Assembly: GCF_900172315.1 (NCBI RefSeq)
Contig: NZ_FWFV01000006.1
Location: 1-64,000 of the forward strand
Origin: Palleronia marisminoris
GTDB lineage: Bacteria > Pseudomonadota > Alphaproteobacteria > Rhodobacterales > Rhodobacteraceae
Length of the DNA: 64,000 nucleotides
Direction: 5' to 3'
Shown: positions 1 to 64,000 of the stretch, one piece after another
Layout: each line of letters opens with the position of its first letter
How positions within the stretch are numbered: position 1 is the first letter of the stretch
The notes under the pieces: model-generated
The model's input: the letters and a program-made list of their open reading frames with translations, nothing else
The model's database searches: none
What the model was told of the DNA's origin: nothing
Position numbers and translations under genes: made by a program

Positions 1-1010
1 TCCTCATAGTCCAGAAGCTCGAACATCATCTGCACGCGAACCATCGCCGTCTCCAGCTTGATGCGCACGCGGCTGAGCCGCTTGGCGGGCTCGTAGGCCA
101 TCATGAAGGCGGTGATGAACGACATCAGCTCGCCCGCGGTCGTGGGCTCGCCCCCGAAGAGGTTGTAGGCGCTGACTGCCACGATCCCGGCGATGGCGAA
201 GCCCGCAAGCGTCTCCATCAAGGGACTTGTCACGGCGCCGATCCGTGCGATCGCGTTGCGGCGACGTTCCACGTTGCGCACGGCCACGCCCATGCGGCCC
301 TGCATCTGGTCCTCGAGCGAGAAGACCTTGACCACGTGGATCCCTTTCGAGGTCTCTTGCACCACCTTCATGATCTCGGCGGCCGATGCCTGCTCGCTAC
401 GCATGATCTCGCGGATCTGGCCCAGGAGTCTGCGTATGCCCAAGATCGCGACCGGCCCGACGACCAGCGCGAAGATCGACAGGAACGGCGCCTGGTAGAT
501 CATGACGGCCAGCAGGCCGATCAGCATCAGCGCGTCGCGGCTGATCGAGGCGACGATCAATTCAATCACCTGCTGCGCGGCCGCCGCGCCTGAGGTCAGG
601 CGCATCAGAAGGTTCGACGATTCCTGCTGATTGAAGAACGAGACGCCGTTCCTGAGCAGCTTTCGGTACAGCTCTTCCTGCTGGTTGGCGATGATCCGGT
701 TGCCGGCCCGCGACATCGCCACCGATTGCACGTAGTTCGCGCAGCCCTTGATCGTGAACGTAGCCGCAACGGCGCCCGCCACCAGAAGGGCGATGCTCCT
801 GTTGTCGGTGGCGGTCATCGCGTCGACGATGAATTCCATTAAAAGAGCAGTGGCAGCGGTTGTGGCCGCCACGACCACCATCGCGACGGCCGCCAGCGCA
901 TACCATTTACGCTGCGCGGCCGCCTGTTCGGTCAAGAGCCGCCGCAGCATACCGCTTCGATTGTCGTCCGCCGCAAAAAGCGCGGCGATGGCGCGTCTCA
1001 GAAACTTCAT
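1..1010 (-). CDS. ABC exporter, transmembrane half (partial, C-terminus outside window)
   Basis: This is the first 336 codons of an ABC exporter that runs off the left edge. It starts with ATG at 1010 (MKFLRRAIAALFAADDN). The visible part is the membrane domain: several hydrophobic segments, a characteristic intracellular stretch (SFFNQQESSNLLMRLTSG, about residues 120-140), and the end of the domain near RVQMMFELLDYE, where the ATP-binding domain would begin in MsbA-type half transporters. The nucleotide-binding motifs lie outside the window, so the substrate cannot be judged; lipid or lipid A export is typical of the family. It is not the other half of the ABC gene at the right edge, because both contain membrane-domain sequence. 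Confidence 0.9.
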   Translation of the reverse strand, partial: MKFLRRAIAALFAADDNRSGMLRRLLTEQAAAQRKWYALAAVAMVVVAATTAATALLMEFIVDAMTATDNRSIALLVAGAVAATFTIKGCANYVQSVAMSRAGNRIIANQQEELYRKLLRNGVSFFNQQESSNLLMRLTSGAAAAQQVIELIVASISRDALMLIGLLAVMIYQAPFLSIFALVVGPVAILGIRRLLGQIREIMRSEQASAAEIMKVVQETSKGIHVVKVFSLEDQMQGRMGVAVRNVERRRNAIARIGAVTSPLMETLAGFAIAGIVAVSAYNLFGGEPTTAGELMSFITAFMMAYEPAKRLSRVRIKLETAMVRVQMMFELLDYE

Positions 1011-1145
1011 GACAGAGCCTCGCGATGCCCAGGCAACCGATGCCCATGGCGAACTGTTTGGTGGGTCACCTAGCAGACGCCAAACGTTCGTGCCACCGGC
1101 CCCGCCTATGGCCGCAAGCAAGAGACTTATGCCCGAGTGGTCGGA

Positions 1146-1220
1146 TTACATCCAGCCGCGTTCCTTATAGTATTTCACCGCGCCTGGGTGCAGCGGCGCG
1201 TTCAGTGCATCGCTAATCAT
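1146..1220 (-). pseudogene. Remnant C-terminus of a TAXI-family TRAP solute-binding protein
   Basis: A 24-residue tail ending LHPGAVKYYKERGWM-stop is read here. LHPGA-KYYKE near the stop codon is the typical C-terminal signature of TAXI-family periplasmic solute-binding proteins of TRAP transporters. Directly upstream in the same frame is a TAG stop (1224-1226), and no longer open frame continues the protein. I infer that this is the surviving end of a decayed or deleted gene. No TRAP permease gene is intact nearby. Confidence 0.6.
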
Positions 1221-1814
1221 CTCCTAGTCATTCCCCAGTCACAGGGGCCGCGGGCCCATAGCTGGGCGCGGGTTCCAAAGCGACGGTAGCCATGGCCGCT
1301 CGGTCCGGCATGAACCTGCAAAGCTCGACGCTCAAGGATGACGCGATCGGGCAGGCCAAGCAGCTCCGCAATTACCTGCGGCATGAAAGGAAGCGGGACA
1401 TGCGCGGACGCCGAGGGTCACGGTCAGCCTCAGTATCTTCGCCATCATGGCGGACCAGTAACGCGCCTGTTTCGGCCAAGGTGATCAAGGCCGGGACGAG
1501 ATCGGCTAGCTGGACGCGCAGACGCGGGCGAACCGAGGATTTGCAGCAGCAGCATGAAGGCAACTAGCAGAGCAGTAAGGAATGCAGCTGATGACATGGT
1601 CGACCCTGACGTTCACCACGCTCACTTCGCGATGAGTGTCCGGCACTTGCAGCGGCGCTAGGCAACGGCCGCTCCCGGCCAACAGACTACGATGCGAACA
1701 TAGTTCGGACGGACATGTAGACGCCTCCCTCCTCTTGATGGAGTGCACCGTCCGGCCCCAACTTGAAGCCACCAGCAGCGCGAGCAGTTGCACCGGCCCG
1801 GTGACACTGCCGGT
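1221..1814. other. Gene-poor stretch, probably decayed coding sequence
   Basis: About 600 bases without a convincing gene. Short open frames occur on both strands but none has a good ribosome site plus a recognisable product. On the minus strand near 1295-1390 a coding-like fragment (MPQVIAELLGLPDRVILE) appears and is soon lost to frame changes, consistent with decay following loss of the neighbouring TAXI gene. Confidence 0.4.
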
Positions 1815-2033
1815 TCACCGGCCTCGCCGCGCCCAATGCGCAGCGGCGCGGCGGCAGTGATCCCGCTCGCCGAGGCGCATGAAAACCGCGTCCCAGATGG
1901 TCACATGGATGCGCCAGTGGACCTTGTGCCGGTTTGTCCACGCATGAGCACACCAGCTCCTGCGATCCCCAGTCAGGATGTAGCGTGTGCGCCACGAGAC
2001 GGATTCGATGATCCGCCACAGTGCACCGCGCAT
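1815..2033 (-). CDS. Small 72-residue protein of unknown function
   Basis: A short frame (MRGALWRIIESVSWRTRYIL at the start) has ATG at 2033 and a purine-rich GAGGTGG about six bases upstream, a good ribosome site. The product is basic and tryptophan-rich, with Cys residues in SWCAHAW and DHCRRA, and has no signal peptide or clear membrane helix. The composition is plausible for a real protein and does not look like a shadow frame, since nothing else convincing overlaps it. I do not recognise the family. It sits alone between decayed sequence and the curli pair, so it could also be the well-preserved end of an older gene. Confidence 0.45.
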   Translation of the reverse strand: MRGALWRIIESVSWRTRYILTGDRRSWCAHAWTNRHKVHWRIHVTIWDAVFMRLGERDHCRRAAAHWARRGR

Positions 2034-2787
2034 GTCAAACCACCTCGCTAGGGTTCTGCCATTCCGTGGAGGCTGACTCCGCTACTGCTGCCCCGATCAT
2101 GTCGACCACAAAATCCTCCTCGACGTCGTTCCAAGAGGAACTCTTCGAAGGATAACAGGCGATTGATGAAGAAGGTTTCCGAAACACTTGGCGAGACGGC
2201 GGCGTGACGAGTGCGCGGCGGACGCACCAGAGGTCGCCCATCTATACCCTACGCCAACGACGCGATGATGCCCTTCTCGCAAAGTTCATCCGGCGGCGCA
2301 TAGAGGTGACGGCGCGGAGCAATCCCTCCTGCCGGGGCGTGATGGCTCGGAACCCATTGCCCTGGTGACGCCTATCTCGGCATGGTCATGCCCCACGTCT
2401 TCGTGCGCAAGTCTTTCGGCAGGTCAAGGACACTCGTATCGCGGGCTGGGGGTGCATGCCGACCCGACCCCTGCATAGGTAGCTCAGTCTAGCAGCACTG
2501 CGTTCGCATTCTGTCGCTTGCACGGACTACAGAGGCGGGTCGGCAAGCTCCTACTTCTCGGGGCGCAGGTGGGGACGATGGCTGCCCTGTCGAACGCCTC
2601 TTTCTGTTCCCATAGATGCTCAGTCAGAGCGTTACCGGTCACTGCTATCCGATAGCGGCCGCGACGTGATCGCCTGTCATGGCGATGAGATCGCTTTTCA
2701 TCCGCTCCCATCCTCAGCTGGTTCACGTGCAGGCAGGCTGCTGCCCGACGGCACAGAACCAATGAAGCTCAACGGGAGATCGAGAAC
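2034..2787. other. Long non-coding stretch upstream of curlin
   Basis: About 750 bases with only short, unconvincing frames on either strand. It forms the upstream region of the curlin gene. The part closest to the gene holds two perfect inverted repeats (2644-2656 and 2669-2686), annotated separately. I see no recognisable promoter consensus. Confidence 0.5.
2644..2686. promoter_or_regulatory. Pair of perfect dyads upstream of curlin (possible operator)
   Basis: Two inverted repeats lie 12 bases apart: GCTATC-C-GATAGC (2644-2656) and ATCGCC-TGTCAT-GGCGAT (2669-2686). They end about 100 bases before the curlin start codon. Paired short dyads in a long upstream region would fit regulator binding sites, but no matching known regulator is identified, and six-base arms can arise by chance. 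Confidence 0.3.
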
Positions 2788-3228
2788 ATGACCTTTGCGA
2801 ACACCATCAAATTTACGGCCCTTTCCCTGATCCTCGCGGCCGGTGTAGCCGCCCCTGCCTCCGCCGGCGGCTCAAACGTCACGGTCGAGCAGTATGGGCG
2901 CAGCAATGAAGTCGGGGTCGGACAGCGCGGCGGGCACAACCGGCTGACGGCATTCCAGAGCGGCCGGTCCAACACCGCGATCAGCATTCAGGACGGTCAT
3001 CGGAACCGTGCCGTGATCGGACAGATCGGGCGCGGCAACTTTGCCGACAGCCTGCAGCGCGGGAAGAACAACATCACCGGCGTTTCGCAGATCGGGACGG
3101 GAAACGAAGCGATCACGACCCAGCAAGGTCGCAGCAACGCGATCGGCGTGATCCAGGCAGGTGACGGCAATACTGCCGATGTGGTCCAGAAGGGCCGCGG
3201 AAACGTCATCGTGGTCGTCCAGGACTGA
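2788..3228 (+). CDS. Curlin-repeat amyloid subunit (CsgA/CsgB-like)
   Basis: A secreted 146-residue protein. Residues 1-26 are a signal peptide ending in PASA. The rest is built from about five tandem 22-residue units, each with two Q-x-G-x-x-N motifs 11 residues apart, for example VEQYGRSN, SIQDGHRN, VIGQIGRGN, TQQGRSN and VVQKGRGN. This strand-loop-strand pattern is the hallmark of curlin repeats, which stack into a cross-beta fibre on the cell surface. The start is ATG at 2788 with GGGAGA about eight bases upstream. The gene downstream is the curli chaperone-like csgH, which supports the assignment. The sequence alone does not separate a major from a nucleator subunit. The secretion pore CsgG and CsgE/F are not in this window. 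Confidence 0.9.
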   Translation: MTFANTIKFTALSLILAAGVAAPASAGGSNVTVEQYGRSNEVGVGQRGGHNRLTAFQSGRSNTAISIQDGHRNRAVIGQIGRGNFADSLQRGKNNITGVSQIGTGNEAITTQQGRSNAIGVIQAGDGNTADVVQKGRGNVIVVVQD

Positions 3229-3236
3229 TCTGGCAC

Positions 3237-3263
3237 GGGCGCAGCTGCTCTTCCGCTGCGCCC
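3237..3263 (+). terminator. GC hairpin between curlin and csgH
   Basis: A perfect 8-bp stem, GGGCGCAG pairing with CTGCGCCC, has an 11-base loop and is not followed by a T run. It lies in the 63-base gap between the two genes. It is better read as a partial terminator or mRNA-stabilising hairpin than as a full stop, and would allow more curlin than chaperone to be made from a shared transcript. Confidence 0.45.
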
Positions 3264-3291
3264 GGGTCGTTCTCGCATAGGAGAGACGGAG

Positions 3292-3678
3292 ATGCTTGAT
3301 ATTCGAAACACGTCGATCATGGCGGCGCTGCTCGCCCTCGGAGCTGGTGGGCTGGCCGCTTCGGCTTCCGCCCACGATTCCGCGCCGCCCTTCTCTTGCA
3401 CGGTCCAGTCAGAGGAAACGAGGACCGGAGTGCACATGGCAGGGAGCCTGACTACAGCAGAGCCGATTGTCGGCACATACAGCTTGAAGATCCAATCCCG
3501 TCGGGCGGGAACAAGCGTTTCGCTGCAGCAGACGGGCGAATTCGAGGCGGCACCAGACACCCCTGCTCCGCTTGGATCGGCCACACTGCCGGGCGATGCT
3601 GGGGATTACGAAGTCGCGATCCATGTCGGTTGGAATGGCCGAACCTATGCTTGCGTGGTGCTCGAACAGGACGTCTGA
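3292..3678 (+). CDS. csgH: CsgH-like curli assembly chaperone
   Basis: A periplasmic protein of 128 residues with a signal peptide (about residues 1-27, ending ASASA). The mature part is a single small beta-rich domain with the pattern of CsgH, the alphaproteobacterial counterpart of CsgC: a first cysteine in FSCTVQ (Cys36), the GTYSLKI strand, SLQQTGEF, and a last strand YACVVLEQ with Cys121, likely a disulfide to Cys36. The family inhibits premature curlin aggregation in the periplasm. It starts 63 bases after the curlin gene, preceded by GGAGAGACGGAG, so the two are probably one transcript. Confidence 0.8.
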   Translation: MLDIRNTSIMAALLALGAGGLAASASAHDSAPPFSCTVQSEETRTGVHMAGSLTTAEPIVGTYSLKIQSRRAGTSVSLQQTGEFEAAPDTPAPLGSATLPGDAGDYEVAIHVGWNGRTYACVVLEQDV

Positions 3679-3756
3679 GCTGTGGACCAGTCCGCTCTAC
3701 CGGAAAGCAGAGCGAGAGATTATCCGTGAATCGGCAGCCCGCACAGCGCCCAGCTG

Positions 3757-4542
3757 CTACCCACGATCCGGGGCCGCTAGCTCGACCCACACCGGCGCAT
3801 GGTCGCTCGCACCCTCACGTCCACGGACGTCGCGGTCGACGCTCGCCTCGATCAGCTTGGGCGCGAGCTTGCCGCTGAGCAGGATGTGGTCGAGCCGGAG
3901 CCCGGCGTCGCGCGTCCAGCGGTTTCGGCGATAGTCCCAGAAGGTAAAGATGGAGTCGCTCGGGTGCGCAGTGCGAAGCGCATCCGTCCATCCCTGCTCC
4001 AGGAGCGCCCGGTAGGCATCTCGAGAGGCGGGCTGCACCAGTGCGTCCTGATCGTAGGATCTCGTCTGGTAGATGTCGCGCGCCTCCGGGACCACGTTGA
4101 AGTCGCCTGCCAGCACGACCGGCACCTCGGCCGCGAGCAGGCCGGCCGCGTGACGGTTCATGCGGTCGAGCCAAGCGAGCTTGTAATCGAACTTCGGCCC
4201 GGGCTGTGGATTGCCGTTCGGCGCGTAGATCGAGGCGATCAGCACGCCGCTGACCGCAGCCTCTATGTAGCGACGCTGCCGATCTGCCGGATCGCCGGGA
4301 AGGCCGGTGCGCGTCAACACAGGCTTCGCATTTCGCGCTAGGATCGCGACGCCGTTCCATGACTTCTGACCCGCCCAGACGGCTTCATAACCAGCACGTT
4401 CGATCGCGGCGTCCGGGAAGTCGCCTTGCGCCGCTTTCAGCTCTTGCAGGCAGACGACGTCCGGCTGTGCGTCCTCCAGCCACTCGAGCAGGTTGCCGAG
4501 CCGCCGCTTGACGCCATTGATGTTGAAGGTCGCAATCTTCAA
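3757..4542 (-). CDS. xthA: Exodeoxyribonuclease III
   Basis: This is an AP endonuclease / 3'-5' exonuclease acting in base excision repair. Family motifs are all present: the N-terminal TFNINGVKRRL, metal ligand Glu in LQELKA, SIYAPNG, the catalytic AGDFNVVPEARD, LRLDHILLS, and the C-terminal SDHAPVWVEL. The length, about 261 residues, is usual. The start is uncertain: the conserved N-terminus (KIATFNING) is preceded by TTG at 4542, and another in-frame TTG lies at 4566; neither has a strong ribosome site and there is no ATG. I chose 4542 from family length. The gene is convergent with csgH, with 78 bases between their stops. Confidence 0.92.
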   Translation of the reverse strand: MKIATFNINGVKRRLGNLLEWLEDAQPDVVCLQELKAAQGDFPDAAIERAGYEAVWAGQKSWNGVAILARNAKPVLTRTGLPGDPADRQRRYIEAAVSGVLIASIYAPNGNPQPGPKFDYKLAWLDRMNRHAAGLLAAEVPVVLAGDFNVVPEARDIYQTRSYDQDALVQPASRDAYRALLEQGWTDALRTAHPSDSIFTFWDYRRNRWTRDAGLRLDHILLSGKLAPKLIEASVDRDVRGREGASDHAPVWVELAAPDRG

Positions 4543-4648
4543 AGGGAGCGGCAGGCACAGGGGCAAGCCGCGCGTCTTTCTGAGCCGTGACCGCGCCCAT
4601 AGATCAAGGGGTGGCCGACCTGAAGCTGGGGACCTTCGCTATCTGACA

Positions 4649-5359
4649 TCATCGTGGCTCCGCGCGCGGACGCATCACCGTCAGGATCTCCGACCGCGGT
4701 TTCTTTCGCTTCGCGACAGCAGGCACGGTTGCGTCAGGCGCCGGATAGCCGACCGGAAGGATCATCACCGCCTTCTCGTGGGCTGGCCTGCCACAGAGCT
4801 CGGGCAGGAACTTCATCGGGTTCGGCGTGTGCTCCAGGCAGACGAGGCCCGCGTGATGCAGAGCCGCAATCAGAAAGCCGGTAGCGATGCCCACGCTCTC
4901 GGGGACGTAGTAGTTCTTGTAGCGCGCGCCGTCCTGCGTCACGCCGTAACGCTGTGCGAAAACGACGATCAGCCACGGGGCGTCCGTCAGGTGCGGCTTG
5001 CTGGCCCCGGTCCCGATGGGCTCGAGGGCGGACAGCCATTCATCACCGCCGCCGCCAGCGTAGAAGTCCTTTTCCTCCTCCTCGGCGGCTGCGCGTATGC
5101 GGGCCTTCACCTCCGGATCGGAGATCGCCACGAAATGCCAAGGCTGGTGGTTCGCTCCCGAAGGTGCGGTGGCCGCCGCCTCTATGCAGGCAGCAACGAC
5201 CGCCTCTGGAACGGGACGCGTGTCGTAGTGGCGGACCGAATGGCGCTTCCGCATGTAGTCCCGGAAGGCTTCCGCAGCTACGACTGCGTCAACCTCGGCC
5301 ATTTGAACCCGGTCCGGCAGGGGCAGCGGCTCATAGGTGACTTCACCCTTGTGATACAT
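4649..5359 (-). CDS. Nitroreductase-family FMN oxidoreductase
   Basis: A 236-residue flavoprotein of the nitroreductase superfamily. The FMN-binding N-terminal pattern is clear: YMRKRHSVRHYDTRPVP around residues 35-51, then AATAPSGANHQPWHFVAI. Later SVGIATGFLIAALHHAGL and the closing VGYPAPDATVPA match the dimer and phosphate-contact regions. The 30-residue N-terminal extension and overall order resemble the BluB / iodotyrosine-deiodinase-like branch more than the classic NfsB branch. The substrate cannot be predicted. It starts with ATG at 5359 and stands apart from xthA, with no obvious operon partner. Confidence 0.85.
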   Translation of the reverse strand: MYHKGEVTYEPLPLPDRVQMAEVDAVVAAEAFRDYMRKRHSVRHYDTRPVPEAVVAACIEAAATAPSGANHQPWHFVAISDPEVKARIRAAAEEEEKDFYAGGGGDEWLSALEPIGTGASKPHLTDAPWLIVVFAQRYGVTQDGARYKNYYVPESVGIATGFLIAALHHAGLVCLEHTPNPMKFLPELCGRPAHEKAVMILPVGYPAPDATVPAVAKRKKPRSEILTVMRPRAEPR

Positions 5360-5700
5360 TCATTGTCCTTCCGAGCAGTCCCCCACTGCCACGCCAGCAG
5401 GTTTCCCGCGCGACCAGATCATCCAGCCGCGCTTCTCGCAAGATCGCGAGTCCGGACGAAGCTTCGGCGACACGCTGCACCAGAGCCGTCTCCCCGTAGC
5501 GCGCCGCGAAGCGGGGAGACCGAGACCGGGAGTTGGTCGCTTGGCACGTCCTTGCCGGCTCGATAGCCGCCGGTCCGAGCGAGAGGTCGGAAAATGAACT
5601 CCGCGACGGGATCGCGCCACTTCGCGACTCGAATAGTCGCATTGATCAGGCGGATCTCTCCAGTCGCGGCACTCAGATCAGAGACCAGGCGGTAAGGTCA
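5360..5700 (-). pseudogene. Probable broken gene, unknown product
   Basis: Minus-strand sequence from about 5700 reads as coding-like protein (PYRLVSDLSAATGEIRLINA, then RVAKWRDPVAEFIFRPLART) without a start codon. It loses sense near 5510, where a different minus frame takes over (FAARYGETALVQRVAEASSG, then LAILREARLDDLVARE) and runs to a stop at 5343, inside the start of the nitroreductase gene. The simplest reading is a gene with a lost 5' end and one frameshift. I do not recognise the family, and chance open frames in GC-rich DNA remain possible. Confidence 0.3.
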
Positions 5701-5722
5701 CTTTACGACGGCACGCATCTCT

Positions 5723-6061
5723 TCATCTTGAGGTGCCCCAAGGCGGGTTGCAAACTCCGGGTCGCACCGGTCGGGGTCTGGCCGGCGGCCACGTGAGCGG
5801 CGTCGCCCCAAGTTCCTGAGTGCACTCGTAGGCCGAATTAGCTGGCCTCGTCGCGGCGCGGAGAACTCGGTCGCCCAGTTCGGCCGTGGCGGCAATCTGA
5901 CGATCGCAGTGTTCCCGTTCCGGGCCGGTCAGGGCAGACTCGGGCCAGACGTTCGCCACGCCGCCGATCAGTTCCATCACTTGGAACTCGTCGCGTGCTT
6001 GTAGGAGGTCGTAAACCAGGCGGTGGTAGGCTTCATCGGAAAGGACAATGGTTTCCTTCAT
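5723..6061 (-). CDS. Hypothetical protein, possibly truncated
   Basis: This 112-residue frame starts with ATG at 6061 and has CTGGAG about eight bases upstream. The first 75 residues look like a real helical protein (MKETIVLSDEAYHRLVYDLL, then VMELIGGVANVWPESALTG). The last 40 are proline- and arginine-rich and look like read-through of non-coding sequence, so the native end may be lost. There is no signal peptide or membrane segment. The first residues recall the beginnings of small antitoxin-like proteins, but no toxin partner is visible, so I assign no function. Confidence 0.35.
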   Translation of the reverse strand: MKETIVLSDEAYHRLVYDLLQARDEFQVMELIGGVANVWPESALTGPEREHCDRQIAATAELGDRVLRAATRPANSAYECTQELGATPLTWPPARPRPVRPGVCNPPWGTSR

Positions 6062-6435
6062 GGCGTGTGCTCCAGGGCGGATCGATACCTCACAATCCCA
6101 CGGAACAGGCGACTCACCGGGGCCTTCAGGTGACTCGCAAGTTGCCTGCGGGGCCGGGACCGAGGCGAGACGTCAACCCGCGCAGTGAAACTATCGTAAC
6201 TAGGTGAGTACGATTCGAGCAACTATGTTGCAGGCCGATAAGCGAGAAAAACGTCAAGGTTCAGCGTTTCGTCCCGCGCCATCTGGAATTTCGGCCATCT
6301 CGGTCCAAGGTGCGCCTGGCCTGGTATCATTCGTGGGCGACCGATCTCATTTTCTGACTACAGCCCTGGCCGTGCGGGGCCCTTCTCCGTTTCAGAAGCT
6401 CGGATCCGGGGCCTCGCGGAAAAGGCGGTAGTCCC
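6062..6435. other. Intergenic stretch without a recognisable feature
   Basis: About 370 bases between the small hypothetical gene and the methyltransferase stop codon. Only short plus-strand frames with no ribosome sites are present, and no hairpin followed by a T run was seen. Confidence 0.4.
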
Positions 6436-7527
6436 CTACAATTGCGTCGTGTGAAGCCGCACCTTCAGGCCGCCATGGGCGATCGGCACGCTTTCGGTCA
6501 GCGGAAGGCCCGTGGCGCGGGCGAGACCGGCGTCCGAGGTGACGATTGCCACGCGCCAGCCGGCGAAATGCTCTGACAGACGCTGCCCCAACGAGCCGTA
6601 CAGCGCGAACAGGGGCTTCCGGTTGCCGATCCGCGCGCCGTAGGGCGGGTTGCAGATGACGAGGCCCGGCGGCCCCACAGGCGGGGTCAGGTCGCTGACG
6701 GGCTGGGCGGTGAAGCGGGTCGCCGCGGCCAGACCGGCGCGGGCGGCATTGGCCGTCGCACCCCGTACCGCGCCTGCATCGCGGTCGAAGCCGTGGAACT
6801 GCGGTGGCGTCGTGCCGCCCGCGCGGCCGAGCGCCGCCACCGCCTGCGGTTCGAAGCTCGCCAGTTGCTCGAACGCGAAGCTGCGGTCGCGGCCCGGCTG
6901 CTGGCTCGCGGCGATCCCCGCCGCCTCGAGCACGAAGGTCCCCGAGCCGCACATCGGGTCGACCACCGGCATCTGCCCGTCGAAGCCCGCCATCCGCAGC
7001 AGCAGCGCCGCCATCGTCTCGCGCATCGGGGCCTTGCCGACCCATTCCTTGTGACCGCGCTTGTGCAGCCCCTCGCCGCTGGTATCGACCGAGACCTGCA
7101 CGTTGTTGTCGTCGATCCGCACCTTCAGGGCGACCGGCGCGTCGTCGGCGACGGGGGCGCCCAGTTCTTCGGTGATGGCGCGGGCGATACGTTCGGTCGC
7201 GGCGCCGGCGTGGTAGATCTTGGACTTGCGCGTCGTCGACTCGACCCGCACGGGCACGTCGGGGCGCAGCACTGCCGCCCAATCCACCTTGCGCGCCCGC
7301 TTGTCGAGCTGCGCGAGGTGGAAGGCGCGGAACGTAGCGATCCGCGCCAGGACCCGCCCGGCACCCCGGCATTCGAGGTTCAGCCGCCAGACATCCGGCC
7401 ACCCGCCCTGCACGCTGACGCCGCCCGGCGTCACCTCGGCCACGTAGCCCAGCGCGCGAACCTCTTCGGCAAGGGTCGGCTCCAGCCCCGGCGGGGCGAC
7501 GAGAAAGATTTCCATGGGCTCCGTCAT
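6436..7527 (-). CDS. THUMP-domain class I RNA methyltransferase (RlmL N-half / YpsC type)
   Basis: An RNA-modifying enzyme that probably methylates a guanine N2 in 23S rRNA, as its RlmL relatives do. It has an N-terminal ferredoxin-like plus THUMP region (to about residue 150, including TRKSKIYHAGAATERIARAI), then a Rossmann methyltransferase domain with SAM motif VVDPMCGSGTFVLEAAG and catalytic NPPY in LVICNPPYGARIG. At about 363 residues it matches the single-domain YpsC/RlmL-N group and lacks the RlmK half. The start is ATG at 7527 (MTEPMEIFLVAPPG); frame upstream to 7581 is open but less likely, and ATG at 7515 is also possible. It is divergent from the PhoD-like gene. Confidence 0.87.
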   Translation of the reverse strand: MTEPMEIFLVAPPGLEPTLAEEVRALGYVAEVTPGGVSVQGGWPDVWRLNLECRGAGRVLARIATFRAFHLAQLDKRARKVDWAAVLRPDVPVRVESTTRKSKIYHAGAATERIARAITEELGAPVADDAPVALKVRIDDNNVQVSVDTSGEGLHKRGHKEWVGKAPMRETMAALLLRMAGFDGQMPVVDPMCGSGTFVLEAAGIAASQQPGRDRSFAFEQLASFEPQAVAALGRAGGTTPPQFHGFDRDAGAVRGATANAARAGLAAATRFTAQPVSDLTPPVGPPGLVICNPPYGARIGNRKPLFALYGSLGQRLSEHFAGWRVAIVTSDAGLARATGLPLTESVPIAHGGLKVRLHTTQL

Positions 7528-7610
7528 GGCGGGGTCATACAAGGCCGACAGGGGAACGGCGAGGCGAAACCGCCGTTGCATCCGCGCGCACCCAAAGCCA
7601 GCTTGGATCC

Positions 7611-9026
7611 ATGACAGAGACAGCCCCCCCGACCGGCCCCATGCTCTTCCTCCGCGCCGCCGGCGATTGGGGCGTGCGCGTCGCCGTCACCGCCATGCGC
7701 CTCGAGGGCGCGCCACCTCCCGCCTTCGCGACCGACACGCCACACGAGGCCGAGGCGCTTGCCACCCGCGCCGGCGCGACGCTCTGGCGGGCCGAGATGA
7801 CGCTGCCCTCCGGCGGCGCGACCTATACCTGCGACGGAGTGGAGCATCGCGTCTCGACCGACGTGACCGGCGACGTCACCCTCGCCTTCGCGTCGTGCAA
7901 TGGGCAGGAGAACGGCGATCTCGACCGTCCCTCCGCCGACCGCAATGCGCTGTGGGCGCATCTGGGCGCGCGGCTGGACGACGAGCCCGTGCAGGTGCTG
8001 CTGAACGGCGGCGACCAGATCTATGCCGACGAGGTGACGAAGGCCCATCCGCTGTCCGAGGAGTGGCCGAACGAGGTGCCCGACCACCTGACGGGCGAGC
8101 AATGGCGCGACCTGAAAGCGACGCTCGACGCCGAGTTCTTCCGCCGCTACGCCACCCAGTGGGCGCAGGAGGGCTATGCCGAGACCGTCGCGCGGATTCC
8201 CTCGCTCTGTGTCTGGGACGACCACGACATCTGCGACGGCTGGGGGTCGCTGCGGCGCAAGGCCCAGACCAGCGACGTCGCCAAGGTGCTCTACGCCGCC
8301 GCACGCGAGGCCTACCTGCTGTTCCAGTTCGGCTGCCGCCCCGACGAGCGACCCGAGATCTGCATCGGCCGCGGGCGCGCGCTGGCGTGGCGCGTGGACC
8401 TGCCGGGCGTGACGCTGATGGCCCCCGACCTGCGCTCGACCCGGTCGAAGTCCCAGGTGATGAGCGAGGAGGCGTGGGCCGACCTCTCCCCCGCCCTCCG
8501 CGGGACCGAGGCACAGACCTTCCTGATTTCGTCCGTGCCCGCGCTCGGGCCGCGGATGTCCTTGGTCGAACGGGCGATGAAGCTGACCCGCCACATGGAG
8601 GATTACGAGGACGACCTGCGCGACCAGTGGCAAAGCTACGCCCACCGGCCGGAGTGGCGTCGCTTCCTGACCGCGCTGATGGAGGTGCAGGACCGCCCGG
8701 ACCATTCCCTGGCCGTCCTGTCGGGCGAGATCCACCTCGCCATGCGCGGCACGATGCGCACCGAAACGGGTGCGCTGCACCAGCTGGTGGCCTCGGGCAT
8801 CTCGCACCCCGCGCCGCCCGACGGGCTCGCCACCGCCTTGTCGCTGCTGGCCCGGCTGGGCGAGGCCCCCGTGAAGGGCCACCCGATCCGGCTGCACCCC
8901 CTGCCCGGAAAGACGCGCTCGTACACGGCCGAGCGCAACTACCTGATCCTCAGGCGGCGCGCCGATCGCTGGTCCGCGGCGTGGCACTTGGAAGAGTCGG
9001 GCGAGACCGCGCCGCTTGACCTTTAA
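7611..9026 (+). CDS. PhoD-like metallophosphatase
   Basis: A 471-residue phosphatase or phosphodiesterase of the PhoD-like family. Metal-ligand motifs appear in order: FASCNGQ, then LNGGDQIYADE, then CVWDDHDICDGWGS, and the late SGEIHLAM. No signal peptide is visible (MTETAPPTGPMLFLRAAGDW), so unlike classic secreted PhoD it appears cytoplasmic. The roughly 100-residue N-terminal beta region precedes the catalytic domain, as in the broader family. Its substrate is not predictable. It is probably a single gene, with 88 bases before paoA. Confidence 0.85.
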   Translation: MTETAPPTGPMLFLRAAGDWGVRVAVTAMRLEGAPPPAFATDTPHEAEALATRAGATLWRAEMTLPSGGATYTCDGVEHRVSTDVTGDVTLAFASCNGQENGDLDRPSADRNALWAHLGARLDDEPVQVLLNGGDQIYADEVTKAHPLSEEWPNEVPDHLTGEQWRDLKATLDAEFFRRYATQWAQEGYAETVARIPSLCVWDDHDICDGWGSLRRKAQTSDVAKVLYAAAREAYLLFQFGCRPDERPEICIGRGRALAWRVDLPGVTLMAPDLRSTRSKSQVMSEEAWADLSPALRGTEAQTFLISSVPALGPRMSLVERAMKLTRHMEDYEDDLRDQWQSYAHRPEWRRFLTALMEVQDRPDHSLAVLSGEIHLAMRGTMRTETGALHQLVASGISHPAPPDGLATALSLLARLGEAPVKGHPIRLHPLPGKTRSYTAERNYLILRRRADRWSAAWHLEESGETAPLDL

Positions 9027-9114
9027 ATCCGACTTTTTTGCACTGGAATGATTCCCCGGAACCGCCCCCCTGCCCGGGTCCTTACCCCCGCAGACGCTTG
9101 AACTGGGGGCATCC

Positions 9115-9642
9115 ATGGAAATCACGCTCAACGTAAATGGTGAGAGCCACAGGCTCGACATAGACACGCGCACCACGCTTCTGGATGCGCTGCGCAACCA
9201 CCTCGACCTGACGGGATCCAAGAAGGGCTGCGACCACGGGCAATGCGGTGCCTGCACGATGCTGGTGAACGGCCGCCGCATCAACGGCTGCCTGACGCTG
9301 GCGGTGATGCACGAGGATGACGAGATCACCACGATCGAAGGCGTCGGCCAGCCCGGCGCGCTGTCCCCGCTGCAAAAGGCCTTCGTGAAGCATGACGGCT
9401 ACCAGTGCGGCTACTGCACGCCCGGTCAGATCATGTCCGCGAAAGGCATGATCGACGAATTCAACATGGGTTGGCCGTCGAACGTCACCGACGACCTGAC
9501 CGCCATGCCGGATTTCAGCCGGACCGAGATCAAGGAGCGGATGTCGGGCAACCTGTGCCGGTGTTCGGCCTATCCCGGCATCTGCGCGGCCATCACCGAA
9601 GCCGCCCCCGATGAAGGCACGTCCAAGGAGGCCGCAGAATGA
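9115..9642 (+). CDS. paoA: Aldehyde oxidoreductase, 2Fe-2S subunit
   Basis: The small electron-transfer subunit of a xanthine-oxidase-family enzyme. It holds two [2Fe-2S] sites: the plant-ferredoxin type with Cys39, 44, 47 and 59 (KKGCDHGQCGACTMLVNG) and the helical type with Cys98, 101, 148 and 150 (CGYCTPGQ and GNLCRC). The insert between the last two pairs (NMGWPSNVTDDLTAMPDF) is typical of PaoA/YagT. Unlike the E. coli protein it begins directly with the ferredoxin fold (MEITLNVNGESH) and has no Tat signal, so the enzyme is probably cytoplasmic. It overlaps paoB by four bases (ATGA). Confidence 0.92.
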   Translation: MEITLNVNGESHRLDIDTRTTLLDALRNHLDLTGSKKGCDHGQCGACTMLVNGRRINGCLTLAVMHEDDEITTIEGVGQPGALSPLQKAFVKHDGYQCGYCTPGQIMSAKGMIDEFNMGWPSNVTDDLTAMPDFSRTEIKERMSGNLCRCSAYPGICAAITEAAPDEGTSKEAAE

Positions 9643-10610
9643 AGCCGTTCGATTACGTCCGCGCCACCTCGCACGCCGATGCCCACGATTCCGCCGCGCG
9701 CATCATCGCGGGCGGCACCAACCTTCTCGACCTGATGAAGCACGAGATCGAGACGCCGACCAAGCTTCTGGACGTCACCCGCCTCGACATGACGGAAATC
9801 GAAGAGGCCGAGAATTCCGTCCGCATCGGCGCGCTGGTGACCAATGCCGACCTAGCCGCCGACCCGTTGATCCGCGAAAGATACGGCGTCCTCAGCCGCG
9901 CGCTTCTTGCCGGGGCGACCGGTCAACTCAGGAACAAGGCCAGCACCGGCGGCAACCTGCTGCAGCGCACCCGCTGCCCGTATTTCTACGACACGACCCA
10001 GCCCTGCAACAAGCGCGAGCCCGGCTCGGGCTGCATGGCGATGGAGGGGCGCAACCGCATCCTCGCCATCCTTGGCACCTCCGAGCACTGCATCGCCACG
10101 CATCCGTCGGACATGGCCGTCGCCATGCGCCTCCTCGACGCCCGGATCGAGATCGAGAAGCCCGGCGGCGAGGCGCAGATCCTGACGCTGGACGAATTCT
10201 ACAAGCTGCCCGGCGACACCCCGCACGAGGAAACCGCGCTTGAAGCCGGCGACCTGATCGTCGCGGTCCACTTGCCCGACGCCCCCAAGGGCGCGCAGAT
10301 GTATCGCAAGGTGCGCGACCGGTCGTCCTATGCCTTCGCGCTGGTGTCCTGCGCGGCGGTCGTCGCGACCGATCGCGGCAAGATCACCGATGCCGCACTG
10401 GCCTTCGGCGGCCTTGCCCCCAAGCCGTGGCGTAACACCGAAATGGAACGCCTGCTGATCGGCGAGGCTCCGTCCGAGGCGCTCTTCGACAAGGCGGCGG
10501 ACGTGCTTCTGGAAGGCGCGCAGAGCCATGGCGACAACGACTTCAAGATCCCCCTGACCCGGCGCGTCGTGAAGGCCGTCCTGGGCGAACTGACGGGAGC
10601 GACCCAATGA
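9639..10610 (+). CDS. paoB: Aldehyde oxidoreductase, FAD subunit with a 4Fe-4S motif
   Basis: The flavin subunit, 323 residues. The FAD-binding signature IIAGGTNLLDLMK (about residues 22-34) and the TGGNLLQRTRC region are present. Four cysteines, at 113, 123, 132 and 151 (RCPYFYD, QPCNKRE, GSGC, EHCIATHPSD), match the extra [4Fe-4S] cluster insertion of PaoB and 4-hydroxybenzoyl-CoA reductase, which ordinary xanthine dehydrogenase FAD subunits lack. It overlaps both neighbours by four bases, indicating tight translational coupling. Confidence 0.92.
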   Translation: MKPFDYVRATSHADAHDSAARIIAGGTNLLDLMKHEIETPTKLLDVTRLDMTEIEEAENSVRIGALVTNADLAADPLIRERYGVLSRALLAGATGQLRNKASTGGNLLQRTRCPYFYDTTQPCNKREPGSGCMAMEGRNRILAILGTSEHCIATHPSDMAVAMRLLDARIEIEKPGGEAQILTLDEFYKLPGDTPHEETALEAGDLIVAVHLPDAPKGAQMYRKVRDRSSYAFALVSCAAVVATDRGKITDAALAFGGLAPKPWRNTEMERLLIGEAPSEALFDKAADVLLEGAQSHGDNDFKIPLTRRVVKAVLGELTGATQ

Positions 10611-12781
10611 CAGAGCATCTGAAAATGGACAAGATCCAGCCCCGCCTGCTGGACGAGACCGGACAGGGCGCGATCACCAAGCCGACGCCGCGTCCCGAAG
10701 GGCCGCTGAAGGTGTCCGGCACGGCCAGATATGCCGGCGAATACAAGGCCGAGAACATGGCCCAGGGCTACCTTGTCCGGGCCGGCATCACCAAGGGCAC
10801 GTTCAAGATCGACCGCGACTCGGTCAAGGACATGCCCGGCTTCCTCGGGCTTTTCACCGACCACATGATCCGCAACTCGGCCCAGGGCACGGCGAACACC
10901 AACCCGGTGCAGCCGGGCCCCCAGATCCAGTATCTCGGCCAGCCCATCGCCGTGGTGGTGGCCGAGACGTTCGAGCAGGCGCGCCACATCGCCCACGCCG
11001 TCAAGGTGGACTACCAGCGCGAGGACGACGCGACCCCCGACTTCTCGACCGCGACCAACTTCAAGGAGCAGGAGAAGAAATCCCTCAGCCAGGGTGACCT
11101 GGAACAGGCGATGGCCGACGCCGCCTTCACCGTGGATGCGACCTTCACCACCAGCCCCCACAACTCGGCCGCGATGGAGCCTCACACGGCACTGGCCACG
11201 TGGGAGGGCGACAAGGTCACGGTCCGCGGCTCGCTCCAGATGCTGAAGTACAACCAGAACGAACTGGCGGATTCGCTGGGCATCCCGGCCGAGAACGTGC
11301 GCCTGCTGTCGCATTACATCGGCGGCGGCTTCGGCTCGAAGCTGGGCATCGACGCGGCCTGCGTGTCGGCCGCCGTGGCGTCGCGCCATCTCGGCCGCCC
11401 AGTGCGCGTCGAGATGCACCGCAACAACGTGTTCGAGGCCGTCGTCCTGCGCACCCCCTCGCGCCAGCGCGTGCGCCTGGCCGCCGACAAGGACGGCAAC
11501 CTGCTGGGCGTCGGGCACGAGAACTGGCAGTCGAACCTGCCCGACGAGACGTTCTCCGAGCCGATCGATACCGCCACCCACTTCCTCTATGGCGGCGACA
11601 GCCGGACCTACGCGACCCATGTCGCCCGCCTGAACCGGCCGGCCAGCGGCTCGGTCCGCGCGCCGGGCGAGGCAATCGGCATGCTCGCGCTGGAAAACGC
11701 CATGGACGAACTGGCCGAGGCTGCGGGGATCGACCCGATCGACCTGCGCGTTCGCAACATCCCCGAAGTGCATCCCGAAAGCGGCTTCCAATATTCCTCG
11801 CGCTCGCTGGCCCAGTGCCTGACCGAAGGCGCCGACCGCTTCGGCTGGTCGGACCGCAAGGCCCCCAAGGAACGGCGCGAGGGCGAGTGGTTCGTCGGCA
11901 TGGGCGTCGCGTCGGCCGCGCGGACGAACATCCTGATGGAATCGAAGGCGCGCGTGACCCTGAACCCCGACGGCACGGCGCTGGTCGAGACCGACATGAC
12001 CGATATCGGCACCGGCACCTATTCGATCCTCAGCCTGATCGCGGCCGAGATGCTGGGCCTGCCCTCGGACCAGGTCACCGTCGAATTGGGCGATACCGAC
12101 CTGCCCCACGCCTCGGGCTCCGGCGGCTCGTGGGGTGCGGCCTCTTCGGGGTCGGCGGTGTTCCTTGGTGCCAAGGCGATCCGCCGCAAGATCGCCGAGC
12201 GGTTGGGCTGCGACCCCGACGCCCTGCGCCTGCAGGACGGCATCGCGACCGGCGGCAACGTCCGGCGCCCGATCTCGGAACTCCTCGACGGGCCGGTCAC
12301 CGAAGAGGGCCATATCGAACCCGGCAAGCAAGAGGTCACGCAGGCCGGTTTCGGCGCCCATTTCGCCGAGGTCGCGGTCAATTCCGTGACGGGCGAGGTG
12401 CGCGTGCAGCGGATGCTGGCGGTCATGGCCGCCGGACGCATCCTGAACGAGCAGACCGCCCAGAGCCAGGTGTGGGGCGGCCAGATCTGGGGCGTCGGCA
12501 CGGCGCTGACCGAAGAGATCCAGCACGACCACCGCACGGGTCACGTCGTCAACAACGACCTCGCCGAGTACCACGTGCCGGTGAACCTCGATATCGGCGA
12601 TCTGGACGTGCTGTTCGTGGACGAGCGTGACGACTACGCCAACCCGATGCAGGTCAAGGGCATCGGCGAGCTTGGCATCTCGGGCGCGGGGGCTGCGATC
12701 ACCAACGCGATCTACAACGCCTGCGGCGTCCGCGTCCGCGACTATCCCGCCACACCGGACAAGATCTTCCCGCATCTCTGA
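10607..12781 (+). CDS. paoC: Aldehyde oxidoreductase, molybdenum-binding subunit
   Basis: The 724-residue catalytic subunit binding molybdenum cofactor, probably the cytosine dinucleotide form as in PaoC. Recognisable parts are the N-terminal KVSGTARYAGEYKAENMAQG, the GGGFGSKLGIDA loop, the SVRAPGEAIGMLALENAMDE segment, and the C-terminal KGIGELGISGAGAAITNAIY, with the catalytic glutamate near residue 688. The enzyme would oxidise aldehydes to acids, with electrons passing to paoA/paoB clusters. It is the last gene of the paoABC operon. No XdhC/PaoD-type cofactor-insertion gene follows, so that chaperone must be encoded elsewhere. A hairpin follows the stop. Confidence 0.92.
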   Translation: MTEHLKMDKIQPRLLDETGQGAITKPTPRPEGPLKVSGTARYAGEYKAENMAQGYLVRAGITKGTFKIDRDSVKDMPGFLGLFTDHMIRNSAQGTANTNPVQPGPQIQYLGQPIAVVVAETFEQARHIAHAVKVDYQREDDATPDFSTATNFKEQEKKSLSQGDLEQAMADAAFTVDATFTTSPHNSAAMEPHTALATWEGDKVTVRGSLQMLKYNQNELADSLGIPAENVRLLSHYIGGGFGSKLGIDAACVSAAVASRHLGRPVRVEMHRNNVFEAVVLRTPSRQRVRLAADKDGNLLGVGHENWQSNLPDETFSEPIDTATHFLYGGDSRTYATHVARLNRPASGSVRAPGEAIGMLALENAMDELAEAAGIDPIDLRVRNIPEVHPESGFQYSSRSLAQCLTEGADRFGWSDRKAPKERREGEWFVGMGVASAARTNILMESKARVTLNPDGTALVETDMTDIGTGTYSILSLIAAEMLGLPSDQVTVELGDTDLPHASGSGGSWGAASSGSAVFLGAKAIRRKIAERLGCDPDALRLQDGIATGGNVRRPISELLDGPVTEEGHIEPGKQEVTQAGFGAHFAEVAVNSVTGEVRVQRMLAVMAAGRILNEQTAQSQVWGGQIWGVGTALTEEIQHDHRTGHVVNNDLAEYHVPVNLDIGDLDVLFVDERDDYANPMQVKGIGELGISGAGAAITNAIYNACGVRVRDYPATPDKIFPHL

Positions 12782-12786
12782 CCACG

Positions 12787-12819
12787 ACCGCCCCCGGTCT
12801 TCGCGCCGGGGGCGGTTTC
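12787..12819 (+). terminator. Hairpin after paoC
   Basis: An 11-bp perfect GC-rich stem (ACCGCCCCCGG with CCGGGGGCGGT) has an 8-base loop and only three T residues after it. It looks like a weak intrinsic terminator or attenuator between paoC and the VOC gene, whose ribosome site (GGAGGAAGG) follows at once. Confidence 0.55.
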
Positions 12820-12831
12820 CGGAGGAAGGCC

Positions 12832-13245
12832 ATGACCACGCCAGGAACGACCGGCCTTCTCGAGGCCGCGCTCTATGCAGACGACCTCGACGCCGCCGAG
12901 CGCTTCTACGGCCAGACCCTCGGCCTGCCCGTGGTGCTGAAGATGGAGGGTCGCCACGTCTTCTTCCGCGCGGGCCGGACCATCCTGCTGATCTTCGACC
13001 CCGCCGCCGCCGCGACCCCCGGCGACAGCCCCCTCGCCGCCCCGCCCCACGGCGCGCGCGGTCCGGGCCACGCCTGCCTCGCTTCGGAGGATCTCGACGG
13101 GTGGGAAAAGCACCTGACCGGCCACGACATCCCCATCGAACGCCGCATCACGTGGCCCAACGGTGCCCGGTCGATCTACTTTCGCGACCCGGCAGGCAAC
13201 TCGCTGGAGATCGCCGAGCCGAAGCTCTGGCACGCTACTCCCTGA
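12832..13245 (+). CDS. VOC (glyoxalase/bleomycin-resistance) family protein
   Basis: A single 137-residue vicinal-oxygen-chelate protein made of two beta-alpha-beta-beta-beta repeats: one opens with LLEAALYADDLDAAERFYGQ and ends FFRAGRTILLIFD, the second opens with GPGHACLASEDLDGWEKHL and ends YFRDPAGNSLEIAEP. Likely metal ligands include the Glu near the end of each half. The family covers lyases, dioxygenases and binding proteins, so no substrate is assigned. It has a strong ribosome site (GGAGGAAGGCC) and may be co-transcribed with paoABC through a leaky hairpin. Its last 11 bases overlap the convergent dnaE2 gene. Confidence 0.85.
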   Translation: MTTPGTTGLLEAALYADDLDAAERFYGQTLGLPVVLKMEGRHVFFRAGRTILLIFDPAAAATPGDSPLAAPPHGARGPGHACLASEDLDGWEKHLTGHDIPIERRITWPNGARSIYFRDPAGNSLEIAEPKLWHATP

Positions 13246-16234
13246 CCGTCACGCATTTGCCGCCCGCCTCTTCCATGCTCCAGGCGTCGGACCGGACGAG
13301 CCCGCGGGCCTCTCCGAACCGCCGCCCCGGCAGCACGTCCCCCTGCGGCATCGTCCCCATGCCCGGGGTCAGGCGCGCGCGCAGGAAGGACATCGGGTGC
13401 GCCCGCAACGTCAGGCGCGTGGCGACGTAATCCTCGACCACCTCTTCGCCCGCCGTCATCTGCGGCAGGTAGGCGGCGGGCTCGACGATGCCCTCGCCGT
13501 CGATATCGCCCGAGAACAGCGGCAGCGGCGCAGGCCCGCCGATCGCCCTCGCCTCCCAGATCGCCTCGCGCCGGTTGAGGCCCATCGACGCGAAGGCATC
13601 CGCCTCGGCCAGGATGCGCAGACCCCGAGGGGCCACGCCCGCGCGACGCCACAGATCCTCGACCGCCTGATAGCCGTTGCCCCGCGCGGCGGGGATCCAG
13701 CGCCCCTCGTCCTCGCGCAGCGCCTTGATCTGCCGGAACCCCAGCCGCAGCGCCAGCCCGCCGCGCCCATCAGGCTCGAGCGTGTTGTCCCAGTAGCTGC
13801 GGTTGACGCAGACCGGGCGCACCTCGACCCCGTGCTCGCGCGCGTCCCGCACGATCTGCGCCGGCGCGTAGAACCCCATCGGCTGCGCGTTCAGCAGCGC
13901 ACAGGCAAAGACGCCGGGATAGTGGCACTTGATCCAGGCGCTCGCATAGACCAGCAGCGCGAAACTGGCCGCGTGGCTTTCGGGAAAGCCGTAGCTGCCG
14001 AACCCCTCGATCTGGCTGAAGCACCGCTCGGCGAAGTCGTCGTCATAGCCGTTCTCGCGCATCCCGCGCAGGAATCGGGTGCGGAACTCGCTGACATTGC
14101 CCAGCTTCTTGAACGTCGCCAGCGCCCGGCGCAGGCGGTCGGCCTCGTCCGGCGAAAATCCGGCGCCGATGATGGCGATCTGCATCGCCTGCTCCTGGAA
14201 CAGCGGCACGCCCATCGTCTTGCCCAGCACCTTGCCCAGCGCGTCGCTCGGGAACGACACCGCCTCCTTTCCCTCTCGCCGGCGCAGGTAGGGGTGGAGC
14301 ATGTCACCCTGGATCGGGCCGGGGCGGATGATCGCGACCTCGATCACCAGGTCGTAGAAGGTCTTTGGCTTCATCCGCGGCAGGAAGTTCATCTGCGCCC
14401 GGCTTTCGACCTGGAACACTCCGACGCTGTCGGCCTTCGACAGCATCCGGTAGGTCGCCGGATCCTCGACCGGCAGGTTGGCCAGCGTATAGTTCAGCCG
14501 GTGGTGCTGCCGCATCAGGTCGAATGCCTTGCGCAGGCAAGTCAGCATCCCCAGCGCCAGGATATCCACCTTCAGGATGCCCAGGCTGTCGATGTCGTCC
14601 TTGTCCCAGCAGATGACCGTCCGCCCCTCCATCGTCGCGTTCTCGATCGGGACCAGCTCGTCCAGCCGCCCCTCGGTGATGACGAAGCCGCCGACATGCT
14701 GGCTGAGATGCCGGGGAAAGCCGATGATCTGCTGGATCAGGTCCATCGTCATCGCCAGCCGCCGGTCGCCAAGGTCGAGGCCGATTTCGGCCATGCGCGA
14801 GGTCTCCAGCCCCTCCTTCCCCAGGAACCCCCAGATCTGCGAGGAGATCGCGGCGACCGTATCCTCGCTCAGGCCCATCACCTTGCCCACCTCGCGCACC
14901 GCTCGTTTGCCGCGATAGTGGATCACCGTGGCGCAGAGCCCGGCGCGGTGGCGGCCGTAGCGTTCGTAGATGTGCTGGATCACCTCCTCGCGGCGCTCGT
15001 GCTCGAAATCGACGTCGATATCGGGGGGCTCGTTGCGGGCCTCGCTGACGAAACGCTCGAACACCATCGTCCCGATCTCGGGAGAGACGCTGGTGACGCC
15101 AAGGCAGTAGCACACGACCGAGTTCGCCGCCGACCCCCGCCCCTGGCACAGGATGTCGCGCGACCGGGCGAAGGCGACGATGTCGTTCACCGTCAGGAAG
15201 TAGGGCGCATAGCCCAGCTTGCCGATCAGCGTCAGCTCGTGCTTCAGCAGGTTCTGCACATGCTCGGGGGCGCCGTCGGGATAGCGCGAGGCGAGCCCCT
15301 CGTGGGCGAGGCGGGCGAGGCGCTGATCGGCGGTTTCGCTCGCGGTCGCCTCGGAGGGGTATTCGTAGCTGAGCTCGCCCAGGTCGAAGGTGCAGCGTTC
15401 GGCAATCCGCGCGGCGGCGTCGATGGCATCGGGCACCCCCGCGAAGAGCCGGCGCAGCTCGGACGGGCTTCTCAGGCGCTGTTCGGCATTGGGAAGTGCG
15501 GCGCGGCCCAGGTTGTCCACCCGTCGCCCCAGCCGGATCGCGGTCAGCACGTCGGCCAGCCGCCGCCGGCTGCCGTGGTGCATCAGGGGGCGCGCCGTGG
15601 CGGCAAGCGGGATGCCGAGATCATCCGCGACCCGGACGAGCCGCTTGAACCGGGCAGCATCCTGCCCGTCATAGCGGGGGCTGAGCGCAAGGCTGCACTG
15701 GCCCGGGAACGTCTCGACCAGGCGCGCCGCGTGCCCCCGCCAGTCCTTGAGGCCGCCGGGGTGGATCAGAAGCTCCGCCCCCTCGCCCCAGTCCAGAAGA
15801 TCCTGCAGGGAAATTCGACACTTCCCCTTGTCCTCCCGCAGCCGACCCAGCGTCAGAAGGCGAGACAACCGTCCCCACGCGGTTCGGTCGCGGGGCAGGA
15901 AAGTAACCTCGAGCCCCTGGTCCGTGACGATCCGCGCCGCGGCAAGGACGCGCGGGACAGTCGTGATATCGAGGCTTGGCGGCTTGGGGATATGCTTGGG
16001 CCGGGGCGGGCCGATGGGGTCCTCCGCCGCGCGCCATTCGATTTGGCGGCGCAGTTCCTTCGCCCGCGTCCAGGCGCGCACGATTCCCGCGACCGAGTTC
16101 TCGTCGGCGATGGCAAGCGCGCCCATTCCATGCAGCCCTGCCCGATCCACGTACTCCTCGGGATGAGAAGCCCCCGTCAGGAAGGTGAAGTTCGAGGTGA
16201 TCGAAAGTTCCGCGATGGGGGGCTGAGTCGTCAT
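13235..16234 (-). CDS. dnaE2: Error-prone DNA polymerase DnaE2, apparently lacking the C-terminal OB fold
   Basis: An SOS-induced C-family translesion polymerase. It opens with the PHP domain (SITSNFTFLTGASHPEEYVD), continues through the palm with catalytic aspartates in PPDIDVDFEHERREE and DSLGILKVDILALG, and carries GRGSAANSVVCYCLGVTSVSP and the helix-hairpin-helix region (NRREAIWEARAI). The protein stops at 999 residues, shortly after HPMSFLRARLTP, where DnaE2 proteins normally continue into an OB-fold domain of roughly 80 residues. Downstream DNA is the intact VOC gene, so that domain is absent rather than frameshifted. A LexA box lies 11 bases upstream. The usual partners imuA and imuB are not beside it. 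Confidence 0.92.
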   Translation of the reverse strand: MTTQPPIAELSITSNFTFLTGASHPEEYVDRAGLHGMGALAIADENSVAGIVRAWTRAKELRRQIEWRAAEDPIGPPRPKHIPKPPSLDITTVPRVLAAARIVTDQGLEVTFLPRDRTAWGRLSRLLTLGRLREDKGKCRISLQDLLDWGEGAELLIHPGGLKDWRGHAARLVETFPGQCSLALSPRYDGQDAARFKRLVRVADDLGIPLAATARPLMHHGSRRRLADVLTAIRLGRRVDNLGRAALPNAEQRLRSPSELRRLFAGVPDAIDAAARIAERCTFDLGELSYEYPSEATASETADQRLARLAHEGLASRYPDGAPEHVQNLLKHELTLIGKLGYAPYFLTVNDIVAFARSRDILCQGRGSAANSVVCYCLGVTSVSPEIGTMVFERFVSEARNEPPDIDVDFEHERREEVIQHIYERYGRHRAGLCATVIHYRGKRAVREVGKVMGLSEDTVAAISSQIWGFLGKEGLETSRMAEIGLDLGDRRLAMTMDLIQQIIGFPRHLSQHVGGFVITEGRLDELVPIENATMEGRTVICWDKDDIDSLGILKVDILALGMLTCLRKAFDLMRQHHRLNYTLANLPVEDPATYRMLSKADSVGVFQVESRAQMNFLPRMKPKTFYDLVIEVAIIRPGPIQGDMLHPYLRRREGKEAVSFPSDALGKVLGKTMGVPLFQEQAMQIAIIGAGFSPDEADRLRRALATFKKLGNVSEFRTRFLRGMRENGYDDDFAERCFSQIEGFGSYGFPESHAASFALLVYASAWIKCHYPGVFACALLNAQPMGFYAPAQIVRDAREHGVEVRPVCVNRSYWDNTLEPDGRGGLALRLGFRQIKALREDEGRWIPAARGNGYQAVEDLWRRAGVAPRGLRILAEADAFASMGLNRREAIWEARAIGGPAPLPLFSGDIDGEGIVEPAAYLPQMTAGEEVVEDYVATRLTLRAHPMSFLRARLTPGMGTMPQGDVLPGRRFGEARGLVRSDAWSMEEAGGKCVTVRE

Positions 16235-16244
16235 GCCCCATCAT

Positions 16245-16259
16245 GTTCCATTTTTGTTC
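16245..16259 (-). promoter_or_regulatory. LexA (SOS) box of dnaE2
   Basis: The direct repeat GTTC-N7-GTTC lies 11 bases before the dnaE2 start codon. This is the established LexA-binding consensus of Rhodobacter and other alphaproteobacteria, so dnaE2 should be repressed by LexA and induced by DNA damage. Confidence 0.85.
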
Positions 16260-16274
16260 CGGTGTGGAGTCCGG

Positions 16275-16745
16275 TCAGCCCTCGGCGCAGTCTCCGTCCA
16301 GAACGCAAGCGCGAACGGTTTCAAGCTGCGCCTCGGTAGGTTCGGGGTACACCCAGTTCGGGCAGGCATTGACGTCGAGCACCATCTCGCCCGCGCTCTC
16401 GCGGAAGAACGCCAGCGTCTCCGTGTCAGCCGGAACCGATCCGCACGAGGGGCCGATGCACTCGACCTGCAGGATCACCTGGCCCGAGATCTCGCCCGTG
16501 AACCCGGCTTGCGTCAGCGCGCGGCCCTCGAACACCGCCGGGATCGACGTCTCGGTCGGCTCGATCGAGGCGCCGCCGGCCGGCAGTTCGACCTCGTCAT
16601 AGGCAAAGGTGCCGACGGCGACGTGAAAGACCTCTTCCGCGCTGACCGCTTCGGCGGCCGAACGGGCGGCAGAGGGGGCCAGGCAGGACAGCGCAAAGGC
16701 CGGTTGGGCCGCCACGAGGGACAGAAGGGCAAGGCGGATCATCAT
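16275..16745 (-). CDS. Hypothetical exported protein
   Basis: A 156-residue protein with a short signal peptide ([18 protein letters not shown], cleavage probably before LSCLAP). The mature part is acidic, beta-strand-like, and has several cysteines ([32 protein letters not shown]), suggesting disulfides in the periplasm. I do not recognise the family. It overlaps the end of rppH by four bases and is the last gene of a long minus-strand run, so it is probably co-transcribed with rppH and ctpA. Confidence 0.75.
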
Positions 16746-17223
16746 GACAGACGGTCCTCGAATTCGCGGAACACGCGTTCATAGACATCGCGCTTGAATG
16801 GCACGATCTGGTCGAGCAACTCGGCCGGCGGCATCCAGTTCCAGGCGCTGAACTCGGGCGAGCCGGTGCCGATGTCGATATCCTCGTCCCGGCCAAGGAA
16901 GCGGCAGAGCAGCCATTTCTGCGCCTGCCCCCGGTACTTTCCCTTCCAGATCCGGCCGAGCAACTCGTCGGGCAGATCGTAGTGCACCCAATCGGCGGTC
17001 TCGGCCTCGACCTCGACCAGGTCGCGGGCGACGCCGGTCTCCTCTTCCAGCTCCCGCAGGGCGGCCTCGCGAGGGTCTTCCCCCTCGTCGATACCGCCCT
17101 GGGGCATCTGCCACGCGCCCTGATCGTGATCGATCCGCCGCCCGGCGAAAACGTGGCCGGCGGCATTCACCAGGACGACTCCCGCGCAGGGACGATAGGG
17201 AAGATCCTCGCGCGTCGGGCGGC

Positions 17224-17227
<4 letters not shown>
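16742..17227 (-). CDS. rppH: RNA pyrophosphohydrolase (Nudix)
   Basis: This enzyme removes pyrophosphate from the 5' end of mRNA or hydrolyses dinucleoside polyphosphates, starting RNA decay. The Nudix box is complete ([20 protein letters not shown] followed by TGV, about residues 44-66), preceded by the RppH-like start [21 protein letters not shown]. Its 161 residues are the usual length. It overlaps ctpA by four bases (ATGA) at its start. In related bacteria rppH follows ctpA in the same way. Confidence 0.93.
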
Positions 17228-18567
<1,340 letters not shown>

Positions 18568-18574
18568 CTCTGCC

Positions 18575-19690
18575 TCATCCTTGATTGGGCGCGAACCACT
18601 TCGCCGGGTCTTCCGGCTCGCCGTTGCGCCGCACCTCAACATACAATCTCTGGCTCGAAACCGCACCTTCGTCCGGGCGGAATCCGGCCATCCCCGCCTC
18701 GGCGGCACCGCCCATGATCCCGAGGGGCGCACCGGCCGGAAGAACCTCTCCGGCGGCACCATAGACCTCGGCCAGACCGGCGAACACCATCAGATAGCCG
18801 GCCTGGGGCTCCAGAATCATCACATTCCTGTAGTCCAGAAGCGGACCACGGTAGCGGATGGTCGCCGGCCACGGTGTCGTCACCAGCGCGCCGGGCAGGG
18901 TCGCGAAGACCCAGCCGGAGCGGCGCACGCCCGCCGCGTCGGCCTCGTCGAACCGGCGAAGGACCTCGCCATGCACGGGCAGCGAGAGCTGGCCGACCGC
19001 CGTTTCGAAGGCGGGCAGCCGGGCGCTGATCGCATCCTCGGGCAGCGTGGCAAGGCCGTCGGCGAACTCGGTGAGTGTCCGGGCGTTCGCGGCGAGCAGC
19101 GCCATCGCTGCGGCATCCTCTGTCACCCGGCGCGGGAGATCCGCGCGCGCCTCGATCGCGTCGGCAAGGCCGGTGCGGGCATCCTGCCATTGCTGGAGAC
19201 CCGCCTCGAGATCGCCCAGCGCGCTGCCCTGAAGGGCCCGCAATGTCGCGATCTCCTGCAGATCGCCCTTCAGCGCCTCGACCTCGCCCAACATCGCGGG
19301 GGTGACGTCGCTCATCAGCATCCCGGCCCGCGCGGTGGCGGTGGGGCCTGACGGGTGGAGCAGCAGCATCGCCTCGGGCGCCTGCCCCATGGTGGTCAGG
19401 GCGTTCAGCACGGCACCCACCTGCGTACTTTCGTCGTCGAGCCTCTGCGTCACCTCGGCCTCGCGCAGGCGCGCCGCGCGCAGACTGTGGCGCATGGCCG
19501 CGAGGCCGCTCTCGTAGGCGTGGATCACGCGGGTCAGCCCGTCGATCCTGTCATAGCCCTCGCCCGCCTGCGCAAGCTCGGCCCCCGCCGCTTCGAGCTG
19601 CCGCGCCGCGTCGCGTGCGAGCGCCTCGGGCGTCGGCTGTGCCACCGCGGGCAGGGCGAGCAGGACAAGAAGGGCGGCCGCGCGGATCAT
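18575..19690 (-). CDS. EnvC-like murein hydrolase activator
   Basis: A 371-residue periplasmic protein. After the signal peptide (MIRAAALLVLLALPAVAQ) come long helices likely to form a coiled coil (residues 25-230), then a C-terminal LytM/M23 domain (about 255-365) with GALVTTPWPATIRYRGPLLD and QRLYVEVRRNGEPEDPAKWF. The His and Asp zinc ligands of active M23 peptidases are not present, as in EnvC/NlpD, which activate amidases rather than cut peptidoglycan. It overlaps gpmI by four bases and precedes ctpA, the usual alphaproteobacterial order. Confidence 0.88.
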   Translation of the reverse strand: MIRAAALLVLLALPAVAQPTPEALARDAARQLEAAGAELAQAGEGYDRIDGLTRVIHAYESGLAAMRHSLRAARLREAEVTQRLDDESTQVGAVLNALTTMGQAPEAMLLLHPSGPTATARAGMLMSDVTPAMLGEVEALKGDLQEIATLRALQGSALGDLEAGLQQWQDARTGLADAIEARADLPRRVTEDAAAMALLAANARTLTEFADGLATLPEDAISARLPAFETAVGQLSLPVHGEVLRRFDEADAAGVRRSGWVFATLPGALVTTPWPATIRYRGPLLDYRNVMILEPQAGYLMVFAGLAEVYGAAGEVLPAGAPLGIMGGAAEAGMAGFRPDEGAVSSQRLYVEVRRNGEPEDPAKWFAPNQG

Positions 19691-21210
19691 CGGCGGATCA
19701 GGCTTTTCCCGGTCATTTCCTCTGGCTGCTCCATCCCCATCAACTCCAGCAGCGTCGGGGCGAGATCGGCAAGCCGTCCGTCAGCCAGCGTCGCGCCCTC
19801 GGGACCGCCGACCAGGACGCACGGCACGAGGTTCAGCGTATGCGACGTGTGTGGCCCGCCCGTCTCGGGATCGACCATCGTTTCGCAATTGCCGTGATCG
19901 GCGGTCACGATCATCGCCCCACCCTGCCGTTCCAGCGCCTCGAGCACCCGCCCGAGACCCCGGTCCACCGCCTCGCAGGCGGCAATGGCGGCGTCGAGGT
20001 CGCCGGTATGGCCCACCATGTCGGGGTTGGCGTAGTTGCAGACGATCAGGTCGTAGCCGCCCTCGATGGCCTCGACGAAGCGGTCCGTCACTTCGACCGC
20101 GCTCATCTCGGGCTGCATGTCGTAGGTCGCCACCTTGGGCGACTTGGGCATGGTGCGATCCTCGCCTTCCTCGGGCGTTTCCTTGCCGCCGTTGAGGAAA
20201 AAGGTGACGTGGGGATACTTCTCTGTCTCGGCCACGCGAAACTGGCGCTTGCCGTGCTTGGCGACCCATTCGCCCAGCGTGTTCACCAGCTCGCGCTTGG
20301 GGAAGACCGGCGAGAACCACTCGGCATGGTCATCGCTGTATTCCACCATCCCCAGCCGCACCGCGAGGTTCGCCCGGTTCGAGACGTCGAACTCGGCGAA
20401 ATCCGGTTGCCCGATGGCGCGCAGGATCTCGCGCGCGCGGTCGGCACGGAAGTTCAGGCAGAACAGGCCGTCCCCGTCCCGCATCCCCGCGTAGTCGCCG
20501 ATCACGGTGGCGGGGATGAACTCGTCGTTCTTGTCCTTGTCGTAGGATTGCTGGACGGCCGCCTGCGGATCAGGCGCCGACGCCTCGCCGCGGCCCTCGA
20601 CCATCACGCGGTAGGCGGTCTCGACCCGCTCCCACCGGTTGTCGCGGTCCATCGCGTAGTAGCGCCCCGTGACGGTGACGATCCGGGCGCTCTCGGGCAG
20701 CTTGGCGGACAGGTCGTCCAGGAAGCCGATAGCCGATTTCGGCGCGACGTCGCGGCCGTCGGTCATGGCGTGGATCGCGACGGGGATGCCCGCCTCGGCG
20801 ATCGTCCGGGCTGCGGCCACGATGTGGCTCAGGTGGCCATGGACCCCGCCATCCGAGACGACGCCCATCAGATGCGCAGTGCCGCCGGTTTCCTTCAGCT
20901 TGTCGATGAAGGTCAGAAGCGCCGGGTTTTCGAAGAACGAGCCGTCCTCGATCGCAAGGTCGATCTGGCCCAGGTCCATCGCGACGACCCGGCCGGCACC
21001 GATATTGGTGTGGCCGACCTCGGAGTTGCCCATCTGTCCCTGCGGCAGCCCCACATCGGGGCCGAAAGTCGTCAGCTGCGAGGACGGACCCGCGGCCCGG
21101 ATTCTGTCGAAATTGGGAGTCTGCGCCAGTGCCGGGGCGTTCGCCTCGGTCTCGGCGCGGTCACCCCAACCGTCGAGGATGCACAGGACGACGGGCTTCG
21201 GCGTGGACAT
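19687..21210 (-). CDS. gpmI: 2,3-bisphosphoglycerate-independent phosphoglycerate mutase
   Basis: A glycolytic enzyme interconverting 3- and 2-phosphoglycerate with two manganese ions. The alkaline-phosphatase-fold metal motif VLCILDGWGDR opens the protein, the phosphoserine is Ser63 in QMGNSEVGHTNIGAGR, and later motifs include HAMTDGRDVAP, NFRADRAREI, YANPDMVGHTGD and VTADHGNCE. At 507 residues it is full length. The start is ATG at 21210 and the gene heads the gpmI-envC-ctpA-rppH run. Confidence 0.96.
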   Translation of the reverse strand: MSTPKPVVLCILDGWGDRAETEANAPALAQTPNFDRIRAAGPSSQLTTFGPDVGLPQGQMGNSEVGHTNIGAGRVVAMDLGQIDLAIEDGSFFENPALLTFIDKLKETGGTAHLMGVVSDGGVHGHLSHIVAAARTIAEAGIPVAIHAMTDGRDVAPKSAIGFLDDLSAKLPESARIVTVTGRYYAMDRDNRWERVETAYRVMVEGRGEASAPDPQAAVQQSYDKDKNDEFIPATVIGDYAGMRDGDGLFCLNFRADRAREILRAIGQPDFAEFDVSNRANLAVRLGMVEYSDDHAEWFSPVFPKRELVNTLGEWVAKHGKRQFRVAETEKYPHVTFFLNGGKETPEEGEDRTMPKSPKVATYDMQPEMSAVEVTDRFVEAIEGGYDLIVCNYANPDMVGHTGDLDAAIAACEAVDRGLGRVLEALERQGGAMIVTADHGNCETMVDPETGGPHTSHTLNLVPCVLVGGPEGATLADGRLADLAPTLLELMGMEQPEEMTGKSLIRR

Positions 21211-21271
21211 GGGGCGCTTCCTTGTTCGTTCCGCCCCCTAGTTAGCGGCCATGCCGCCGGACGCAAACCAC

Positions 21272-21742
21272 TCAGGCGCGATGATAGGGGCTTCCCGCCA
21301 GAATTGACGCCGCACGGTAGAGCTGTTCGGACAGCATCACCCGCGCCAGCATGTGCGGCCAGACCATCTTGCCGAAGCGGATCGAGGCATCGGCCCGACT
21401 GCGCAGCGACGCATCCAACCCGTCCGCGCCGCCGATCAGGAAGCAGATTTCGGGCCGCCCCTCGTCCCGCCAGGCGGCGAGGCGGTCGGCGAATTCAGGA
21501 GAGGTCATCTCGCGCCCGCGCTCGTCGAGCGTGACGATCAGGGCGCCGTCGGGGACGGATTTCAGAAGGGCTTCGGCCTCGGGACCGGAACCCGAGACCT
21601 TGCGTGTCTCGATCTCGGCCTCTTCGAGCGGCCCGAGGGACAGGGCTCGCCCCGTCCGGTCGAACCGGGCGATGTAGTCGTCGATCAGGGTGCGCTCGGG
21701 GCCGGAGCGCATCCGGCCCACCGCGCAGATGCGGAGCTTCAC
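21272..21742 (-). CDS. rlmH: 23S rRNA (pseudouridine1915-N3)-methyltransferase
   Basis: A SPOUT-family methyltransferase acting on helix 69 of 23S rRNA in the assembled ribosome. It begins with GTG at 21742 (VKLRICAVGRMRSGPERTL), which gives 156 residues, the standard RlmH length; longer frame upstream lies inside rsfS. The SAM-binding knot shows FLIGGADGLDASLR and the C-terminal RVMLSEQLYRAASILAGSPY is intact. It follows rsfS with a one-base gap (TGA-C-GTG), the conserved rsfS-rlmH pair. Confidence 0.95.
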   Translation of the reverse strand: MKLRICAVGRMRSGPERTLIDDYIARFDRTGRALSLGPLEEAEIETRKVSGSGPEAEALLKSVPDGALIVTLDERGREMTSPEFADRLAAWRDEGRPEICFLIGGADGLDASLRSRADASIRFGKMVWPHMLARVMLSEQLYRAASILAGSPYHRA

Positions 21743-21743
21743 G

Positions 21744-22112
21744 TCAGTAGCGGGCCGCGGCCTGCTCGGGCGAAAGCCACATCTTTTCCAGCTGATAGAA
21801 CTCGCGCACTTCCGGGCGGAAGACATGGACGATCACGTCGCCCGTATCGATCAGCACCCAGTCGCCGCCATCCTTGCCCTCGACCTTGGACTGAACGCCA
21901 TGCTCCAGCTTCAGCCGCTCGGTCAGCTTTTCGCTGATCGACACGACCTGCCGGGTCGAGCGGCCCGTGGCCACGACCATGTAATCGGCAATCTCGGACT
22001 TCCCGCGCAGGTCGATCTGCACGATGTCGTCGGCCTTGTCATCGTCGAGGGAAGTGAGAATGTCGGCCAGCAGCTCTTCGCTGGTCAGCTTCTGCGTGGC
22101 TGCGGCACTCAT
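21744..22112 (-). CDS. rsfS: Ribosomal silencing factor
   Basis: This factor binds ribosomal protein uL14 and blocks subunit joining when nutrients are short. The RsfS domain is complete: SLDDDKADDIVQIDLRGKSE, IADYMVVATGRSTRQV, and DWVLIDTGDVIVHVF near the C-terminus. ATG at 22112 (MSAAATQKLTSEE) is preferred; an in-frame GTG at 22139 would add nine residues and cannot be excluded, because neither has a strong ribosome site. It is the first gene of the rsfS-rlmH pair. Confidence 0.93.
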   Translation of the reverse strand: MSAAATQKLTSEELLADILTSLDDDKADDIVQIDLRGKSEIADYMVVATGRSTRQVVSISEKLTERLKLEHGVQSKVEGKDGGDWVLIDTGDVIVHVFRPEVREFYQLEKMWLSPEQAAARY

Positions 22113-22317
22113 GCCGTGGTTTGCGGTGTCGGATTGCACCGCGATCTCTGCAAGAGACAGGACATAGTCCTCCTAAGCACTTGCGCCGCCAAGCCCCGGC
22201 GCCGGGCATGCGTCCAGAATAACAACTCGGACGCGCAAGTCCAACAGTTCCGCGGCAGCTTGCCGCACCCCACCTGTTGCGACGTGGCGACATTTCCCGC
22301 TTTGTCTGGGCGGGAAC

Positions 22318-23310
22318 ATGCCCAACGGGCCCCGCCGTCTATATCGTATCGCGATGGAAACCGATGCCGAGATCCCGCTCAGAACCAGATCGGCCGCACT
22401 TGGGCCGGGATTGGGCTGGCGCGCTTGGCTCGGGGCGGCACGGGCCGTGTTCATGGACCTCAACGACAGCAATATCGGGCTGATCTCGGCCGGGGTCGCG
22501 TTTTTCGGGATGCTTGCCATCTTTCCCAGCCTCGCGGCCATCATCGCGATCTGGGGCTTCGTCGCCGATCCCGACACGGTGTACGAGCAACTCAGCACCA
22601 TGCGCGGCCTCATGCCCGGCGACGCATACGCCATCCTGGACGAGCAGATCACGTCGCTCATCACGGCCAACACCTCGACCCTGGGGTGGACCACCGCGAT
22701 TTCATTGGCCGCGGCCATCTGGTCGTCGCGGGCGGGGGTGGCGGCGCTGATCCGGGGGCTGAACTCGATCTACCGCGAGAAGAACCGCGTCGGCGTGCGC
22801 CAAGTCGCCGCCGCCTTCGGGGTGACGTTCCTGCTGATCGGCGTGGCGCTGGTCGCGCTGCTGTCGGTCGTGGTGCTTCCCATCATCCTGTCGATCCTGC
22901 CGCTGGGGCCGCTGACCACGCTGCTGGTGGCAAGCGTGCGCTGGGTCGTCGCGCTAGCCGTGGTGATCACCGGGATCGGCGTCGTGTATCGCTATGGCCC
23001 GAACCGTCGTCGGCCACGGGTGCAATGGCTGACGCCGGGTGCGCTGGTCGCGGTCGTGATCTGGGGCTGCATTTCCTACGGGTTCAGCTACTACCTGTCG
23101 AATTTCGGCCGCTACAACGAGGTCTACGGCGCATTGGGCGCCGTCATCGCGCTGCTGATGTGGCTGTATCTGAGCGCCTTCTCGGTGCTTCTCGGCGCGT
23201 CGCTCAATGCCGAGCTGGAGCGTCGGACCCGCCAGGACACGACCGTCGGGAAGGATCGCCCGATGGGGCAGCGTGGGGCGGCCGCGGCGGACATCTATAT
23301 CGGCGACTGA
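22318..23310 (+). CDS. YihY/BrkB-family membrane protein
   Basis: A 330-residue inner-membrane protein with about six transmembrane helices (for example around 55-80, 118-140, 160-190, 203-225, 235-260, 265-290). Family landmarks are LISAGVAFFGMLAIFPSLAA at the first helix, RGLNSIYREKNR in the central loop, and YGALGAVIALLMWLYLSAF near the end. The YihY (formerly RNase BN) family has no agreed function; relatives are linked to virulence or envelope processes. ATG at 22318 is used; ATG at 22354 (METDAE) is an alternative. It is convergent with the Crp/Fnr regulator, with stop codons next to each other. Confidence 0.88.
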   Translation: MPNGPRRLYRIAMETDAEIPLRTRSAALGPGLGWRAWLGAARAVFMDLNDSNIGLISAGVAFFGMLAIFPSLAAIIAIWGFVADPDTVYEQLSTMRGLMPGDAYAILDEQITSLITANTSTLGWTTAISLAAAIWSSRAGVAALIRGLNSIYREKNRVGVRQVAAAFGVTFLLIGVALVALLSVVVLPIILSILPLGPLTTLLVASVRWVVALAVVITGIGVVYRYGPNRRRPRVQWLTPGALVAVVIWGCISYGFSYYLSNFGRYNEVYGALGAVIALLMWLYLSAFSVLLGASLNAELERRTRQDTTVGKDRPMGQRGAAAADIYIGD

Positions 23311-24042
23311 TCACATCAGCGGGCGCTCTTTCAGCAGGACGCCCGGCGAGGCCATGGCAAGCTTGTTCAACCCGTCGAGGTCGTGGATCGTCAGTTGACG
23401 GCCCATCCAGGTGGCAAGCTGGCGCTCGCGCAGCTTCGCCAGCGTCTTGTTCGTATGCACGAGCGACAGTCCCAGCGTGTCGGCGAGGTCCTGCTGGCGA
23501 AACGGAAAATCCAGCGTCGTGCCCTGGGTCATTCCGAGGTGCCGCGCACGCTCGAATATCTGGACGAGGCCCCACGCGATCCGCTCGATCGCCGAACGCT
23601 GACCGATGCTGGCAAGAGCTTCGCCCAGGAAATGCTCTTCGGTGGCCGCAATCCAGGTGACGTCGTAGGCCCGCGATGGCTGGTTTGCGAAGACAGAGAA
23701 GAATTCGGAGCGTTCGAAAACGCAGAGGCGCATCGGCGTCGTGGCCTCGACGCTGTGACCCATATGCGCCCCGAAGGCCGCCTGCAGGCCAAGGAAATCG
23801 CCCGGCATCACGAAGTTCAGAACCTGCCTGCGGCCGTCGTCGAGCGTCTTGAACCTCAGCCCCATGCCGTCGAGCACGGTGTAGAGCCGCGGCGACGGTT
23901 CGCTCTCGACGAGGATCGGGGCACCGGGCGGGATCTCGATCTCGCCGGACTTGAAGTCCCGCATGAATTCGAGCTCGTCTTCCGTCATCGTCTGGAACAG
24001 AGGGTTGGCCCGGAGCGGGCAGTTCCGGCAGTCGATCGCCAT
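23311..24042 (-). CDS. Crp/Fnr-family transcription regulator
   Basis: A 243-residue regulator with an N-terminal cyclic-nucleotide-binding-type beta barrel (about 20-140, including PPGAPILVESEPSPRLYTVL and MPGDFLGLQAAFG) and a C-terminal winged helix (about 150-230) whose recognition region is FRQQDLADTLGLSLVHTNKT. Only two cysteines, Cys5 and Cys8 (DCRNCPLRANPLF), are at the N-terminus, so a complete oxygen-sensing FNR iron-sulfur site is not evident. The start ATG at 24042 has a strong GGGAGA ribosome site; the open frame extends to 24090 but without one. Target genes are unknown. Confidence 0.85.
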   Translation of the reverse strand: MAIDCRNCPLRANPLFQTMTEDELEFMRDFKSGEIEIPPGAPILVESEPSPRLYTVLDGMGLRFKTLDDGRRQVLNFVMPGDFLGLQAAFGAHMGHSVEATTPMRLCVFERSEFFSVFANQPSRAYDVTWIAATEEHFLGEALASIGQRSAIERIAWGLVQIFERARHLGMTQGTTLDFPFRQQDLADTLGLSLVHTNKTLAKLRERQLATWMGRQLTIHDLDGLNKLAMASPGVLLKERPLM

Positions 24043-24178
24043 CGAATCTCTCCCGCCACAGAACGTGCTCGACTTAAGAACGTGAAACACATGGCAAAAT
24101 CAACCCTTCGGGCTGTTCCAACCCGCCCGATGTGTTGAAAATGAGAGAAACTCGTTCCGAGTCGCGCGAAAGAGAGGG

Positions 24179-24202
24179 GGCACCCTCGCCCCCTCGGGTG
24201 CC
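24179..24202 (-). terminator. Hairpin after the holin-like gene
   Basis: A 7-bp stem (GGCACCC with GGGTGCC) has a 10-base loop and touches the stop codon of the holin-like gene. On the minus strand it is followed by a CT-rich stretch rather than a clean T run, so it is a weak intrinsic terminator candidate separating this pair from the Crp/Fnr gene. Confidence 0.4.
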
Positions 24203-24606
24203 TACGGCCGGTCGCGCCTGCGCACCGCGCGGCCGGCGGCAATCCCCATGACGACCGCGTTTATGATCGTCGCCGCAGTCAGCGGCGACCCGGCCACGGG
24301 GCCAGCCATTGGATCGACCATCGGGTCGCGAATGGGCGCGGCAGTCGGGCGCGGGGCAACCCGGGGCGGATAGCGCGACCAAGCCCGCACGGCGATCCCG
24401 AACAGGATCAGCGCGAAACCCGCGATCAGCAGGGCCGCCACGACGCCCACGGCCTGCGCCAGCAGGATCAAGAGCGCGATGCCGAAGAACACCACCCCAA
24501 GAAGGATCAGCATCCCTCCGGCGGCGCCCCAGGTCGCACGGCGCAAATTCGCCCTGAGCATAAGCTTCAGAGCAGCGATCTGAGGTCCGAGCAGGGATCC
24601 GAGCAT
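24202..24606 (-). CDS. Holin-X-like small membrane protein
   Basis: A 134-residue protein with a short cytoplasmic start, two closely spaced transmembrane helices (about 28-50 and 55-75, GGMLILLGVVFFGIALLILL and VVAALLIAGFALILFGIAV), a proline-rich linker, and a small hydrophobic C-terminal segment. This matches the phage-holin-3-6 / Act-Holin-X family common in non-phage bacterial loci. It lies four bases after a DUF883-like gene, and that pairing is common in proteobacteria, where both proteins are thought to bind membrane or ribosomes in stress or stationary phase. The function is not established. Confidence 0.7.
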   Translation of the reverse strand: MLGSLLGPQIAALKLMLRANLRRATWGAAGGMLILLGVVFFGIALLILLAQAVGVVAALLIAGFALILFGIAVRAWSRYPPRVAPRPTAAPIRDPMVDPMAGPVAGSPLTAATIINAVVMGIAAGRAVRRRDRP

Positions 24607-24610
24607 GCGG

Positions 24611-24916
24611 TCAGCGGCGGCTGAAGAGGCCGATCAGCAGTCCGACGCCCGCAGCGATGCCAAGCGCCTGCGTGGGGTTCTGCCGCACATAGACCTCGAC
24701 TTCGTCCATCCGACCCTGCGCCTGGTCACGCAGCCCCTCGGCGCGGCGCTGCGCCTCGGTCCGGTATTGCTGGCTCTTGGCCTTTCCGAACTCGCCCAGC
24801 GACTCGGTCAGGCGCGAGATGTCCGCCTTCAGGGCATCGACCTGCCGGGCAAGATCCTCGGTCGTGGGATTCCGGGTGGTCGGGTCCATGTCTTCGGATG
24901 TCACGGGTCGCACCAT
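24611..24916 (-). CDS. DUF883 (ElaB/YqjD-like) membrane-anchored protein
   Basis: A 101-residue protein with a long amphipathic helix (about 18-75, LARQVDALKADISRLTESLG onward) and a single C-terminal membrane anchor (PTQALGIAAGVGLLIGLF-SRR). This architecture is that of the ElaB/YqjD/DUF883 family, inner-membrane proteins that bind ribosomes in stationary phase. ATG at 24916 has GAAAGG seven bases upstream; ATG at 24889 is an alternative. It is probably transcribed with the holin-like gene. Confidence 0.78.
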   Translation of the reverse strand: MVRPVTSEDMDPTTRNPTTEDLARQVDALKADISRLTESLGEFGKAKSQQYRTEAQRRAEGLRDQAQGRMDEVEVYVRQNPTQALGIAAGVGLLIGLFSRR

Positions 24917-25106
24917 GTTGCAGCCTTTCAGTGGAAGGTTCAATTCCTGGGCCCAATGCGGCCCGGCCCGCGTTGGTTCCACTCCAGCGCGAAGGGATCG
25001 CGCGCGAGCAAAGCCGGGCGACGACGCTGGGGAAAGCGCCGGAAAGCCCGCTATGTTCCCGGAACAACCGGGGCGCGCGGCGCTTTGGCCCGACAAGGAG
25101 GACCAG

Positions 25107-25709
25107 ATGACCGACCGATTGACACGCCTTCTAGGCGCCGAAGCCGTCAGCGGCGACGACCGCTTCCCGATCCGCGCGCTGTTCCACGAGCCGCAGACCC
25201 GCCGCCTGAAAGCCGCCGCCGTGGATATCGGCGGGTGGCTCGACCGCCGCGAGGTGATGGTTTCGCTCGATCGTTTCGGCCCTCCTGGCGACGACGGATG
25301 GCCCATGTCCCTCGGCCGGGACGAGCTGGAGGGCGCCCCCGAATGGGAGCATGCCGACGGCCTCGGCGCGGCGATGCCGCCGCTGATCGTCGGGCCCTTC
25401 GGATACACCTTCTCGCCCATGCTGATGGCCGCCGGGATGAACCGGTCCGCCGAGCGAAGCCTTCCCGACATCCCTGATCAAGCCGGGCCGGAACCGCTCG
25501 AAAGCGAAGACGGCCGGTTCGCGGGGCTTGAACGCTCGTCCGACTGGTTGGACCGCGATGCGTTCGGGCCGGACGGTCACATGGGCAAGGTCCACGACCT
25601 GGTGCTTGACGACCTGACGATCACCGCGCTGGTGCTTGACGGTGATCGCACCGTTCCGTTGTCGCGCCTGCGGCACATGGCGGAACAGGGGCACTTCGTC
25701 TTCGACTGA
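25107..25709 (+). CDS. PRC-barrel-like protein
   Basis: A 200-residue soluble protein preceded by an ideal ribosome site (AAGGAGG six bases before ATG 25107). Two repeats resemble PRC-barrel domains: residues about 18-60 (RALFHEPQTRRLKAAAVDIG, then WLDRREVMVSLDRF) and 145-195 (FGPDGHMGKVHDLVLDDL, then TVPLSRLRHM). PRC barrels often bind RNA or pair with membrane proteins under stress. The role is unknown. The gene is convergent with the amidotransferase gene; only three bases separate their stop codons, and no terminator is visible between them. Confidence 0.65.
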   Translation: MTDRLTRLLGAEAVSGDDRFPIRALFHEPQTRRLKAAAVDIGGWLDRREVMVSLDRFGPPGDDGWPMSLGRDELEGAPEWEHADGLGAAMPPLIVGPFGYTFSPMLMAAGMNRSAERSLPDIPDQAGPEPLESEDGRFAGLERSSDWLDRDAFGPDGHMGKVHDLVLDDLTITALVLDGDRTVPLSRLRHMAEQGHFVFD

Positions 25710-25712
25710 CGC

Positions 25713-26432
25713 TCAGGGCGCTTGCGGCGCCCCCGTATCCACCTGCGGCAGCTGTGCCTCTTTCCGGGACGCGGCCCGCGCGGCGCTGACCAGAGCCCGG
25801 AAGATCGCGCGCTGCCGATGGGCGTAGAACAGGTGCTCGGGATGCCACTGGACGCCCAGCGCGAAGGGCTCTTCCGTGCGCTCGACCGCCTGGATCATTC
25901 CGCCGGTATCGCGCGCGGCCACGCGCAACCCCTGCCCCAAGGTCGTCACCGCCTGGCTGTGCAGCGCGTTCACCTTCATCGGAACCGTGCCGGCATGGGC
26001 GGCCAGACGCGTCTGGGGGACGATTTCGACCGTCTTCCGGGGAAGGATGGTCCAGAACCTTTCGGACGTGGCGTAGGTGCCGTATGCATCCTGATCCAGC
26101 CGCCCGCCCAGCGCCACGTTCAGCATTTGCGAGCCACGGCAAATCCCCAGCACCGGCTTGCCCTGGGCCATCGCTTCTTCGACAAGACGCCGCTCCATCG
26201 CGTCCCGTTCGTCGTCCAGCGTGGACGACGTGATGAGCTGCCCGCCATAGAGATCGGGCGAAATGTCGTCTCCGCCGCCGATGATGATGCCGTCCACCTC
26301 CGCGACATCGGATGGCCGCCCCGCGACCCACCGCACGCCGCGCCCGCCGGCCAGCCAAAGGTTGAAGGCCACCAGCGGAAAGATCCGCCAGCCCGAGCGT
26401 GCCGAAGTCGTCACGCCGATCAGGGGTTTCAT
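25713..26432 (-). CDS. Class I glutamine amidotransferase (peptidase C26 type)
   Basis: A 239-residue enzyme that would release ammonia from glutamine or hydrolyse a gamma-glutamyl amide. The catalytic nucleophile is in VLGICRGSQMLNVALGG, and the His-Glu pair in LGVQWHPEHLFYAH; the N-terminal IIIGGGDDISPDLYGG is typical of the PuuD/C26 branch. ATG at 26432 is used because MKPLIGVTTSARSG matches the usual family opening. It overlaps the amidoligase gene by four bases, the pairing described for amidoligase clusters, in which the two enzymes are thought to make and break or feed amide bonds on a peptide. It ends the stress-locus operon. Confidence 0.88.
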   Translation of the reverse strand: MKPLIGVTTSARSGWRIFPLVAFNLWLAGGRGVRWVAGRPSDVAEVDGIIIGGGDDISPDLYGGQLITSSTLDDERDAMERRLVEEAMAQGKPVLGICRGSQMLNVALGGRLDQDAYGTYATSERFWTILPRKTVEIVPQTRLAAHAGTVPMKVNALHSQAVTTLGQGLRVAARDTGGMIQAVERTEEPFALGVQWHPEHLFYAHRQRAIFRALVSAARAASRKEAQLPQVDTGAPQAP

Positions 26433-27412
26433 ACGAAGGCCACCTCGCGGTCCAGCAATTCGCCCGACACGCTGTGCCAGCGCCCCGGAATGGGTAGAGA
26501 GCGGTTCCGGTAGGTCCGCCACGTCATCTTGAGCCGGTCCATCAGGTCGGCATCGTTCGCGATCTCTTCGACCATGCACCACCGGTTCCATTCAAGTGCG
26601 ATCGACCACGAGGGCTCGTCGATGCGGCAATCGGGCAGCCGGTAGTGCCAGGCAGGCCGGCCGCTCTTGCGTGCCATCTGCGGGACGGCCCGAGCCACGG
26701 CCTCGGGGTTCAGGTGCTTGAGGAGCGGCAGCGCGTCCAGCGCATGGTTCCGGTCGGGCGCGACCGAGAGGTAGGCATCCGTCAGCCGCTCGAAGGTCCA
26801 GTCGAGGCGCGAGTCGCAGAGCCGGTCCACCAGCTCGGACGGGTAGGTGTCCACGAAAGGCTGCACCCGCCGCGCCGCGTCGAGCTGCATCTTCTCGCGC
26901 ATCCAGTCCTCGATCAGCGCGAAGGCGGTCAGGGTCGGGAGGATGTCGTCCAGAGCGACGCCGGGGAGGGCCACGTTCAGGTGAACGCCGAACCCCAGAA
27001 GCAGTCCCGACTGGGTGCCGGTGCCACCGGCGGCGCTGAGGGCGCGGCACGCGCGGTCGACCTCGGCGATCTGCTCGGGCGGGATGGGAGAGGTCACGAA
27101 CTCCACCGGGATCACCGCGCGGCCAAGGTCGAGGCCCATGCGCGCTATCTGCCCCGCGACCCTGTCGCGCAGGGCAGTGTCCAGCAGGATGTCGATGTCA
27201 CCGATGGCGCTGCCTTCGACGCGACGTTCGTATTCGGCGGTCCGCCTGACCGTGCCGCCCAGCTGGTCCGCCAGGATCGCGCCGACGCGGTCCTCGTTCA
27301 AGCCACCCAGTTCGACCTCGATCCCGACCTTACGGATTTCACCGCCATGCGTCGTGGGAACGGGAAGAGACTTCAGATCCGGCATGGCCCACGAACGCGG
27401 CGTGGGGGGCAT
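26429..27412 (-). CDS. Amidoligase-family enzyme (Amidoligase_2)
   Basis: A 327-residue member of the amidoligase family, a glutamine-synthetase-like ATP-dependent amide-bond former. Visible landmarks are RKVGIEVELGGLNEDRV near the N-terminus (metal/ATP-binding first strand), the acidic GDIDILLDTAL segment, VIPVEFVTSPIPPEQIAEVD, and GFGVHLNVALPG. Family members join amines or amino acids to carboxylates on peptides or lipids; the substrate is unknown. ATG at 27412 is used; ATG at 27385 (MPDLKSLPVP) is an alternative. It is coupled to the amidotransferase by a four-base overlap and follows the phospholipase D-like gene by six bases. Confidence 0.85.
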   Translation of the reverse strand: MPPTPRSWAMPDLKSLPVPTTHGGEIRKVGIEVELGGLNEDRVGAILADQLGGTVRRTAEYERRVEGSAIGDIDILLDTALRDRVAGQIARMGLDLGRAVIPVEFVTSPIPPEQIAEVDRACRALSAAGGTGTQSGLLLGFGVHLNVALPGVALDDILPTLTAFALIEDWMREKMQLDAARRVQPFVDTYPSELVDRLCDSRLDWTFERLTDAYLSVAPDRNHALDALPLLKHLNPEAVARAVPQMARKSGRPAWHYRLPDCRIDEPSWSIALEWNRWCMVEEIANDADLMDRLKMTWRTYRNRSLPIPGRWHSVSGELLDREVAFV

Positions 27413-27418
27413 CGTTCC

Positions 27419-28960
27419 CTAGACCAGCTCTTCGGGCACGCCCGGCAGATTGGTCCCGAAACTCGCGGCGATCGACACGTCGTAGGGCAGCAGGTAGCCC
27501 CCACGGTTGTCGGGCTGGCGCACCGCGTCAAGCTCGGCCTGCTCGCGGACCTGCGGGACGAGAGGCGCGTCATGGTCGATCGGGGTCTCGGGCAGCCAGT
27601 GGGTCATGGACCGCCGCAGGATCTGATCCGCAAGGGCAGAATCCTCGCGCCGGATGCCGGCCTCGGTATCCCAGCGCAGCGACCTTGCGTTGAGGTTGGC
27701 TGAACTGACGATCATCGACCGACGGTCGAAGACGCTGACCTTGGCGTGCACATAGACAAGCGGCGCACCCCCGAAGGTCGAGCGATCGTCCTCGTCCATC
27801 GGACCGGCTTGCGCCGTGCGGCGCTGCACCGGCACCGCGAAGAAACAGCGATCGCCGAACGCCTCCATCACGCGCGAGACGCACTGGGCCTGCAAGTATT
27901 CGCCATAGCGCGAGTCGAGCTTGCGCCGACGCTCGAACGCCACGTCCTCGGGGGCCGCGGGCAGGATCATCAGGAACTCGGCTTCAGGCATCTCCTTGCC
28001 GCGGGCGGCAAGCGCGTCGGCCAGCTTCAGGTCGCGGAAGAACTGCGTCTCGAAGTAGAACTGCCGCTCGGTCCGCGCGATCTCGGCGTAGTGGTTGTCG
28101 CCGATCGAGTTGCGGACGATCGCGGGCGCCATCGAGAAGTGGGTGCTCCGCCACGCCGTCAGGGTCGTGCAGAAGCCGCCGGCCTCTTCGGGGGGATCCG
28201 ACTTGCCCGCGACGGAGTCGAGCATGTTGTCCAGATGGGCCTCGGCCGCCGTTGCGGCCACCTTGTCCCGCACGAGAACCTGCACGTCATGCCACGTCTC
28301 TTCGGCCGAGCGGTGGTGGAGCGGCGTGTCGTAGCGCCGCGGGTTCAGGTCGAGCCCGCCGATATAGAGCACCTCTCCGTCGAACACCGCCAGCTTCTGG
28401 TGGTGCGTCACAGGGTTCAGCCGCGGCGGGCCCATTGCGTACACCTCGAGCTTTCCGTCAGCGTCGAAGCGCAGCCAGTCATGGGTGCCCGGCAGATCCG
28501 CGAAGCTCTGGCGGCGTCGCTCCGCGGGATAGTCGTTCAGGACGTCGCACAGGTCGTGCAGCTCTTGCCGGGCCTTGGGCCAAAGCGCCGCGCGCGGGAG
28601 CTCTCCGACCTCGGCCGGGTGCATGGCCGCGACGATGGAGAGCGGCGCCTCGGGGCCGGCGAGTTCGCGCAGGACCGCGAACTTGCGCATGCTCGACCAC
28701 GTCAGCTCGTGCATGTCCGGGGCGGCGATGGGTTCGAAATCCGAAAGGATCAGGTCGAACCGGACGCCCTTGCCCAGCACGTGAAGGATCAGGTCGAACC
28801 AATCCTCGCCGATCGCCTTGGCCTCGTCGGTCCTGAGCCCGGTCGAGGGGTCGAACACCCGAAAGCCCGCGGCGATACGGGTTTTCGCGCGCAGCATCTC
28901 ACGCTCGAAGGCCGGCCAAGCTTCGCCCGCCGTCAGGAGATACTCGACATCGCCGCTCAT
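27419..28960 (-). CDS. Phospholipase D-like protein
   Basis: A 513-residue protein with two HKD motifs: THHQKLAVFDGEVLYIGGLD (about residues 186-205) and YVHAKVSVFDRRSMIVSSAN (about 400-420). Both His-Lys-Asp sets are intact, so it should be an active phosphodiesterase or phosphatidyltransferase. There is no signal peptide (MSGDVEYLLTAGEAWPAFE), which argues for cytoplasmic or membrane-surface action. It overlaps the sensor kinase gene by four bases and so belongs to the nepR-ecfG operon. Cardiolipin synthase activity cannot be excluded, but that group usually carries N-terminal membrane helices. Confidence 0.85.
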   Translation of the reverse strand: MSGDVEYLLTAGEAWPAFEREMLRAKTRIAAGFRVFDPSTGLRTDEAKAIGEDWFDLILHVLGKGVRFDLILSDFEPIAAPDMHELTWSSMRKFAVLRELAGPEAPLSIVAAMHPAEVGELPRAALWPKARQELHDLCDVLNDYPAERRRQSFADLPGTHDWLRFDADGKLEVYAMGPPRLNPVTHHQKLAVFDGEVLYIGGLDLNPRRYDTPLHHRSAEETWHDVQVLVRDKVAATAAEAHLDNMLDSVAGKSDPPEEAGGFCTTLTAWRSTHFSMAPAIVRNSIGDNHYAEIARTERQFYFETQFFRDLKLADALAARGKEMPEAEFLMILPAAPEDVAFERRRKLDSRYGEYLQAQCVSRVMEAFGDRCFFAVPVQRRTAQAGPMDEDDRSTFGGAPLVYVHAKVSVFDRRSMIVSSANLNARSLRWDTEAGIRREDSALADQILRRSMTHWLPETPIDHDAPLVPQVREQAELDAVRQPDNRGGYLLPYDVSIAASFGTNLPGVPEELV

Positions 28961-30672
28961 GGTTCGTCGGCGAATTCGCTGGGCATGAAGGTCACGTCCA
29001 CGACGAAGGCCCCGTCGGTCTCGCCGATCTCGCTACGGGCATCCAGTTGCATGGCGAAGGCGCCCATCAGCTGAGTCCCCAGCCCCGTCGTGGTGCGGCT
29101 TTCGTCGCTGAGCGGATCGCCGAGCGAGTTCGCGACCCGCAGCTTCACCTCGCCGCTCGGAAGCGCCGCCAGCTTCAGCTCGATCCAAGGCTCGCCTTCC
29201 GCCGGCCGGCCCACGTATTTCATGGCGTTCGTCATCGTCTCGGTGACAAGCAGGGACAGGGGCACGGCCTGGTCGGGATACAGCGACACCGGGTCCACCG
29301 AGATGTCCAGCTTGACCCCCTGCTTGACCACCTCGGAATTGCGCAGGCTCTGCGCGACCAGCTCTTCGATGAGCTGGGACGAATTCACCCGGCTCAGCAC
29401 CGACGCCTGGTAGAGGTTGCGGTGGATCGTGGCGAGGCCCAGCACCCGGTCCTGCAGACGGCGCAGGATGAAGCGCGTCTCGTCGTGGGTCGCCTTCCTG
29501 AGCTGCATGTTCATCATCGACGCGATGAGCTGGAGGTTGTTCTTCACCCGGTGGTGAACCTCCTTCAGCAGGACGTCCTTCTCGTGCAGGTTGTTCTCCA
29601 GGTCGGCCTCGTCGCGAACGATCCGTTCGGTCATCTGGTGGAACGCTTCGATCACCTCTCGCAGGTCCGAGGGCGTGTCCGCCGCGTATGTCGGCGCCAT
29701 GATGCGGCGGTTCGCCGTGAACGCGCGGATCCGCAGGCGGAGGTAGCGGATGTGTCGCACGACAAGGCGGTGCACGGCGAAATAGGCCACGCCGATCGAC
29801 ACCAGCCACATCAGGATCGGGAACAGGATCGCGCTTGCCGCGGTCAGGCCCGAGGTGCGGATCGCGTTCGCCGGCCAGATCGCAAGCGCGTAGATCTCGT
29901 TCTGGATCAACGGGGCCACGGTGTAGAACCGCTCCTCTCCCGAGACAGCATCGCTGCGGAAGCTCACCGTCTCTTCGCCGGCAAGTGCCGTCAGGGCGCG
30001 GTCCGCGGGCAGCGCAAGTTCAAGCGCCTCGAGATCGCCGTCCGCCCAGAGGATCTCGCCCGACTCGGTGAATGTCGTGGTGAATATCGGATCGAGCCCC
30101 ACGTTCCGCGCCGTGGGCAGCCTGAGGCTCTGCTGCGGGACCGACATGGCGATATACCCGATCGGCACCTCGTTCACGACCACCGGCTCGGTAATGACCA
30201 CCACGCTGCGTTGCGAGATCTTTCCGACGACGGCCTCGATCTGGGGGACCGGATCATCGAGATACGAGCGGTAGGCATCGGTATCCCGAACGTCGGTGCC
30301 TGCCCCGTCCGAGGCGCAGACGGCATATCCGTCCGCCGACACGAATCCCGCGAAGGCAATCGTCTTGCTCGACCGGACGAAATTCTGCATCCGCTCGGAA
30401 CATAGGGTCGGATCGTTCAGGATCGTCGGCGCGAACTCGGCCGCCATCTGCGCCGCGCCCCGCACGCGCAGCAGCGTCTCGCGCTCGGTCGTGGCGGCGG
30501 ACAAGGTGACGCCGGTCAGCGCGGCCTCGGCGGTGCGGTCGGCCTCGCTGATCACGCGGTACGTCTGCACCATCGCGATCAGTCCGATCGGCAGGAGCGC
30601 GAGGCCCAGAAGCGCCACGAGCCTCACATCCAGCCGGTCGAGGCCGTTGATCCCGCCGCCACCGCTCAGCAT
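28957..30672 (-). CDS. Membrane sensor histidine kinase (HisKA_2 type) of the general stress response
   Basis: A 571-residue kinase. Transmembrane helices at about 18-38 and 276-300 enclose a periplasmic sensory domain (residues 40-275, Cache-like). A linker follows, then a dimerisation domain with the HisKA_2 motif LLKEVHHRVKNNLQL, the phospho-acceptor being His373 or His374, and a C-terminal ATPase domain with ETMTNAMKYVG as N box and TGLGTQLMGAFAMQL as G box. Kinases of this class phosphorylate PhyR in alphaproteobacteria. It begins one base after the ecfG stop codon, supporting that role. The signal is not evident. Confidence 0.92.
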   Translation of the reverse strand: MLSGGGGINGLDRLDVRLVALLGLALLPIGLIAMVQTYRVISEADRTAEAALTGVTLSAATTERETLLRVRGAAQMAAEFAPTILNDPTLCSERMQNFVRSSKTIAFAGFVSADGYAVCASDGAGTDVRDTDAYRSYLDDPVPQIEAVVGKISQRSVVVITEPVVVNEVPIGYIAMSVPQQSLRLPTARNVGLDPIFTTTFTESGEILWADGDLEALELALPADRALTALAGEETVSFRSDAVSGEERFYTVAPLIQNEIYALAIWPANAIRTSGLTAASAILFPILMWLVSIGVAYFAVHRLVVRHIRYLRLRIRAFTANRRIMAPTYAADTPSDLREVIEAFHQMTERIVRDEADLENNLHEKDVLLKEVHHRVKNNLQLIASMMNMQLRKATHDETRFILRRLQDRVLGLATIHRNLYQASVLSRVNSSQLIEELVAQSLRNSEVVKQGVKLDISVDPVSLYPDQAVPLSLLVTETMTNAMKYVGRPAEGEPWIELKLAALPSGEVKLRVANSLGDPLSDESRTTTGLGTQLMGAFAMQLDARSEIGETDGAFVVDVTFMPSEFADEP

Positions 30673-30673
30673 G

Positions 30674-31249
30674 TCAGCCCTGCCGGGACTGACGCGACTG
30701 CGAAGACGCTATGATCGAGTCGTTGGTCGTATCTCCGATGACCGGGTCTTCGTCCGGGTCGAGCCCCATGAGCTCGGCCAGGCGCCGGCGACCACGGTTG
30801 GCACGGCTCTTGATCGTGCCGACGGCGACGCCGCACATATCGGCGGCTTCCTCGTAGGCAAAGCCGCTGGCTCCCACGAGCATCAGCGCCTCGCGCTGCT
30901 CGTCGGGCAACTGCTCGAACGCCTTGCGGAAGTCGTTCATCGCCAAGCGGCCGTCGTGCGCCGGCTTTTCCGACAAGGAGGCGGCCATGGCACCGTCCAC
31001 GTCCGCAACCTCTCGCTTCGCCTTGCGGCGGATCGAGTAGAAGGCATTGCGCTGGATCGTGAACAACCATGCACGGAGATTGGTGCCCGGTTGGAACTTG
31101 TCCATGTTCTTCCAGGCTTTCTCGATCGTGTCCTGCACCAGGTCATCGGCCGCGGCCGAATTTCTGGTCAGGGACATGGCGAAAGCTCGGAGCGCGCCCA
31201 GATGTTCGACAAGCTCGTCCCGGGGATCGCGATGCACGCCATCAGCCAT
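30674..31249 (-). CDS. ecfG: General stress response sigma factor EcfG
   Basis: A 191-residue ECF sigma factor (EcfG group). Region 2 is LGALRAFAMSLTRNSAAADD followed by LVQDTIEKAWKNMDKFQPGT, and region 4 is FEQLPDEQREALMLVGASGF with the recognition helix in GVAVGTIKSRANRGRRRLAE. It directs RNA polymerase to GGAAC-N16/17-GTT promoters, which occur three times in this window. NepR holds it inactive until phosphorylated PhyR takes NepR away. It overlaps nepR by eight bases and is followed directly by the sensor kinase gene. Confidence 0.95.
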   Translation of the reverse strand: MADGVHRDPRDELVEHLGALRAFAMSLTRNSAAADDLVQDTIEKAWKNMDKFQPGTNLRAWLFTIQRNAFYSIRRKAKREVADVDGAMAASLSEKPAHDGRLAMNDFRKAFEQLPDEQREALMLVGASGFAYEEAADMCGVAVGTIKSRANRGRRRLAELMGLDPDEDPVIGDTTNDSIIASSQSRQSRQG

Positions 31250-31406
31250 CCGAGTCCCTCTCGCTGGTGCCGTCCTGGTTCTTCAGTTTTGCAAGAAGCT
31301 CCTTGAAACGATCAGGGATGTCCTCTTCGTTGTTCTCGAAATAGACACGACGGAGATTTTCGTCGATCTGCCGCATCACGTTCGACGTCTTGTTGTCTTT
31401 CGACAT
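31242..31406 (-). CDS. nepR: Anti-sigma factor NepR
   Basis: A 54-residue anti-sigma factor. The conserved NepR core is present: VMRQIDENLRRVYFENNEED, then IPDRFKELLAKLKNQ, two helices that clamp EcfG or, alternatively, the sigma-like domain of PhyR. It starts with ATG at 31406 and overlaps ecfG, so the anti-sigma and sigma factors are made in a fixed ratio. Its promoter faces phyR in a shared 31-base element. Confidence 0.95.
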   Translation of the reverse strand: MSKDNKTSNVMRQIDENLRRVYFENNEEDIPDRFKELLAKLKNQDGTSERDSDG

Positions 31407-31449
31407 AAGTTGGATGCCACTCAGCTGATTTGATTTTTTGCGCACGCTT

Positions 31450-31475
31450 GGAACCAACGTGCCTTCTAACTGTTT
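31450..31475 (+). promoter_or_regulatory. EcfG-type promoter of phyR
   Basis: GGAAC at 31450-31454 is followed after 17 bases by GTTT at 31472-31475, matching the EcfG consensus. The phyR start codon is about 40 bases downstream, so phyR is expected to be activated by the sigma factor it releases. Confidence 0.85.
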
Positions 31476-31480
31476 GTTCC
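31456..31480 (-). promoter_or_regulatory. EcfG-type promoter of nepR-ecfG
   Basis: On the minus strand GGAAC (31480-31476) is followed after 17 bases by GTT (31458-31456). It uses the same bases as the phyR promoter in mirror image: each promoter's -35 is the complement of the other's -10 region. It drives nepR, whose start codon is about 50 bases downstream. Confidence 0.85.
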
Positions 31481-31513
31481 AAAATAAATGTGCGACTAGG
31501 GACTTATATCATC

Positions 31514-32338
31514 ATGCCATCACGGTCCGAGCAGGTCGATCTCTCAGAGGTCATCGGAGACGAACTTCCTTACCTTCGCAGGTACGCCCGCGCGTTGACC
31601 GGGTCCCAGCGAACCGGTGACAACTATGCCGCCGCCACACTGGAAGCAATCCTGCAGGAACCGGGGATCTTCGAACGATCTCTCGCCCCGAAGACGGCGC
31701 TGTTCCGCGCGTTCCACATGATCTGGTCCACGGCCGGCGCGCCCACGGCCGATACCGAGGACCCGGCGAACCGGCTGGAAAGCCGCGCCCTCGACCACAT
31801 GGCGGGCCTGACGAACAACACCCGCGAAGCGCTGCTGCTGTCGACGATCGAAGGGTTCGACTTCGACGAGATCGGCCGCATCATGGATGTCGACGGGGAC
31901 GAGGCGTCGTCGCTGGTAGATATCGCCATCACCGAGATGGAGAAATCGATGACCGGCAAGGTCATGATCATCGAGGACGAGGCGATCATCGCGATGGACA
32001 TCCACTCCATCGTGTCCGAGATGGGCCACAAGATCACCGGCATCGCCCGGACCCGCGACGCGGCGGTCGAACTTGGCGCCCGCGAGAAGCCCGACCTGAT
32101 CCTCGCCGACATCCAGCTGGCGGACAATTCCTCGGGCATCGACGCGGTGAACGACATCCTCGCGCAGTTCGGGGACATCCCGACGATCTTCATTACCGCC
32201 TTCCCCGAGCGTCTGCTGACCGGCGACAAGCCCGAGCCGGCCTTCCTGATCGCCAAGCCCTACTCGGAGGAACAGGTGCGCTCGGCGGTGAGCCAGGCGA
32301 TGTTCTTCTCGTCGACGGAGTCCCTCAAGGCGAACTGA
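31514..32338 (+). CDS. phyR: General stress response regulator PhyR
   Basis: The anti-anti-sigma regulator, 274 residues. Residues 1-145 are a sigma-factor mimic (DELPYLRRYARALTGSQRTG and the region-4-like NTREALLLSTIEGFDFDEIG). Residues 149-265 form a receiver domain with the acidic pocket in MIIEDEAIIAMD, the phospho-acceptor Asp199 in LILADIQL, and Lys248 in LIAKPYS. On phosphorylation it binds NepR and frees EcfG. ATG at 31514 has AGGGA about 11 bases upstream. It is divergent from nepR-ecfG and shares its promoter element, and a strong terminator follows. Confidence 0.96.
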   Translation: MPSRSEQVDLSEVIGDELPYLRRYARALTGSQRTGDNYAAATLEAILQEPGIFERSLAPKTALFRAFHMIWSTAGAPTADTEDPANRLESRALDHMAGLTNNTREALLLSTIEGFDFDEIGRIMDVDGDEASSLVDIAITEMEKSMTGKVMIIEDEAIIAMDIHSIVSEMGHKITGIARTRDAAVELGAREKPDLILADIQLADNSSGIDAVNDILAQFGDIPTIFITAFPERLLTGDKPEPAFLIAKPYSEEQVRSAVSQAMFFSSTESLKAN

Positions 32339-32356
32339 GCGAACGGCGATCCGACG

Positions 32357-32392
32357 AAAAAGGGCGACCCTTCACAGGGGTCGCCCTTTTTT
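32357..32392. terminator. Bidirectional intrinsic terminator between phyR and the DUF1328 gene
   Basis: A 12-bp stem (AAAGGGCGACCC with GGGTCGCCCTTT) has a 7-base loop, T residues follow on the plus strand and A residues precede it. It can stop transcription from both convergent genes. Confidence 0.9.
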
Positions 32393-32418
32393 CATGGCCC
32401 TGAGTGGCCGCAAGCGCC

Positions 32419-32601
32419 CTAGCGCATGTCGTCGGAATCGTGCTCGTGCGCCATTTTCGCGGCAACCAGCACAAGTGCCACGCCCAGGAAGACGAAAAAG
32501 AGGGTCTGGGCCACGCCAGCGACGAGCGTCGCCTGTCCGCCGAAGCCGAACAGACCCGAGGTGAGTGCAACGGTAAATGATACGTATGCCCAATAGATCA
32601 T
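32419..32601 (-). CDS. DUF1328-family small membrane protein
   Basis: A 60-residue membrane protein with two transmembrane helices (MIYWAYVSFTVALTSGLFGF and TLFFVFLGVALVLVAAKM) joined by a glycine-rich turn, and a short charged tail (HEHDSDDMR). The LFGFGG turn is the DUF1328/YtjA signature. ATG at 32601 is chosen because it matches the family start and has GGGAAA upstream; the frame extends to 32634 without support. The function is unknown, but an EcfG promoter about 40 bases upstream puts it in the general stress regulon. Confidence 0.85.
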   Translation of the reverse strand: MIYWAYVSFTVALTSGLFGFGGQATLVAGVAQTLFFVFLGVALVLVAAKMAHEHDSDDMR

Positions 32602-32639
32602 GTCGCGTTTCCCAACATTCCACTCCCCCCGCATGGAGA

Positions 32640-32663
32640 AACCGCCTGCGGCGATGCAGTTCC
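32640..32663 (-). promoter_or_regulatory. EcfG-type promoter of the DUF1328 gene
   Basis: On the minus strand GGAAC (32663-32659) is followed after 16 bases by GTTT (32642-32639), about 40 bases before the start codon. It matches the consensus and spacing of the promoters at the nepR/phyR junction. Confidence 0.8.
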
Positions 32664-32716
32664 TGCCTGAATGTCAAAAAATGTAGCTTCTACCCTGAGC
32701 AGCGTGGGAACGTGAC

Positions 32717-35700
32717 TTAATAGTCGCGTTCGAAGAACACCCCCAGGGACGTCTCTCCCTCGTTCGACGCGGCTCCGCGTACGGTGATCGAGTCGGTGAC
32801 GTCGAGGTTCAGGTTGATCTCGGCCTCACCCTCGGAGTCGACGTTCACGCTGGAATAGACGTTCTCGGACAGGTAGGCGCCGGCCTGCAGCCCCACGTTG
32901 CCTTCCTCGTCCGTCGTCACGTCCAGATCATCGAGGCCCGTGGACTCCCTCAGGTTCTCGATGATGCCGATGCCGCCCCGGCCCGACAGGGTCGCCACGG
33001 CATTCGCCAGCTGCGCGGCCTGCAACGCCGAGATGTTGTCGATCGACCGGCCGAAGAGCAGCCGTGACAGCACCTCGTCCTCGGGCAGCTCGGGCTCGGA
33101 CGAGAAGGTGATGTCGGGTTCGGTCGCTTCGCCCTCGACGATGATCAGCACCGTGACGTCGTCGTCGGTCTCGGTCCGCGCAACCAGGCGGATCGTCGGA
33201 GTGAAATCGCCCGCCAGCGTCACGTAGCCCTCGGTCAGGGTGATCCGCTGGCCCAGCAGGTCGATCCGACCCCGGATCAGCTCGAACCGCCCGGTAGGGA
33301 TGACGTTCGCCGTGGTCCCGCCAAGCGTCAGCTGGCCGCCAAGCTCGGCGTCGAGGCCCCGCCCGCGGACGAAAATCTGGTCTTCCGCCAGGATCGTCAG
33401 GTCCAGCCCATAGACGACGGCCGGGCCCGCATCGGCCTCGGCATCCTCCGCGTCGACCAGATCGGCACGGGCGCGCGTGCGATAGACGTCCTTGGGTTCG
33501 TTCACATGGACCAGCCCGGCCGGGATCGGTCCCGTCGCCCCCAGCCCCGTCGACGGCACCCGGATCTCGGTCTGGCCCAGGATCACCGTCCCGCCAATCA
33601 CGGCACCCCCGGTCAACGGCCCGGTCAGCGTGACCCGGCCATTCGCGACGGTCCGGTAGAGGCGGGGATCCTCGACCACCACCCGGTTCAGTTCCACCCC
33701 CAGATCGGCAGGGTAGCCGCCCGACAGGCCAATGGTGCCGGCAAGCGCGAGCGTGCCCCCCTCCTGCTTGTCGGCGGTGACGTTCAGGACCACCTGGTCG
33801 CCCTGAATCTGCGCGGTCCCGTTGATGTCGTTCAACACGAACGGCACGCTGGGATCGACGAGCCGCCCGCCCGAGACGGTCACCGTCCCACCAAGCGAGG
33901 TCAAAGCTAGCGGCCCGTTCAGGCTGAGGTCGTAGCTTGCCGTCCCGCTGAGCGCGCGGTTGCCCAGATACGGGTTCGCCAGCCGCAGGGGCGCGTCGCC
34001 CGTGATGTCGATATTCGCCTGATTGAAGCTTTCGGCGACCGTACCGTCGATCCGCGCGGTCAGACCCTGCGGCCCCGTTAGCGCCACGTCGAGCGTGATG
34101 TTCGACCCGGATTGCCCCACACTTCCCTGCGCCGTCACCGGGCCGCTAAAGTTGGGCACATAGGCACCAAGATCCGCCAGCCGCGCGTCGAGGGTCAGGT
34201 TGCTCGCCCCGCCCAGGATCGCGCCGTTCGCCTGCGCGTCGAGGCCCGGCGCGTCGAGCTGGAAGCGCTGCACCTGGATCGGCGCGTTCGGGCCGCTTCG
34301 GCTGGCTTCGGCGGTCAGGGTCGTCGTGCCGCCCGACAGAAGCTGATCGACCTGCGGCACCCCAACGCGCAGGTTGTTGGCCTGCGCATTCGCCGTCCCG
34401 TCGAACCGGCTGCCGTCCAACGCTGCCTCTCCCTCGGCCTCAAGGGTCACGGAGCCCGACAGCGACCTGCCGGCCAGACGCGAAAAGCGCGAAATGTCCT
34501 GCGCCTGCAGGTTCACCCGGCCATCGAAGGCCGGCGTGGCGTCGAGGTTGCTCACCTCGCCCAGCAGGTCCACGACCACGCCCGCGCCGTCGCCGTCCAG
34601 CGCGACCTGCCACGCATCGCCGGTCTCTTCGGCCACGAGGTTGACGGTCGCACGCCCCGACAGCTCGGGAAGCACATCCGACAGCTCGGCGACAGTCACG
34701 TTGGCCTGCAGAGCGTTCGCATCCGGCCCGCCATAGCTGCCTTCGGCCACGGCGTTGATCTGCGGGTTTTCCACCTGCAATGTCTCGATCTGCAGCGTCT
34801 CGCCATCCTTTTCCGCCGCCACGTCGAAGGTCGTCAGCCCTTCGAGCAGCCGGTCGACCTCCGGCTGACCGATGGCAAGGTTGCGGGTCGTGCCGCTGGC
34901 CTCGACCGCCGCTTCGCTCAGATCGAACCGGGTGCGGCCGTCCAGCGACAGGTCCACGGCGCCACCCAGTTCGCGGTTCGCAATCCGGGAGAACACGCTC
35001 AGATCATCCACCTCGACCTCGGCCGTGCCATCGACAAGGGGAGAGACCCCCTCGGTCCGCAGATCCTCGACCGTCGCATCGGCCACGATCTGCGCGCCGG
35101 CCCCGGTGGCATCCACATCCAGCGACCAGACGTCCCCGTCCTCGGTCGCGTCGAGGATGATCGTCGCGGGGCCGCGCATCTCGGGGATCACGTCCCCCAG
35201 CTCGTCCAGTTCCACCTGCAACCGCGCCGAGCTGTCGCCGGGATTGATATCGCCCTGGCCTTGGACGGAGATCTGCGGGTTCTCGAGCGTCAGCTCGTTC
35301 ACGTCGATCGCGTCGCCGTCCTTCGCCGCGTCGATGCTCAATTCGGTCACGCCGGACAGCAGCCGGTCCACCTCTTCAATTCCGATCTCGAGATTGCGCG
35401 CCGTTCCCTCGGCGTCGATCGCTGCCTCGCTCAGGTCGAACCGACCACTGCCGGTCAGGGACATATCTACCGTCCCGCCCAGTTCGCGGTTCGCGAGCGA
35501 CGAGAAGACACTCAGATCATCCACCTCGACCTCGGCCGTGCCGTCGACAAGGGGAGAGACCCCCTCGGTCCGCAGATCCTCGATCGTCGCGTCGGCCACG
35601 ATCTCTGCGCCGGCGCCCGAGGCGTCCACGTCCAGCGTCCAGACATCCCCCTCCTCGGTCGCGTCGAGGGTGATCGTCGCCGGGCCTTGCATTTCGGGGA

Positions 35701-38530
35701 CCACATCCCCCAGTTCGTCCAGTTCCACCCGCAACTGCGCCGCGCTGTCGCCGGGGTTGATATCGCCCCGGCCGCTGACCGAGATCTGCGGGTTCTCGAT
35801 CGACAGCTCGTTCACGTCGATCACGTCGCCGTCCTTCGCCGCATCGACGCTCAGCTCAGTCACGCCGGAGAGCAGCCGGTCCACCTCTTCGATCCCGATC
35901 TCGAGATCGCGCGCCGTGCCCTCGGCATCCACCGAAGCCTCGCTCAAGTCGAACCGGCCGCCGCCGTTCAGCGACAGGTCGACCGAGCCGCCCAGCTCGC
36001 GGTTCGCCAGTGACGAGAACACGCTCAGGTCATCCGCCGAGACTTCTGCGCTGCCCGCGACGCGAGGCGATATTCCCACCGTCTGAAGATCCTCGACCGT
36101 CACATCCGCCACGACCCGCGCGCCCGCGCCGATGGCATCCAGATCGACGACCCAGCCATCCTCGCCTTCGACCGCCTCCAGCGAGATGTCGGCCGGGCCG
36201 CTCATCTCGGGCACCACATCGCCCAGCTCGTCCAGCAGGATGCGCGCGTCGACGGCACCCTGGCCCGCGCCGTAGAAGGCGTCGCCCGTCACCGTGATCT
36301 GCGGGTTCTCGATCGACAGGATCGGCACCGTGAATTGCGGCCCCTCACGGCGGACGCTCACGTCGATATCGGTGCGGCCAGACAGCAGCCGGTCGACCTC
36401 TTCCTGCCCGATCTCGATATCCGTCGTGGTTCCATCCAGCACGACGTTCCCGTTGCTGAGATCCAGCCGCCCCTGCCCGCGGGCCGAAACATCCACCGCG
36501 CCGGAAAGAGGCTGGTCGAGAATGGCACCGAAATTTGCCAGATCGTCCGCCACGACCACAAGGTCGAACACCGCCAGCGGGCTTTCGGCCTCGAGCTCGC
36601 GGATCGCGACGTCGCCGCTGACGACGGCCTCGGCGCCCTCGAAATTCAGGTCGATCTGCCAGACATCCTCGGGGCGCGCGGCCGTCGCGGTGAGCGTGGC
36701 GGGGCCCGACAGGGTGGGGTCGATCAGCGACAGATCCTCGACCCGCGCGTCGATCTCGGCCGTGCCTCCGTCTGAGGACAGGTCGGCCGATGCGGTGACG
36801 TCGATCTGCTCGTTCTGCAGGACCAGTCGTTCGACCCGCAGGCCGGTCTCGTCCCGTTCGGCCGCGAGGTCCAGCAGCGTTGCGCCGGTCAGCAGGGGAT
36901 CGACCTCGGCGATGCCGGTTTCAAGGTCTTGCGTCCGACCTTCCAGCGTCACGTCGAACGCCCCGGACAGCGCCTCGGCCGTCAGGTCGATGTCCAGCGA
37001 CGCGGCGCCGTCCAGCGGCCGCCCGGCCAGGCCCGAGAACACCGACATATCCTCGGCATCGAGCGCCGCGGTCAGCGAAAGCGGCACGTTCTCGCCATCG
37101 GGATCGACCTCGCCCGACCCCTCCAGCGAGAAACCCTCGCCCGACAGGTTCAGCGTGTTCAGAAGGATGGGTTCGCCCGCCTCGTAACCAAGCTCGATCC
37201 GGCCGTCGATCTCGTCGCCAAGCGCCTGTGCCAGCCCGCCATCGTCCAGCGACAGCCCGGCGGCGGTGAAGTCGAACCCGGCCTCGACATCGAGCGTCTC
37301 GCCCGAGCCCGCGATGATCCCCGAACCGTCGAGAGCCACACGCTCGGCCGCGAAGCCCGGCTGATCGAGCCCCTCGATCACGATCTCGCCGGACCATTCC
37401 TCGCTTTCGCTGGCGTCGAAATCCACGTCCAGACCAACCCGGTTCACCCGGATCCCCTCGCCCACGGGCAGCAGAACGGGTGTGCCGTCCTGGTTCGCGA
37501 TCTCGCCGGTCACGTCGATCAGGTTCGGCACGTTGTCCGGCCCGATCCGTACTTCGCCCTGCAGGTTCAGCGCCTGGGCCTGCAGCGACAGCTCGTCCAC
37601 CGCGATCGCCCCGTCGGGGAACCGCGCACCCTCCGCCTCGAGCGACACGTTCGGGCCGAAGAACGGCCGGTAGGTCGGCGCAAAAAGCGCGGTCACGTCG
37701 CCGCTGAGGTCGACCGCGAAGCGGCTGGTGTCATCCACGTCGCGCAGGGCGACGGTGCCGTCCAGCCGGTCCTCGCCATCGGTGTCGAGGTCGATCGCGG
37801 CTTCGAAGTCCGACAGCGGCCCGGATCCTTCAACGCTGGCGGACAGCGCGGGGCGGCCCGGCAGGTCGATCAGGTTGGCAACGACTCCATCGGGGCCTTC
37901 CTCGAGCGCGACGTTCACCTCGAGCTGGCGCGAGCCGTTCTCGAAGCTGCCGGCGATCTGGAAGATGCCCAGTTCGTCGTCGATCCGCTCGGCCCGGACA
38001 TCGACCTCGCCCTCGCCATTCGCAAGCTGGGCCGAGCCTTCGAGGGTTATGACGGCCTCTTCGCCTATCACCGGCTCGCCCAGTTCGATGCGTTCGGCAT
38101 TGATCTGGCCGATATTGATCGAGACCGGCAGCTCGGGCAGCGAAAACGGCTGCGCCTCGGGCTGCGGCACGTCCAGTTGTTCCTCGCCCTGGGGCAGGCG
38201 GGGCAGGAGGATTTCGGCAGCGGCGATCTCGTCGACGCTGAGCCGCCCCCGCAGAAGCGCCGAGCGATTCCAGTCGAGCACCGCGTCGTTGATCGTCAGC
38301 CAGACGCCCTCGGCATCGGCGATGGTGATCTGTCCGATGGTTGCGCGCGAGGACAGGGCGCCCTGGAAGCCGCGCACCTCGACTTGGAATCCTTCCGAAG
38401 ACAGGCGATCCTCGATCAGGTTCTCCAGGAAGCCACCGCCATCCTCGTCTTCGGCATCGGTGTTCTGCGCCGCAACGGGCACCGCCGCGAGGCCGAGGGA
38501 CAGGACGCACAAGCGCGCGATTTTCCGCAT
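32717..38530 (-). CDS. tamB: Translocation and assembly module inner-membrane protein TamB
   Basis: A very large AsmA-like envelope protein of 1937 residues. It starts with a signal or anchor (MRKIARLCVLSLGLAAVPVA), continues with acidic beta-rich repeats, and ends with the conserved TamB C-terminal domain, including GRFELIRGRIDLLGQRITLT, IIVEGEATEPDITFSS and LPEDEVLSRLLFGR. TamB spans the periplasm as a beta-taco groove and, with TamA, supports outer-membrane protein or phospholipid transport. ATG at 38530 is used, 10 bases after tamA. The length exceeds the usual 1200-1500 residues because the middle holds 171-residue tandem repeats. The frame upstream to 38683 overlaps tamA and is ignored. 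Confidence 0.93.
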   Translation of the reverse strand: MRKIARLCVLSLGLAAVPVAAQNTDAEDEDGGGFLENLIEDRLSSEGFQVEVRGFQGALSSRATIGQITIADAEGVWLTINDAVLDWNRSALLRGRLSVDEIAAAEILLPRLPQGEEQLDVPQPEAQPFSLPELPVSINIGQINAERIELGEPVIGEEAVITLEGSAQLANGEGEVDVRAERIDDELGIFQIAGSFENGSRQLEVNVALEEGPDGVVANLIDLPGRPALSASVEGSGPLSDFEAAIDLDTDGEDRLDGTVALRDVDDTSRFAVDLSGDVTALFAPTYRPFFGPNVSLEAEGARFPDGAIAVDELSLQAQALNLQGEVRIGPDNVPNLIDVTGEIANQDGTPVLLPVGEGIRVNRVGLDVDFDASESEEWSGEIVIEGLDQPGFAAERVALDGSGIIAGSGETLDVEAGFDFTAAGLSLDDGGLAQALGDEIDGRIELGYEAGEPILLNTLNLSGEGFSLEGSGEVDPDGENVPLSLTAALDAEDMSVFSGLAGRPLDGAASLDIDLTAEALSGAFDVTLEGRTQDLETGIAEVDPLLTGATLLDLAAERDETGLRVERLVLQNEQIDVTASADLSSDGGTAEIDARVEDLSLIDPTLSGPATLTATAARPEDVWQIDLNFEGAEAVVSGDVAIRELEAESPLAVFDLVVVADDLANFGAILDQPLSGAVDVSARGQGRLDLSNGNVVLDGTTTDIEIGQEEVDRLLSGRTDIDVSVRREGPQFTVPILSIENPQITVTGDAFYGAGQGAVDARILLDELGDVVPEMSGPADISLEAVEGEDGWVVDLDAIGAGARVVADVTVEDLQTVGISPRVAGSAEVSADDLSVFSSLANRELGGSVDLSLNGGGRFDLSEASVDAEGTARDLEIGIEEVDRLLSGVTELSVDAAKDGDVIDVNELSIENPQISVSGRGDINPGDSAAQLRVELDELGDVVPEMQGPATITLDATEEGDVWTLDVDASGAGAEIVADATIEDLRTEGVSPLVDGTAEVEVDDLSVFSSLANRELGGTVDMSLTGSGRFDLSEAAIDAEGTARNLEIGIEEVDRLLSGVTELSIDAAKDGDAIDVNELTLENPQISVQGQGDINPGDSSARLQVELDELGDVIPEMRGPATIILDATEDGDVWSLDVDATGAGAQIVADATVEDLRTEGVSPLVDGTAEVEVDDLSVFSRIANRELGGAVDLSLDGRTRFDLSEAAVEASGTTRNLAIGQPEVDRLLEGLTTFDVAAEKDGETLQIETLQVENPQINAVAEGSYGGPDANALQANVTVAELSDVLPELSGRATVNLVAEETGDAWQVALDGDGAGVVVDLLGEVSNLDATPAFDGRVNLQAQDISRFSRLAGRSLSGSVTLEAEGEAALDGSRFDGTANAQANNLRVGVPQVDQLLSGGTTTLTAEASRSGPNAPIQVQRFQLDAPGLDAQANGAILGGASNLTLDARLADLGAYVPNFSGPVTAQGSVGQSGSNITLDVALTGPQGLTARIDGTVAESFNQANIDITGDAPLRLANPYLGNRALSGTASYDLSLNGPLALTSLGGTVTVSGGRLVDPSVPFVLNDINGTAQIQGDQVVLNVTADKQEGGTLALAGTIGLSGGYPADLGVELNRVVVEDPRLYRTVANGRVTLTGPLTGGAVIGGTVILGQTEIRVPSTGLGATGPIPAGLVHVNEPKDVYRTRARADLVDAEDAEADAGPAVVYGLDLTILAEDQIFVRGRGLDAELGGQLTLGGTTANVIPTGRFELIRGRIDLLGQRITLTEGYVTLAGDFTPTIRLVARTETDDDVTVLIIVEGEATEPDITFSSEPELPEDEVLSRLLFGRSIDNISALQAAQLANAVATLSGRGGIGIIENLRESTGLDDLDVTTDEEGNVGLQAGAYLSENVYSSVNVDSEGEAEINLNLDVTDSITVRGAASNEGETSLGVFFERDY
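34450..36520 (-). repeat. 513-bp in-frame tandem repeats inside tamB
   Basis: A repeat unit of 513 bases (171 residues) occurs at least three times with high DNA identity. The marker TCGCGGTTCG (encoding the RE in LANRELGG) sits at 34971, 35484 and 35997, exactly 513 apart. Protein units contain LANRELGG, GIEEVDRLLSGVTELS, ENPQISV, VELDELGDVVPEM and TIEDLRTEGVSPLVDGTAEV. More diverged units flank the three on both sides. Approximate outer limits are given. Confidence 0.9.
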
Positions 38531-38540
38531 TTGACCCACC

Positions 38541-40343
38541 TCAGAACGCCTGTCCGATACCCACATACACCTGGAACGAGCTTTCGTCGTCCTCGTCATC
38601 GAAGCTGCTGACCGGCGTCGCCACGTCCAGCCGGATCGGCCCCACCGGCGTCTGGTACCGGAGGCCCAGCCCCGCCCCCGCATGGCTGCGCTCGCCGTCG
38701 GGGAACGCGTCGTAGCCGACCGTGCCGTAGTCGTAGAAGCCCACCAGCCCGATCTTTTCGGTCAGTCCGGCGCGGACTTCAGCCGACGCGACGACATAGC
38801 TCGCCCCGCCCGAGCGGATTCCGGAATCGAGCTCCACGCCCAGGGACTGGTACTCGTGTCCGCGCACGGTTCCGCCGCCGCCCGAATAAAAGCGGTACTC
38901 GTTCGGCACGGCTTCAAGCTCGGCGCCGATGATCGAACCGCCCTGCAGCCGGCCCGCCAGGACGAACCGGTCATCCTCGCCGAAGCCGAGATAGCTGCGC
39001 CCGTCCCAGGTCAGCCGCGCGCCGGTTCCGGTCTGATCGTTCGTGCCAAGGAAGGGCGTCAGGGTCGTGTCGAGGAAAAAGCCGTCTGTCGCGTTCAGTG
39101 GGTTCTCGCGGTTGTCGAAGGTGGCCGACAATGGCGCGATCAGCATGCTGTAATCGGTCGTGCCGCTCTCGTCCTCGACGCGGCTGAACCGGTAGCCGAG
39201 GCCGTACTCGATCTCGATCTCTTCATTGACGTAGCGGTGGATGCCGAAGGTCAGCTCGCCCGCGTCCGAGGTGTAGTCCTCTTCGTTCAGGCGCGCGACG
39301 GCGGCCTCGGCGAAGAAGGTGTTCTCGGGCGCGAAGGTCGCCGGACGCTCGAACCGGGCGCCCAACTCGTAGTCGCGGCCACCGGTCCCGCCGCCGAGGC
39401 CGGAAATCTCGCCGTCCAGCCGCAGCCGCTCGGCCCCGCCGAGCAGGTTGCGATGCAGCCAAAAGCCCGACAGCGTCAGCCCGTCCACGGTCGAGACCTC
39501 GGCGCCGAAGCCGATCCGGCGGGGCGGGAACGCGACGAGGTTCGCCTCTACATCCAAACGGTCGTTCGGGGTCAATGTCTCGGCCTCGGTCAACGCGACG
39601 GTCGAAAAGACCTGCGTGCGCCGGATGCGCCGGGTCACGTCGTCGAGCTTGTCGGGGCTGTAGATTTCGCCGGCGGGAAAACCCGCGATCGCGCGCAGGC
39701 GCTCGGGGCGGACCGCTTCACTGCCGGTCAGGATCAAGTCTCCGAACCGCACCAACGGCCCCGGCGCTATGTCGATATCGGCGGCAAGCTGGTTCTCTTC
39801 GTGCTGCGCCACGACCTGCTGGTCGCCAACCTCGGCCTTGGCATGGCCAACCTCGCGCCACGCCAACACCGCGCTTTGCGCCGCGTCGCGGATCGTGCCG
39901 GACTCCGCCGGCTCTCCCACCGTGAACCCGTCGGGGATCTCGGTCTCGGGGGCCAGCGGGCCCAGCTCGGTCTGCGAGAAGGGATAGACGGGGCCGGGCT
40001 GCACATCGACGGTGATCGTGTCGATCTGCTGCAGCCGGGTCAGCGGAGACAGGGCGGCGGCCTCCTGCCCGTCGATGTAGATGTGGATCACCGGCCCGTA
40101 GCGCCCGGTGGAGTACAATGCGCCCACCAATCGCGCGTAGTCGGCCCGGGCTGCGGCCAGAAGCTCGGTCGCGTCGGTCACGTCCTCGTTCTGGGCTGCG
40201 ACCAGAAGGGAAGCATTGCGTAATGTCCGTTCGAGATCTTCGTTGCCCCCCCGGACGACGAAACGAAGCTCGTCGAAGGCCCATGCAGGCGCCCCAAGGC
40301 AAAGAACGGCGAGCCCCACCCCACCGACCAAGCGTCTCGTCAC
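38541..40343 (-). CDS. tamA: Translocation and assembly module outer-membrane protein TamA
   Basis: An Omp85-family outer-membrane barrel of 600 residues. After a signal peptide (to about residue 23, APAWAF) are POTRA domains (about 25-270, for example VDVQPGPVYPFSQTELGPL and PGPLVRFGDLILTGSEAVRP), then the 16-strand barrel (about 280-600) ending in the typical aromatic-terminated strand VYVGIGQAF. FYSGGGGTVRGHEYQSLG holds the conserved VRGY/F-like motif of loop L6. It starts with GTG at 40343 and precedes tamB by 10 bases as one operon. Confidence 0.93.
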   Translation of the reverse strand: MTRRLVGGVGLAVLCLGAPAWAFDELRFVVRGGNEDLERTLRNASLLVAAQNEDVTDATELLAAARADYARLVGALYSTGRYGPVIHIYIDGQEAAALSPLTRLQQIDTITVDVQPGPVYPFSQTELGPLAPETEIPDGFTVGEPAESGTIRDAAQSAVLAWREVGHAKAEVGDQQVVAQHEENQLAADIDIAPGPLVRFGDLILTGSEAVRPERLRAIAGFPAGEIYSPDKLDDVTRRIRRTQVFSTVALTEAETLTPNDRLDVEANLVAFPPRRIGFGAEVSTVDGLTLSGFWLHRNLLGGAERLRLDGEISGLGGGTGGRDYELGARFERPATFAPENTFFAEAAVARLNEEDYTSDAGELTFGIHRYVNEEIEIEYGLGYRFSRVEDESGTTDYSMLIAPLSATFDNRENPLNATDGFFLDTTLTPFLGTNDQTGTGARLTWDGRSYLGFGEDDRFVLAGRLQGGSIIGAELEAVPNEYRFYSGGGGTVRGHEYQSLGVELDSGIRSGGASYVVASAEVRAGLTEKIGLVGFYDYGTVGYDAFPDGERSHAGAGLGLRYQTPVGPIRLDVATPVSSFDDEDDESSFQVYVGIGQAF

Positions 40344-40434
40344 GTTTTCCGCCCCCCGTTACGCACGAAGCGAGTGTAGGGCGCGCTTGACCCAAGGGCC
40401 ACCCGAGGCGGATCACGTTTTTCTTTTGCGCGAT

Positions 40435-41301
40435 CTATTCATCAACCTCGGACGCCACCTGAGCCCAGGTGATGAGCGTGAAGACAGCCGTTCCACCCAC
40501 GACGTTGCCAGCGAGCACGGGGATGAAGAAGCTTATCGCCTCGATGAAGCCGATGCCGCCGCTGACCACCAGATATGCCATTTCGACCGATCCCGCGATG
40601 ATATGGGTGAAGCCACCCACCGCGATCAGCCACGTGAACGTGACGATGACGAAGAACGGCGCACCCGTCGATGTGGGCAACATCCACACGATCGCCGCGA
40701 TGATCACGCCGGCAGGCATCGCCCTGAAGAACGCCTCGAGCGGCGGGTGCAACACCGCATGCTCCGAGATCGCGAGGAAGGCCGCCTTCACCTCGGGGGT
40801 GAAGGTCGGAGTCCAGTACATGAACGCGGCTGCGATGAAGGCGCCGACCACGTTCGCGCTCAGCACCATCGCCCAGAGTCGTCCGGTGAGATAGAAATAC
40901 TCACGGCAGGGATGCGACATGAGCGGCAGGACCGTGGTGATCGTGTTCTCGGTGAACAGCTGCATCCGGCCCTTGATGACCAGCAGGAAACCCAGCGTAT
41001 AGCCGAAGCTTTCGACCAGAGGACGCCATGGCGCATCGGGCAGATAGGCGCGCAGGATCCCCTCGCCGATGATCGAGAAGGCGATCAGGATTCCTGCGGC
41101 GAGGCCTGAAAAGAGCAACGAGGTCTTGGGCCGCGTCATCTCGTCCACGCCGTCGCGGCGGATCACCTCGAAGATCAATCGGGCAGACAGGCGCGTCGCC
41201 TGGTCCACCCAGTTCTCTTCTTCGCCGCTGACGTCGTCCTGGCCGCGCTTCTGGCGCTTGAGCTCGTGGGCTTTCACCCGTTCTTCGGTGTTGTCCACCA
41301 T
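40435..41301 (-). CDS. Formate/nitrite transporter family protein (YfdC-like)
   Basis: A 288-residue inner-membrane channel-type protein. A charged 60-residue N-terminal tail (MVDNTEERVKAHELKRQKRG) is followed by about six helices, including SLLFSGLAAGILIAFSIIGE, VVGAFIAAAFMYW, VIIAAIVWMLP, and FTWLIAVGGFTHIIAGSVEM; the last carries the FNT-family G-x-x-H-x-x-x-G-S pattern with the central His. The tail and SEHAVLHPPLEAFFRAMPAG resemble YfdC rather than FocA/NirC. The substrate is unknown. It has an EcfG promoter about 30 bases upstream, shared in mirror image with the divergent DUF7218-like gene. Confidence 0.85.
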   Translation of the reverse strand: MVDNTEERVKAHELKRQKRGQDDVSGEEENWVDQATRLSARLIFEVIRRDGVDEMTRPKTSLLFSGLAAGILIAFSIIGEGILRAYLPDAPWRPLVESFGYTLGFLLVIKGRMQLFTENTITTVLPLMSHPCREYFYLTGRLWAMVLSANVVGAFIAAAFMYWTPTFTPEVKAAFLAISEHAVLHPPLEAFFRAMPAGVIIAAIVWMLPTSTGAPFFVIVTFTWLIAVGGFTHIIAGSVEMAYLVVSGGIGFIEAISFFIPVLAGNVVGGTAVFTLITWAQVASEVDE

Positions 41302-41330
41302 TCCGGATTCCTCGGATAACTAGCCGGGTC

Positions 41331-41355
41331 GGAACCGCGCCTCCGGCGTTCCGTT
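41331..41355 (+). promoter_or_regulatory. EcfG-type promoter of the DUF7218-like gene
   Basis: GGAAC (41331-41335), 17 bases, then GTT (41353-41355), leading into the plus-strand gene that begins at about 41383. It is mirror-symmetric with the promoter on the other strand. Confidence 0.78.
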
Positions 41356-41357
41356 CC
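41333..41357 (-). promoter_or_regulatory. EcfG-type promoter of the FNT-family gene
   Basis: On the minus strand GGAAC (41357-41353), 17 bases, then GTT (41335-41333), about 30 bases before the FNT start codon, which has a GAGGAA ribosome site. Together with the plus-strand copy it forms a perfect GGAAC-N17-GTTCC element. Confidence 0.78.
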
Positions 41358-41382
41358 CTTCCAAGCTAGCATGGAGGCGATG

Positions 41383-41646
41383 ATGACCAAGGATCACGGA
41401 CCGACCATCAAGGACGACGAGACTTTCGAGGCGCTTCGGGACAAGGGCATGTCCAAGGAGAAGGCAGCCCGCATCGCGAACGCCAAGTCCAATGACGAGA
41501 TGAGCCCTTCTGAGAAGGGAGGCCAAAACCCGCGATACGAGGATTGGACCAAGGATGACCTCTACGATCAGGCCCAGAAGGTCGGGATCGAGGGGCGGTC
41601 CGACATGACCAAGGACAAGCTGATCGAGGCGCTGCGCAACCACTGA
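41383..41646 (+). CDS. DUF7218-like small protein with a Rho-N/SAP-like C-terminus
   Basis: A short acidic-basic protein. The N-terminal half (MTKDHGPTIKDDETFEALRD, then KGMSKEKAARIANAKSND) matches the small DUF7218-type family; the C-terminal half (WTKDDLYDQAQKVGIEGRSD, then MTKDKLIEALRNH) is a Rho-N or SAP-like helix-loop-helix, a nucleic-acid-binding fold. ATG at 41383 is five bases after GGAGG; ATG at 41380 or 41371 is possible, but the last would leave almost no leader after the predicted promoter. The function is unknown; expression under EcfG suggests a stress role. Confidence 0.8.
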   Translation: MTKDHGPTIKDDETFEALRDKGMSKEKAARIANAKSNDEMSPSEKGGQNPRYEDWTKDDLYDQAQKVGIEGRSDMTKDKLIEALRNH

Positions 41647-42125
41647 CCCCCCTCGAACTTGTCGAATTCGGATCGATGGAGCGCCCGTCCGCCGGCGTTG
41701 CAGGTTCTGAGCACCGTCGGCTTCGTGCATGAGATTGGCGGGATTGCCATCGCCCCTGACGGCGCGCCGGTTCGCCTGATCCGCGACGGGAGCGATCGCC
41801 TGCACCACTTTGTTGCGCAGATCATGTGCATCATCCTGCCGGCCACACCGGTCTTGCCGAGGCTCGCCTTAGACCCTGCACAGGGTCGCGGCGAAAGTGC
41901 CTCTGTCGTGCCCGAGTAGCGCGAAAGAGCCAGCGACGGACTGAGCCTGCCGAAGGTCCATTCAGGCTCCTCCGTCGGATCGACGAACACGCGACACCAG
42001 TCCGTCGCGAGTCCAGCACAACGTTGCGGTGACCTGAGTGGCGGACACATGCCAGCGACCTCAACCGAACCGCTCAGCCTTGGCAGCCCCGTCGGCGAAC
42101 GATCAGCTGCGCCCTCGGGGCTGCG
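41647..42125. other. Intergenic stretch with no identifiable gene
   Basis: About 480 bases between the DUF7218-like gene and flgI. Frames of up to 160 codons exist on the minus strand, but their composition is unlike a protein and no start has a convincing ribosome site. On the plus strand 41690-41870 reads somewhat protein-like (LSTVGFVHEIGGIAIAPDGA) and could be a fragment of an old mobile or hypothetical gene. No terminal inverted repeats were found. Confidence 0.4.
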
Positions 42126-43223
42126 CTAGTGCACGATGAAGTCCGCGTGCAGTGCGCCGGCCGCCTTGATGCTCTTGAGGATGTCGATCATGTCCCTAGG
42201 CGCCACGCCCAGCGCGTTCAGCCCCGCAACCACATCCGACAGTGTGGCTCCATCCGGCACTTCGGCCAACCCGATGCCCGGTTCCTCTTCGAGCGCGACG
42301 CCCGTGCGGGGAACGACGACGGTCTCACCCGGTGCGAACGGGTTGGGCTGGACCGCGATCGGCGCCTCTTCGACCCGTAGCGTCAAACCGCCCTGGCTGA
42401 CGGCAACACGGCTGATGCGCACATCCTGACCCATCACGATGGTGCCGGATCTCTGATCGACGACCACACGTGCGCGCTGTTCCGGTTCGACCGTTATGTT
42501 CTCGATCTGCAACAGCGCGTGAGCAGGCGAGGCTGCATGGGTCGCCGCGATATCCACGCTGACAGTGCCGGCGTCGAGCATGACTGCGACGCTCCGCTTC
42601 ATCGCGCCGTTGATCGCCTGCTCGATCCGGCCGGCCGTGGTGAAATCGGGAGTCCGCAAGGCAAGCCTCACCGTATCGAGATCGCCGAAAGCAAAGTCGA
42701 TCTCGCGCTCGACACGCGCGCCGCTAGGGATGCTCCCCGACGTGGGGACTCCTTGCGTCACGTTCGCGGCCTCTCCTTCGGCGACCGCGCCGCCGGCAAG
42801 CACCGTTCCCTGAGCGACGGCGTAGATCTCTCCGTCAGCCGCATTCAGCGGCGTCATCACGAGTGTTCCGCCCAAAAGGGACGACGAGTCGCCAATCGCC
42901 GAGACGGTCACGTCAATCCGGCTCCCTGCTCGAGAGAAAGGCGGAAGATCCGCTGTCACGAGCACCGCCGCTACGTTCTTCGGTCTGAAGTCCTCGCCGC
43001 TGACATTCACCCCGAGTCGTTCGAGGATCGTCGACATGATCTCTTCCGTGAAAGGCGAATTGCGCAGGCCATCGCCCGTCCCGTTCAGACCCACTACGAG
43101 ACCGTAGCCTACTAGGTCGTTTCCTCGGACACCATCGAATTCCACGAGATCCTTGATACGAACGGCCGCAGCATCGACCATTGCGCCCCACACGGCGAAC
43201 AGGATGAACAGGAGAGATTTCAT
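42126..43223 (-). CDS. flgI: Flagellar P-ring protein
   Basis: A 365-residue periplasmic ring protein around the flagellar rod. A signal peptide (MKSLLFILFAVWGAMVDA) precedes the conserved start VRIKDLVEFDGVRGNDLVGY and GLVVGLNGTGDGLRNSPFT; the rest is collinear with FlgI (for example VVVDQRSGTIVMGQDVRISR and VAGLNALGVAPRDMIDILKS). It overlaps flgL by four bases and ends the motB-flgE-flgK-flgL-flgI run. Confidence 0.96.
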   Translation of the reverse strand: MKSLLFILFAVWGAMVDAAAVRIKDLVEFDGVRGNDLVGYGLVVGLNGTGDGLRNSPFTEEIMSTILERLGVNVSGEDFRPKNVAAVLVTADLPPFSRAGSRIDVTVSAIGDSSSLLGGTLVMTPLNAADGEIYAVAQGTVLAGGAVAEGEAANVTQGVPTSGSIPSGARVEREIDFAFGDLDTVRLALRTPDFTTAGRIEQAINGAMKRSVAVMLDAGTVSVDIAATHAASPAHALLQIENITVEPEQRARVVVDQRSGTIVMGQDVRISRVAVSQGGLTLRVEEAPIAVQPNPFAPGETVVVPRTGVALEEEPGIGLAEVPDGATLSDVVAGLNALGVAPRDMIDILKSIKAAGALHADFIVH

Positions 43224-44242
43224 CGCAGGTATGAGACCAGGTTGAGCCCCGACAGCCGGGCCGTGAGCGTGTATATCGACGAAATCTGGAATTCTGTCTG
43301 TTGCAGGCGGGTGGCAGTCTCATATGGGTCGGCCGCCAACAGTCCGAGCCGCGCTGTTTGAAGACCATCTCGCTCGATTCCAATACGGACCATCGCATCC
43401 TCGATCGAGGCCGCACCCGTTCCGAGCCGCGCCTCCAAGGCGATGATCTCGTTTCGAGCCTGAAGAAGACCCAGTGAACCCTCGGCGAGCGTTTCAGCCC
43501 GAGCCTGTTGACTGACCCCGAGATCCTCGCTCAGCACAGCGACGCGCGCGACTTCGGCGAGTGCAGTGCGAATCTCGGTGTCGTCGGCACGGATCCCGAT
43601 ATCGGCAGTTGAACCGTCGCCGAGGTCGAAGGGCGCCAGATCGACCGCTTCGCCGAGGTAGTCGTTCGTCCGAAATGCATATTCCTCTGAGGGATCGATG
43701 TTGATGCCGAAGTACTCGTTCACGCCGGCTTCGATATCCGCTGCCGATGTCGCGCCGGCGAGGCTGGCTGCGAGATCAGCCAAGATGTCCTCGGCCGACC
43801 GCAGCGTTTGCGAAGTTCCGGTGGCGCCGCCGAACAAGGCACGCCCGGCGGCCTGAGTTCCGAGGTCCGAAATCATCCCGGTGAACGCAATACGCGCCGA
43901 TTGTGCCATAGCGTCGATCTGCAGTTTGGGCATTCCGTTCGTGATGGCCATGCCACCCAGTTCAATACCCTCGATACGCGACTTGGTCGCAGCCAAGGCC
44001 GTTCCCGTGGCATCGGCAAAGATGTTTGCTTCTTTGACCGCCAGGCTCTGCGCGTCGATAAGCGTTAGCGCGCGCTCGATGGCGGCGACCGGTTTCGTTT
44101 TCCCGGCCACGGCCTTCGAGACGTCTTGCTTGAGCCCAGTTGTAAGCTCGAGGTTCAGCGTGGACAATTCGCGGTGCAGCCGATTTCCGATCGAGCGTTG
44201 CTTGAAGTTCTGGGCGAGGTCGCCGATTGAGGTTACTGGCAT
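43220..44242 (-). CDS. flgL: Flagellar hook-filament junction protein FlgL
   Basis: The second hook-filament junction protein, about 340 residues. Both flagellin-like helical ends are recognisable: N-terminal IGDLAQNFKQRSIGNRLHRE, and C-terminal ETATRLQQTEFQISSIYTLT followed by ARLSGLNLVSYL. ATG at 44242 directly follows the flgK stop with a one-base gap; the frame upstream to 44308 lies inside flgK. The middle domain is divergent, as usual for Rhodobacterales. Confidence 0.9.
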   Translation of the reverse strand: MPVTSIGDLAQNFKQRSIGNRLHRELSTLNLELTTGLKQDVSKAVAGKTKPVAAIERALTLIDAQSLAVKEANIFADATGTALAATKSRIEGIELGGMAITNGMPKLQIDAMAQSARIAFTGMISDLGTQAAGRALFGGATGTSQTLRSAEDILADLAASLAGATSAADIEAGVNEYFGINIDPSEEYAFRTNDYLGEAVDLAPFDLGDGSTADIGIRADDTEIRTALAEVARVAVLSEDLGVSQQARAETLAEGSLGLLQARNEIIALEARLGTGAASIEDAMVRIGIERDGLQTARLGLLAADPYETATRLQQTEFQISSIYTLTARLSGLNLVSYLR

Positions 44243-44243
44243 C

Positions 44244-45680
44244 TCAGATCTCCAATATTCTATCCAGCATGATGCCAGCGGTCTGGATGACCCTGGCATT
44301 TGCCGCATAGGCTTGCTCGATGAGCAGAAGCATTCGCATTTCGTCGTCCGTATTGACGCCTTCCGACAGCACGGCCTCTTCCAGGATATTCAGACGGCCC
44401 TCGGAATAGCTCAGATCTGTCTCGGCGCGATACGCGGCCCCGGCGGTAGAGCCGACCACAAGATCCGCCAGCGCGCCGATCCCAAGGCTGGACGTCCCGA
44501 GGGCAGAGTTCGCTGGAACCGACGCACGCTCAAGTCCACTCGAAAAGAATTGTAGAACGCGCGCATCGCCGGACGGACCTGCCTCGTCGGCCCCGAGCCC
44601 GTCCCGTAGCCGCCAAAGCTCTCCTCCGGCATCGGGATTGACCTTGTCCTCGTTCACCGCGAGTCGCTGAGAGAAGCCTTTCGTGGACGTGGCGTCACCG
44701 CTGAAAATGAAGAGCCCGGCTTCTCCCGCTTCAAGCGACGGATCAGTCTTGATATCCTGGAAGCGGACGACGAGTTCCTCGGCGAAGGCATCCAGGCGAA
44801 CTTGCGCCTCGGGCAACTCTTCGTCCCTGAGTTCGAACAGTGCCGCGATCTGGCCACCGGCGATAGGACCGCCCTCACGTGCGGTGTCGACCGCGCGACC
44901 GTTGATCGTCAGGCCCGACAAGGGGTCGTCGATCATCATCCCGGGCGTCATGCCAGCGGATTTATCGAATCCGATCTCTGCCGCAGAATCCAACAAGAGG
45001 ACCGCTCCAGTTTCCGTGATCAGTCCGACGCGCCCGTTCTCGCGAGGGTATTCGCGAACGGGGATGAACTCGGATATCCCGTCGATTACGGCACGACGTT
45101 GATCGAGCAGTGTGTTCACGTCGCCCTTTGACGCTGTTTGCCTGGCGATTTCGCGGTTCAGTTGTTCGACCCGCAGAAGCCCTTGGTTGAGGGCCTCCAC
45201 CGCGTCGCCAATGGCATGATCGGCTGCGAGACGCTCGGCTTGGATCCCATCACCCGCCTTGTTCAGATGCGTCGCAAGGGCCTGAGCAGAAGTCAGCACC
45301 GTTTCCAGCCGCTGGTCCGAAGAAGGCAGGCTCGCCGCCGCAGTCAGGCCGGCCGCGAAGGTCGCTACGCGACCGGAAAGCGACCCACTATCGTCGGCAG
45401 AACCGACGAGATCCACGACCTTGGAGAGCGATTGGCTGCGCGCCCTTTCTCCTGATGTGTCGGCCTCGGCCATTCGCCGGTCGGTGATGAGACTCAGCGT
45501 CTCGCGCCGGGCGATGGTGGCGACGCCGACGCCGCCGAACTGACCCGTCGCGAGGACAACTTCGCGCGCGGCATAGCCCGGCGTCAGGGCGTTTGCGACA
45601 TTGTCCGAAACGGTCTGAGCCGAACGTGCGGTCGCAAACAAGCCCGACGTGGCGGACGCGATGGCGGAAGAGATGCCCAT
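44244..45680 (-). CDS. flgK: Flagellar hook-associated protein FlgK
   Basis: The first hook-filament junction protein, 478 residues. The N-terminal rod/hook consensus is clear (SATSGLFATARSAQTVSDNV followed by ANALTPGYAAREVV), and the C-terminus ends with the matching helix EMRMLLLIEQAYAANARVIQ. The large middle region (LLDQRRAVIDGISEFIPV, LLDSAAEIG) is typical of FlgK. It lies eight bases after flgE and one base before flgL. Confidence 0.93.
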   Translation of the reverse strand: MGISSAIASATSGLFATARSAQTVSDNVANALTPGYAAREVVLATGQFGGVGVATIARRETLSLITDRRMAEADTSGERARSQSLSKVVDLVGSADDSGSLSGRVATFAAGLTAAASLPSSDQRLETVLTSAQALATHLNKAGDGIQAERLAADHAIGDAVEALNQGLLRVEQLNREIARQTASKGDVNTLLDQRRAVIDGISEFIPVREYPRENGRVGLITETGAVLLLDSAAEIGFDKSAGMTPGMMIDDPLSGLTINGRAVDTAREGGPIAGGQIAALFELRDEELPEAQVRLDAFAEELVVRFQDIKTDPSLEAGEAGLFIFSGDATSTKGFSQRLAVNEDKVNPDAGGELWRLRDGLGADEAGPSGDARVLQFFSSGLERASVPANSALGTSSLGIGALADLVVGSTAGAAYRAETDLSYSEGRLNILEEAVLSEGVNTDDEMRMLLLIEQAYAANARVIQTAGIMLDRILEI

Positions 45681-45688
45681 GGGTCAGA

Positions 45689-46978
45689 TCACCGTTTCAG
45701 ATTCGTGGTTTCCTGCAGCATCTCGTCCACCGTCTGAATGACCTTGGCATTCGACGAGTAGGCGCGCTGCGTCTGGATCAAATTGGTAAGTTCGGTCGCA
45801 ACGTCGGTGGTGGAACCCTCGCGAGAGTATCCCATAGTCGCCCCGACAGGCCCGGTGCCCGCGTCCCAGAGGAAGATGCCGCCAGACTCGAGGCTCACTT
45901 CATAGGTTTGCGAATCGGAGGCCTTGAGCCCGTTTCGGTTTGGCACGTCGATGACCGGCACCTGGAAGATCGGGCGGGTCATGCCGGTATCGTAGATTGC
46001 GTGTACGATACCATCTTGGGCGACCTCGACACCGGTCAGGTTCCCGGTCGCGGCACCGTTCTTGATGATGTTCGAGGGAGCGAAGCTCGAATCGAGCTGA
46101 GTGATGCCGGTCGACTGGTTCGGGCCGCCGATATTCACAGCCATCGTTCCACCACCGATCGGAAGAGTGATGTTGCCGTCAGCATCATCGTAGGTGCCGC
46201 CCGACGCACCGAAAGGAGTCACAGTCTCGATCTGACCGCCGCCGTCATTGGTTGCGTTGAAGAGGATCGTGAATTCGCCGACTGTGTCGCCGCTTTGGCT
46301 GTCGGTTACCGTCATGGTCCACTCGTTCGCGTCCCCGGTAGGCTCGAAGCCGAAGGACAGCGACTCCGCCTGGCCGAGGTTGCCGAAATATTCGACGGTG
46401 AGATCATGAGGACCCCCGAGAGGGTCGGACACCGAGTCGTCCGATGGCAGGTTCAGGGCGAGAGTCATCTCGGTCGTCGGGTTGGCCGCGAACTGGTTGT
46501 GGAAGATGTTAACCGGCTCGAGCCCGTCGACACTGTCACGCGGGAAGTTCGGGAATGAGCCGTCGAGATTCGCCGGAACGCCCAAAAGCACCTTGCCCGT
46601 CGCGTTGACCAAGTTGCCTTCTGCATCCGGCCGGAACGAACCAGTCGTCATCAATGCGAGCTTCGTGGCACCGCCCGGGTTGTATCCCTCGAGGTCGGTC
46701 ACCGGGAGAAAGCCGCGGCCGTTGATCGAGATGTCGGTCGAATTGGAAGAATTCTGTAGCTGCCCCTGCTCGTCGACCAGACGCTGGCCCGTCGTACGCA
46801 CACCACTACCCGTGCTTTGCTGGCCGCCGCCGCTGACCACGAGAGAATGGAACTCGGTAACGCTCCGCTTGTACCCGTAGGTCGCCGAGTTCGCGATGTT
46901 GTCCGAAATGCTGGCGAGTCGCGTCGAGTTCGCGCTCAGGCCACTGATACCGGATGCGAGAGAGGCTGAGATGGACAT
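45689..46978 (-). CDS. flgE: Flagellar hook protein FlgE
   Basis: The hook subunit, 429 residues. The N-terminus has the axial-protein motif SGISGLSANSTRLASISDNI followed by ANSATYGYKRSVTEF, the GRGFLPVTDLEGYNPGGATK segment of hook proteins, and the C-terminal VATELTNLIQTQRAYSSNAK. It starts with ATG at 46978, only three bases after a perfect 10-bp hairpin in its leader, which may limit translation. A near-match to a CtrA box lies about 60 bases upstream. Confidence 0.95.
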   Translation of the reverse strand: MSISASLASGISGLSANSTRLASISDNIANSATYGYKRSVTEFHSLVVSGGGQQSTGSGVRTTGQRLVDEQGQLQNSSNSTDISINGRGFLPVTDLEGYNPGGATKLALMTTGSFRPDAEGNLVNATGKVLLGVPANLDGSFPNFPRDSVDGLEPVNIFHNQFAANPTTEMTLALNLPSDDSVSDPLGGPHDLTVEYFGNLGQAESLSFGFEPTGDANEWTMTVTDSQSGDTVGEFTILFNATNDGGGQIETVTPFGASGGTYDDADGNITLPIGGGTMAVNIGGPNQSTGITQLDSSFAPSNIIKNGAATGNLTGVEVAQDGIVHAIYDTGMTRPIFQVPVIDVPNRNGLKASDSQTYEVSLESGGIFLWDAGTGPVGATMGYSREGSTTDVATELTNLIQTQRAYSSNAKVIQTVDEMLQETTNLKR

Positions 46979-46981
46979 GTG

Positions 46982-47021
46982 GACGGGACCCTTTCCGCTC
47001 CGTTACCTGCTGGGTCCCGTC
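46982..47021 (-). promoter_or_regulatory. Hairpin at the flgE translation start
   Basis: A perfect 10-bp inverted repeat (GACGGGACCC and GGGTCCCGTC) has a 20-base loop and ends three bases before the flgE ATG. The purine-rich ribosome-site candidate (GGAAAGGG) lies partly in the loop and partly in the stem base, so folding would hinder initiation. No T run follows, which argues against a terminator for motB. Confidence 0.6.
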
Positions 47022-47035
47022 TTACGTGCGCCAAC

Positions 47036-47050
47036 TTAACGCCGTCCTAA
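47036..47050 (-). promoter_or_regulatory. Near-consensus CtrA box upstream of flgE
   Basis: On the minus strand TTAG-N7-TTAA differs at one position from the CtrA consensus TTAA-N7-TTAA. It overlaps the end of motB, about 60 bases before flgE. CtrA controls flagellar genes in Rhodobacterales, so an internal promoter is plausible. Confidence 0.4.
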
Positions 47051-47814
47051 CGTGCGACGTTTCTCAAGAGGATCAGCTCGATCCGGTTGTTGCGAACGTC
47101 CATTCTGTCGGGAAGCGCAGGCGCCATGTCGCCATGGGCCTCGGTTCTGCGAAGCCGGCTCTCGCTCGTCCAGCCACGCGCGAGTCGGTCTCGCACCGCC
47201 TCGGCTCGTCCGGCCGAAAGAGGCCATGCATCCTTGTCGCGAACGACCACTGCGGTCGATCTCACGTGGCCCTTCACGGCGATTCCATTGCGAACCCCGC
47301 GGAACACATCGTCCACCACAGCGATCAGGTCGCCCAGCAACAGCGTCGGCGTGGCTGTTTCCGGCTGGAACAGCGGCGCGCCCGGAAGGTCGAACAGGTC
47401 GACGATCAGACCCTCGTCGGTGATGCGCGTCTTGATATGCTGAAGGAGTTCATCCTCGACCGCGCTCTCGCCCGAGTTGGCGTCGAACTTGGACTCGACG
47501 CTGCGCAACGTGTCTTCTTCGGCCTCGGCACGGGCCTGCCCGACAGCACCATCGACGGCGATGCTCTGGCCCGACAGCATGGAATCCGACCCACCTGATT
47601 CAGGAGAGATCGCGAACTGCGGGCTGAAATAGTCAGCGAGGCCCTGCTTCTGGCCCTCGGTCGTCGCGCTCAAAAGCCACATCATGAGGAAGAAGGCCAT
47701 CATGGCCGTCACGAAGTCGGCATAGGCCACCTTCCACGCGCCGCCGTGATGAACCTCGCTCCGGCCGCTCTTCTTCCTCTTGATGATAATCCGTGACTGC
47801 CCTACCGCGGCCAT
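47047..47814 (-). CDS. motB: Flagellar motor stator protein MotB
   Basis: The stator subunit, 255 residues. One N-terminal transmembrane helix carries the proton-carrying aspartate (VAYADFVTAMMAFFLMMWLL), with the plug region after it (DYFSPQFAISPESGG). The C-terminal OmpA/MotB peptidoglycan-binding domain includes SAGRAEAVRDRLARGW and DVRNNRIELILL. ATG at 47814 has AAGGGGG seven bases upstream; the frame to 47838 has weaker support. Its partner motA is not in the window. It leads the flagellar run. Confidence 0.9.
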   Translation of the reverse strand: MAAVGQSRIIIKRKKSGRSEVHHGGAWKVAYADFVTAMMAFFLMMWLLSATTEGQKQGLADYFSPQFAISPESGGSDSMLSGQSIAVDGAVGQARAEAEEDTLRSVESKFDANSGESAVEDELLQHIKTRITDEGLIVDLFDLPGAPLFQPETATPTLLLGDLIAVVDDVFRGVRNGIAVKGHVRSTAVVVRDKDAWPLSAGRAEAVRDRLARGWTSESRLRRTEAHGDMAPALPDRMDVRNNRIELILLRNVAR

Positions 47815-47975
47815 GGTTGTACCCCCTTCGTTCCCCACGGCTAACCTGCAACAGCAGCCATGAACACCGGGCTAACAAGTAAAACCGCCCGCGTATTCCA
47901 CAGTTTCGCCCAAGTTCGCCCGGCCGGAGGCACCGTCCGGCTTCGGAAACCCTTCAAGAGAAGCCGACGGAGAAC

Positions 47976-48010
47976 GAAAAAGGCCCGGCTGCATTAAACA
48001 GCCGGGCCTT
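47976..48010 (-). terminator. Intrinsic terminator of infB
   Basis: An 11-bp stem (AAGGCCCGGCT with AGCCGGGCCTT) with a 9-base loop is followed on the minus strand by a T run (A run at 47977-47980 on the plus strand). It lies about 20 bases after the infB stop codon. Confidence 0.88.
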
Positions 48011-48031
48011 CCATCTTTCAGAGCACGAGGA

Positions 48032-50533
48032 TCAGAGCGAGCGCTCGACCTCTTCGCGGGTGAAGATTTCGATGACGTCGCCGGGGCGGATATCATCGTA
48101 GTTCTCGAACGCCATACCGCATTCCTGACCCGAGATGACCTCGGACACCTCGTCCTTGAAGCGCTTGAGCGTCTTCAGCGTGCCTTCGTGGATGACCACG
48201 TTGTCCCGCAACAGACGCACGCCCGCCGCACGACGCGCCTGACCCTCGGTCACCAGGCAGCCGGCGACATTGCCGACCTTGGTGACCCGGAAGACCTCGC
48301 GGATTTCGGCGTAGCCGATGAAGTGCTCGCGCACCTCGGCCGAGAGCAGGCCCGAGGCCGCCGCCTTCACGTCGTCCACGAGATCGTAGATCACGCTGTA
48401 ATAGCGAATCTCGACACCCTTCTGGTTCGCCGTCTGCCGCGCCGAGGCGTTGGCCCGCACGTTGAAGCCCATGATCGGGGCGCCGGACGCTTCCGCCAAG
48501 CCGACATCGGTCTCGGTGATCGCGCCCACACCGTAATGCAGGACCCGCACCCGGACCTCCTCGTTACCGATCTTCTCCATCGCCTGGACGATCGCCTCGG
48601 CCGAGCCCTGAACGTCGGCCTTCACGAGAATCGGCAGTTCGGCCACGTTCTCGTCGGCCTTGGCCTTCGCCATCATCTGTTCGAGCGTGGTCGCGGCACC
48701 GGCCGCGGCGCGCTTATCCTTGGCCGCGTTCTGCCGGTACTCGGCGATCTCGCGGGCCTGCCCCTCGGTCTCGACCACGTTCAGAACGTCGCCCGCTTGC
48801 GGTGTGCCGTTGAGGCCCAGAACCTCGACCGGAACCGACGGACCGGCTTCGGTAACGCGGTCGCCCTGATCGTTCTCCATGGCGCGGACCTTGCCCCACT
48901 GCTCGCCGACGACGAAGATGTCGCCCGTCCGCAGGGTGCCGCGCTGCACGAGCACGGTGGCCACGGGGCCGCGGCCCACGTCAAGCTGCGCTTCGATCAC
49001 CGCGCCCTCGGCAGGACGATCGGGATTGGCCTTCAGCTCGAGGAATTCTGCCTGAAGCGCGATTGCCTCCAGCAGTTCGTCGAGGCCCGTGCCGGTCTTG
49101 GCCGAGACTTCGACATCCTGAACGTCGCCCGACAGCTTCTCGACGATCACTTCGTGCTGCAGCAGGTCGGTGCGGACCTTGTCGGGGTTCGCCTCGGGCC
49201 GATCGACCTTGTTGATCGCGACGATCATCGGGACCTTCGCGGCCCTGGCATGGTGGATCGCCTCGATCGTCTGCGGCATCACCGCATCGTCCGCGGCAAC
49301 CACCAGCACCACGATATCCGTCACCTGCGCACCACGGGCCCGCATCGACGTGAAGGCCGCGTGACCCGGCGTGTCGAGGAACGTCAGCGGCGTGCCGCTT
49401 TCGGACTGCACCTGGTAGGCGCCGATATGCTGGGTGATGCCACCGGCCTCGCCATGCACGACGCGCGCCTTGCGGATCGCGTCCAGGATCGAGGTCTTGC
49501 CGTGGTCGACATGGCCCATGATCGTGATGATCGGCGCGCGCGGTTGAAGATCGTCCGCCCGATCCGCGGTCTGCTCGATCACCTGCTCGACGTCGGACGC
49601 GCTGACGCGCTGCACCTTGTGGCCGAATTCCTCGATCACGAGCTCGGCAGTGTCCTGGTCGATCGTCTGCGTCTGCGTGACCATCATGCCGTTCTGCATA
49701 AGCGCCTTGACGACGTCTGCGACGCGCTCGGACATCCGGTTGGCCAGTTCCGAAACGACGATCGCCTCGGGCAGCTGAACCGTCCGGGTAACCTTCTCGC
49801 GATCCTGGTTCTGACCCATGGCCTTGCGGCGGGCACGTTCCTGCTGCCGCTTCATGGACGCCATGGAGCGCTGCCGGCCGCCTTCGCCACCGGTCAGGGC
49901 CTGGTTCACCGTCAGCTTGCCGCCGCGGCGCTTGTCCTCGGCACCCTTGACGGGCTTCGCCTGGCGTTCCTTCTCGCGCGCATCGCGATCGGGGCGGGCC
50001 GGCACAGCCGTCTTCTGGCCGCGCTGCTCGCGGGCCTGCGCCTCGGACGGATCGGCGGCGGCGGGAGCGGCCTTGGGTTCCGCGGCCTTCTTCTTGGCCT
50101 CTTCTTCCTCGCGCAGGCGACGGGCGTCATCTTCGGCCTTGGCCTTGATGGCTTCCTCGCGCTCGCGCTCTTCCTGCTCGCGTTCCTCGATCTCGCGGCG
50201 GCGGCGCTCACGCTCTTCGGTGCGTCGCGCCTCTTCTTCCTCGCGCTCCTTGGCGTCGTCGGCCTCGCGCGCACGGGCGGCGGCAAGCGCCTTCATCCGG
50301 CGCTCGAGCTCGGCATCCGTGATCCCGGCGGGACGCTTCTTGGGGTCGCCGCCGATGGGCTTCGCGCTGCCACCTTCGGATTTCGCCGTGGAGGGTTTCG
50401 GCGTGACCACGCGCTTGCGCTTGGTCTCGACCACGACGTTCTTCGTCCGGCCGTGGCTGAAGCTCTGCTTCACCTGTCCGGGCCGGCCAGGGCCGCGCAC
50501 GCCGAGTGTCTTCTTGCCGTCGTTCTCACTCAT
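48032..50533 (-). CDS. infB: Translation initiation factor IF-2
   Basis: The GTPase that places initiator tRNA on the ribosome, 833 residues. A charged N-terminal region rich in Glu, Arg and Ala (about 1-250) precedes the IF2 N domain and the G domain: G1 [13 protein letters not shown]3 [12 protein letters not shown]4 [10 protein letters not shown]. Domains II-IV follow, with the C-terminal initiator-tRNA-binding domain ending [20 protein letters not shown]. It overlaps the ylxR-L7Ae gene by eight bases and ends the rimP-nusA-ylxR-infB operon. Confidence 0.97.
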
Positions 50534-51164
50534 CAGGTCTATTCACCTTTCCGGCGTCTTCTCCGCCAACTTCCCGCTTGCGGACGCCCGATAGCCGCAC
50601 GGCATCATCCCTGAAATCCTCAGCGAGTCTGCCTGCGGCAAGCGCCGCATGTATCACACGTTCCCGACCGAAGGACAAACCCAATTCATCCGCCGTCAGG
50701 ATGTCGAAGAAGCTGCCGCGGCCACCCGGCCTGTGCAGCTTCGACTTACCTCTCTCCGACCCGTCGCACGCCTGCAGGAGTATCCTGCACTTGTCCTTGT
50801 CGAGCCAGTCCTTGACCTTCTCGAACCCGGCCACCGCCTGGCCCGCCTTGCGTCCCAGCGCCAGCCGGTCGACCGCGCGTCGCGCGAGCTGCGCCTCGAC
50901 CTGGTCGACCAGGTCCTCGGGCACCTTCACCTGCCGCTTGGCCCCGCGCGAGAACAGCCGCTTCTTCACGGCCGTCTCGAGCGCCTCGCGCTCGGCCGAA
51001 ACATACATCCCGCGCCCCGGCAACTTGGCCGCAACATCGGGATAGACTTTATCCTCGGGCCCCACCACGAAGCGGATGAGCCCCCGCCTGGGACTCACCT
51101 CGCCGGTGACGAGGCATTTGCGCTCGGGTTCATCCGGCGCGGGTTTCGGCGTGCCGCGGGTCAC
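50526..51164 (-). CDS. YlxR / L7Ae-like fused RNA-binding protein
   Basis: A 212-residue protein combining two small RNA-binding modules, as is usual between nusA and infB in alphaproteobacteria. Residues 1-90 are YlxR ([37 protein letters not shown]); residues 100-200 resemble the L7Ae/L30e fold ([38 protein letters not shown]). It begins with GTG at 51164 immediately after the nusA stop codon. Confidence 0.9.
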
Positions 51165-52784
51165 TTAGGCGGTCGCCTCCTCTTCGTTCTCGTCACCTTC
51201 ATCCTCGGCGGTCTCACCCTCCAGTTCGGTGGGATCGACCCAGCCGAGCAGGATACGGGCCGTCATGACCATCGTCTGCGCCTCTTCGAGCGAGACGTCG
51301 AACTTCTCCAGAAGGCCATCGTCCTTGACGCGCTCGCCATCGACCGTCGTCCAGCCGCCCGCCAGCTCCCAGTCGGCGCAGGTGGCGAAATCTTCCAGCG
51401 TCTTCACGCCATCTTCCGCCAGTGCTTCGACCATTTGGGGCGTCAGGCCCTCGAATTCAACCAGGCTGTCCTCGACACCCAGCTCGCGGGCGTGATCCAG
51501 CGCCGCCTTGTTCTTGGCTTCGAGGAAGTCGCGCGCTCGGGCCTGCAACTCTTCGGCGGTGTCTTCGTCCACGCCGTCGATCACGGTCAGCTCGTCGAGC
51601 TCCACATAGGCGACCTCTTCGAGGTTGGTGAATCCCTCGGCCACCAGAAGCTGCGCGAAGAACTCGTCCAGGTCCAGCGTGTCGACGAACAGTTGCGTGC
51701 GCTCCTCGAACTCCTTCTGGCGCCGCGCGCTTTCCTCTTCCTCGGTCATGATGTCGATGTTCAGGCCGGTCAGCTGGCTCGCGAGCCGCACGTTCTGACC
51801 ACGACGACCGATGGCCAGCGACAGCTGCTCTTCGGGCACCACGACCTCGATCCGCTCGGCATCCTCGTCGAACACCACCTTCGAGACTTCGGCGGGCTGC
51901 AGCGCGTTCACCAGGAAGGTCGGCATGTCCTCGTTCCACGGGATGATGTCGATCTTCTCGCCCTGCAGTTCGTTCACGACGGCCTGCACGCGCGAACCGC
52001 GCATACCGACACAGGCGCCGACGGGGTCGATGCTGGAATCGTACGAGATCACGCCGATCTTGGCGCGCGAACCCGGGTCACGAGCGACGGCCTTGATCTC
52101 GATGATGCCCTCGTAGATCTCGGGGACTTCCATCTTGAACAGCTCGGCCATGAACTCGTTCGCGGTGCGCGACAGGAAGATCTGCGGGCCGCGCGGCTCG
52201 CGGCGCACGTCCTTGATGTAGACGCGGATGCGGTCGCCGGGGCGGTAAAGCTCGCGCCCGATCTTCTCGTTGCGGCGCAACACGCCCTCGCCGGGGTTCA
52301 GGTCCACGACGATGTTGCCGTATTCCTCGCGCTTGACGGCGACGTTGATGATCGTGCCGACGCGGTCCTTGAATTCTTCGTACTGCTTGTCGCGCTCGGC
52401 CTCGCGGACCTTCTGCAGGATCACCTGCTTGGCGGACTGGGCGGCGATGCGTCCCATCTCGACCGGGGGAACCTCTTCGACGAAAGTGTCGCCGATCTGC
52501 GGGTTCTCCATGTACTGCTTGGCGGTCTCGACCGTCATCTCGGCCTGGTAGTTTTCCAGCTCTTCCTCGGCGACCACCGTGCGCACGCGGGTGAATTTCG
52601 CGCGGCCGGTCTTGCGGTCGATCGACACGCGGATGTCCATTTCGCTGCCATAGCGGGACTTCGCGGCGCGAGAGAGGCTCTCTTCCATCGCCTCGACGAC
52701 AAGGCCGGGGTCGATCTGCTTCTCGCGCGCGACCGCTTCGGCCGTCTGCAGAAGCTCGAGCTGGTTGGCAGAGGTAATGGCCAT
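51165..52784 (-). CDS. nusA: Transcription termination/antitermination factor NusA
   Basis: This factor binds RNA polymerase and controls pausing, termination and antitermination, 539 residues. The N-terminal domain ([20 protein letters not shown]), the S1 domain (about 135-200), two KH domains ([20 protein letters not shown] and [20 protein letters not shown]) and two C-terminal acidic helix-hairpin-helix repeats ([19 protein letters not shown] and the [12 protein letters not shown] region) are all present. It is preceded by rimP with a six-base gap. Confidence 0.96.
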
Positions 52785-52790
52785 GATGCC

Positions 52791-53399
52791 TTAGTCCTTC
52801 TGTTCAGGAAGACGCGCATCGTCTTCGCTGTCGATGATGGTTTCCACTTCGTCGAACTGGCTCTCGTCCACCTCGCCCTTGTCCTTGCGGGACCTCAGGA
52901 CATCGCGGATCAGGTCGTCCGTCAGCACCAGCTTGGCGTCCGACAGCCAGTCGAATTGCAGCCCGATGGTGACCGGCTGCCCATGTTCCTCTATCTCGAT
53001 CAGCACCTCGTTGCCCTCGGTCCCCTGCAGGGTGCCCTTGAAGCGGCGGCGGCCGTCGATGGTCTCGTTCGTCTCGATCTTGGCGACGTAGCCGTCCCAC
53101 ATGTCGAAATCCTTGAGCCGCGTCAGCGGCCGGTCGATCCCCGGCGAGGACACCTCGAGGTGGTATCCCTCTTCGATGGGGTCCTCGACATCCAGATGTG
53201 CGGAAACGGCGGTCGAGATCGTGGCGCAGTCGTCCACCTCGATCCCGCCCTCGGGACGGTCGGCCATGATCTGCACGGTGGGCGTCCTGCCCCCCTGGTA
53301 ACGGACGCGAACCAGCTCGAACCCGAGATCCTCGATCACGGGCGTCACCACCTCGGCGAGGCGGCGGTCGATGCTGGCCTTTGCGATGAGGTCCGACAT
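52791..53399 (-). CDS. rimP: Ribosome maturation factor RimP
   Basis: A 30S maturation factor of 202 residues. The N-terminal alpha/beta domain holds [15 protein letters not shown] and [20 protein letters not shown] with the conserved LTRLKDF; the C-terminal SH3-like domain follows ([34 protein letters not shown]). ATG at 53399 is chosen; the frame extends to 53543 through a terminator hairpin and is not credible as coding. It opens the rimP-nusA-ylxR-infB operon. Confidence 0.95.
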
Positions 53400-53452
53400 G
53401 AGTCCTACGAGGCTCCTACAAGGTTCAGGCGCGTTTCGGGCGGATCGGGCAC

Positions 53453-53476
53453 AAAAAAACGGGCCCGCGGCCCGTT
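53453..53476 (-). terminator. Intrinsic terminator after the prolyl iminopeptidase gene
   Basis: An 8-bp stem (AACGGGCC with GGCCCGTT) and 3-base loop are followed on the minus strand by seven T residues. It ends the pip transcript about 90 bases after its stop codon, before rimP. A second hairpin (GCCGGG with CCCGGC) lies between it and pip. Confidence 0.85.
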
Positions 53477-53562
53477 CGTACAAGTCCGGTGGGGCCGGGT
53501 TTGGACCCCGGCGCGCCGCTGTTGAAGGGGCAGATAGACGCAATCGCTCCGGAGTGCAAGAC

Positions 53563-54534
53563 CTACCGTGTCTTCAGGCGATCCATCTCGCGCACCAGCG
53601 CCGCGCTGATGCCGGGCTCGCTCAGCGCATGACCCGCGCGTGGCACGAAGATCATCTTGGACAGCGGCCACGCCTCGTGCAGCGCATAGGCCGAACCGGG
53701 CGGGCAGATCATGTCGTAGCGCCCCTGCACGATGGTTCCGGGTACATTGGCCAGCCGGTCGATCTCGCCCAGGATCTGGCCGTCGTAGTCGAGGAACCCG
53801 CGGTTGGTGAAATAGTGGTTCTCGAGCCTTGCGAAGGCGCGGGCATATTCCGCCGGACTTTCGCCTGCGGGACCCTCGTTGTCGATCGACGCGAGCGTGT
53901 TCTCCCATCCCGCCCAGACGCGTGCATAGCGGATCTCGGTCATCAGCTCGCCCGAGAACAACCGCTTGTGGTAGGCGGCCACCAGATCGTCGCGCTCGTC
54001 GTGGGGGACCAGATCGACGAATTTCGACCACAGGTCCGGCCAGAACCGCCCCGCTCCGCCGGCGTAGAACCAGTCGAGCTCGGCCTGGGTCATCAGGAAC
54101 ACGCCGCGCAGCATCAGGTGGCGGACCCGGTCGGGATGGGCCTCGGCATAGATCAGGGCAAGCGTTGCGCCCCACGATCCGCCGAAGACGACCCATTTCT
54201 CGATGCCGAGGGTGCTCCGGATCAGCTCGATATCGGCCACGAGGTGCCAGGTGGTGTTGTCGACGACCGATGCGTGGGGCCGCGACCGCCCGCAGCCCCG
54301 CTGGTCGAACAGGATGATCCGGTAGTGCTCGGGATCGAAATAGCGGCGCATGGACGGCGAACACCCGCCCCCAGGGCCGCCATGCAGCACCACGACGGGA
54401 ACACCCTCGGGATTGCCGCATTGCTCGACATAGACCGAGTGTCCGTCTCCAACGGCCAGCATCCGCTGGTCGAAGGGATCCAATCGCGGGTACAAGTATG
54501 ACGCCGCGCTTTTTTGCCCTGCTGCATGATCCAT
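53563..54534 (-). CDS. pip: Prolyl iminopeptidase
   Basis: An alpha/beta-hydrolase that removes N-terminal proline from peptides, 323 residues. The oxyanion region is [19 protein letters not shown] followed by [14 protein letters not shown], the nucleophile is in [20 protein letters not shown], and the catalytic His is in [10 protein letters not shown]. This is the S33 signature of Pip. It starts with ATG at 54534, divergent from ubiG with 67 bases between starts. Confidence 0.94.
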
Positions 54535-54601
54535 GGGCGCTCTATATAGACGCGGCGACGGCCCCTGCGAGGGGCGCGACCCGGAAAATCAAAGGCGTGG
54601 C

Positions 54602-55333
54602 ATGTCCTCCATAGACCCCTCCGAAGTCGACAAGTTTTCCGCAATGGCGGCCGAGTGGTGGGATCCGAACGGAAAGTTCCGGCCGCTCCACCAGATGAAC
54701 CCGATCCGCCTGGACTACATCACCCGCCAGATCGCCGCCCAGTTCGGACGTGACCTGCGGGCGAAACGTCCGTTTGAAGGTCTTTCCCTCCTCGACATCG
54801 GCTGCGGCGGCGGATTGCTGGCCGAGCCGATGACCCGCCTCGGCGCCACCGTCACCGGGATCGACGCGTCCGAGCGCAACATTCCCGTCGCCCAGACCCA
54901 TGCCGAGGAACAGGGACTGACGATCGACTACCGCGCCGCCACGGCCGAGGCACTCGCCTCTGACGGGTCGACCTACGACGTCGTCCTCGCGATGGAGGTG
55001 ATCGAGCATGTCGCCAACCCGCCCGGCTTCGTGACCACCTGCGGATCGCTTCTGAAGTCCGACGGCCTGATGATCTGCTCCACCCTGAACCGCACGACGA
55101 AAAGCTTTGCGCTCGCCATCGTCGGGGCGGAATGGGTGCTGCGCTGGCTGCCCCGCGGCACGCATGACTGGGACCGCTTCGTCAAGCCCGACGAGATGAA
55201 GCAGATGATGGAAGGCGCGGGACTGGCCTGCGTGGACCGCACCGGAATGGTGTTCGACTCGCTGTCCTGGAAGTGGTCGCTCAGCGCGACGGATCTGTCG
55301 GTGAACTACGTGGGCGCCGCCGTCAAAAGCTGA
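54602..55333 (+). CDS. ubiG: Ubiquinone biosynthesis O-methyltransferase
   Basis: A SAM-dependent enzyme performing both O-methylations of the ubiquinone ring, 243 residues. The UbiG start [20 protein letters not shown] and NPIRLDYI are followed by motif [32 protein letters not shown] and the later [13 protein letters not shown] and [23 protein letters not shown] at 54602 is used. Its 3' end overlaps the convergent nitrilase-family gene by 11 bases. Confidence 0.96.
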
Positions 55334-56144
55334 AGTCCCGGTCGTGGGACAGGCTGGGCACGCGCTTTCGCGCCGCCTCGACCTGCGAAAGGTCGATGTC
55401 GAGGACCGCGATGCCCGGCTCGGTCCCCTGGTCCAGCAGCACCTCTCCCCATGGTGCGACGACCATCCCGTGCCCGTAAGTCTCGCGCGCGCGGCCTTGA
55501 CCGGCTTGGTGCCGGCCCGTCTGCGCCGGGGCGAGGACGAAGCAGCCCGTCTCAATGGCACGGGCGCGCAAAAGCGGCTCCCAATGCGCAGCACCCGTGA
55601 CCGGCGAGAAGGCAGCCGGCACCGTAAGGATATCCGCCCCTGCCTTAGCCAGCGCCCTGTAGAGATAGGCGAACCGCACATCATAGCAGACCGTCAGGCC
55701 GACACAGCCGAAGGGCGTCGTCGCCATCACGGCTCTCTCGCCAGGGCGGAAGCCGGAAGACTCGCGGTAGGTCTCGGTCTCCGAGACGTCCACGTCGAAC
55801 ATGTGGATCTTGTCGTAGCGTGCCGCGATCTCGCCATCCGGCGCGATCAGGAAAGACCGGTTGGCAAACCGCTCTTCCTCGGTCGCCAGCGCAAGCGAGC
55901 CGATCAGCAGCCAGACGCCCGCCCGCGACGCCTCGTCGCGCAGTGCGGCGAGGGTCGGATCATCGCCCTCGCGGCGCAGAACCTCGCGCTGCCGGGTGCG
56001 ACTGGCCGACACGCAGTTCGCGACCTCGGGCGTCAGGACGAATTCCGCGCCCTGCCCGGCTGCCTCGCGCACCGCGTCCCGGGCGGTCACCAGGTTCGCC
56101 GCCGGATCATCCGACGACGTCATCTGGACGAGACCGATCCTCAC
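55323..56144 (-). CDS. Carbon-nitrogen hydrolase (Nit2-like)
   Basis: A nitrilase-superfamily amidase of 273 residues. The catalytic triad is visible: Glu in [11 protein letters not shown], Lys in [14 protein letters not shown], and Cys in [19 protein letters not shown]. This order and the ending [11 protein letters not shown] match the Nit2 / omega-amidase or deaminated-glutathione amidase group. It begins with GTG at 56144, overlapping the glutaredoxin stop by four bases, and the coupling to glutaredoxin fits a role in glutathione repair, which remains inference. Confidence 0.88.
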
Positions 56145-56395
56145 GCAAGCAACCGATCGAGCTTTCCGTCCCGTTCGAGCTTGGCGAGGTCGTCGTAGCC
56201 GCCGACATGGGTGTCGTCGATGAAGATCTGCGGCACGGTCCGGCTGCCATTCGCCCGCTGGGTCATCTTCGCCCGCAGGTCGGGGTCGCGGGATACGTCG
56301 GTTTCCGAGAAGCTCACATCCTTCGACTTCAGCAAGCGTTTCGCGGCGTGGCAGTAGCCGCAAAGCGGCGTGGTGTAGATCTCGACGGTTGCCAT
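56141..56395 (-). CDS. grxC: Glutaredoxin 3
   Basis: A small dithiol oxidoreductase of 84 residues. The active site is CGYC in YTTPLCGYCHAAKRLLKSKD; glutathione-binding elements TVPQIFIDD and GGYDDLAKLERDG are conserved. The length is that of GrxC. It is translationally coupled to the downstream nitrilase-family gene (GTGA overlap) and lies 31 bases after the ComF gene. Confidence 0.95.
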   Translation of the reverse strand: MATVEIYTTPLCGYCHAAKRLLKSKDVSFSETDVSRDPDLRAKMTQRANGSRTVPQIFIDDTHVGGYDDLAKLERDGKLDRLLA

Positions 56396-56426
56396 GGGAT
56401 GTCCTCTTTCTGTGTTGCCACGAGAT

Positions 56427-57152
56427 CTAGGTCTCCTTCAGGACCCGTGCCAGTGCGAGAACCCGAACCTCCTGTGCGCTCGCGCCGATCAGGGCCTCCG
56501 TCGCGGCCGCAAGAGTGGCGCCCGACGTCATCACATCGTCGATCACGATGACGTTGCGGCCGGCGACGACGCCTCCGTGAGTGGGATGCGCGGCGATCAC
56601 GCCATCCAGCGCCTCGAAGCGGGCCGCCGGGCTCTTTCCGTCAAGAAGCGCGGTCTGGGACGTTCGGACCAGCGCACGGGGCGCGACCTCGGCCCCGGTC
56701 TGCCGGGCAATCGCACGGGCCAGAAGCGCCGCCTGGTTGTAGCGACGCTTGACGCGGCGGGTCCAGTGATTGGGCACGGGCACGAGCAAGGGCGCGTCGG
56801 GCCAGATCGCCCGCCCCGCCTCGGCCATCCAACGCGCTGCCGGCGCGACCAGATCCAGGCGGTCGCCATGCTTCAGACGCAGCAGCATGGTTCGCGCCGG
56901 CCCCTCGTAAGCGAGCGCCGACCGGCCCCGGGACCACGGCCGGCCGACCACGAGGCAATCGTCGCAGCGCAGATCGAGGGACGCATCCTCGCCCGGTAGC
57001 GGAGCGCCACACTGGTCGCAGACGCAGCCCTTCAGGAAGCGCGTCTTGCTCCAGCAGGCGCCGCAAAGCCCGCCCGCCGTCTCGGTCTCGGCATCGCAAA
57101 AGGCGCAGCCGGGCGGGTAGATTGCGTCCACCACCGATTGCCACAGACCCAT
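56427..57152 (-). CDS. ComF-family amidophosphoribosyltransferase-like protein
   Basis: A 241-residue protein with an N-terminal zinc-ribbon-like cluster (CAFCDAE, CGACW, CVCDQCGAPL, LRCDDC) and a C-terminal phosphoribosyltransferase domain with the PRPP loop NVIVIDDVMTSGATLAAATE. ComF proteins take part in DNA uptake in competent bacteria, but the family is kept in many non-competent ones and the reaction is unknown. The start is ATG at 57152, divergent from the methyltransferase-like gene with a 20-base gap. Confidence 0.92.
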   Translation of the reverse strand: MGLWQSVVDAIYPPGCAFCDAETETAGGLCGACWSKTRFLKGCVCDQCGAPLPGEDASLDLRCDDCLVVGRPWSRGRSALAYEGPARTMLLRLKHGDRLDLVAPAARWMAEAGRAIWPDAPLLVPVPNHWTRRVKRRYNQAALLARAIARQTGAEVAPRALVRTSQTALLDGKSPAARFEALDGVIAAHPTHGGVVAGRNVIVIDDVMTSGATLAAATEALIGASAQEVRVLALARVLKET

Positions 57153-57172
57153 CGCCCTCCTACCTCCGCTCC

Positions 57173-58012
57173 ATGACCAATGCTCCGCCGAGACTGACCG
57201 ACCGGGCCACCCTCGCCCGCAACCGTGCCCGCACCACGCCGGATGCCCTGTTCCTGCACGAGATTGCCGCCGACCAGATCGATGATCGCCTGCAAATGGT
57301 TAAGCGGAGCTTTCGGGACATCGCGATCGTCACCGGGCAGCCTGAATTCTGGGCCGCGCGATTTCCCGCGGCAACGGTCGTGGCAGATGACGAGACGCTC
57401 GATCTGCCTCGCGAGGCCTTCGACCTGGTGCTGCACGCCATGGCGCTGCATTGGGCCAACGATCCCGTGGGGCAGCTCGTGCAGGCGCGCCACGCACTTC
57501 GGCCGGACGGGCTGTGCCTGTCGGTGGCCTTCGGCGGCCAGACCCTTGCCGAACTGCGCGCCGTCCTGGCCGAGGCGGAAACACGCCTCATGGGCGGCCT
57601 GTCGCCCCGCGTGGCCCCGATGCTCGAGATTCGCGACGCCGGCAGCCTGCTGCAACGCGCCGGCCTCAACCTGCCCGTCGCGGATACCGAGAAGCTGACC
57701 GTCAGCTACGCCGACATGCTCGGTTTGCTGCGCGAACTGCGGCAGATGGGCGAAGCGAACGCGCTCGCCGCCCGCGATCGCCGCATCCCGCCCCGCACGC
57801 TGTTCGCCGAGGCTGCACGCCTTTACCACGACCGCTTCCCCGACGCGGACGATCCCGCCCGCATCCACGCGACGTTCGAGCTGGTTCACCTGTCGGGCTG
57901 GGCGCCGGACGGGAGCCAACCGAAACCGCTCCGCCCCGGTTCTGCCACGACCAGGCTGGCGGACGCCTTGGGAACAGGGAACCGCGACGATTCGCAGCGG
58001 GACCGAGATTGA
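57173..58012 (+). CDS. Methyltransferase-like protein (BioC/NDUFAF5-like) with a degenerate SAM site
   Basis: A 279-residue Rossmann-type protein. The order resembles BioC/NDUFAF5-like methyltransferases: FDLVLHAMALHWANDPVGQL, then ARHALRPDGLCLSVAFGGQT, then LAEAETRLMGGLSPRVAPML and LLRELRQMGEANAL. The usual glycine-rich motif I is not conserved: the corresponding strand reads RSFRDIAIVTGQPEFWAARF. It may therefore be inactive or bind differently, as is also reported for hydroxylase-type relatives. It may assist respiratory complex I assembly, as NDUFAF5 does, but that is conjecture. ATG at 57173 is used. Confidence 0.8.
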   Translation: MTNAPPRLTDRATLARNRARTTPDALFLHEIAADQIDDRLQMVKRSFRDIAIVTGQPEFWAARFPAATVVADDETLDLPREAFDLVLHAMALHWANDPVGQLVQARHALRPDGLCLSVAFGGQTLAELRAVLAEAETRLMGGLSPRVAPMLEIRDAGSLLQRAGLNLPVADTEKLTVSYADMLGLLRELRQMGEANALAARDRRIPPRTLFAEAARLYHDRFPDADDPARIHATFELVHLSGWAPDGSQPKPLRPGSATTRLADALGTGNRDDSQRDRD

Positions 58013-58068
58013 CAGTTTAGAGCAATTCTATATCCCGATCGAACGCGCGGATGTGAGGACCGACCACG

Positions 58069-59145
58069 ATGCTCGACACGAAGAACGCCGAACCCACCGC
58101 AAGAGACGCGGAACGTCCCGCCCATGCGGACAGTGATCACCCGAAGATCCCGCGTGCGAAGATCGGCGTGCTGCTCGCCAATCTCGGCACCCCGGACGGT
58201 TACGACTACTGGTCGATGCGCCGCTACCTGAACGAGTTCCTCTCGGACAAGCGGGTGATCGACTACTCGCCCTTCGTTTGGCAGCCCCTGCTGCAGGGCG
58301 TGATCCTGACGAAACGCCCCTTCTCGTCCGGCGCGGCCTACAAGTCGATCTGGAACAACGAGGCGGGCGAAAGCCCCCTCATGACGATCACCAAGGCGCA
58401 GACAGCGAAACTGCGCGAGCGGATGCAGGACCGCTTCGGCGGCGACGTCCGAATCGAGTTCTGCATGCGTTACGGCAACCCGTCGACCTTTACGAAGGTC
58501 GAGGAGATGATCCGCGACGGCTGCCAGAAGATCCTGTTCTTCCCCCTCTACCCGCAATACGCGGGCGCCACGACGGCGACCGCCAACGACCAGTTCTTCC
58601 GGGCGCTGATGAAGGCAAAGTGGCAGCCGGCGTCGCGCACCGTTCCGCCCTACTTCGACCGGCCAGACTATATCGACGCCCTCGCCCAATCGATCGAGCG
58701 GGCCTACGGCGCGCTCGAGACGAAGCCCGACATGCTGGTCTGCTCGTATCACGGGGTGCCGAAGCGCTACCTGATGGAGGGCGACCCCTACCATTGCCAG
58801 TGCCAGAAGACGACGCGCCTGCTGAAAGAGCGGCTGGGCTGGGACGACACGCAGATCACCACCACCTTCCAGAGCCGCTTCGGCCCCGAGGAATGGCTGC
58901 AGCCCTATACCGTGGAAGAGGTCGCGCGCCTTGCCGAGCGTGGGATCAAGAACATCGCGGTCTGCGCGCCCGCCTTCTCGGCGGACTGCATCGAGACGCT
59001 CGAAGAGATCAACGAGGAAATCCGCGAAAGCTTCGAGCATGCAGGTGGGGAGCGCTTCACCTACATTCCGTGCCTGAACGACGACGAGGCACATATCAGT
59101 GCGCTCGAGGCGACAATCACGGAGAATCTGGCCGGCTGGACCTGA
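58069..59145 (+). CDS. hemH: Ferrochelatase
   Basis: The last enzyme of heme synthesis, inserting iron into protoporphyrin IX, 358 residues. Motifs in order are VLLANLGTPDGYDYWSMRRY, the GESPLMTIT segment, MRYGNPS, ILFFPLYPQYAGATTATAND, the iron-binding His in CSYHGVPKRYLMEGDPYHCQ, and the late catalytic Glu in ADCIETLEEINEE. A 25-residue polar N-terminal extension is present. ATG is at 58069. It is followed directly by a strong terminator. Confidence 0.96.
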   Translation: MLDTKNAEPTARDAERPAHADSDHPKIPRAKIGVLLANLGTPDGYDYWSMRRYLNEFLSDKRVIDYSPFVWQPLLQGVILTKRPFSSGAAYKSIWNNEAGESPLMTITKAQTAKLRERMQDRFGGDVRIEFCMRYGNPSTFTKVEEMIRDGCQKILFFPLYPQYAGATTATANDQFFRALMKAKWQPASRTVPPYFDRPDYIDALAQSIERAYGALETKPDMLVCSYHGVPKRYLMEGDPYHCQCQKTTRLLKERLGWDDTQITTTFQSRFGPEEWLQPYTVEEVARLAERGIKNIAVCAPAFSADCIETLEEINEEIRESFEHAGGERFTYIPCLNDDEAHISALEATITENLAGWT

Positions 59146-59170
59146 GCCGATCCAACCTGCGGACATAGAA

Positions 59171-59201
59171 AAAGGCGGCCGGGAAACCGGCCGCCTTTCT
59201 T
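59171..59201. terminator. Strong intrinsic terminator between hemH and the small exported protein
   Basis: A perfect 12-bp stem (AAAGGCGGCCGG with CCGGCCGCCTTT) has a GAAA tetraloop and T-rich sequence on one side and A-rich on the other, so it can serve both convergent genes. Confidence 0.92.
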
Positions 59202-59219
59202 AAGGAATCTGCCGTGAAA

Positions 59220-59408
59220 TTAGTCCGAAACGGCCACGGCGGCCACGACAGCCAGCAGCAGAAGCGGGATCACGATGCCGGCCGACGAGGACGACGACTC
59301 TTCGACAACCACGGCGGGCTCCATGACGGGCGCGACGGGCGCCATGCCACCGGCGAACGCGGAGGTCGAGGCAACGGAAAGAGCAGCGGCGAGAGCGATT
59401 TTCTTCAT
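59220..59408 (-). CDS. Small exported protein with C-terminal membrane helix
   Basis: A 62-residue protein with a signal peptide (MKKIALAAALSVASTSAFAG), an acidic serine-rich linker (EPAVVVEESSSSSAG) and a C-terminal hydrophobic helix (IVIPLLLLAVVAAVAVS). Similar miniature proteins occur next to hemH in Rhodobacterales, to my recollection, but no function is known. ATG at 59408 is preceded by GGAG. The structure suggests a membrane-anchored periplasmic peptide. Confidence 0.75.
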   Translation of the reverse strand: MKKIALAAALSVASTSAFAGGMAPVAPVMEPAVVVEESSSSSAGIVIPLLLLAVVAAVAVSD

Positions 59409-59556
59409 TTCATTACTCCAGTTTGGCCTGGTGCCTAGAGTTCAGTGAGGCGGCAGCAGGCACCCATAGACTGTACCTCGACTGCGGTAATAAGCCATCA
59501 GTCACATCACGCAAATGCCACTGCAGCGTGAAGAGTTCCCCCCGCACCGGAATCTG

Positions 59557-60153
59557 TCAAATAAGCAACACCTGCGTGCCCGACCCGGTGAGGCTGAAGA
59601 GTTCCGCAATATGCTCGTTATACAGCCCGATGCAGCCGTTCGACGAACGGCGGCCGATCTTCCGCGTGTCCTGCGTTCCGTGGATGCGGTAATATTGCCA
59701 GCTCAGGTACAATGCGTGTGTCCCGAGAGGATTGTCCGGGCCCGGTCCGATGAAATCCGGCCATTCTGGGTTCCGCTGTTTCATCTCGGGCGTCGGCGCC
59801 CAGCTTGGTCCTTCGACCTTTCGGATCACCTCGGTCCGGCCGCGCCGGGTGAGATCGTCGGTCTGCGGGACGGAGGTGGGATAGAGCTTGTAGATCGAGC
59901 CGTCGTCGTTCCAGAAATGCAACGCACGCGAAGAGATGTCGCACAGGATGGCGCCGTTGGTCAGCGTCTCGAAATAGGGCTGCCATTCGAGGGTGCGGAA
60001 GCTCGACACATTGCGCCGGGTCGCGTCGGTCACTGGCGCGCTGAACTCGGTCGAATTGCTCTGCTGCGCGATGGCCGGCGCCGACAACAGTGTAGCCGCC
60101 GCTCCGCCGACAAACGCGCGACGGCTGACGCCGCCGGAAAACTTGGTGGTCAT
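59557..60153 (-). CDS. Tat-exported L,D-transpeptidase (YkuD)
   Basis: A periplasmic peptidoglycan cross-linking enzyme of 198 residues. The N-terminus has a twin-arginine signal (VSRRAFVGGAAATLLSAPAI). The catalytic YkuD motif is YRIHGTQDTRKIGRRSSNGC, with His and Cys in the expected spacing, followed by IGLYNEHIAELF. Substrates would be meso-diaminopimelate-containing stem peptides, forming 3-3 links or attaching proteins. It stands alone; a promoter is not evident. Confidence 0.92.
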   Translation of the reverse strand: MTTKFSGGVSRRAFVGGAAATLLSAPAIAQQSNSTEFSAPVTDATRRNVSSFRTLEWQPYFETLTNGAILCDISSRALHFWNDDGSIYKLYPTSVPQTDDLTRRGRTEVIRKVEGPSWAPTPEMKQRNPEWPDFIGPGPDNPLGTHALYLSWQYYRIHGTQDTRKIGRRSSNGCIGLYNEHIAELFSLTGSGTQVLLI

Positions 60154-60316
60154 TGTTACCGCCTCAAACTCGAAAAATGGGTGCCGGTCTTGTTTTCGCC
60201 GAACATATAGCGCGCGCCGGACCGGCGCAATTCACGCTGGCGTCAATCCGCCAAGGGTCAATTGCCATGATGCACTGTAGGCGCTAAGGCCGGGCTGGTC
60301 CGACCGGAGATCGTCG

Positions 60317-60892
60317 ATGAAGTTCGCCCCACTTGCGACCGCTGCCCTTTGCCTGTCCCTCGCCGCCTGCGCGGCGCCGCCCCCGGTGGCGCAAGTCGGC
60401 CCGGACGGGCGGCCCTTGCCGCAGCTCTACAGCGTTTCGGCGCAAGGTGACGACGTGGTGCAGCTGCGTTTTCTCGACGGGTTGAACGCGCTGCGCCAGG
60501 CGGCGGGGGCGCCGTCCCTGTCGCTGAACTCGGAGCTGACGGCCGCCGCGGCGACCCACTCGCGCGACATGAGCATACAGAATCGGCCTTGGCATTTTGG
60601 ATCCGACGGCTCTTCGCCGCTCGATCGCGCGGACCGCGTGGGCTACTCAGGACGCGTGCTCGGCCAGAACATCTCCGAGACCTACGAAACCGAGCTCGAG
60701 ACGCTCGCCGCCTGGATGGAGACGCCCGAGACGCGCCAGATCGTCGTCGACCCCCTCGCGCGCGATCTGGGCTTCGCGTGGCACCAGGAGGCCAATGGCA
60801 AGATCTGGTGGACGATGGTCACCGGAACACGGGAACAATCCGCGATCCGGCAGACCCAGGGGGTGATCGTCGCCCCGCCGACCGGCCGCTAA
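60317..60892 (+). CDS. CAP-domain lipoprotein
   Basis: A 191-residue lipoprotein with lipobox LAAC (Cys18) and an SCP/CAP fold: FLDGLNALRQAAGAPSLSLN, LTAAAATHSRDMSIQNRPWH, GQNISETYETELETLAAWME, and the C-terminal LGFAWHQEANGKIWWTMVTG. Bacterial CAP proteins are envelope-associated and of unknown reaction. The start ATG at 60317 overlaps no other gene; the end overlaps the convergent L,D-transpeptidase by four bases. Confidence 0.88.
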   Translation: MKFAPLATAALCLSLAACAAPPPVAQVGPDGRPLPQLYSVSAQGDDVVQLRFLDGLNALRQAAGAPSLSLNSELTAAAATHSRDMSIQNRPWHFGSDGSSPLDRADRVGYSGRVLGQNISETYETELETLAAWMETPETRQIVVDPLARDLGFAWHQEANGKIWWTMVTGTREQSAIRQTQGVIVAPPTGR

Positions 60893-61599
60893 CCGGCGGC
60901 CGCTTCCGTCACGGGCAGCTGCGTCGCCGGGACGGCCGGCATTGGCGTCGCCGGTGTGACTACCGTCGTATCCGCCGCGACGGGTGCGACCGCCGTCGTA
61001 CCAGTGACGGGTACCGCCGGCGCCACGACGGTCGTGCTGCCAGCCTTCTTCGCCTGACGGCGGAGGGCGCGCAGCTCGGCCTTCATGTGTGCCCGCGAGG
61101 GATAGATCGAGATCGGCGTCCCGTCGCGCACCATGGCATAGATCCTTTCGATCTCGTCATCCGTCACCGCGAGGCAGCCGAACGTCCAGTCATCCGGCGC
61201 GTCCTCCCAATATGTCGGTCCACGGCCGTGGATGAAGATGTCTCCGCCCGGCTCCTTTCCGAGCGCCTCCGCCCGCGCGACATCGATCTCGTTCGGATAC
61301 GAGATGCCGATGGACAGGTGGAATCGGCTGTTCGGATTGCGCCGGTCGATCAGGTAGTGCCCTTCGGGCGTGCGACCGTCTCCCTCGATTTCCTTATGCC
61401 CGTCGGGTGAGAAGCCGAGGCCGATGTCGTAGTCGGCCAACACCTCGTCGTCGTGCATCAGGAACAGCTTGCGCTCGTCCTTGAAGACCAGCACCCGCGT
61501 CACTTCGGGGCCGTCATAGGACTGGAACTTGCTTTTTCCGCCACACGCCGCAAGCGCGGCCAGGACGGTCAGCATCAGGATTGCCCGGATCATTTTCAT
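60889..61599 (-). CDS. L,D-transpeptidase lipoprotein (YkuD)
   Basis: A second YkuD enzyme, 236 residues, as a lipoprotein (lipobox LAAC, Cys19). The catalytic domain (about 30-175) has DIFIHGRGPTYWEDAPDDWT followed by FGCLAV, holding the catalytic His and Cys. The C-terminal 50 residues are a low-complexity alanine-, valine- and threonine-rich tail (TTVVAPAVPVTGTTAVAPVA), perhaps a wall-spanning linker. ATG at 61599 or 61593 could be used. Confidence 0.9.
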   Translation of the reverse strand: MKMIRAILMLTVLAALAACGGKSKFQSYDGPEVTRVLVFKDERKLFLMHDDEVLADYDIGLGFSPDGHKEIEGDGRTPEGHYLIDRRNPNSRFHLSIGISYPNEIDVARAEALGKEPGGDIFIHGRGPTYWEDAPDDWTFGCLAVTDDEIERIYAMVRDGTPISIYPSRAHMKAELRALRRQAKKAGSTTVVAPAVPVTGTTAVAPVAADTTVVTPATPMPAVPATQLPVTEAAAG

Positions 61600-61702
61600 T
61601 GGTCTCGCTCGCCTCTGGGTCTTTCTTGCCCTTTACCGTGCCCGCCATAACCCCGGAACCGGGGGGCTGGCCATCACGAGTTTGAGAGGCGGAAAAGTGC
61701 CG

Positions 61703-62905
61703 TCAAGAGCGTTGAAACGCTGCCGCAACCTCGACATGCGGAGACCAGCGGAACTGGTCCACCACCCGGATCCAGTCCAGCCGATAGCCGCCGCCGATCA
61801 GGATCTCGGCGTCGCGGGCGAATGAGAGAGGGTTGCACGAGATCCCGGCGACACGCGGCACGTCCGATTCCGCAAGCTCGCGGCACTGCGCCTCAGCCCC
61901 CGCGCGGGGCGGGTCGATCACTAGCCCATCGAAGCGAGACAGCTCGGCCGCGGCAAGCGGATCGCGGAACAGGTCGCGCCTCTCGGTCGTCAGCTTGCGG
62001 TGACCCTTAGTATGGCGCCAGGCGGCCGCGGCGGCCTCGAGAAGGTCGGGATCGCCCTCGACCGCGTGAACCTCGGCGCGCCTCGAGATCGGCAGGGCAA
62101 AGGTTCCGCAGCCCGAGAACAGATCGGCCACCCGCCCCGCCTGGCCCAGCGCCTTCGATACGCAGGCCAGAAGCGCCGATTCGCCGTGCCGCGTGGCCTG
62201 CAGGAACCCGCCCGGCGGCGGTTCGGCCAGCACACCCGCGAACGAGACGGAAGCGGCCCGCGAGCGGGCGACGAGCTCGCCATTCACGGTAAGGCGCGCC
62301 AGATCGGCCTCCGCCGCGATGCCCGTGAGGTCAGTCAGTGCAGCCTGCGACGGGTCCGGGCCGCCCCGCACCGCCACGTCCAGCCCGTTCCTGCCGGCGA
62401 TCACCGTCAGCGACAGCTCGGTCCGTGCGGACCCCGCGGCCCTGGCAATGCGGGCGAGCACCGGCAGGGCGCCTTCGATCTCGGGCACGAGGACCCGGCA
62501 GCCAGTCACGTCGACCAGCTCGTGCGAACGTCGGCCGTGGAAGCCGACCGTGCCGCCCTTGGCGGAAAGGACCGCGCGCCGCCGCGACCGGGCCGAGGAC
62601 GTGGCGACCCCCACGATCGGCGCAGGCAGCCCCCGCGCCTCGAGCGCCTGACGCACGATTCCGACCTTCCAGCGGCCGACGAAGGCGTCGTCGGCATGCA
62701 TCAGATCGCAGCCGCCACAGGCATCGTAGTTCGGGCACTCTGGTTTCACCCGATCCCGCGAAGGCTCGATCACCGTCGGGGCCGCCATCCGGTCGCCCGT
62801 CACTTCGCCTTCGACCAGCTCGCCGGGCAGGGTCCGCGGTGCAAAGATCGGGCCCGGCGCGATCCCGTCGCCGCGATGGCCCAGCCGCTCGATCCTCAGC
62901 TGCAT
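61703..62905 (-). CDS. RlmD/RumA-type 23S rRNA (uracil-5-)-methyltransferase
   Basis: A 400-residue class I methyltransferase with a 4Fe-4S motif (CPNYDACGGCDLMH, about residues 57-70), SAM motif VADLFSGCGTFALPISRRAE, VIDPPRAG and the catalytic cysteine in ISCNPLSFARD. A TRAM-like N-terminal region (IERLGHRGDGIAPGPIFAPR) is present. The reaction is probably m5U formation in 23S rRNA, but the exact position cannot be told from sequence. The start ATG at 62905 is immediately adjacent to the stop of the ABC gene. Confidence 0.88.
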   Translation of the reverse strand: MQLRIERLGHRGDGIAPGPIFAPRTLPGELVEGEVTGDRMAAPTVIEPSRDRVKPECPNYDACGGCDLMHADDAFVGRWKVGIVRQALEARGLPAPIVGVATSSARSRRRAVLSAKGGTVGFHGRRSHELVDVTGCRVLVPEIEGALPVLARIARAAGSARTELSLTVIAGRNGLDVAVRGGPDPSQAALTDLTGIAAEADLARLTVNGELVARSRAASVSFAGVLAEPPPGGFLQATRHGESALLACVSKALGQAGRVADLFSGCGTFALPISRRAEVHAVEGDPDLLEAAAAAWRHTKGHRKLTTERRDLFRDPLAAAELSRFDGLVIDPPRAGAEAQCRELAESDVPRVAGISCNPLSFARDAEILIGGGYRLDWIRVVDQFRWSPHVEVAAAFQRS

Positions 62906-64000
62906 CTACTCGGCCGCCTCGTCATATTGGATGAACCCGCCCGACTGCCGCTTCCAGTAGCGGGCGTAGATGCCGTCCTTCTCCAACAGATCGGGATGGG
63001 TGCCTTCCTCGACGATCCGGCCCTCTTCCAGCACGATGATCCGGTCCATGTTGGCCAGCGTCGACAGCCGGTGCGCGATGGCGAGGACCGTCTTGCCTTC
63101 CATCACACGGTCCAGGGCCTCCTGGATCGCGGCCTCGACCTCGGAGTCGAGCGCCGATGTCGCCTCGTCCAGCACCAGGATCGGCGCGTCCTTCAGGATC
63201 GCGCGGGCCAGCGCGATTCGCTGGCGCTGCCCCCCCGACAGCTTCACGCCACGCTCGCCAAGATGCGCGGCATATCCCGTGCGGCCCTTGTGGTCGGCCA
63301 GCTGGAGGATGAAGTCGTGCGCCTCGGCCTTCCTTGCGGCCTCGAACATCTCGGCATCGCTCGCGTCGGGGCGACCGTAGAGGATGTTCTCGCGCGCCGA
63401 GCGGTTGAACATCGCGGTCTCCTGCGTGACCATCCCGATACGCTTTCGCAGGTCGGACTGCGCCACGTCGCGCACGTCCTTGCCGGCCACGGTGATCCGC
63501 CCCGTCTCGGTGTCGTAGAGGCGCAGCAACAGCGCCACCATCGTGGACTTGCCCGCCCCCGACGCCCCGACCACGCCCAGCTTCTCGCCCGCGCGCAAGG
63601 TCAGCGTCACGTTGCGCAACCCGCCCACATTCCGACCGTAGGTGAAACTGACATCCTCGAAGCGGACCTCGGCGCCCGTGGGCAGCGCATCCGCGTCGCC
63701 GGGATCGGTCAACTGGTGCGGCGGGGTCAGGGTGTTCATCCCGTCCTCGACCTCGCCCACGTTCGAATACATCGCCATCAGCGTGAAGCTGACCCAGCCC
63801 GTCATCTGCGCAATCCGGATCGAGATCGTCCCCGCCGCCGCGATATCGCCCGCAGTCGCTGTGCCGATCGACCACAGCCAAAGCGTCCCGCCGATCAGCA
63901 GGACCGGCAGCACTCCCGCCAGCGTCATCAGCGTGAAGCGGAACCCGGCCGTGAGCACGCCGAAATCCACCACCTTCTCGCGGAAGGTCGAGATCGCGTC
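62906..64000 (-). CDS. ABC exporter, C-terminal half (partial, N-terminus outside window)
   Basis: 365 codons of an ABC exporter that enters from the right edge. It begins within the last membrane helices (residues FREKVVDFGVLTAGF onward) and continues through a complete ATPase domain: Walker A GVVGASGAGKSTMVALLLRL, the Q-loop in MVTQETAMFNRS, signature LSGGQRQRIALARAI, Walker B ILVLDEATSALD, and the switch His in AIAHRLSTLANMD. These are active-site complete. The substrate is unknown. It is distinct from the left-edge exporter gene. The stop is adjacent to the methyltransferase start. Confidence 0.93.
   Translation of the reverse strand, partial: DAISTFREKVVDFGVLTAGFRFTLMTLAGVLPVLLIGGTLWLWSIGTATAGDIAAAGTISIRIAQMTGWVSFTLMAMYSNVGEVEDGMNTLTPPHQLTDPGDADALPTGAEVRFEDVSFTYGRNVGGLRNVTLTLRAGEKLGVVGASGAGKSTMVALLLRLYDTETGRITVAGKDVRDVAQSDLRKRIGMVTQETAMFNRSARENILYGRPDASDAEMFEAARKAEAHDFILQLADHKGRTGYAAHLGERGVKLSGGQRQRIALARAILKDAPILVLDEATSALDSEVEAAIQEALDRVMEGKTVLAIAHRLSTLANMDRIIVLEEGRIVEEGTHPDLLEKDGIYARYWKRQSGGFIQYDEAAE

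Follow-up and report, generated by a model that had tools for sequence, protein, structure and literature searches.

The window, the 64-kb stretch of Palleronia marisminoris DNA analyzed here, carries six genes on the minus strand in the order given in the initial annotation: nepR, ecfG, a HisKA_2 kinase gene, and genes for a phospholipase D (PLD)-superfamily protein, an amidoligase (AmL) and a glutamine amidotransferase-like protein (GAT). With phyR divergent from nepR–ecfG, all three proteins of the PhyR–NepR–EcfG core of the general stress response (GSR) were found. The features of the locus are listed below.

25713..26432, minus strand: GAT, C26/class-I glutamine amidotransferase-like hydrolase (Pfam Peptidase_C26, 160.8 bits, cut-off 20.5)
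26429..27385, minus strand: AmL, Amidoligase_2 (PF12224), 318 aa from the supported start (160.2 bits, cut-off 22)
27394..27418, minus strand: EcfG-type promoter GGAAC-N16-CGTT in the PLD–AmL gap (box search, spacing, footprint)
27419..28960, minus strand: PLD-superfamily protein (Pfam PLDc_2 and PLDc above cut-off; two HxKx4D motifs)
28957..30672, minus strand: HisKA_2/HWE sensor histidine kinase, PhyK-like (HisKA_2, 71.7 bits, cut-off 22.3)
30674..31249, minus strand: ecfG, general stress sigma factor (Pfam Sigma70_r2 and Sigma70_r4_2 above cut-off; NCBIfam NF009198, 315.1 bits, cut-off 270)
31242..31406, minus strand: nepR, anti-sigma factor (Pfam NepR, 49.5 bits, cut-off 25.7)
31450..31474, plus strand: EcfG-like box GGAAC-N16-TGTT upstream of phyR, divergent, overlapping the nepR box
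31456..31480, minus strand: EcfG box GGAAC-N16-CGTT upstream of nepR, 49 nt before the nepR ATG, hence leadered
31514..32338, plus strand: phyR, divergent, GSR anti-anti-sigma response regulator (NCBIfam NF006623, 351.9 bits, cut-off 240)

Pfam and NCBIfam profile scores bore out the assignment of nepR, ecfG and the kinase to the general stress response core. The kinase reached 223.4 of the 750 bits of the NCBIfam PhyK model and was not accepted as a PhyK equivalog; its dCache_1 match was also below cut-off. The PLD protein was placed in its superfamily by score and by HxKx4D motifs at residues 187 and 405, while DISARM DrmC was rejected as its identity (40.4 of 133 bits, NCBIfam equivalog cut-off). 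The nepR and ecfG frames overlap by 8 bases, kinase and PLD by 4, and AmL and GAT by 4, and ecfG and the kinase gene are 1 base apart. The view that the genes are consecutive, with gaps or overlaps of at most eight bases, thus holds for order, strand and these four junctions. It fails at PLD–AmL if AmL begins at ATG 27385 rather than 27412, as this start leaves a 33-nt gap that contains an EcfG box. Neither sigma-70 promoters nor terminators were found above chance in 24500–32500 (terminator-like sites, 3 vs 3.9 expected).

The annotated start of the window's amidoligase is likely wrong. In 15 of 24 other full-length relatives the first matched query residue is 10 (= 27385) or beyond, and in the remaining 9 it is one of residues 2–8. 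In the six aligned close sequences (window included), ATG 27385 is always kept, while ATG 27412 is present in two and missing in four. The –10 box of the junction promoter ends 8 nt upstream of ATG 27385 and a leaderless transcript is therefore expected; this start has no SD-like motif before it. Across the same six sequences GGAAC, GTT and CATG are invariant and the spacer is 16 or 17, so that in the window's lineage AmL–GAT has a conserved EcfG-type promoter upstream. Boxes were identified with the EcfG consensus. The window holds four (1.12 expected; at least four in 2 of 100 shuffles), a count that is insufficient by itself; a chance box was ruled out at the junction by conservation and the 8-nt spacing. 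As judged from these sequence features, EcfG very probably controls AmL–GAT in this lineage, and the AmL transcript is probably leaderless.

The spacing was compared over 105 AmL loci (window included), of which 95 remained once redundancy was removed at 90% identity; L052 of genome G143, where AmL is a fragment carrying a stop, was excluded. The named relatives are the best 80 of 576 confirmed, and the set leans to close relatives. The gap between box and ATG is exactly 8 nt in 15 of the 95 loci, three of which lack any GSR gene, and every other gap from 0 to 40 occurs in at most two loci. The strict box with 8 nt and ATG was found at 12/95 AmL loci vs 5/52,335 other ATGs. Within 200 nt upstream, a strict box in sense orientation occurs at 18/95 loci (0.77 expected; antisense 1), and the 57 loci that lack GSR genes account for 8 of these boxes (0.13 expected; antisense 0). 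Even a relaxed box is absent from these 200 nt in 71/95 loci, including 45 of these 57, so that evidence for an own promoter is confined to a minority of AmL genes. An SD-like motif was found at 0/16 loci with the 8-nt promoter vs 29/79 others (p 0.002), a comparison that is partly biased because the box occupies some of the SD zone.

The same geometry of box, 8 nt and ATG is present at nine genes of this genome (reversed-pattern control 0; gap lengths taken by eye from 34 rows). Among 150 genomes of the family, 132 such sites were counted in the 72 with ecfG (reversed control 30; 11-nt gap 47) and 49 in the 78 without it (reversed control 39; 11-nt gap 50), the excess being present only in ecfG-positive genomes. 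In one congener, the orthologs of AmL, NAD_binding_10, CHAD and the AI-2E transporter retain the geometry. Four relatives were picked for their many 8-nt sites (6, 6, 6 and 4), and all 20 of their non-AmL sites were fetched; four of these 20 sites lead into frames shorter than 60 codons and appear to be chance occurrences.

The link of AmL–GAT to the GSR is recurrent. Either phyR or ecfG lies near AmL in 38 of the 95 loci, with no GSR gene in 57/95; 12 of the 95 are shorter than 15 kb and linkage could go unseen there. In 29 of the 38 linked loci the kinase or PLD gene precedes AmL on the same strand at a distance of at most 900 nt. PLD is optional: of these 29 loci, 10 have it between the kinase gene and AmL. 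A match to ecfG (E up to 1e-30) was found in 23/25 genomes with full-length AmL, the exceptions being G021 and G090, vs 49/125 others (Fisher p 9e-7); G143 was counted as lacking full-length AmL, and counting it as an AmL genome gives 24/26 vs 48/124. On a quick AmL tree linkage is clustered (0/500 shuffles as low), with at least three changes forced by starred branches and 12 by parsimony.

Amidoligase and class I amidotransferase were described as a pair, and this was upheld: a GAT gene adjoins AmL in 88/95 family loci and 18 of 19 outside. It is missing in seven of the family loci, one of which is cut by a contig end; the other six (L123, L127, L128, L131, L049 and L051) keep AmL with no GAT match in the 2.8 to 10 kb that follow. 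Apart from GSR-locus genes, no third enzyme recurred beside AmL–GAT as GAT does, as judged by eye from the 60 largest neighbor clusters of a crude ORF clustering with some antisense artefacts. An upstream gene present in 14 loci was taken as rlmN. The linkage, whose absence from related genomes was to count against the annotation, is present within the family and absent outside it, where none of the 19 loci has a GSR gene or a strict box. Weaker xGTT forms were seen at four of them, between –371 and +4; at L204 a relaxed GGTT box lies 125 nt upstream and thus does not have the 8-nt spacing. Because the GSR link is lacking outside the family, stress is not the original setting of AmL–GAT.

The AlphaFold2 model of AmL has a mean pLDDT of 91.2. 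No solved relative was found by sequence at E up to 10, and the best PDB matches of the model in Foldseek, YbdK and glutamine synthetases, are weak (best E 2.7e-3, TM 0.23). Residues E23, E25, E95, H135, N137, R172, R212, D217, R243, H247 and R249 are invariant in 25 sequences, a set of polar residues that we take to be typical of a GS/GCS active site. The GAT model has a mean pLDDT of 85.0, and the triad Cys98, His197 and Glu199 is invariant in 23 aligned sequences. Its nearest solved relatives are Lin1909, then SpuA and PuuD, ahead of GMP-synthase-type glutaminases. As a PuuD gamma-Glu-GABA hydrolase equivalog GAT was rejected (77 of 266 bits, below the NCBIfam cut-off). By these comparisons AmL is predicted to be a GS/GCS-like ATP-dependent carboxylate–amine ligase whose product would be an amide, perhaps one in which some amine is gamma-glutamylated. 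GAT, resembling PuuD and SpuA, would hydrolyze an amide. Both would operate in the cytosol. We tentatively propose a gamma-glutamyl (or similar) amide ligase paired with a PuuD/SpuA-like hydrolase. A somewhat less probable alternative is glutamine-dependent amidation, in which GAT would free ammonia from glutamine and AmL would add it to the carboxylate of a peptide or metabolite, like MurT–GatD with a GS-fold synthetase. The near-obligatory adjacency of the two genes, the intact triad and the far better conservation of GAT (mean column identity 69% in 23 sequences vs 46% for AmL in 25) are consistent with amidation. Nevertheless, GAT is nearer to the uncharacterized Lin1909 and to two hydrolases than to the glutaminases, and six loci have AmL without a GAT match. 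An envelope modification pathway, as suggested at first, is unsupported, since hydropathy gave no membrane-spanning segments in PLD, AmL or GAT; PLD could act on the inner leaflet.

The locus was at first read as one likely EcfG-controlled transcript. EcfG control is retained as very probable, and the conserved EcfG-type promoter at the PLD–AmL junction corrects the rest: the message is not necessarily one, and an unbroken operon is insufficient as a full account. That a single six-gene mRNA from the nepR promoter serves AmL–GAT, with the box at 27394–27418 unused, is unlikely. Such an mRNA would agree with the overlapping starts and stops, the perfect box upstream of nepR, the chance-level terminator-like sites, the 21 of 29 GSR-operon loci in which AmL follows kinase or PLD and the 200 nt before it hold not even a relaxed box, and the SD-like motif in 9 of 25 GSR-linked loci lacking the 8-nt promoter. 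It does not agree with the lack of such a motif at the window's AmL start, nor with the conservation of box and spacing throughout the window's clade and their presence at three further AmL loci that lack GSR genes. It is very unlikely that the GSR link reflects positional hitchhiking within a conserved region and means nothing functionally. Hitchhiking could produce the clustering on the tree and the many loci without GSR genes; however, the AmL/GSR arrangements differ (downstream of kinase, of PLD or of ecfG, divergent, convergent), boxes precede unlinked AmL genes far above expectation, and AmL co-occurs with ecfG.

We favor AmL–GAT as a probable effector of the PhyR–NepR–EcfG GSR in Rhodobacteraceae, with its own EcfG-type promoter, predicted to be leaderless, here in addition to its place downstream of nepR–ecfG–kinase–PLD. 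Under stress, PhyR frees EcfG from NepR, as is established for the family. The EcfG polymerase would then start at the AmL ATG or within a base or two, giving a leaderless AmL–GAT mRNA translated without a Shine–Dalgarno site, and read-through from the nepR promoter may contribute message. It is conceivable, if still doubtful, that EcfG in Rhodobacteraceae has a leaderless sub-regulon (AmL–GAT, CHAD, DUF4112, AI-2E transporter, M48 protease, NAD-binding protein and others) with boxes fixed 8 nt before the ATG, coupling stress transcription to SD-independent translation and perhaps favored when ordinary initiation is throttled; AmL–GAT would be a conserved member, maybe for reversible gamma-glutamylation of an amine during stress. 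For a pair of uncharacterized enzymes, general stress thus offers a physiological context that can be tested and that makes the search for a substrate narrower. The model also predicts a defined set of genes whose leaders are reduced to zero length by a single alternative sigma factor, linking stress transcription to leaderless translation. Both the stress role and the zero leader are testable in culturable Palleronia and other roseobacters, and start codons of leaderless EcfG genes may be mis-annotated.

Among the literature matches listed (titles, abstract starts and passages, with few subscription papers covered), none tied an amidoligase to EcfG or described leaderless EcfG promoters, and in PMC6599016, on EcfG of S. 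melonis, the main text contains no word starting amidoligase, amidotransferase, phospholipase, cardiolipin or glutamyl. The locus shares core genes, divergent phyR and EcfG box consensus with the alphaproteobacterial GSR. The kinase adjoins ecfG, as in passages on R. sphaeroides (PMC5830050). The difference is that here the operon extends into PLD–AmL–GAT and contains a further EcfG-type promoter, spaced for a leaderless start. Amidoligase_2/GATase pairs were reportedly surveyed by Iyer et al. in 2009 in Mol Biosyst (doi 10.1039/b917682a, cited in PMC3597751); in them a PF12224 ligase likewise has a class-I GAT as its neighbor. The present pair is linked to a stress sigma factor, and we know of no such link in that survey. 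PuuA–PuuD and SpuI–SpuA act in polyamine gamma-glutamylation with a GS-type ligase and a C26 hydrolase, a plan predicted for AmL–GAT as well, while AmL is from another family. MurT is Mur-ligase-like whereas AmL is predicted to be GS/GCS-like, and GatD is another GAT type. Peptidoglycan amidation by MurT–GatD likewise uses a two-gene ligase and glutamine amidotransferase, according to excerpts of two reports (PMC3267633, PMC5871853). Leaderless mRNAs number 171 in S. meliloti, all using AUG, in passages of PMC3616915, and 375 in Caulobacter in those of PMC4117421. An excerpt of PMC4842269 states that no specific promoters are described for leaderless genes. Single leaderless sigma-E2 cases may stand in the tables of PMC3616915, because its passages tally sigma-E2 promoters by TSS class. 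In alphaproteobacterial leaderless mRNAs the TSS is at the AUG, as predicted for AmL; what differs in the present case is the fixed distance of 8 nt between the ATG and the –10 box of a single stress sigma factor.

Gene positions and domain matches bear out the six minus-strand genes of the initial annotation and their order: nepR, ecfG, a HisKA_2 kinase, a phospholipase D superfamily gene (PLD), an Amidoligase_2 gene (AmL, PF12224) and a class-I glutamine amidotransferase-like gene (GAT), with phyR divergent. The naming domains of the six minus-strand genes exceed the Pfam cut-offs; a dCache match in the kinase lies below its cut-off. PLD carries two HxKx4D motifs. No membrane-length hydrophobic stretch was found in PLD, AmL or GAT (best 19-residue hydropathy means 1.15, 1.68 and 0.86; kinase 2.39). 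The sole same-genus genome in the sample of Rhodobacteraceae (G061) also has the locus. The features concerned are as follows.

27418-27394, minus strand: EcfG-type box GGAAC-N16-CGTT in the PLD–AmL gap, sense to AmL and identical in form to the nepR box
27385, minus strand: ATG favoured as the AmL start
31450-31480, both strands: overlapping, nearly palindromic divergent EcfG boxes serving nepR (minus, CGTT) and phyR (plus, TGTT)
22318-25709 and 32419-32634: flanks of the general stress response (GSR) operon, with YihY, a CRP-like regulator, holin-like, DUF883-like, a PRC-like ORF and DUF1328
32717-38683: 1,988-aa ORF with internal repeats, by eye putatively TamB/translocation-module-like

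Divergent overlapping box pairs are present too at loci L036, L044 and L045. The YihY, CRP, DUF883 and PRC names were assigned by eye, the PRC-like ORF being without a Pfam match; the same flanking genes recur around the GSR operon in relatives.

The AmL start had been placed at 27412, and alignments of relatives favour ATG 27385 instead, which makes the PLD–AmL gap 33 nt. In 15 of 24 other full-length relatives the matched region starts no earlier than query residue 10, which is ATG 27385; in the remaining nine it starts at residues 2–8. Six close sequences all have ATG 27385; ATG 27412, inside the box, is found in two of them. GGAAC, GTT and CATG are invariant across the six, and the spacer varies in its letters and measures 16 or 17 nt.

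The box was sought at 95 AmL loci, a set made non-redundant at 90% identity, and the expected counts come from windows elsewhere in these loci. A strict box lay within 200 nt upstream of AmL, in the sense direction, at 18 of the 95 (expected 0.77; antisense 1), and at 8 of the 57 loci lacking a GSR gene (expected 0.13; antisense 0). The relaxed box occurred at 24 loci against 1.21 expected, and was not found within 200 nt upstream at the other 71. An in-frame AmL ATG followed the box ([CG]GTT) at 8 nt in 15 cases, and no other distance from 0 to 40 was seen more than twice. The strict box placed 8 nt before an ATG was seen at 12/95 AmL loci versus 5/52,335 other ATGs of the same loci.

PMC3616915 places the S. 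meliloti RpoE9 motif 9 nt before the transcription start site (TSS), with 5–12 nt accepted. A −10 box ending near 9 nt before +1 is thus at an ordinary distance, and so transcription of AmL is expected to begin at the A of ATG 27385 or directly beside it, a predicted leaderless start. No SD-like motif was detected at 16 loci with an 8-nt box (any xGTT) versus 29/79 others (p 0.002), a contrast partly built in because the box takes up part of the SD zone.

The same geometry recurs elsewhere in the genome (3.75 Mb; the window is its contig 5). Genome-wide there are 70 boxes (reversed pattern, 36), and nine cases lie exactly 8 nt before an ATG (control, 0). Among 34 box–ATG pairs at 0–24 nt, a count by eye gave nine at 8 nt and at most three at any other distance. 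The ORFs that begin at these nine are 108–360 aa long; their domains include M48 peptidase, CHAD, deaminase, DUF4112, AI-2E transporter and NAD-binding, and two have no Pfam match. The eight besides AmL lie on contigs C9, C15, C17 and C22 (L164–L171). The congener keeps the geometry at four genes, namely AmL, NAD-binding (66%), CHAD (58%) and AI-2E (67%), and G138 keeps it at the DUF4112 gene. Across 150 family genomes, the 72 that carry ecfG hold 132 sites of the 8-nt pattern and the 78 that lack it hold 49 (Mann–Whitney p 1e-6), compared with 30 and 39 for the reversed pattern and 47 and 50 for an 11-nt pattern (p 0.94). Frames of at least 100 codons followed 23 of 29 sites read (nine own, 20 from four relatives) versus 31% of other ATGs; four of the relatives' 20 open fewer than 60 codons and are chance-like. 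The boldest reading is that Rhodobacteraceae may possess a leaderless EcfG gene set.

AmL is present in 26/150 family genomes, counting the window's own and one fragment. The fragment, L052 (G143, which has ecfG), is an AmL remnant with a stop codon. Full-length AmL coincides with ecfG in 23 of 25 genomes versus 49 of 125 others; the two exceptions gave no ecfG match. GAT adjoins AmL at 22 of 24 other full-length loci and at 88 of the 95, one of the seven exceptions being at a contig end. One AmL-tree clade without an adjacent GAT match comprises L049, L123, L127, L128 and L131 (Natronohydrobacter, Roseibaca, Roseinatronobacter, G032). In 38/95 the locus includes phyR or ecfG; in 29 of these AmL follows the kinase or PLD downstream at no more than 900 nt (PLD intervening between kinase and AmL in ten), and nine are arranged otherwise. 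A quick AmL tree, in which L048 and L125 form long, uncertain rows, requires at least three linkage changes on its starred branches, and parsimony counts 12. Among 289 alphaproteobacterial genomes, 21 have AmL; 19 of those loci belong to other families, with GAT adjoining at 18 and neither GSR gene matches nor a strict box at any. Since such pairs persist there, AmL–GAT would be older than its stress control: as read here, an old pair that Rhodobacteraceae brought under it.

PhyR–NepR–EcfG partner switching is established (PMC5830050, in excerpt). EcfG polymerase could reach AmL–GAT by two routes, read-through from the nepR promoter and AmL's own promoter. Inside the GSR operon, 21 of 29 loci lack a relaxed box within 200 nt, and there read-through would have to serve AmL. 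In the alignment, invariant acidic and basic AmL residues fit a GS/GCS-type ligase. Predicted-structure matches are weak (YbdK, E 2.7e-3; glutamine synthetases), and GAT is closest to Lin1909, SpuA and PuuD. Taken together, the two enzymes are most simply read as making and breaking a gamma-glutamyl amide, the main rival being glutamine-fed amidation. PLD probably acts as a stress effector in its own right, given that the operon can do without it and that L048, L050, L130 and L132 have it at another place in the locus. The R. sphaeroides PhyR cascade mainly serves membrane stress (excerpt of PMC5830050), so by analogy 'general stress' may be narrower in Rhodobacteraceae.

Searches of open-licence literature, mostly at title and abstract level, turned up nothing joining an amidoligase with EcfG and no description of leaderless EcfG promoters. 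Amidoligase–GAT pairs are already known, as are the GSR and leaderless mRNAs, each on its own, and single leaderless EcfG cases may be present in the S. meliloti and Caulobacter TSS tables.
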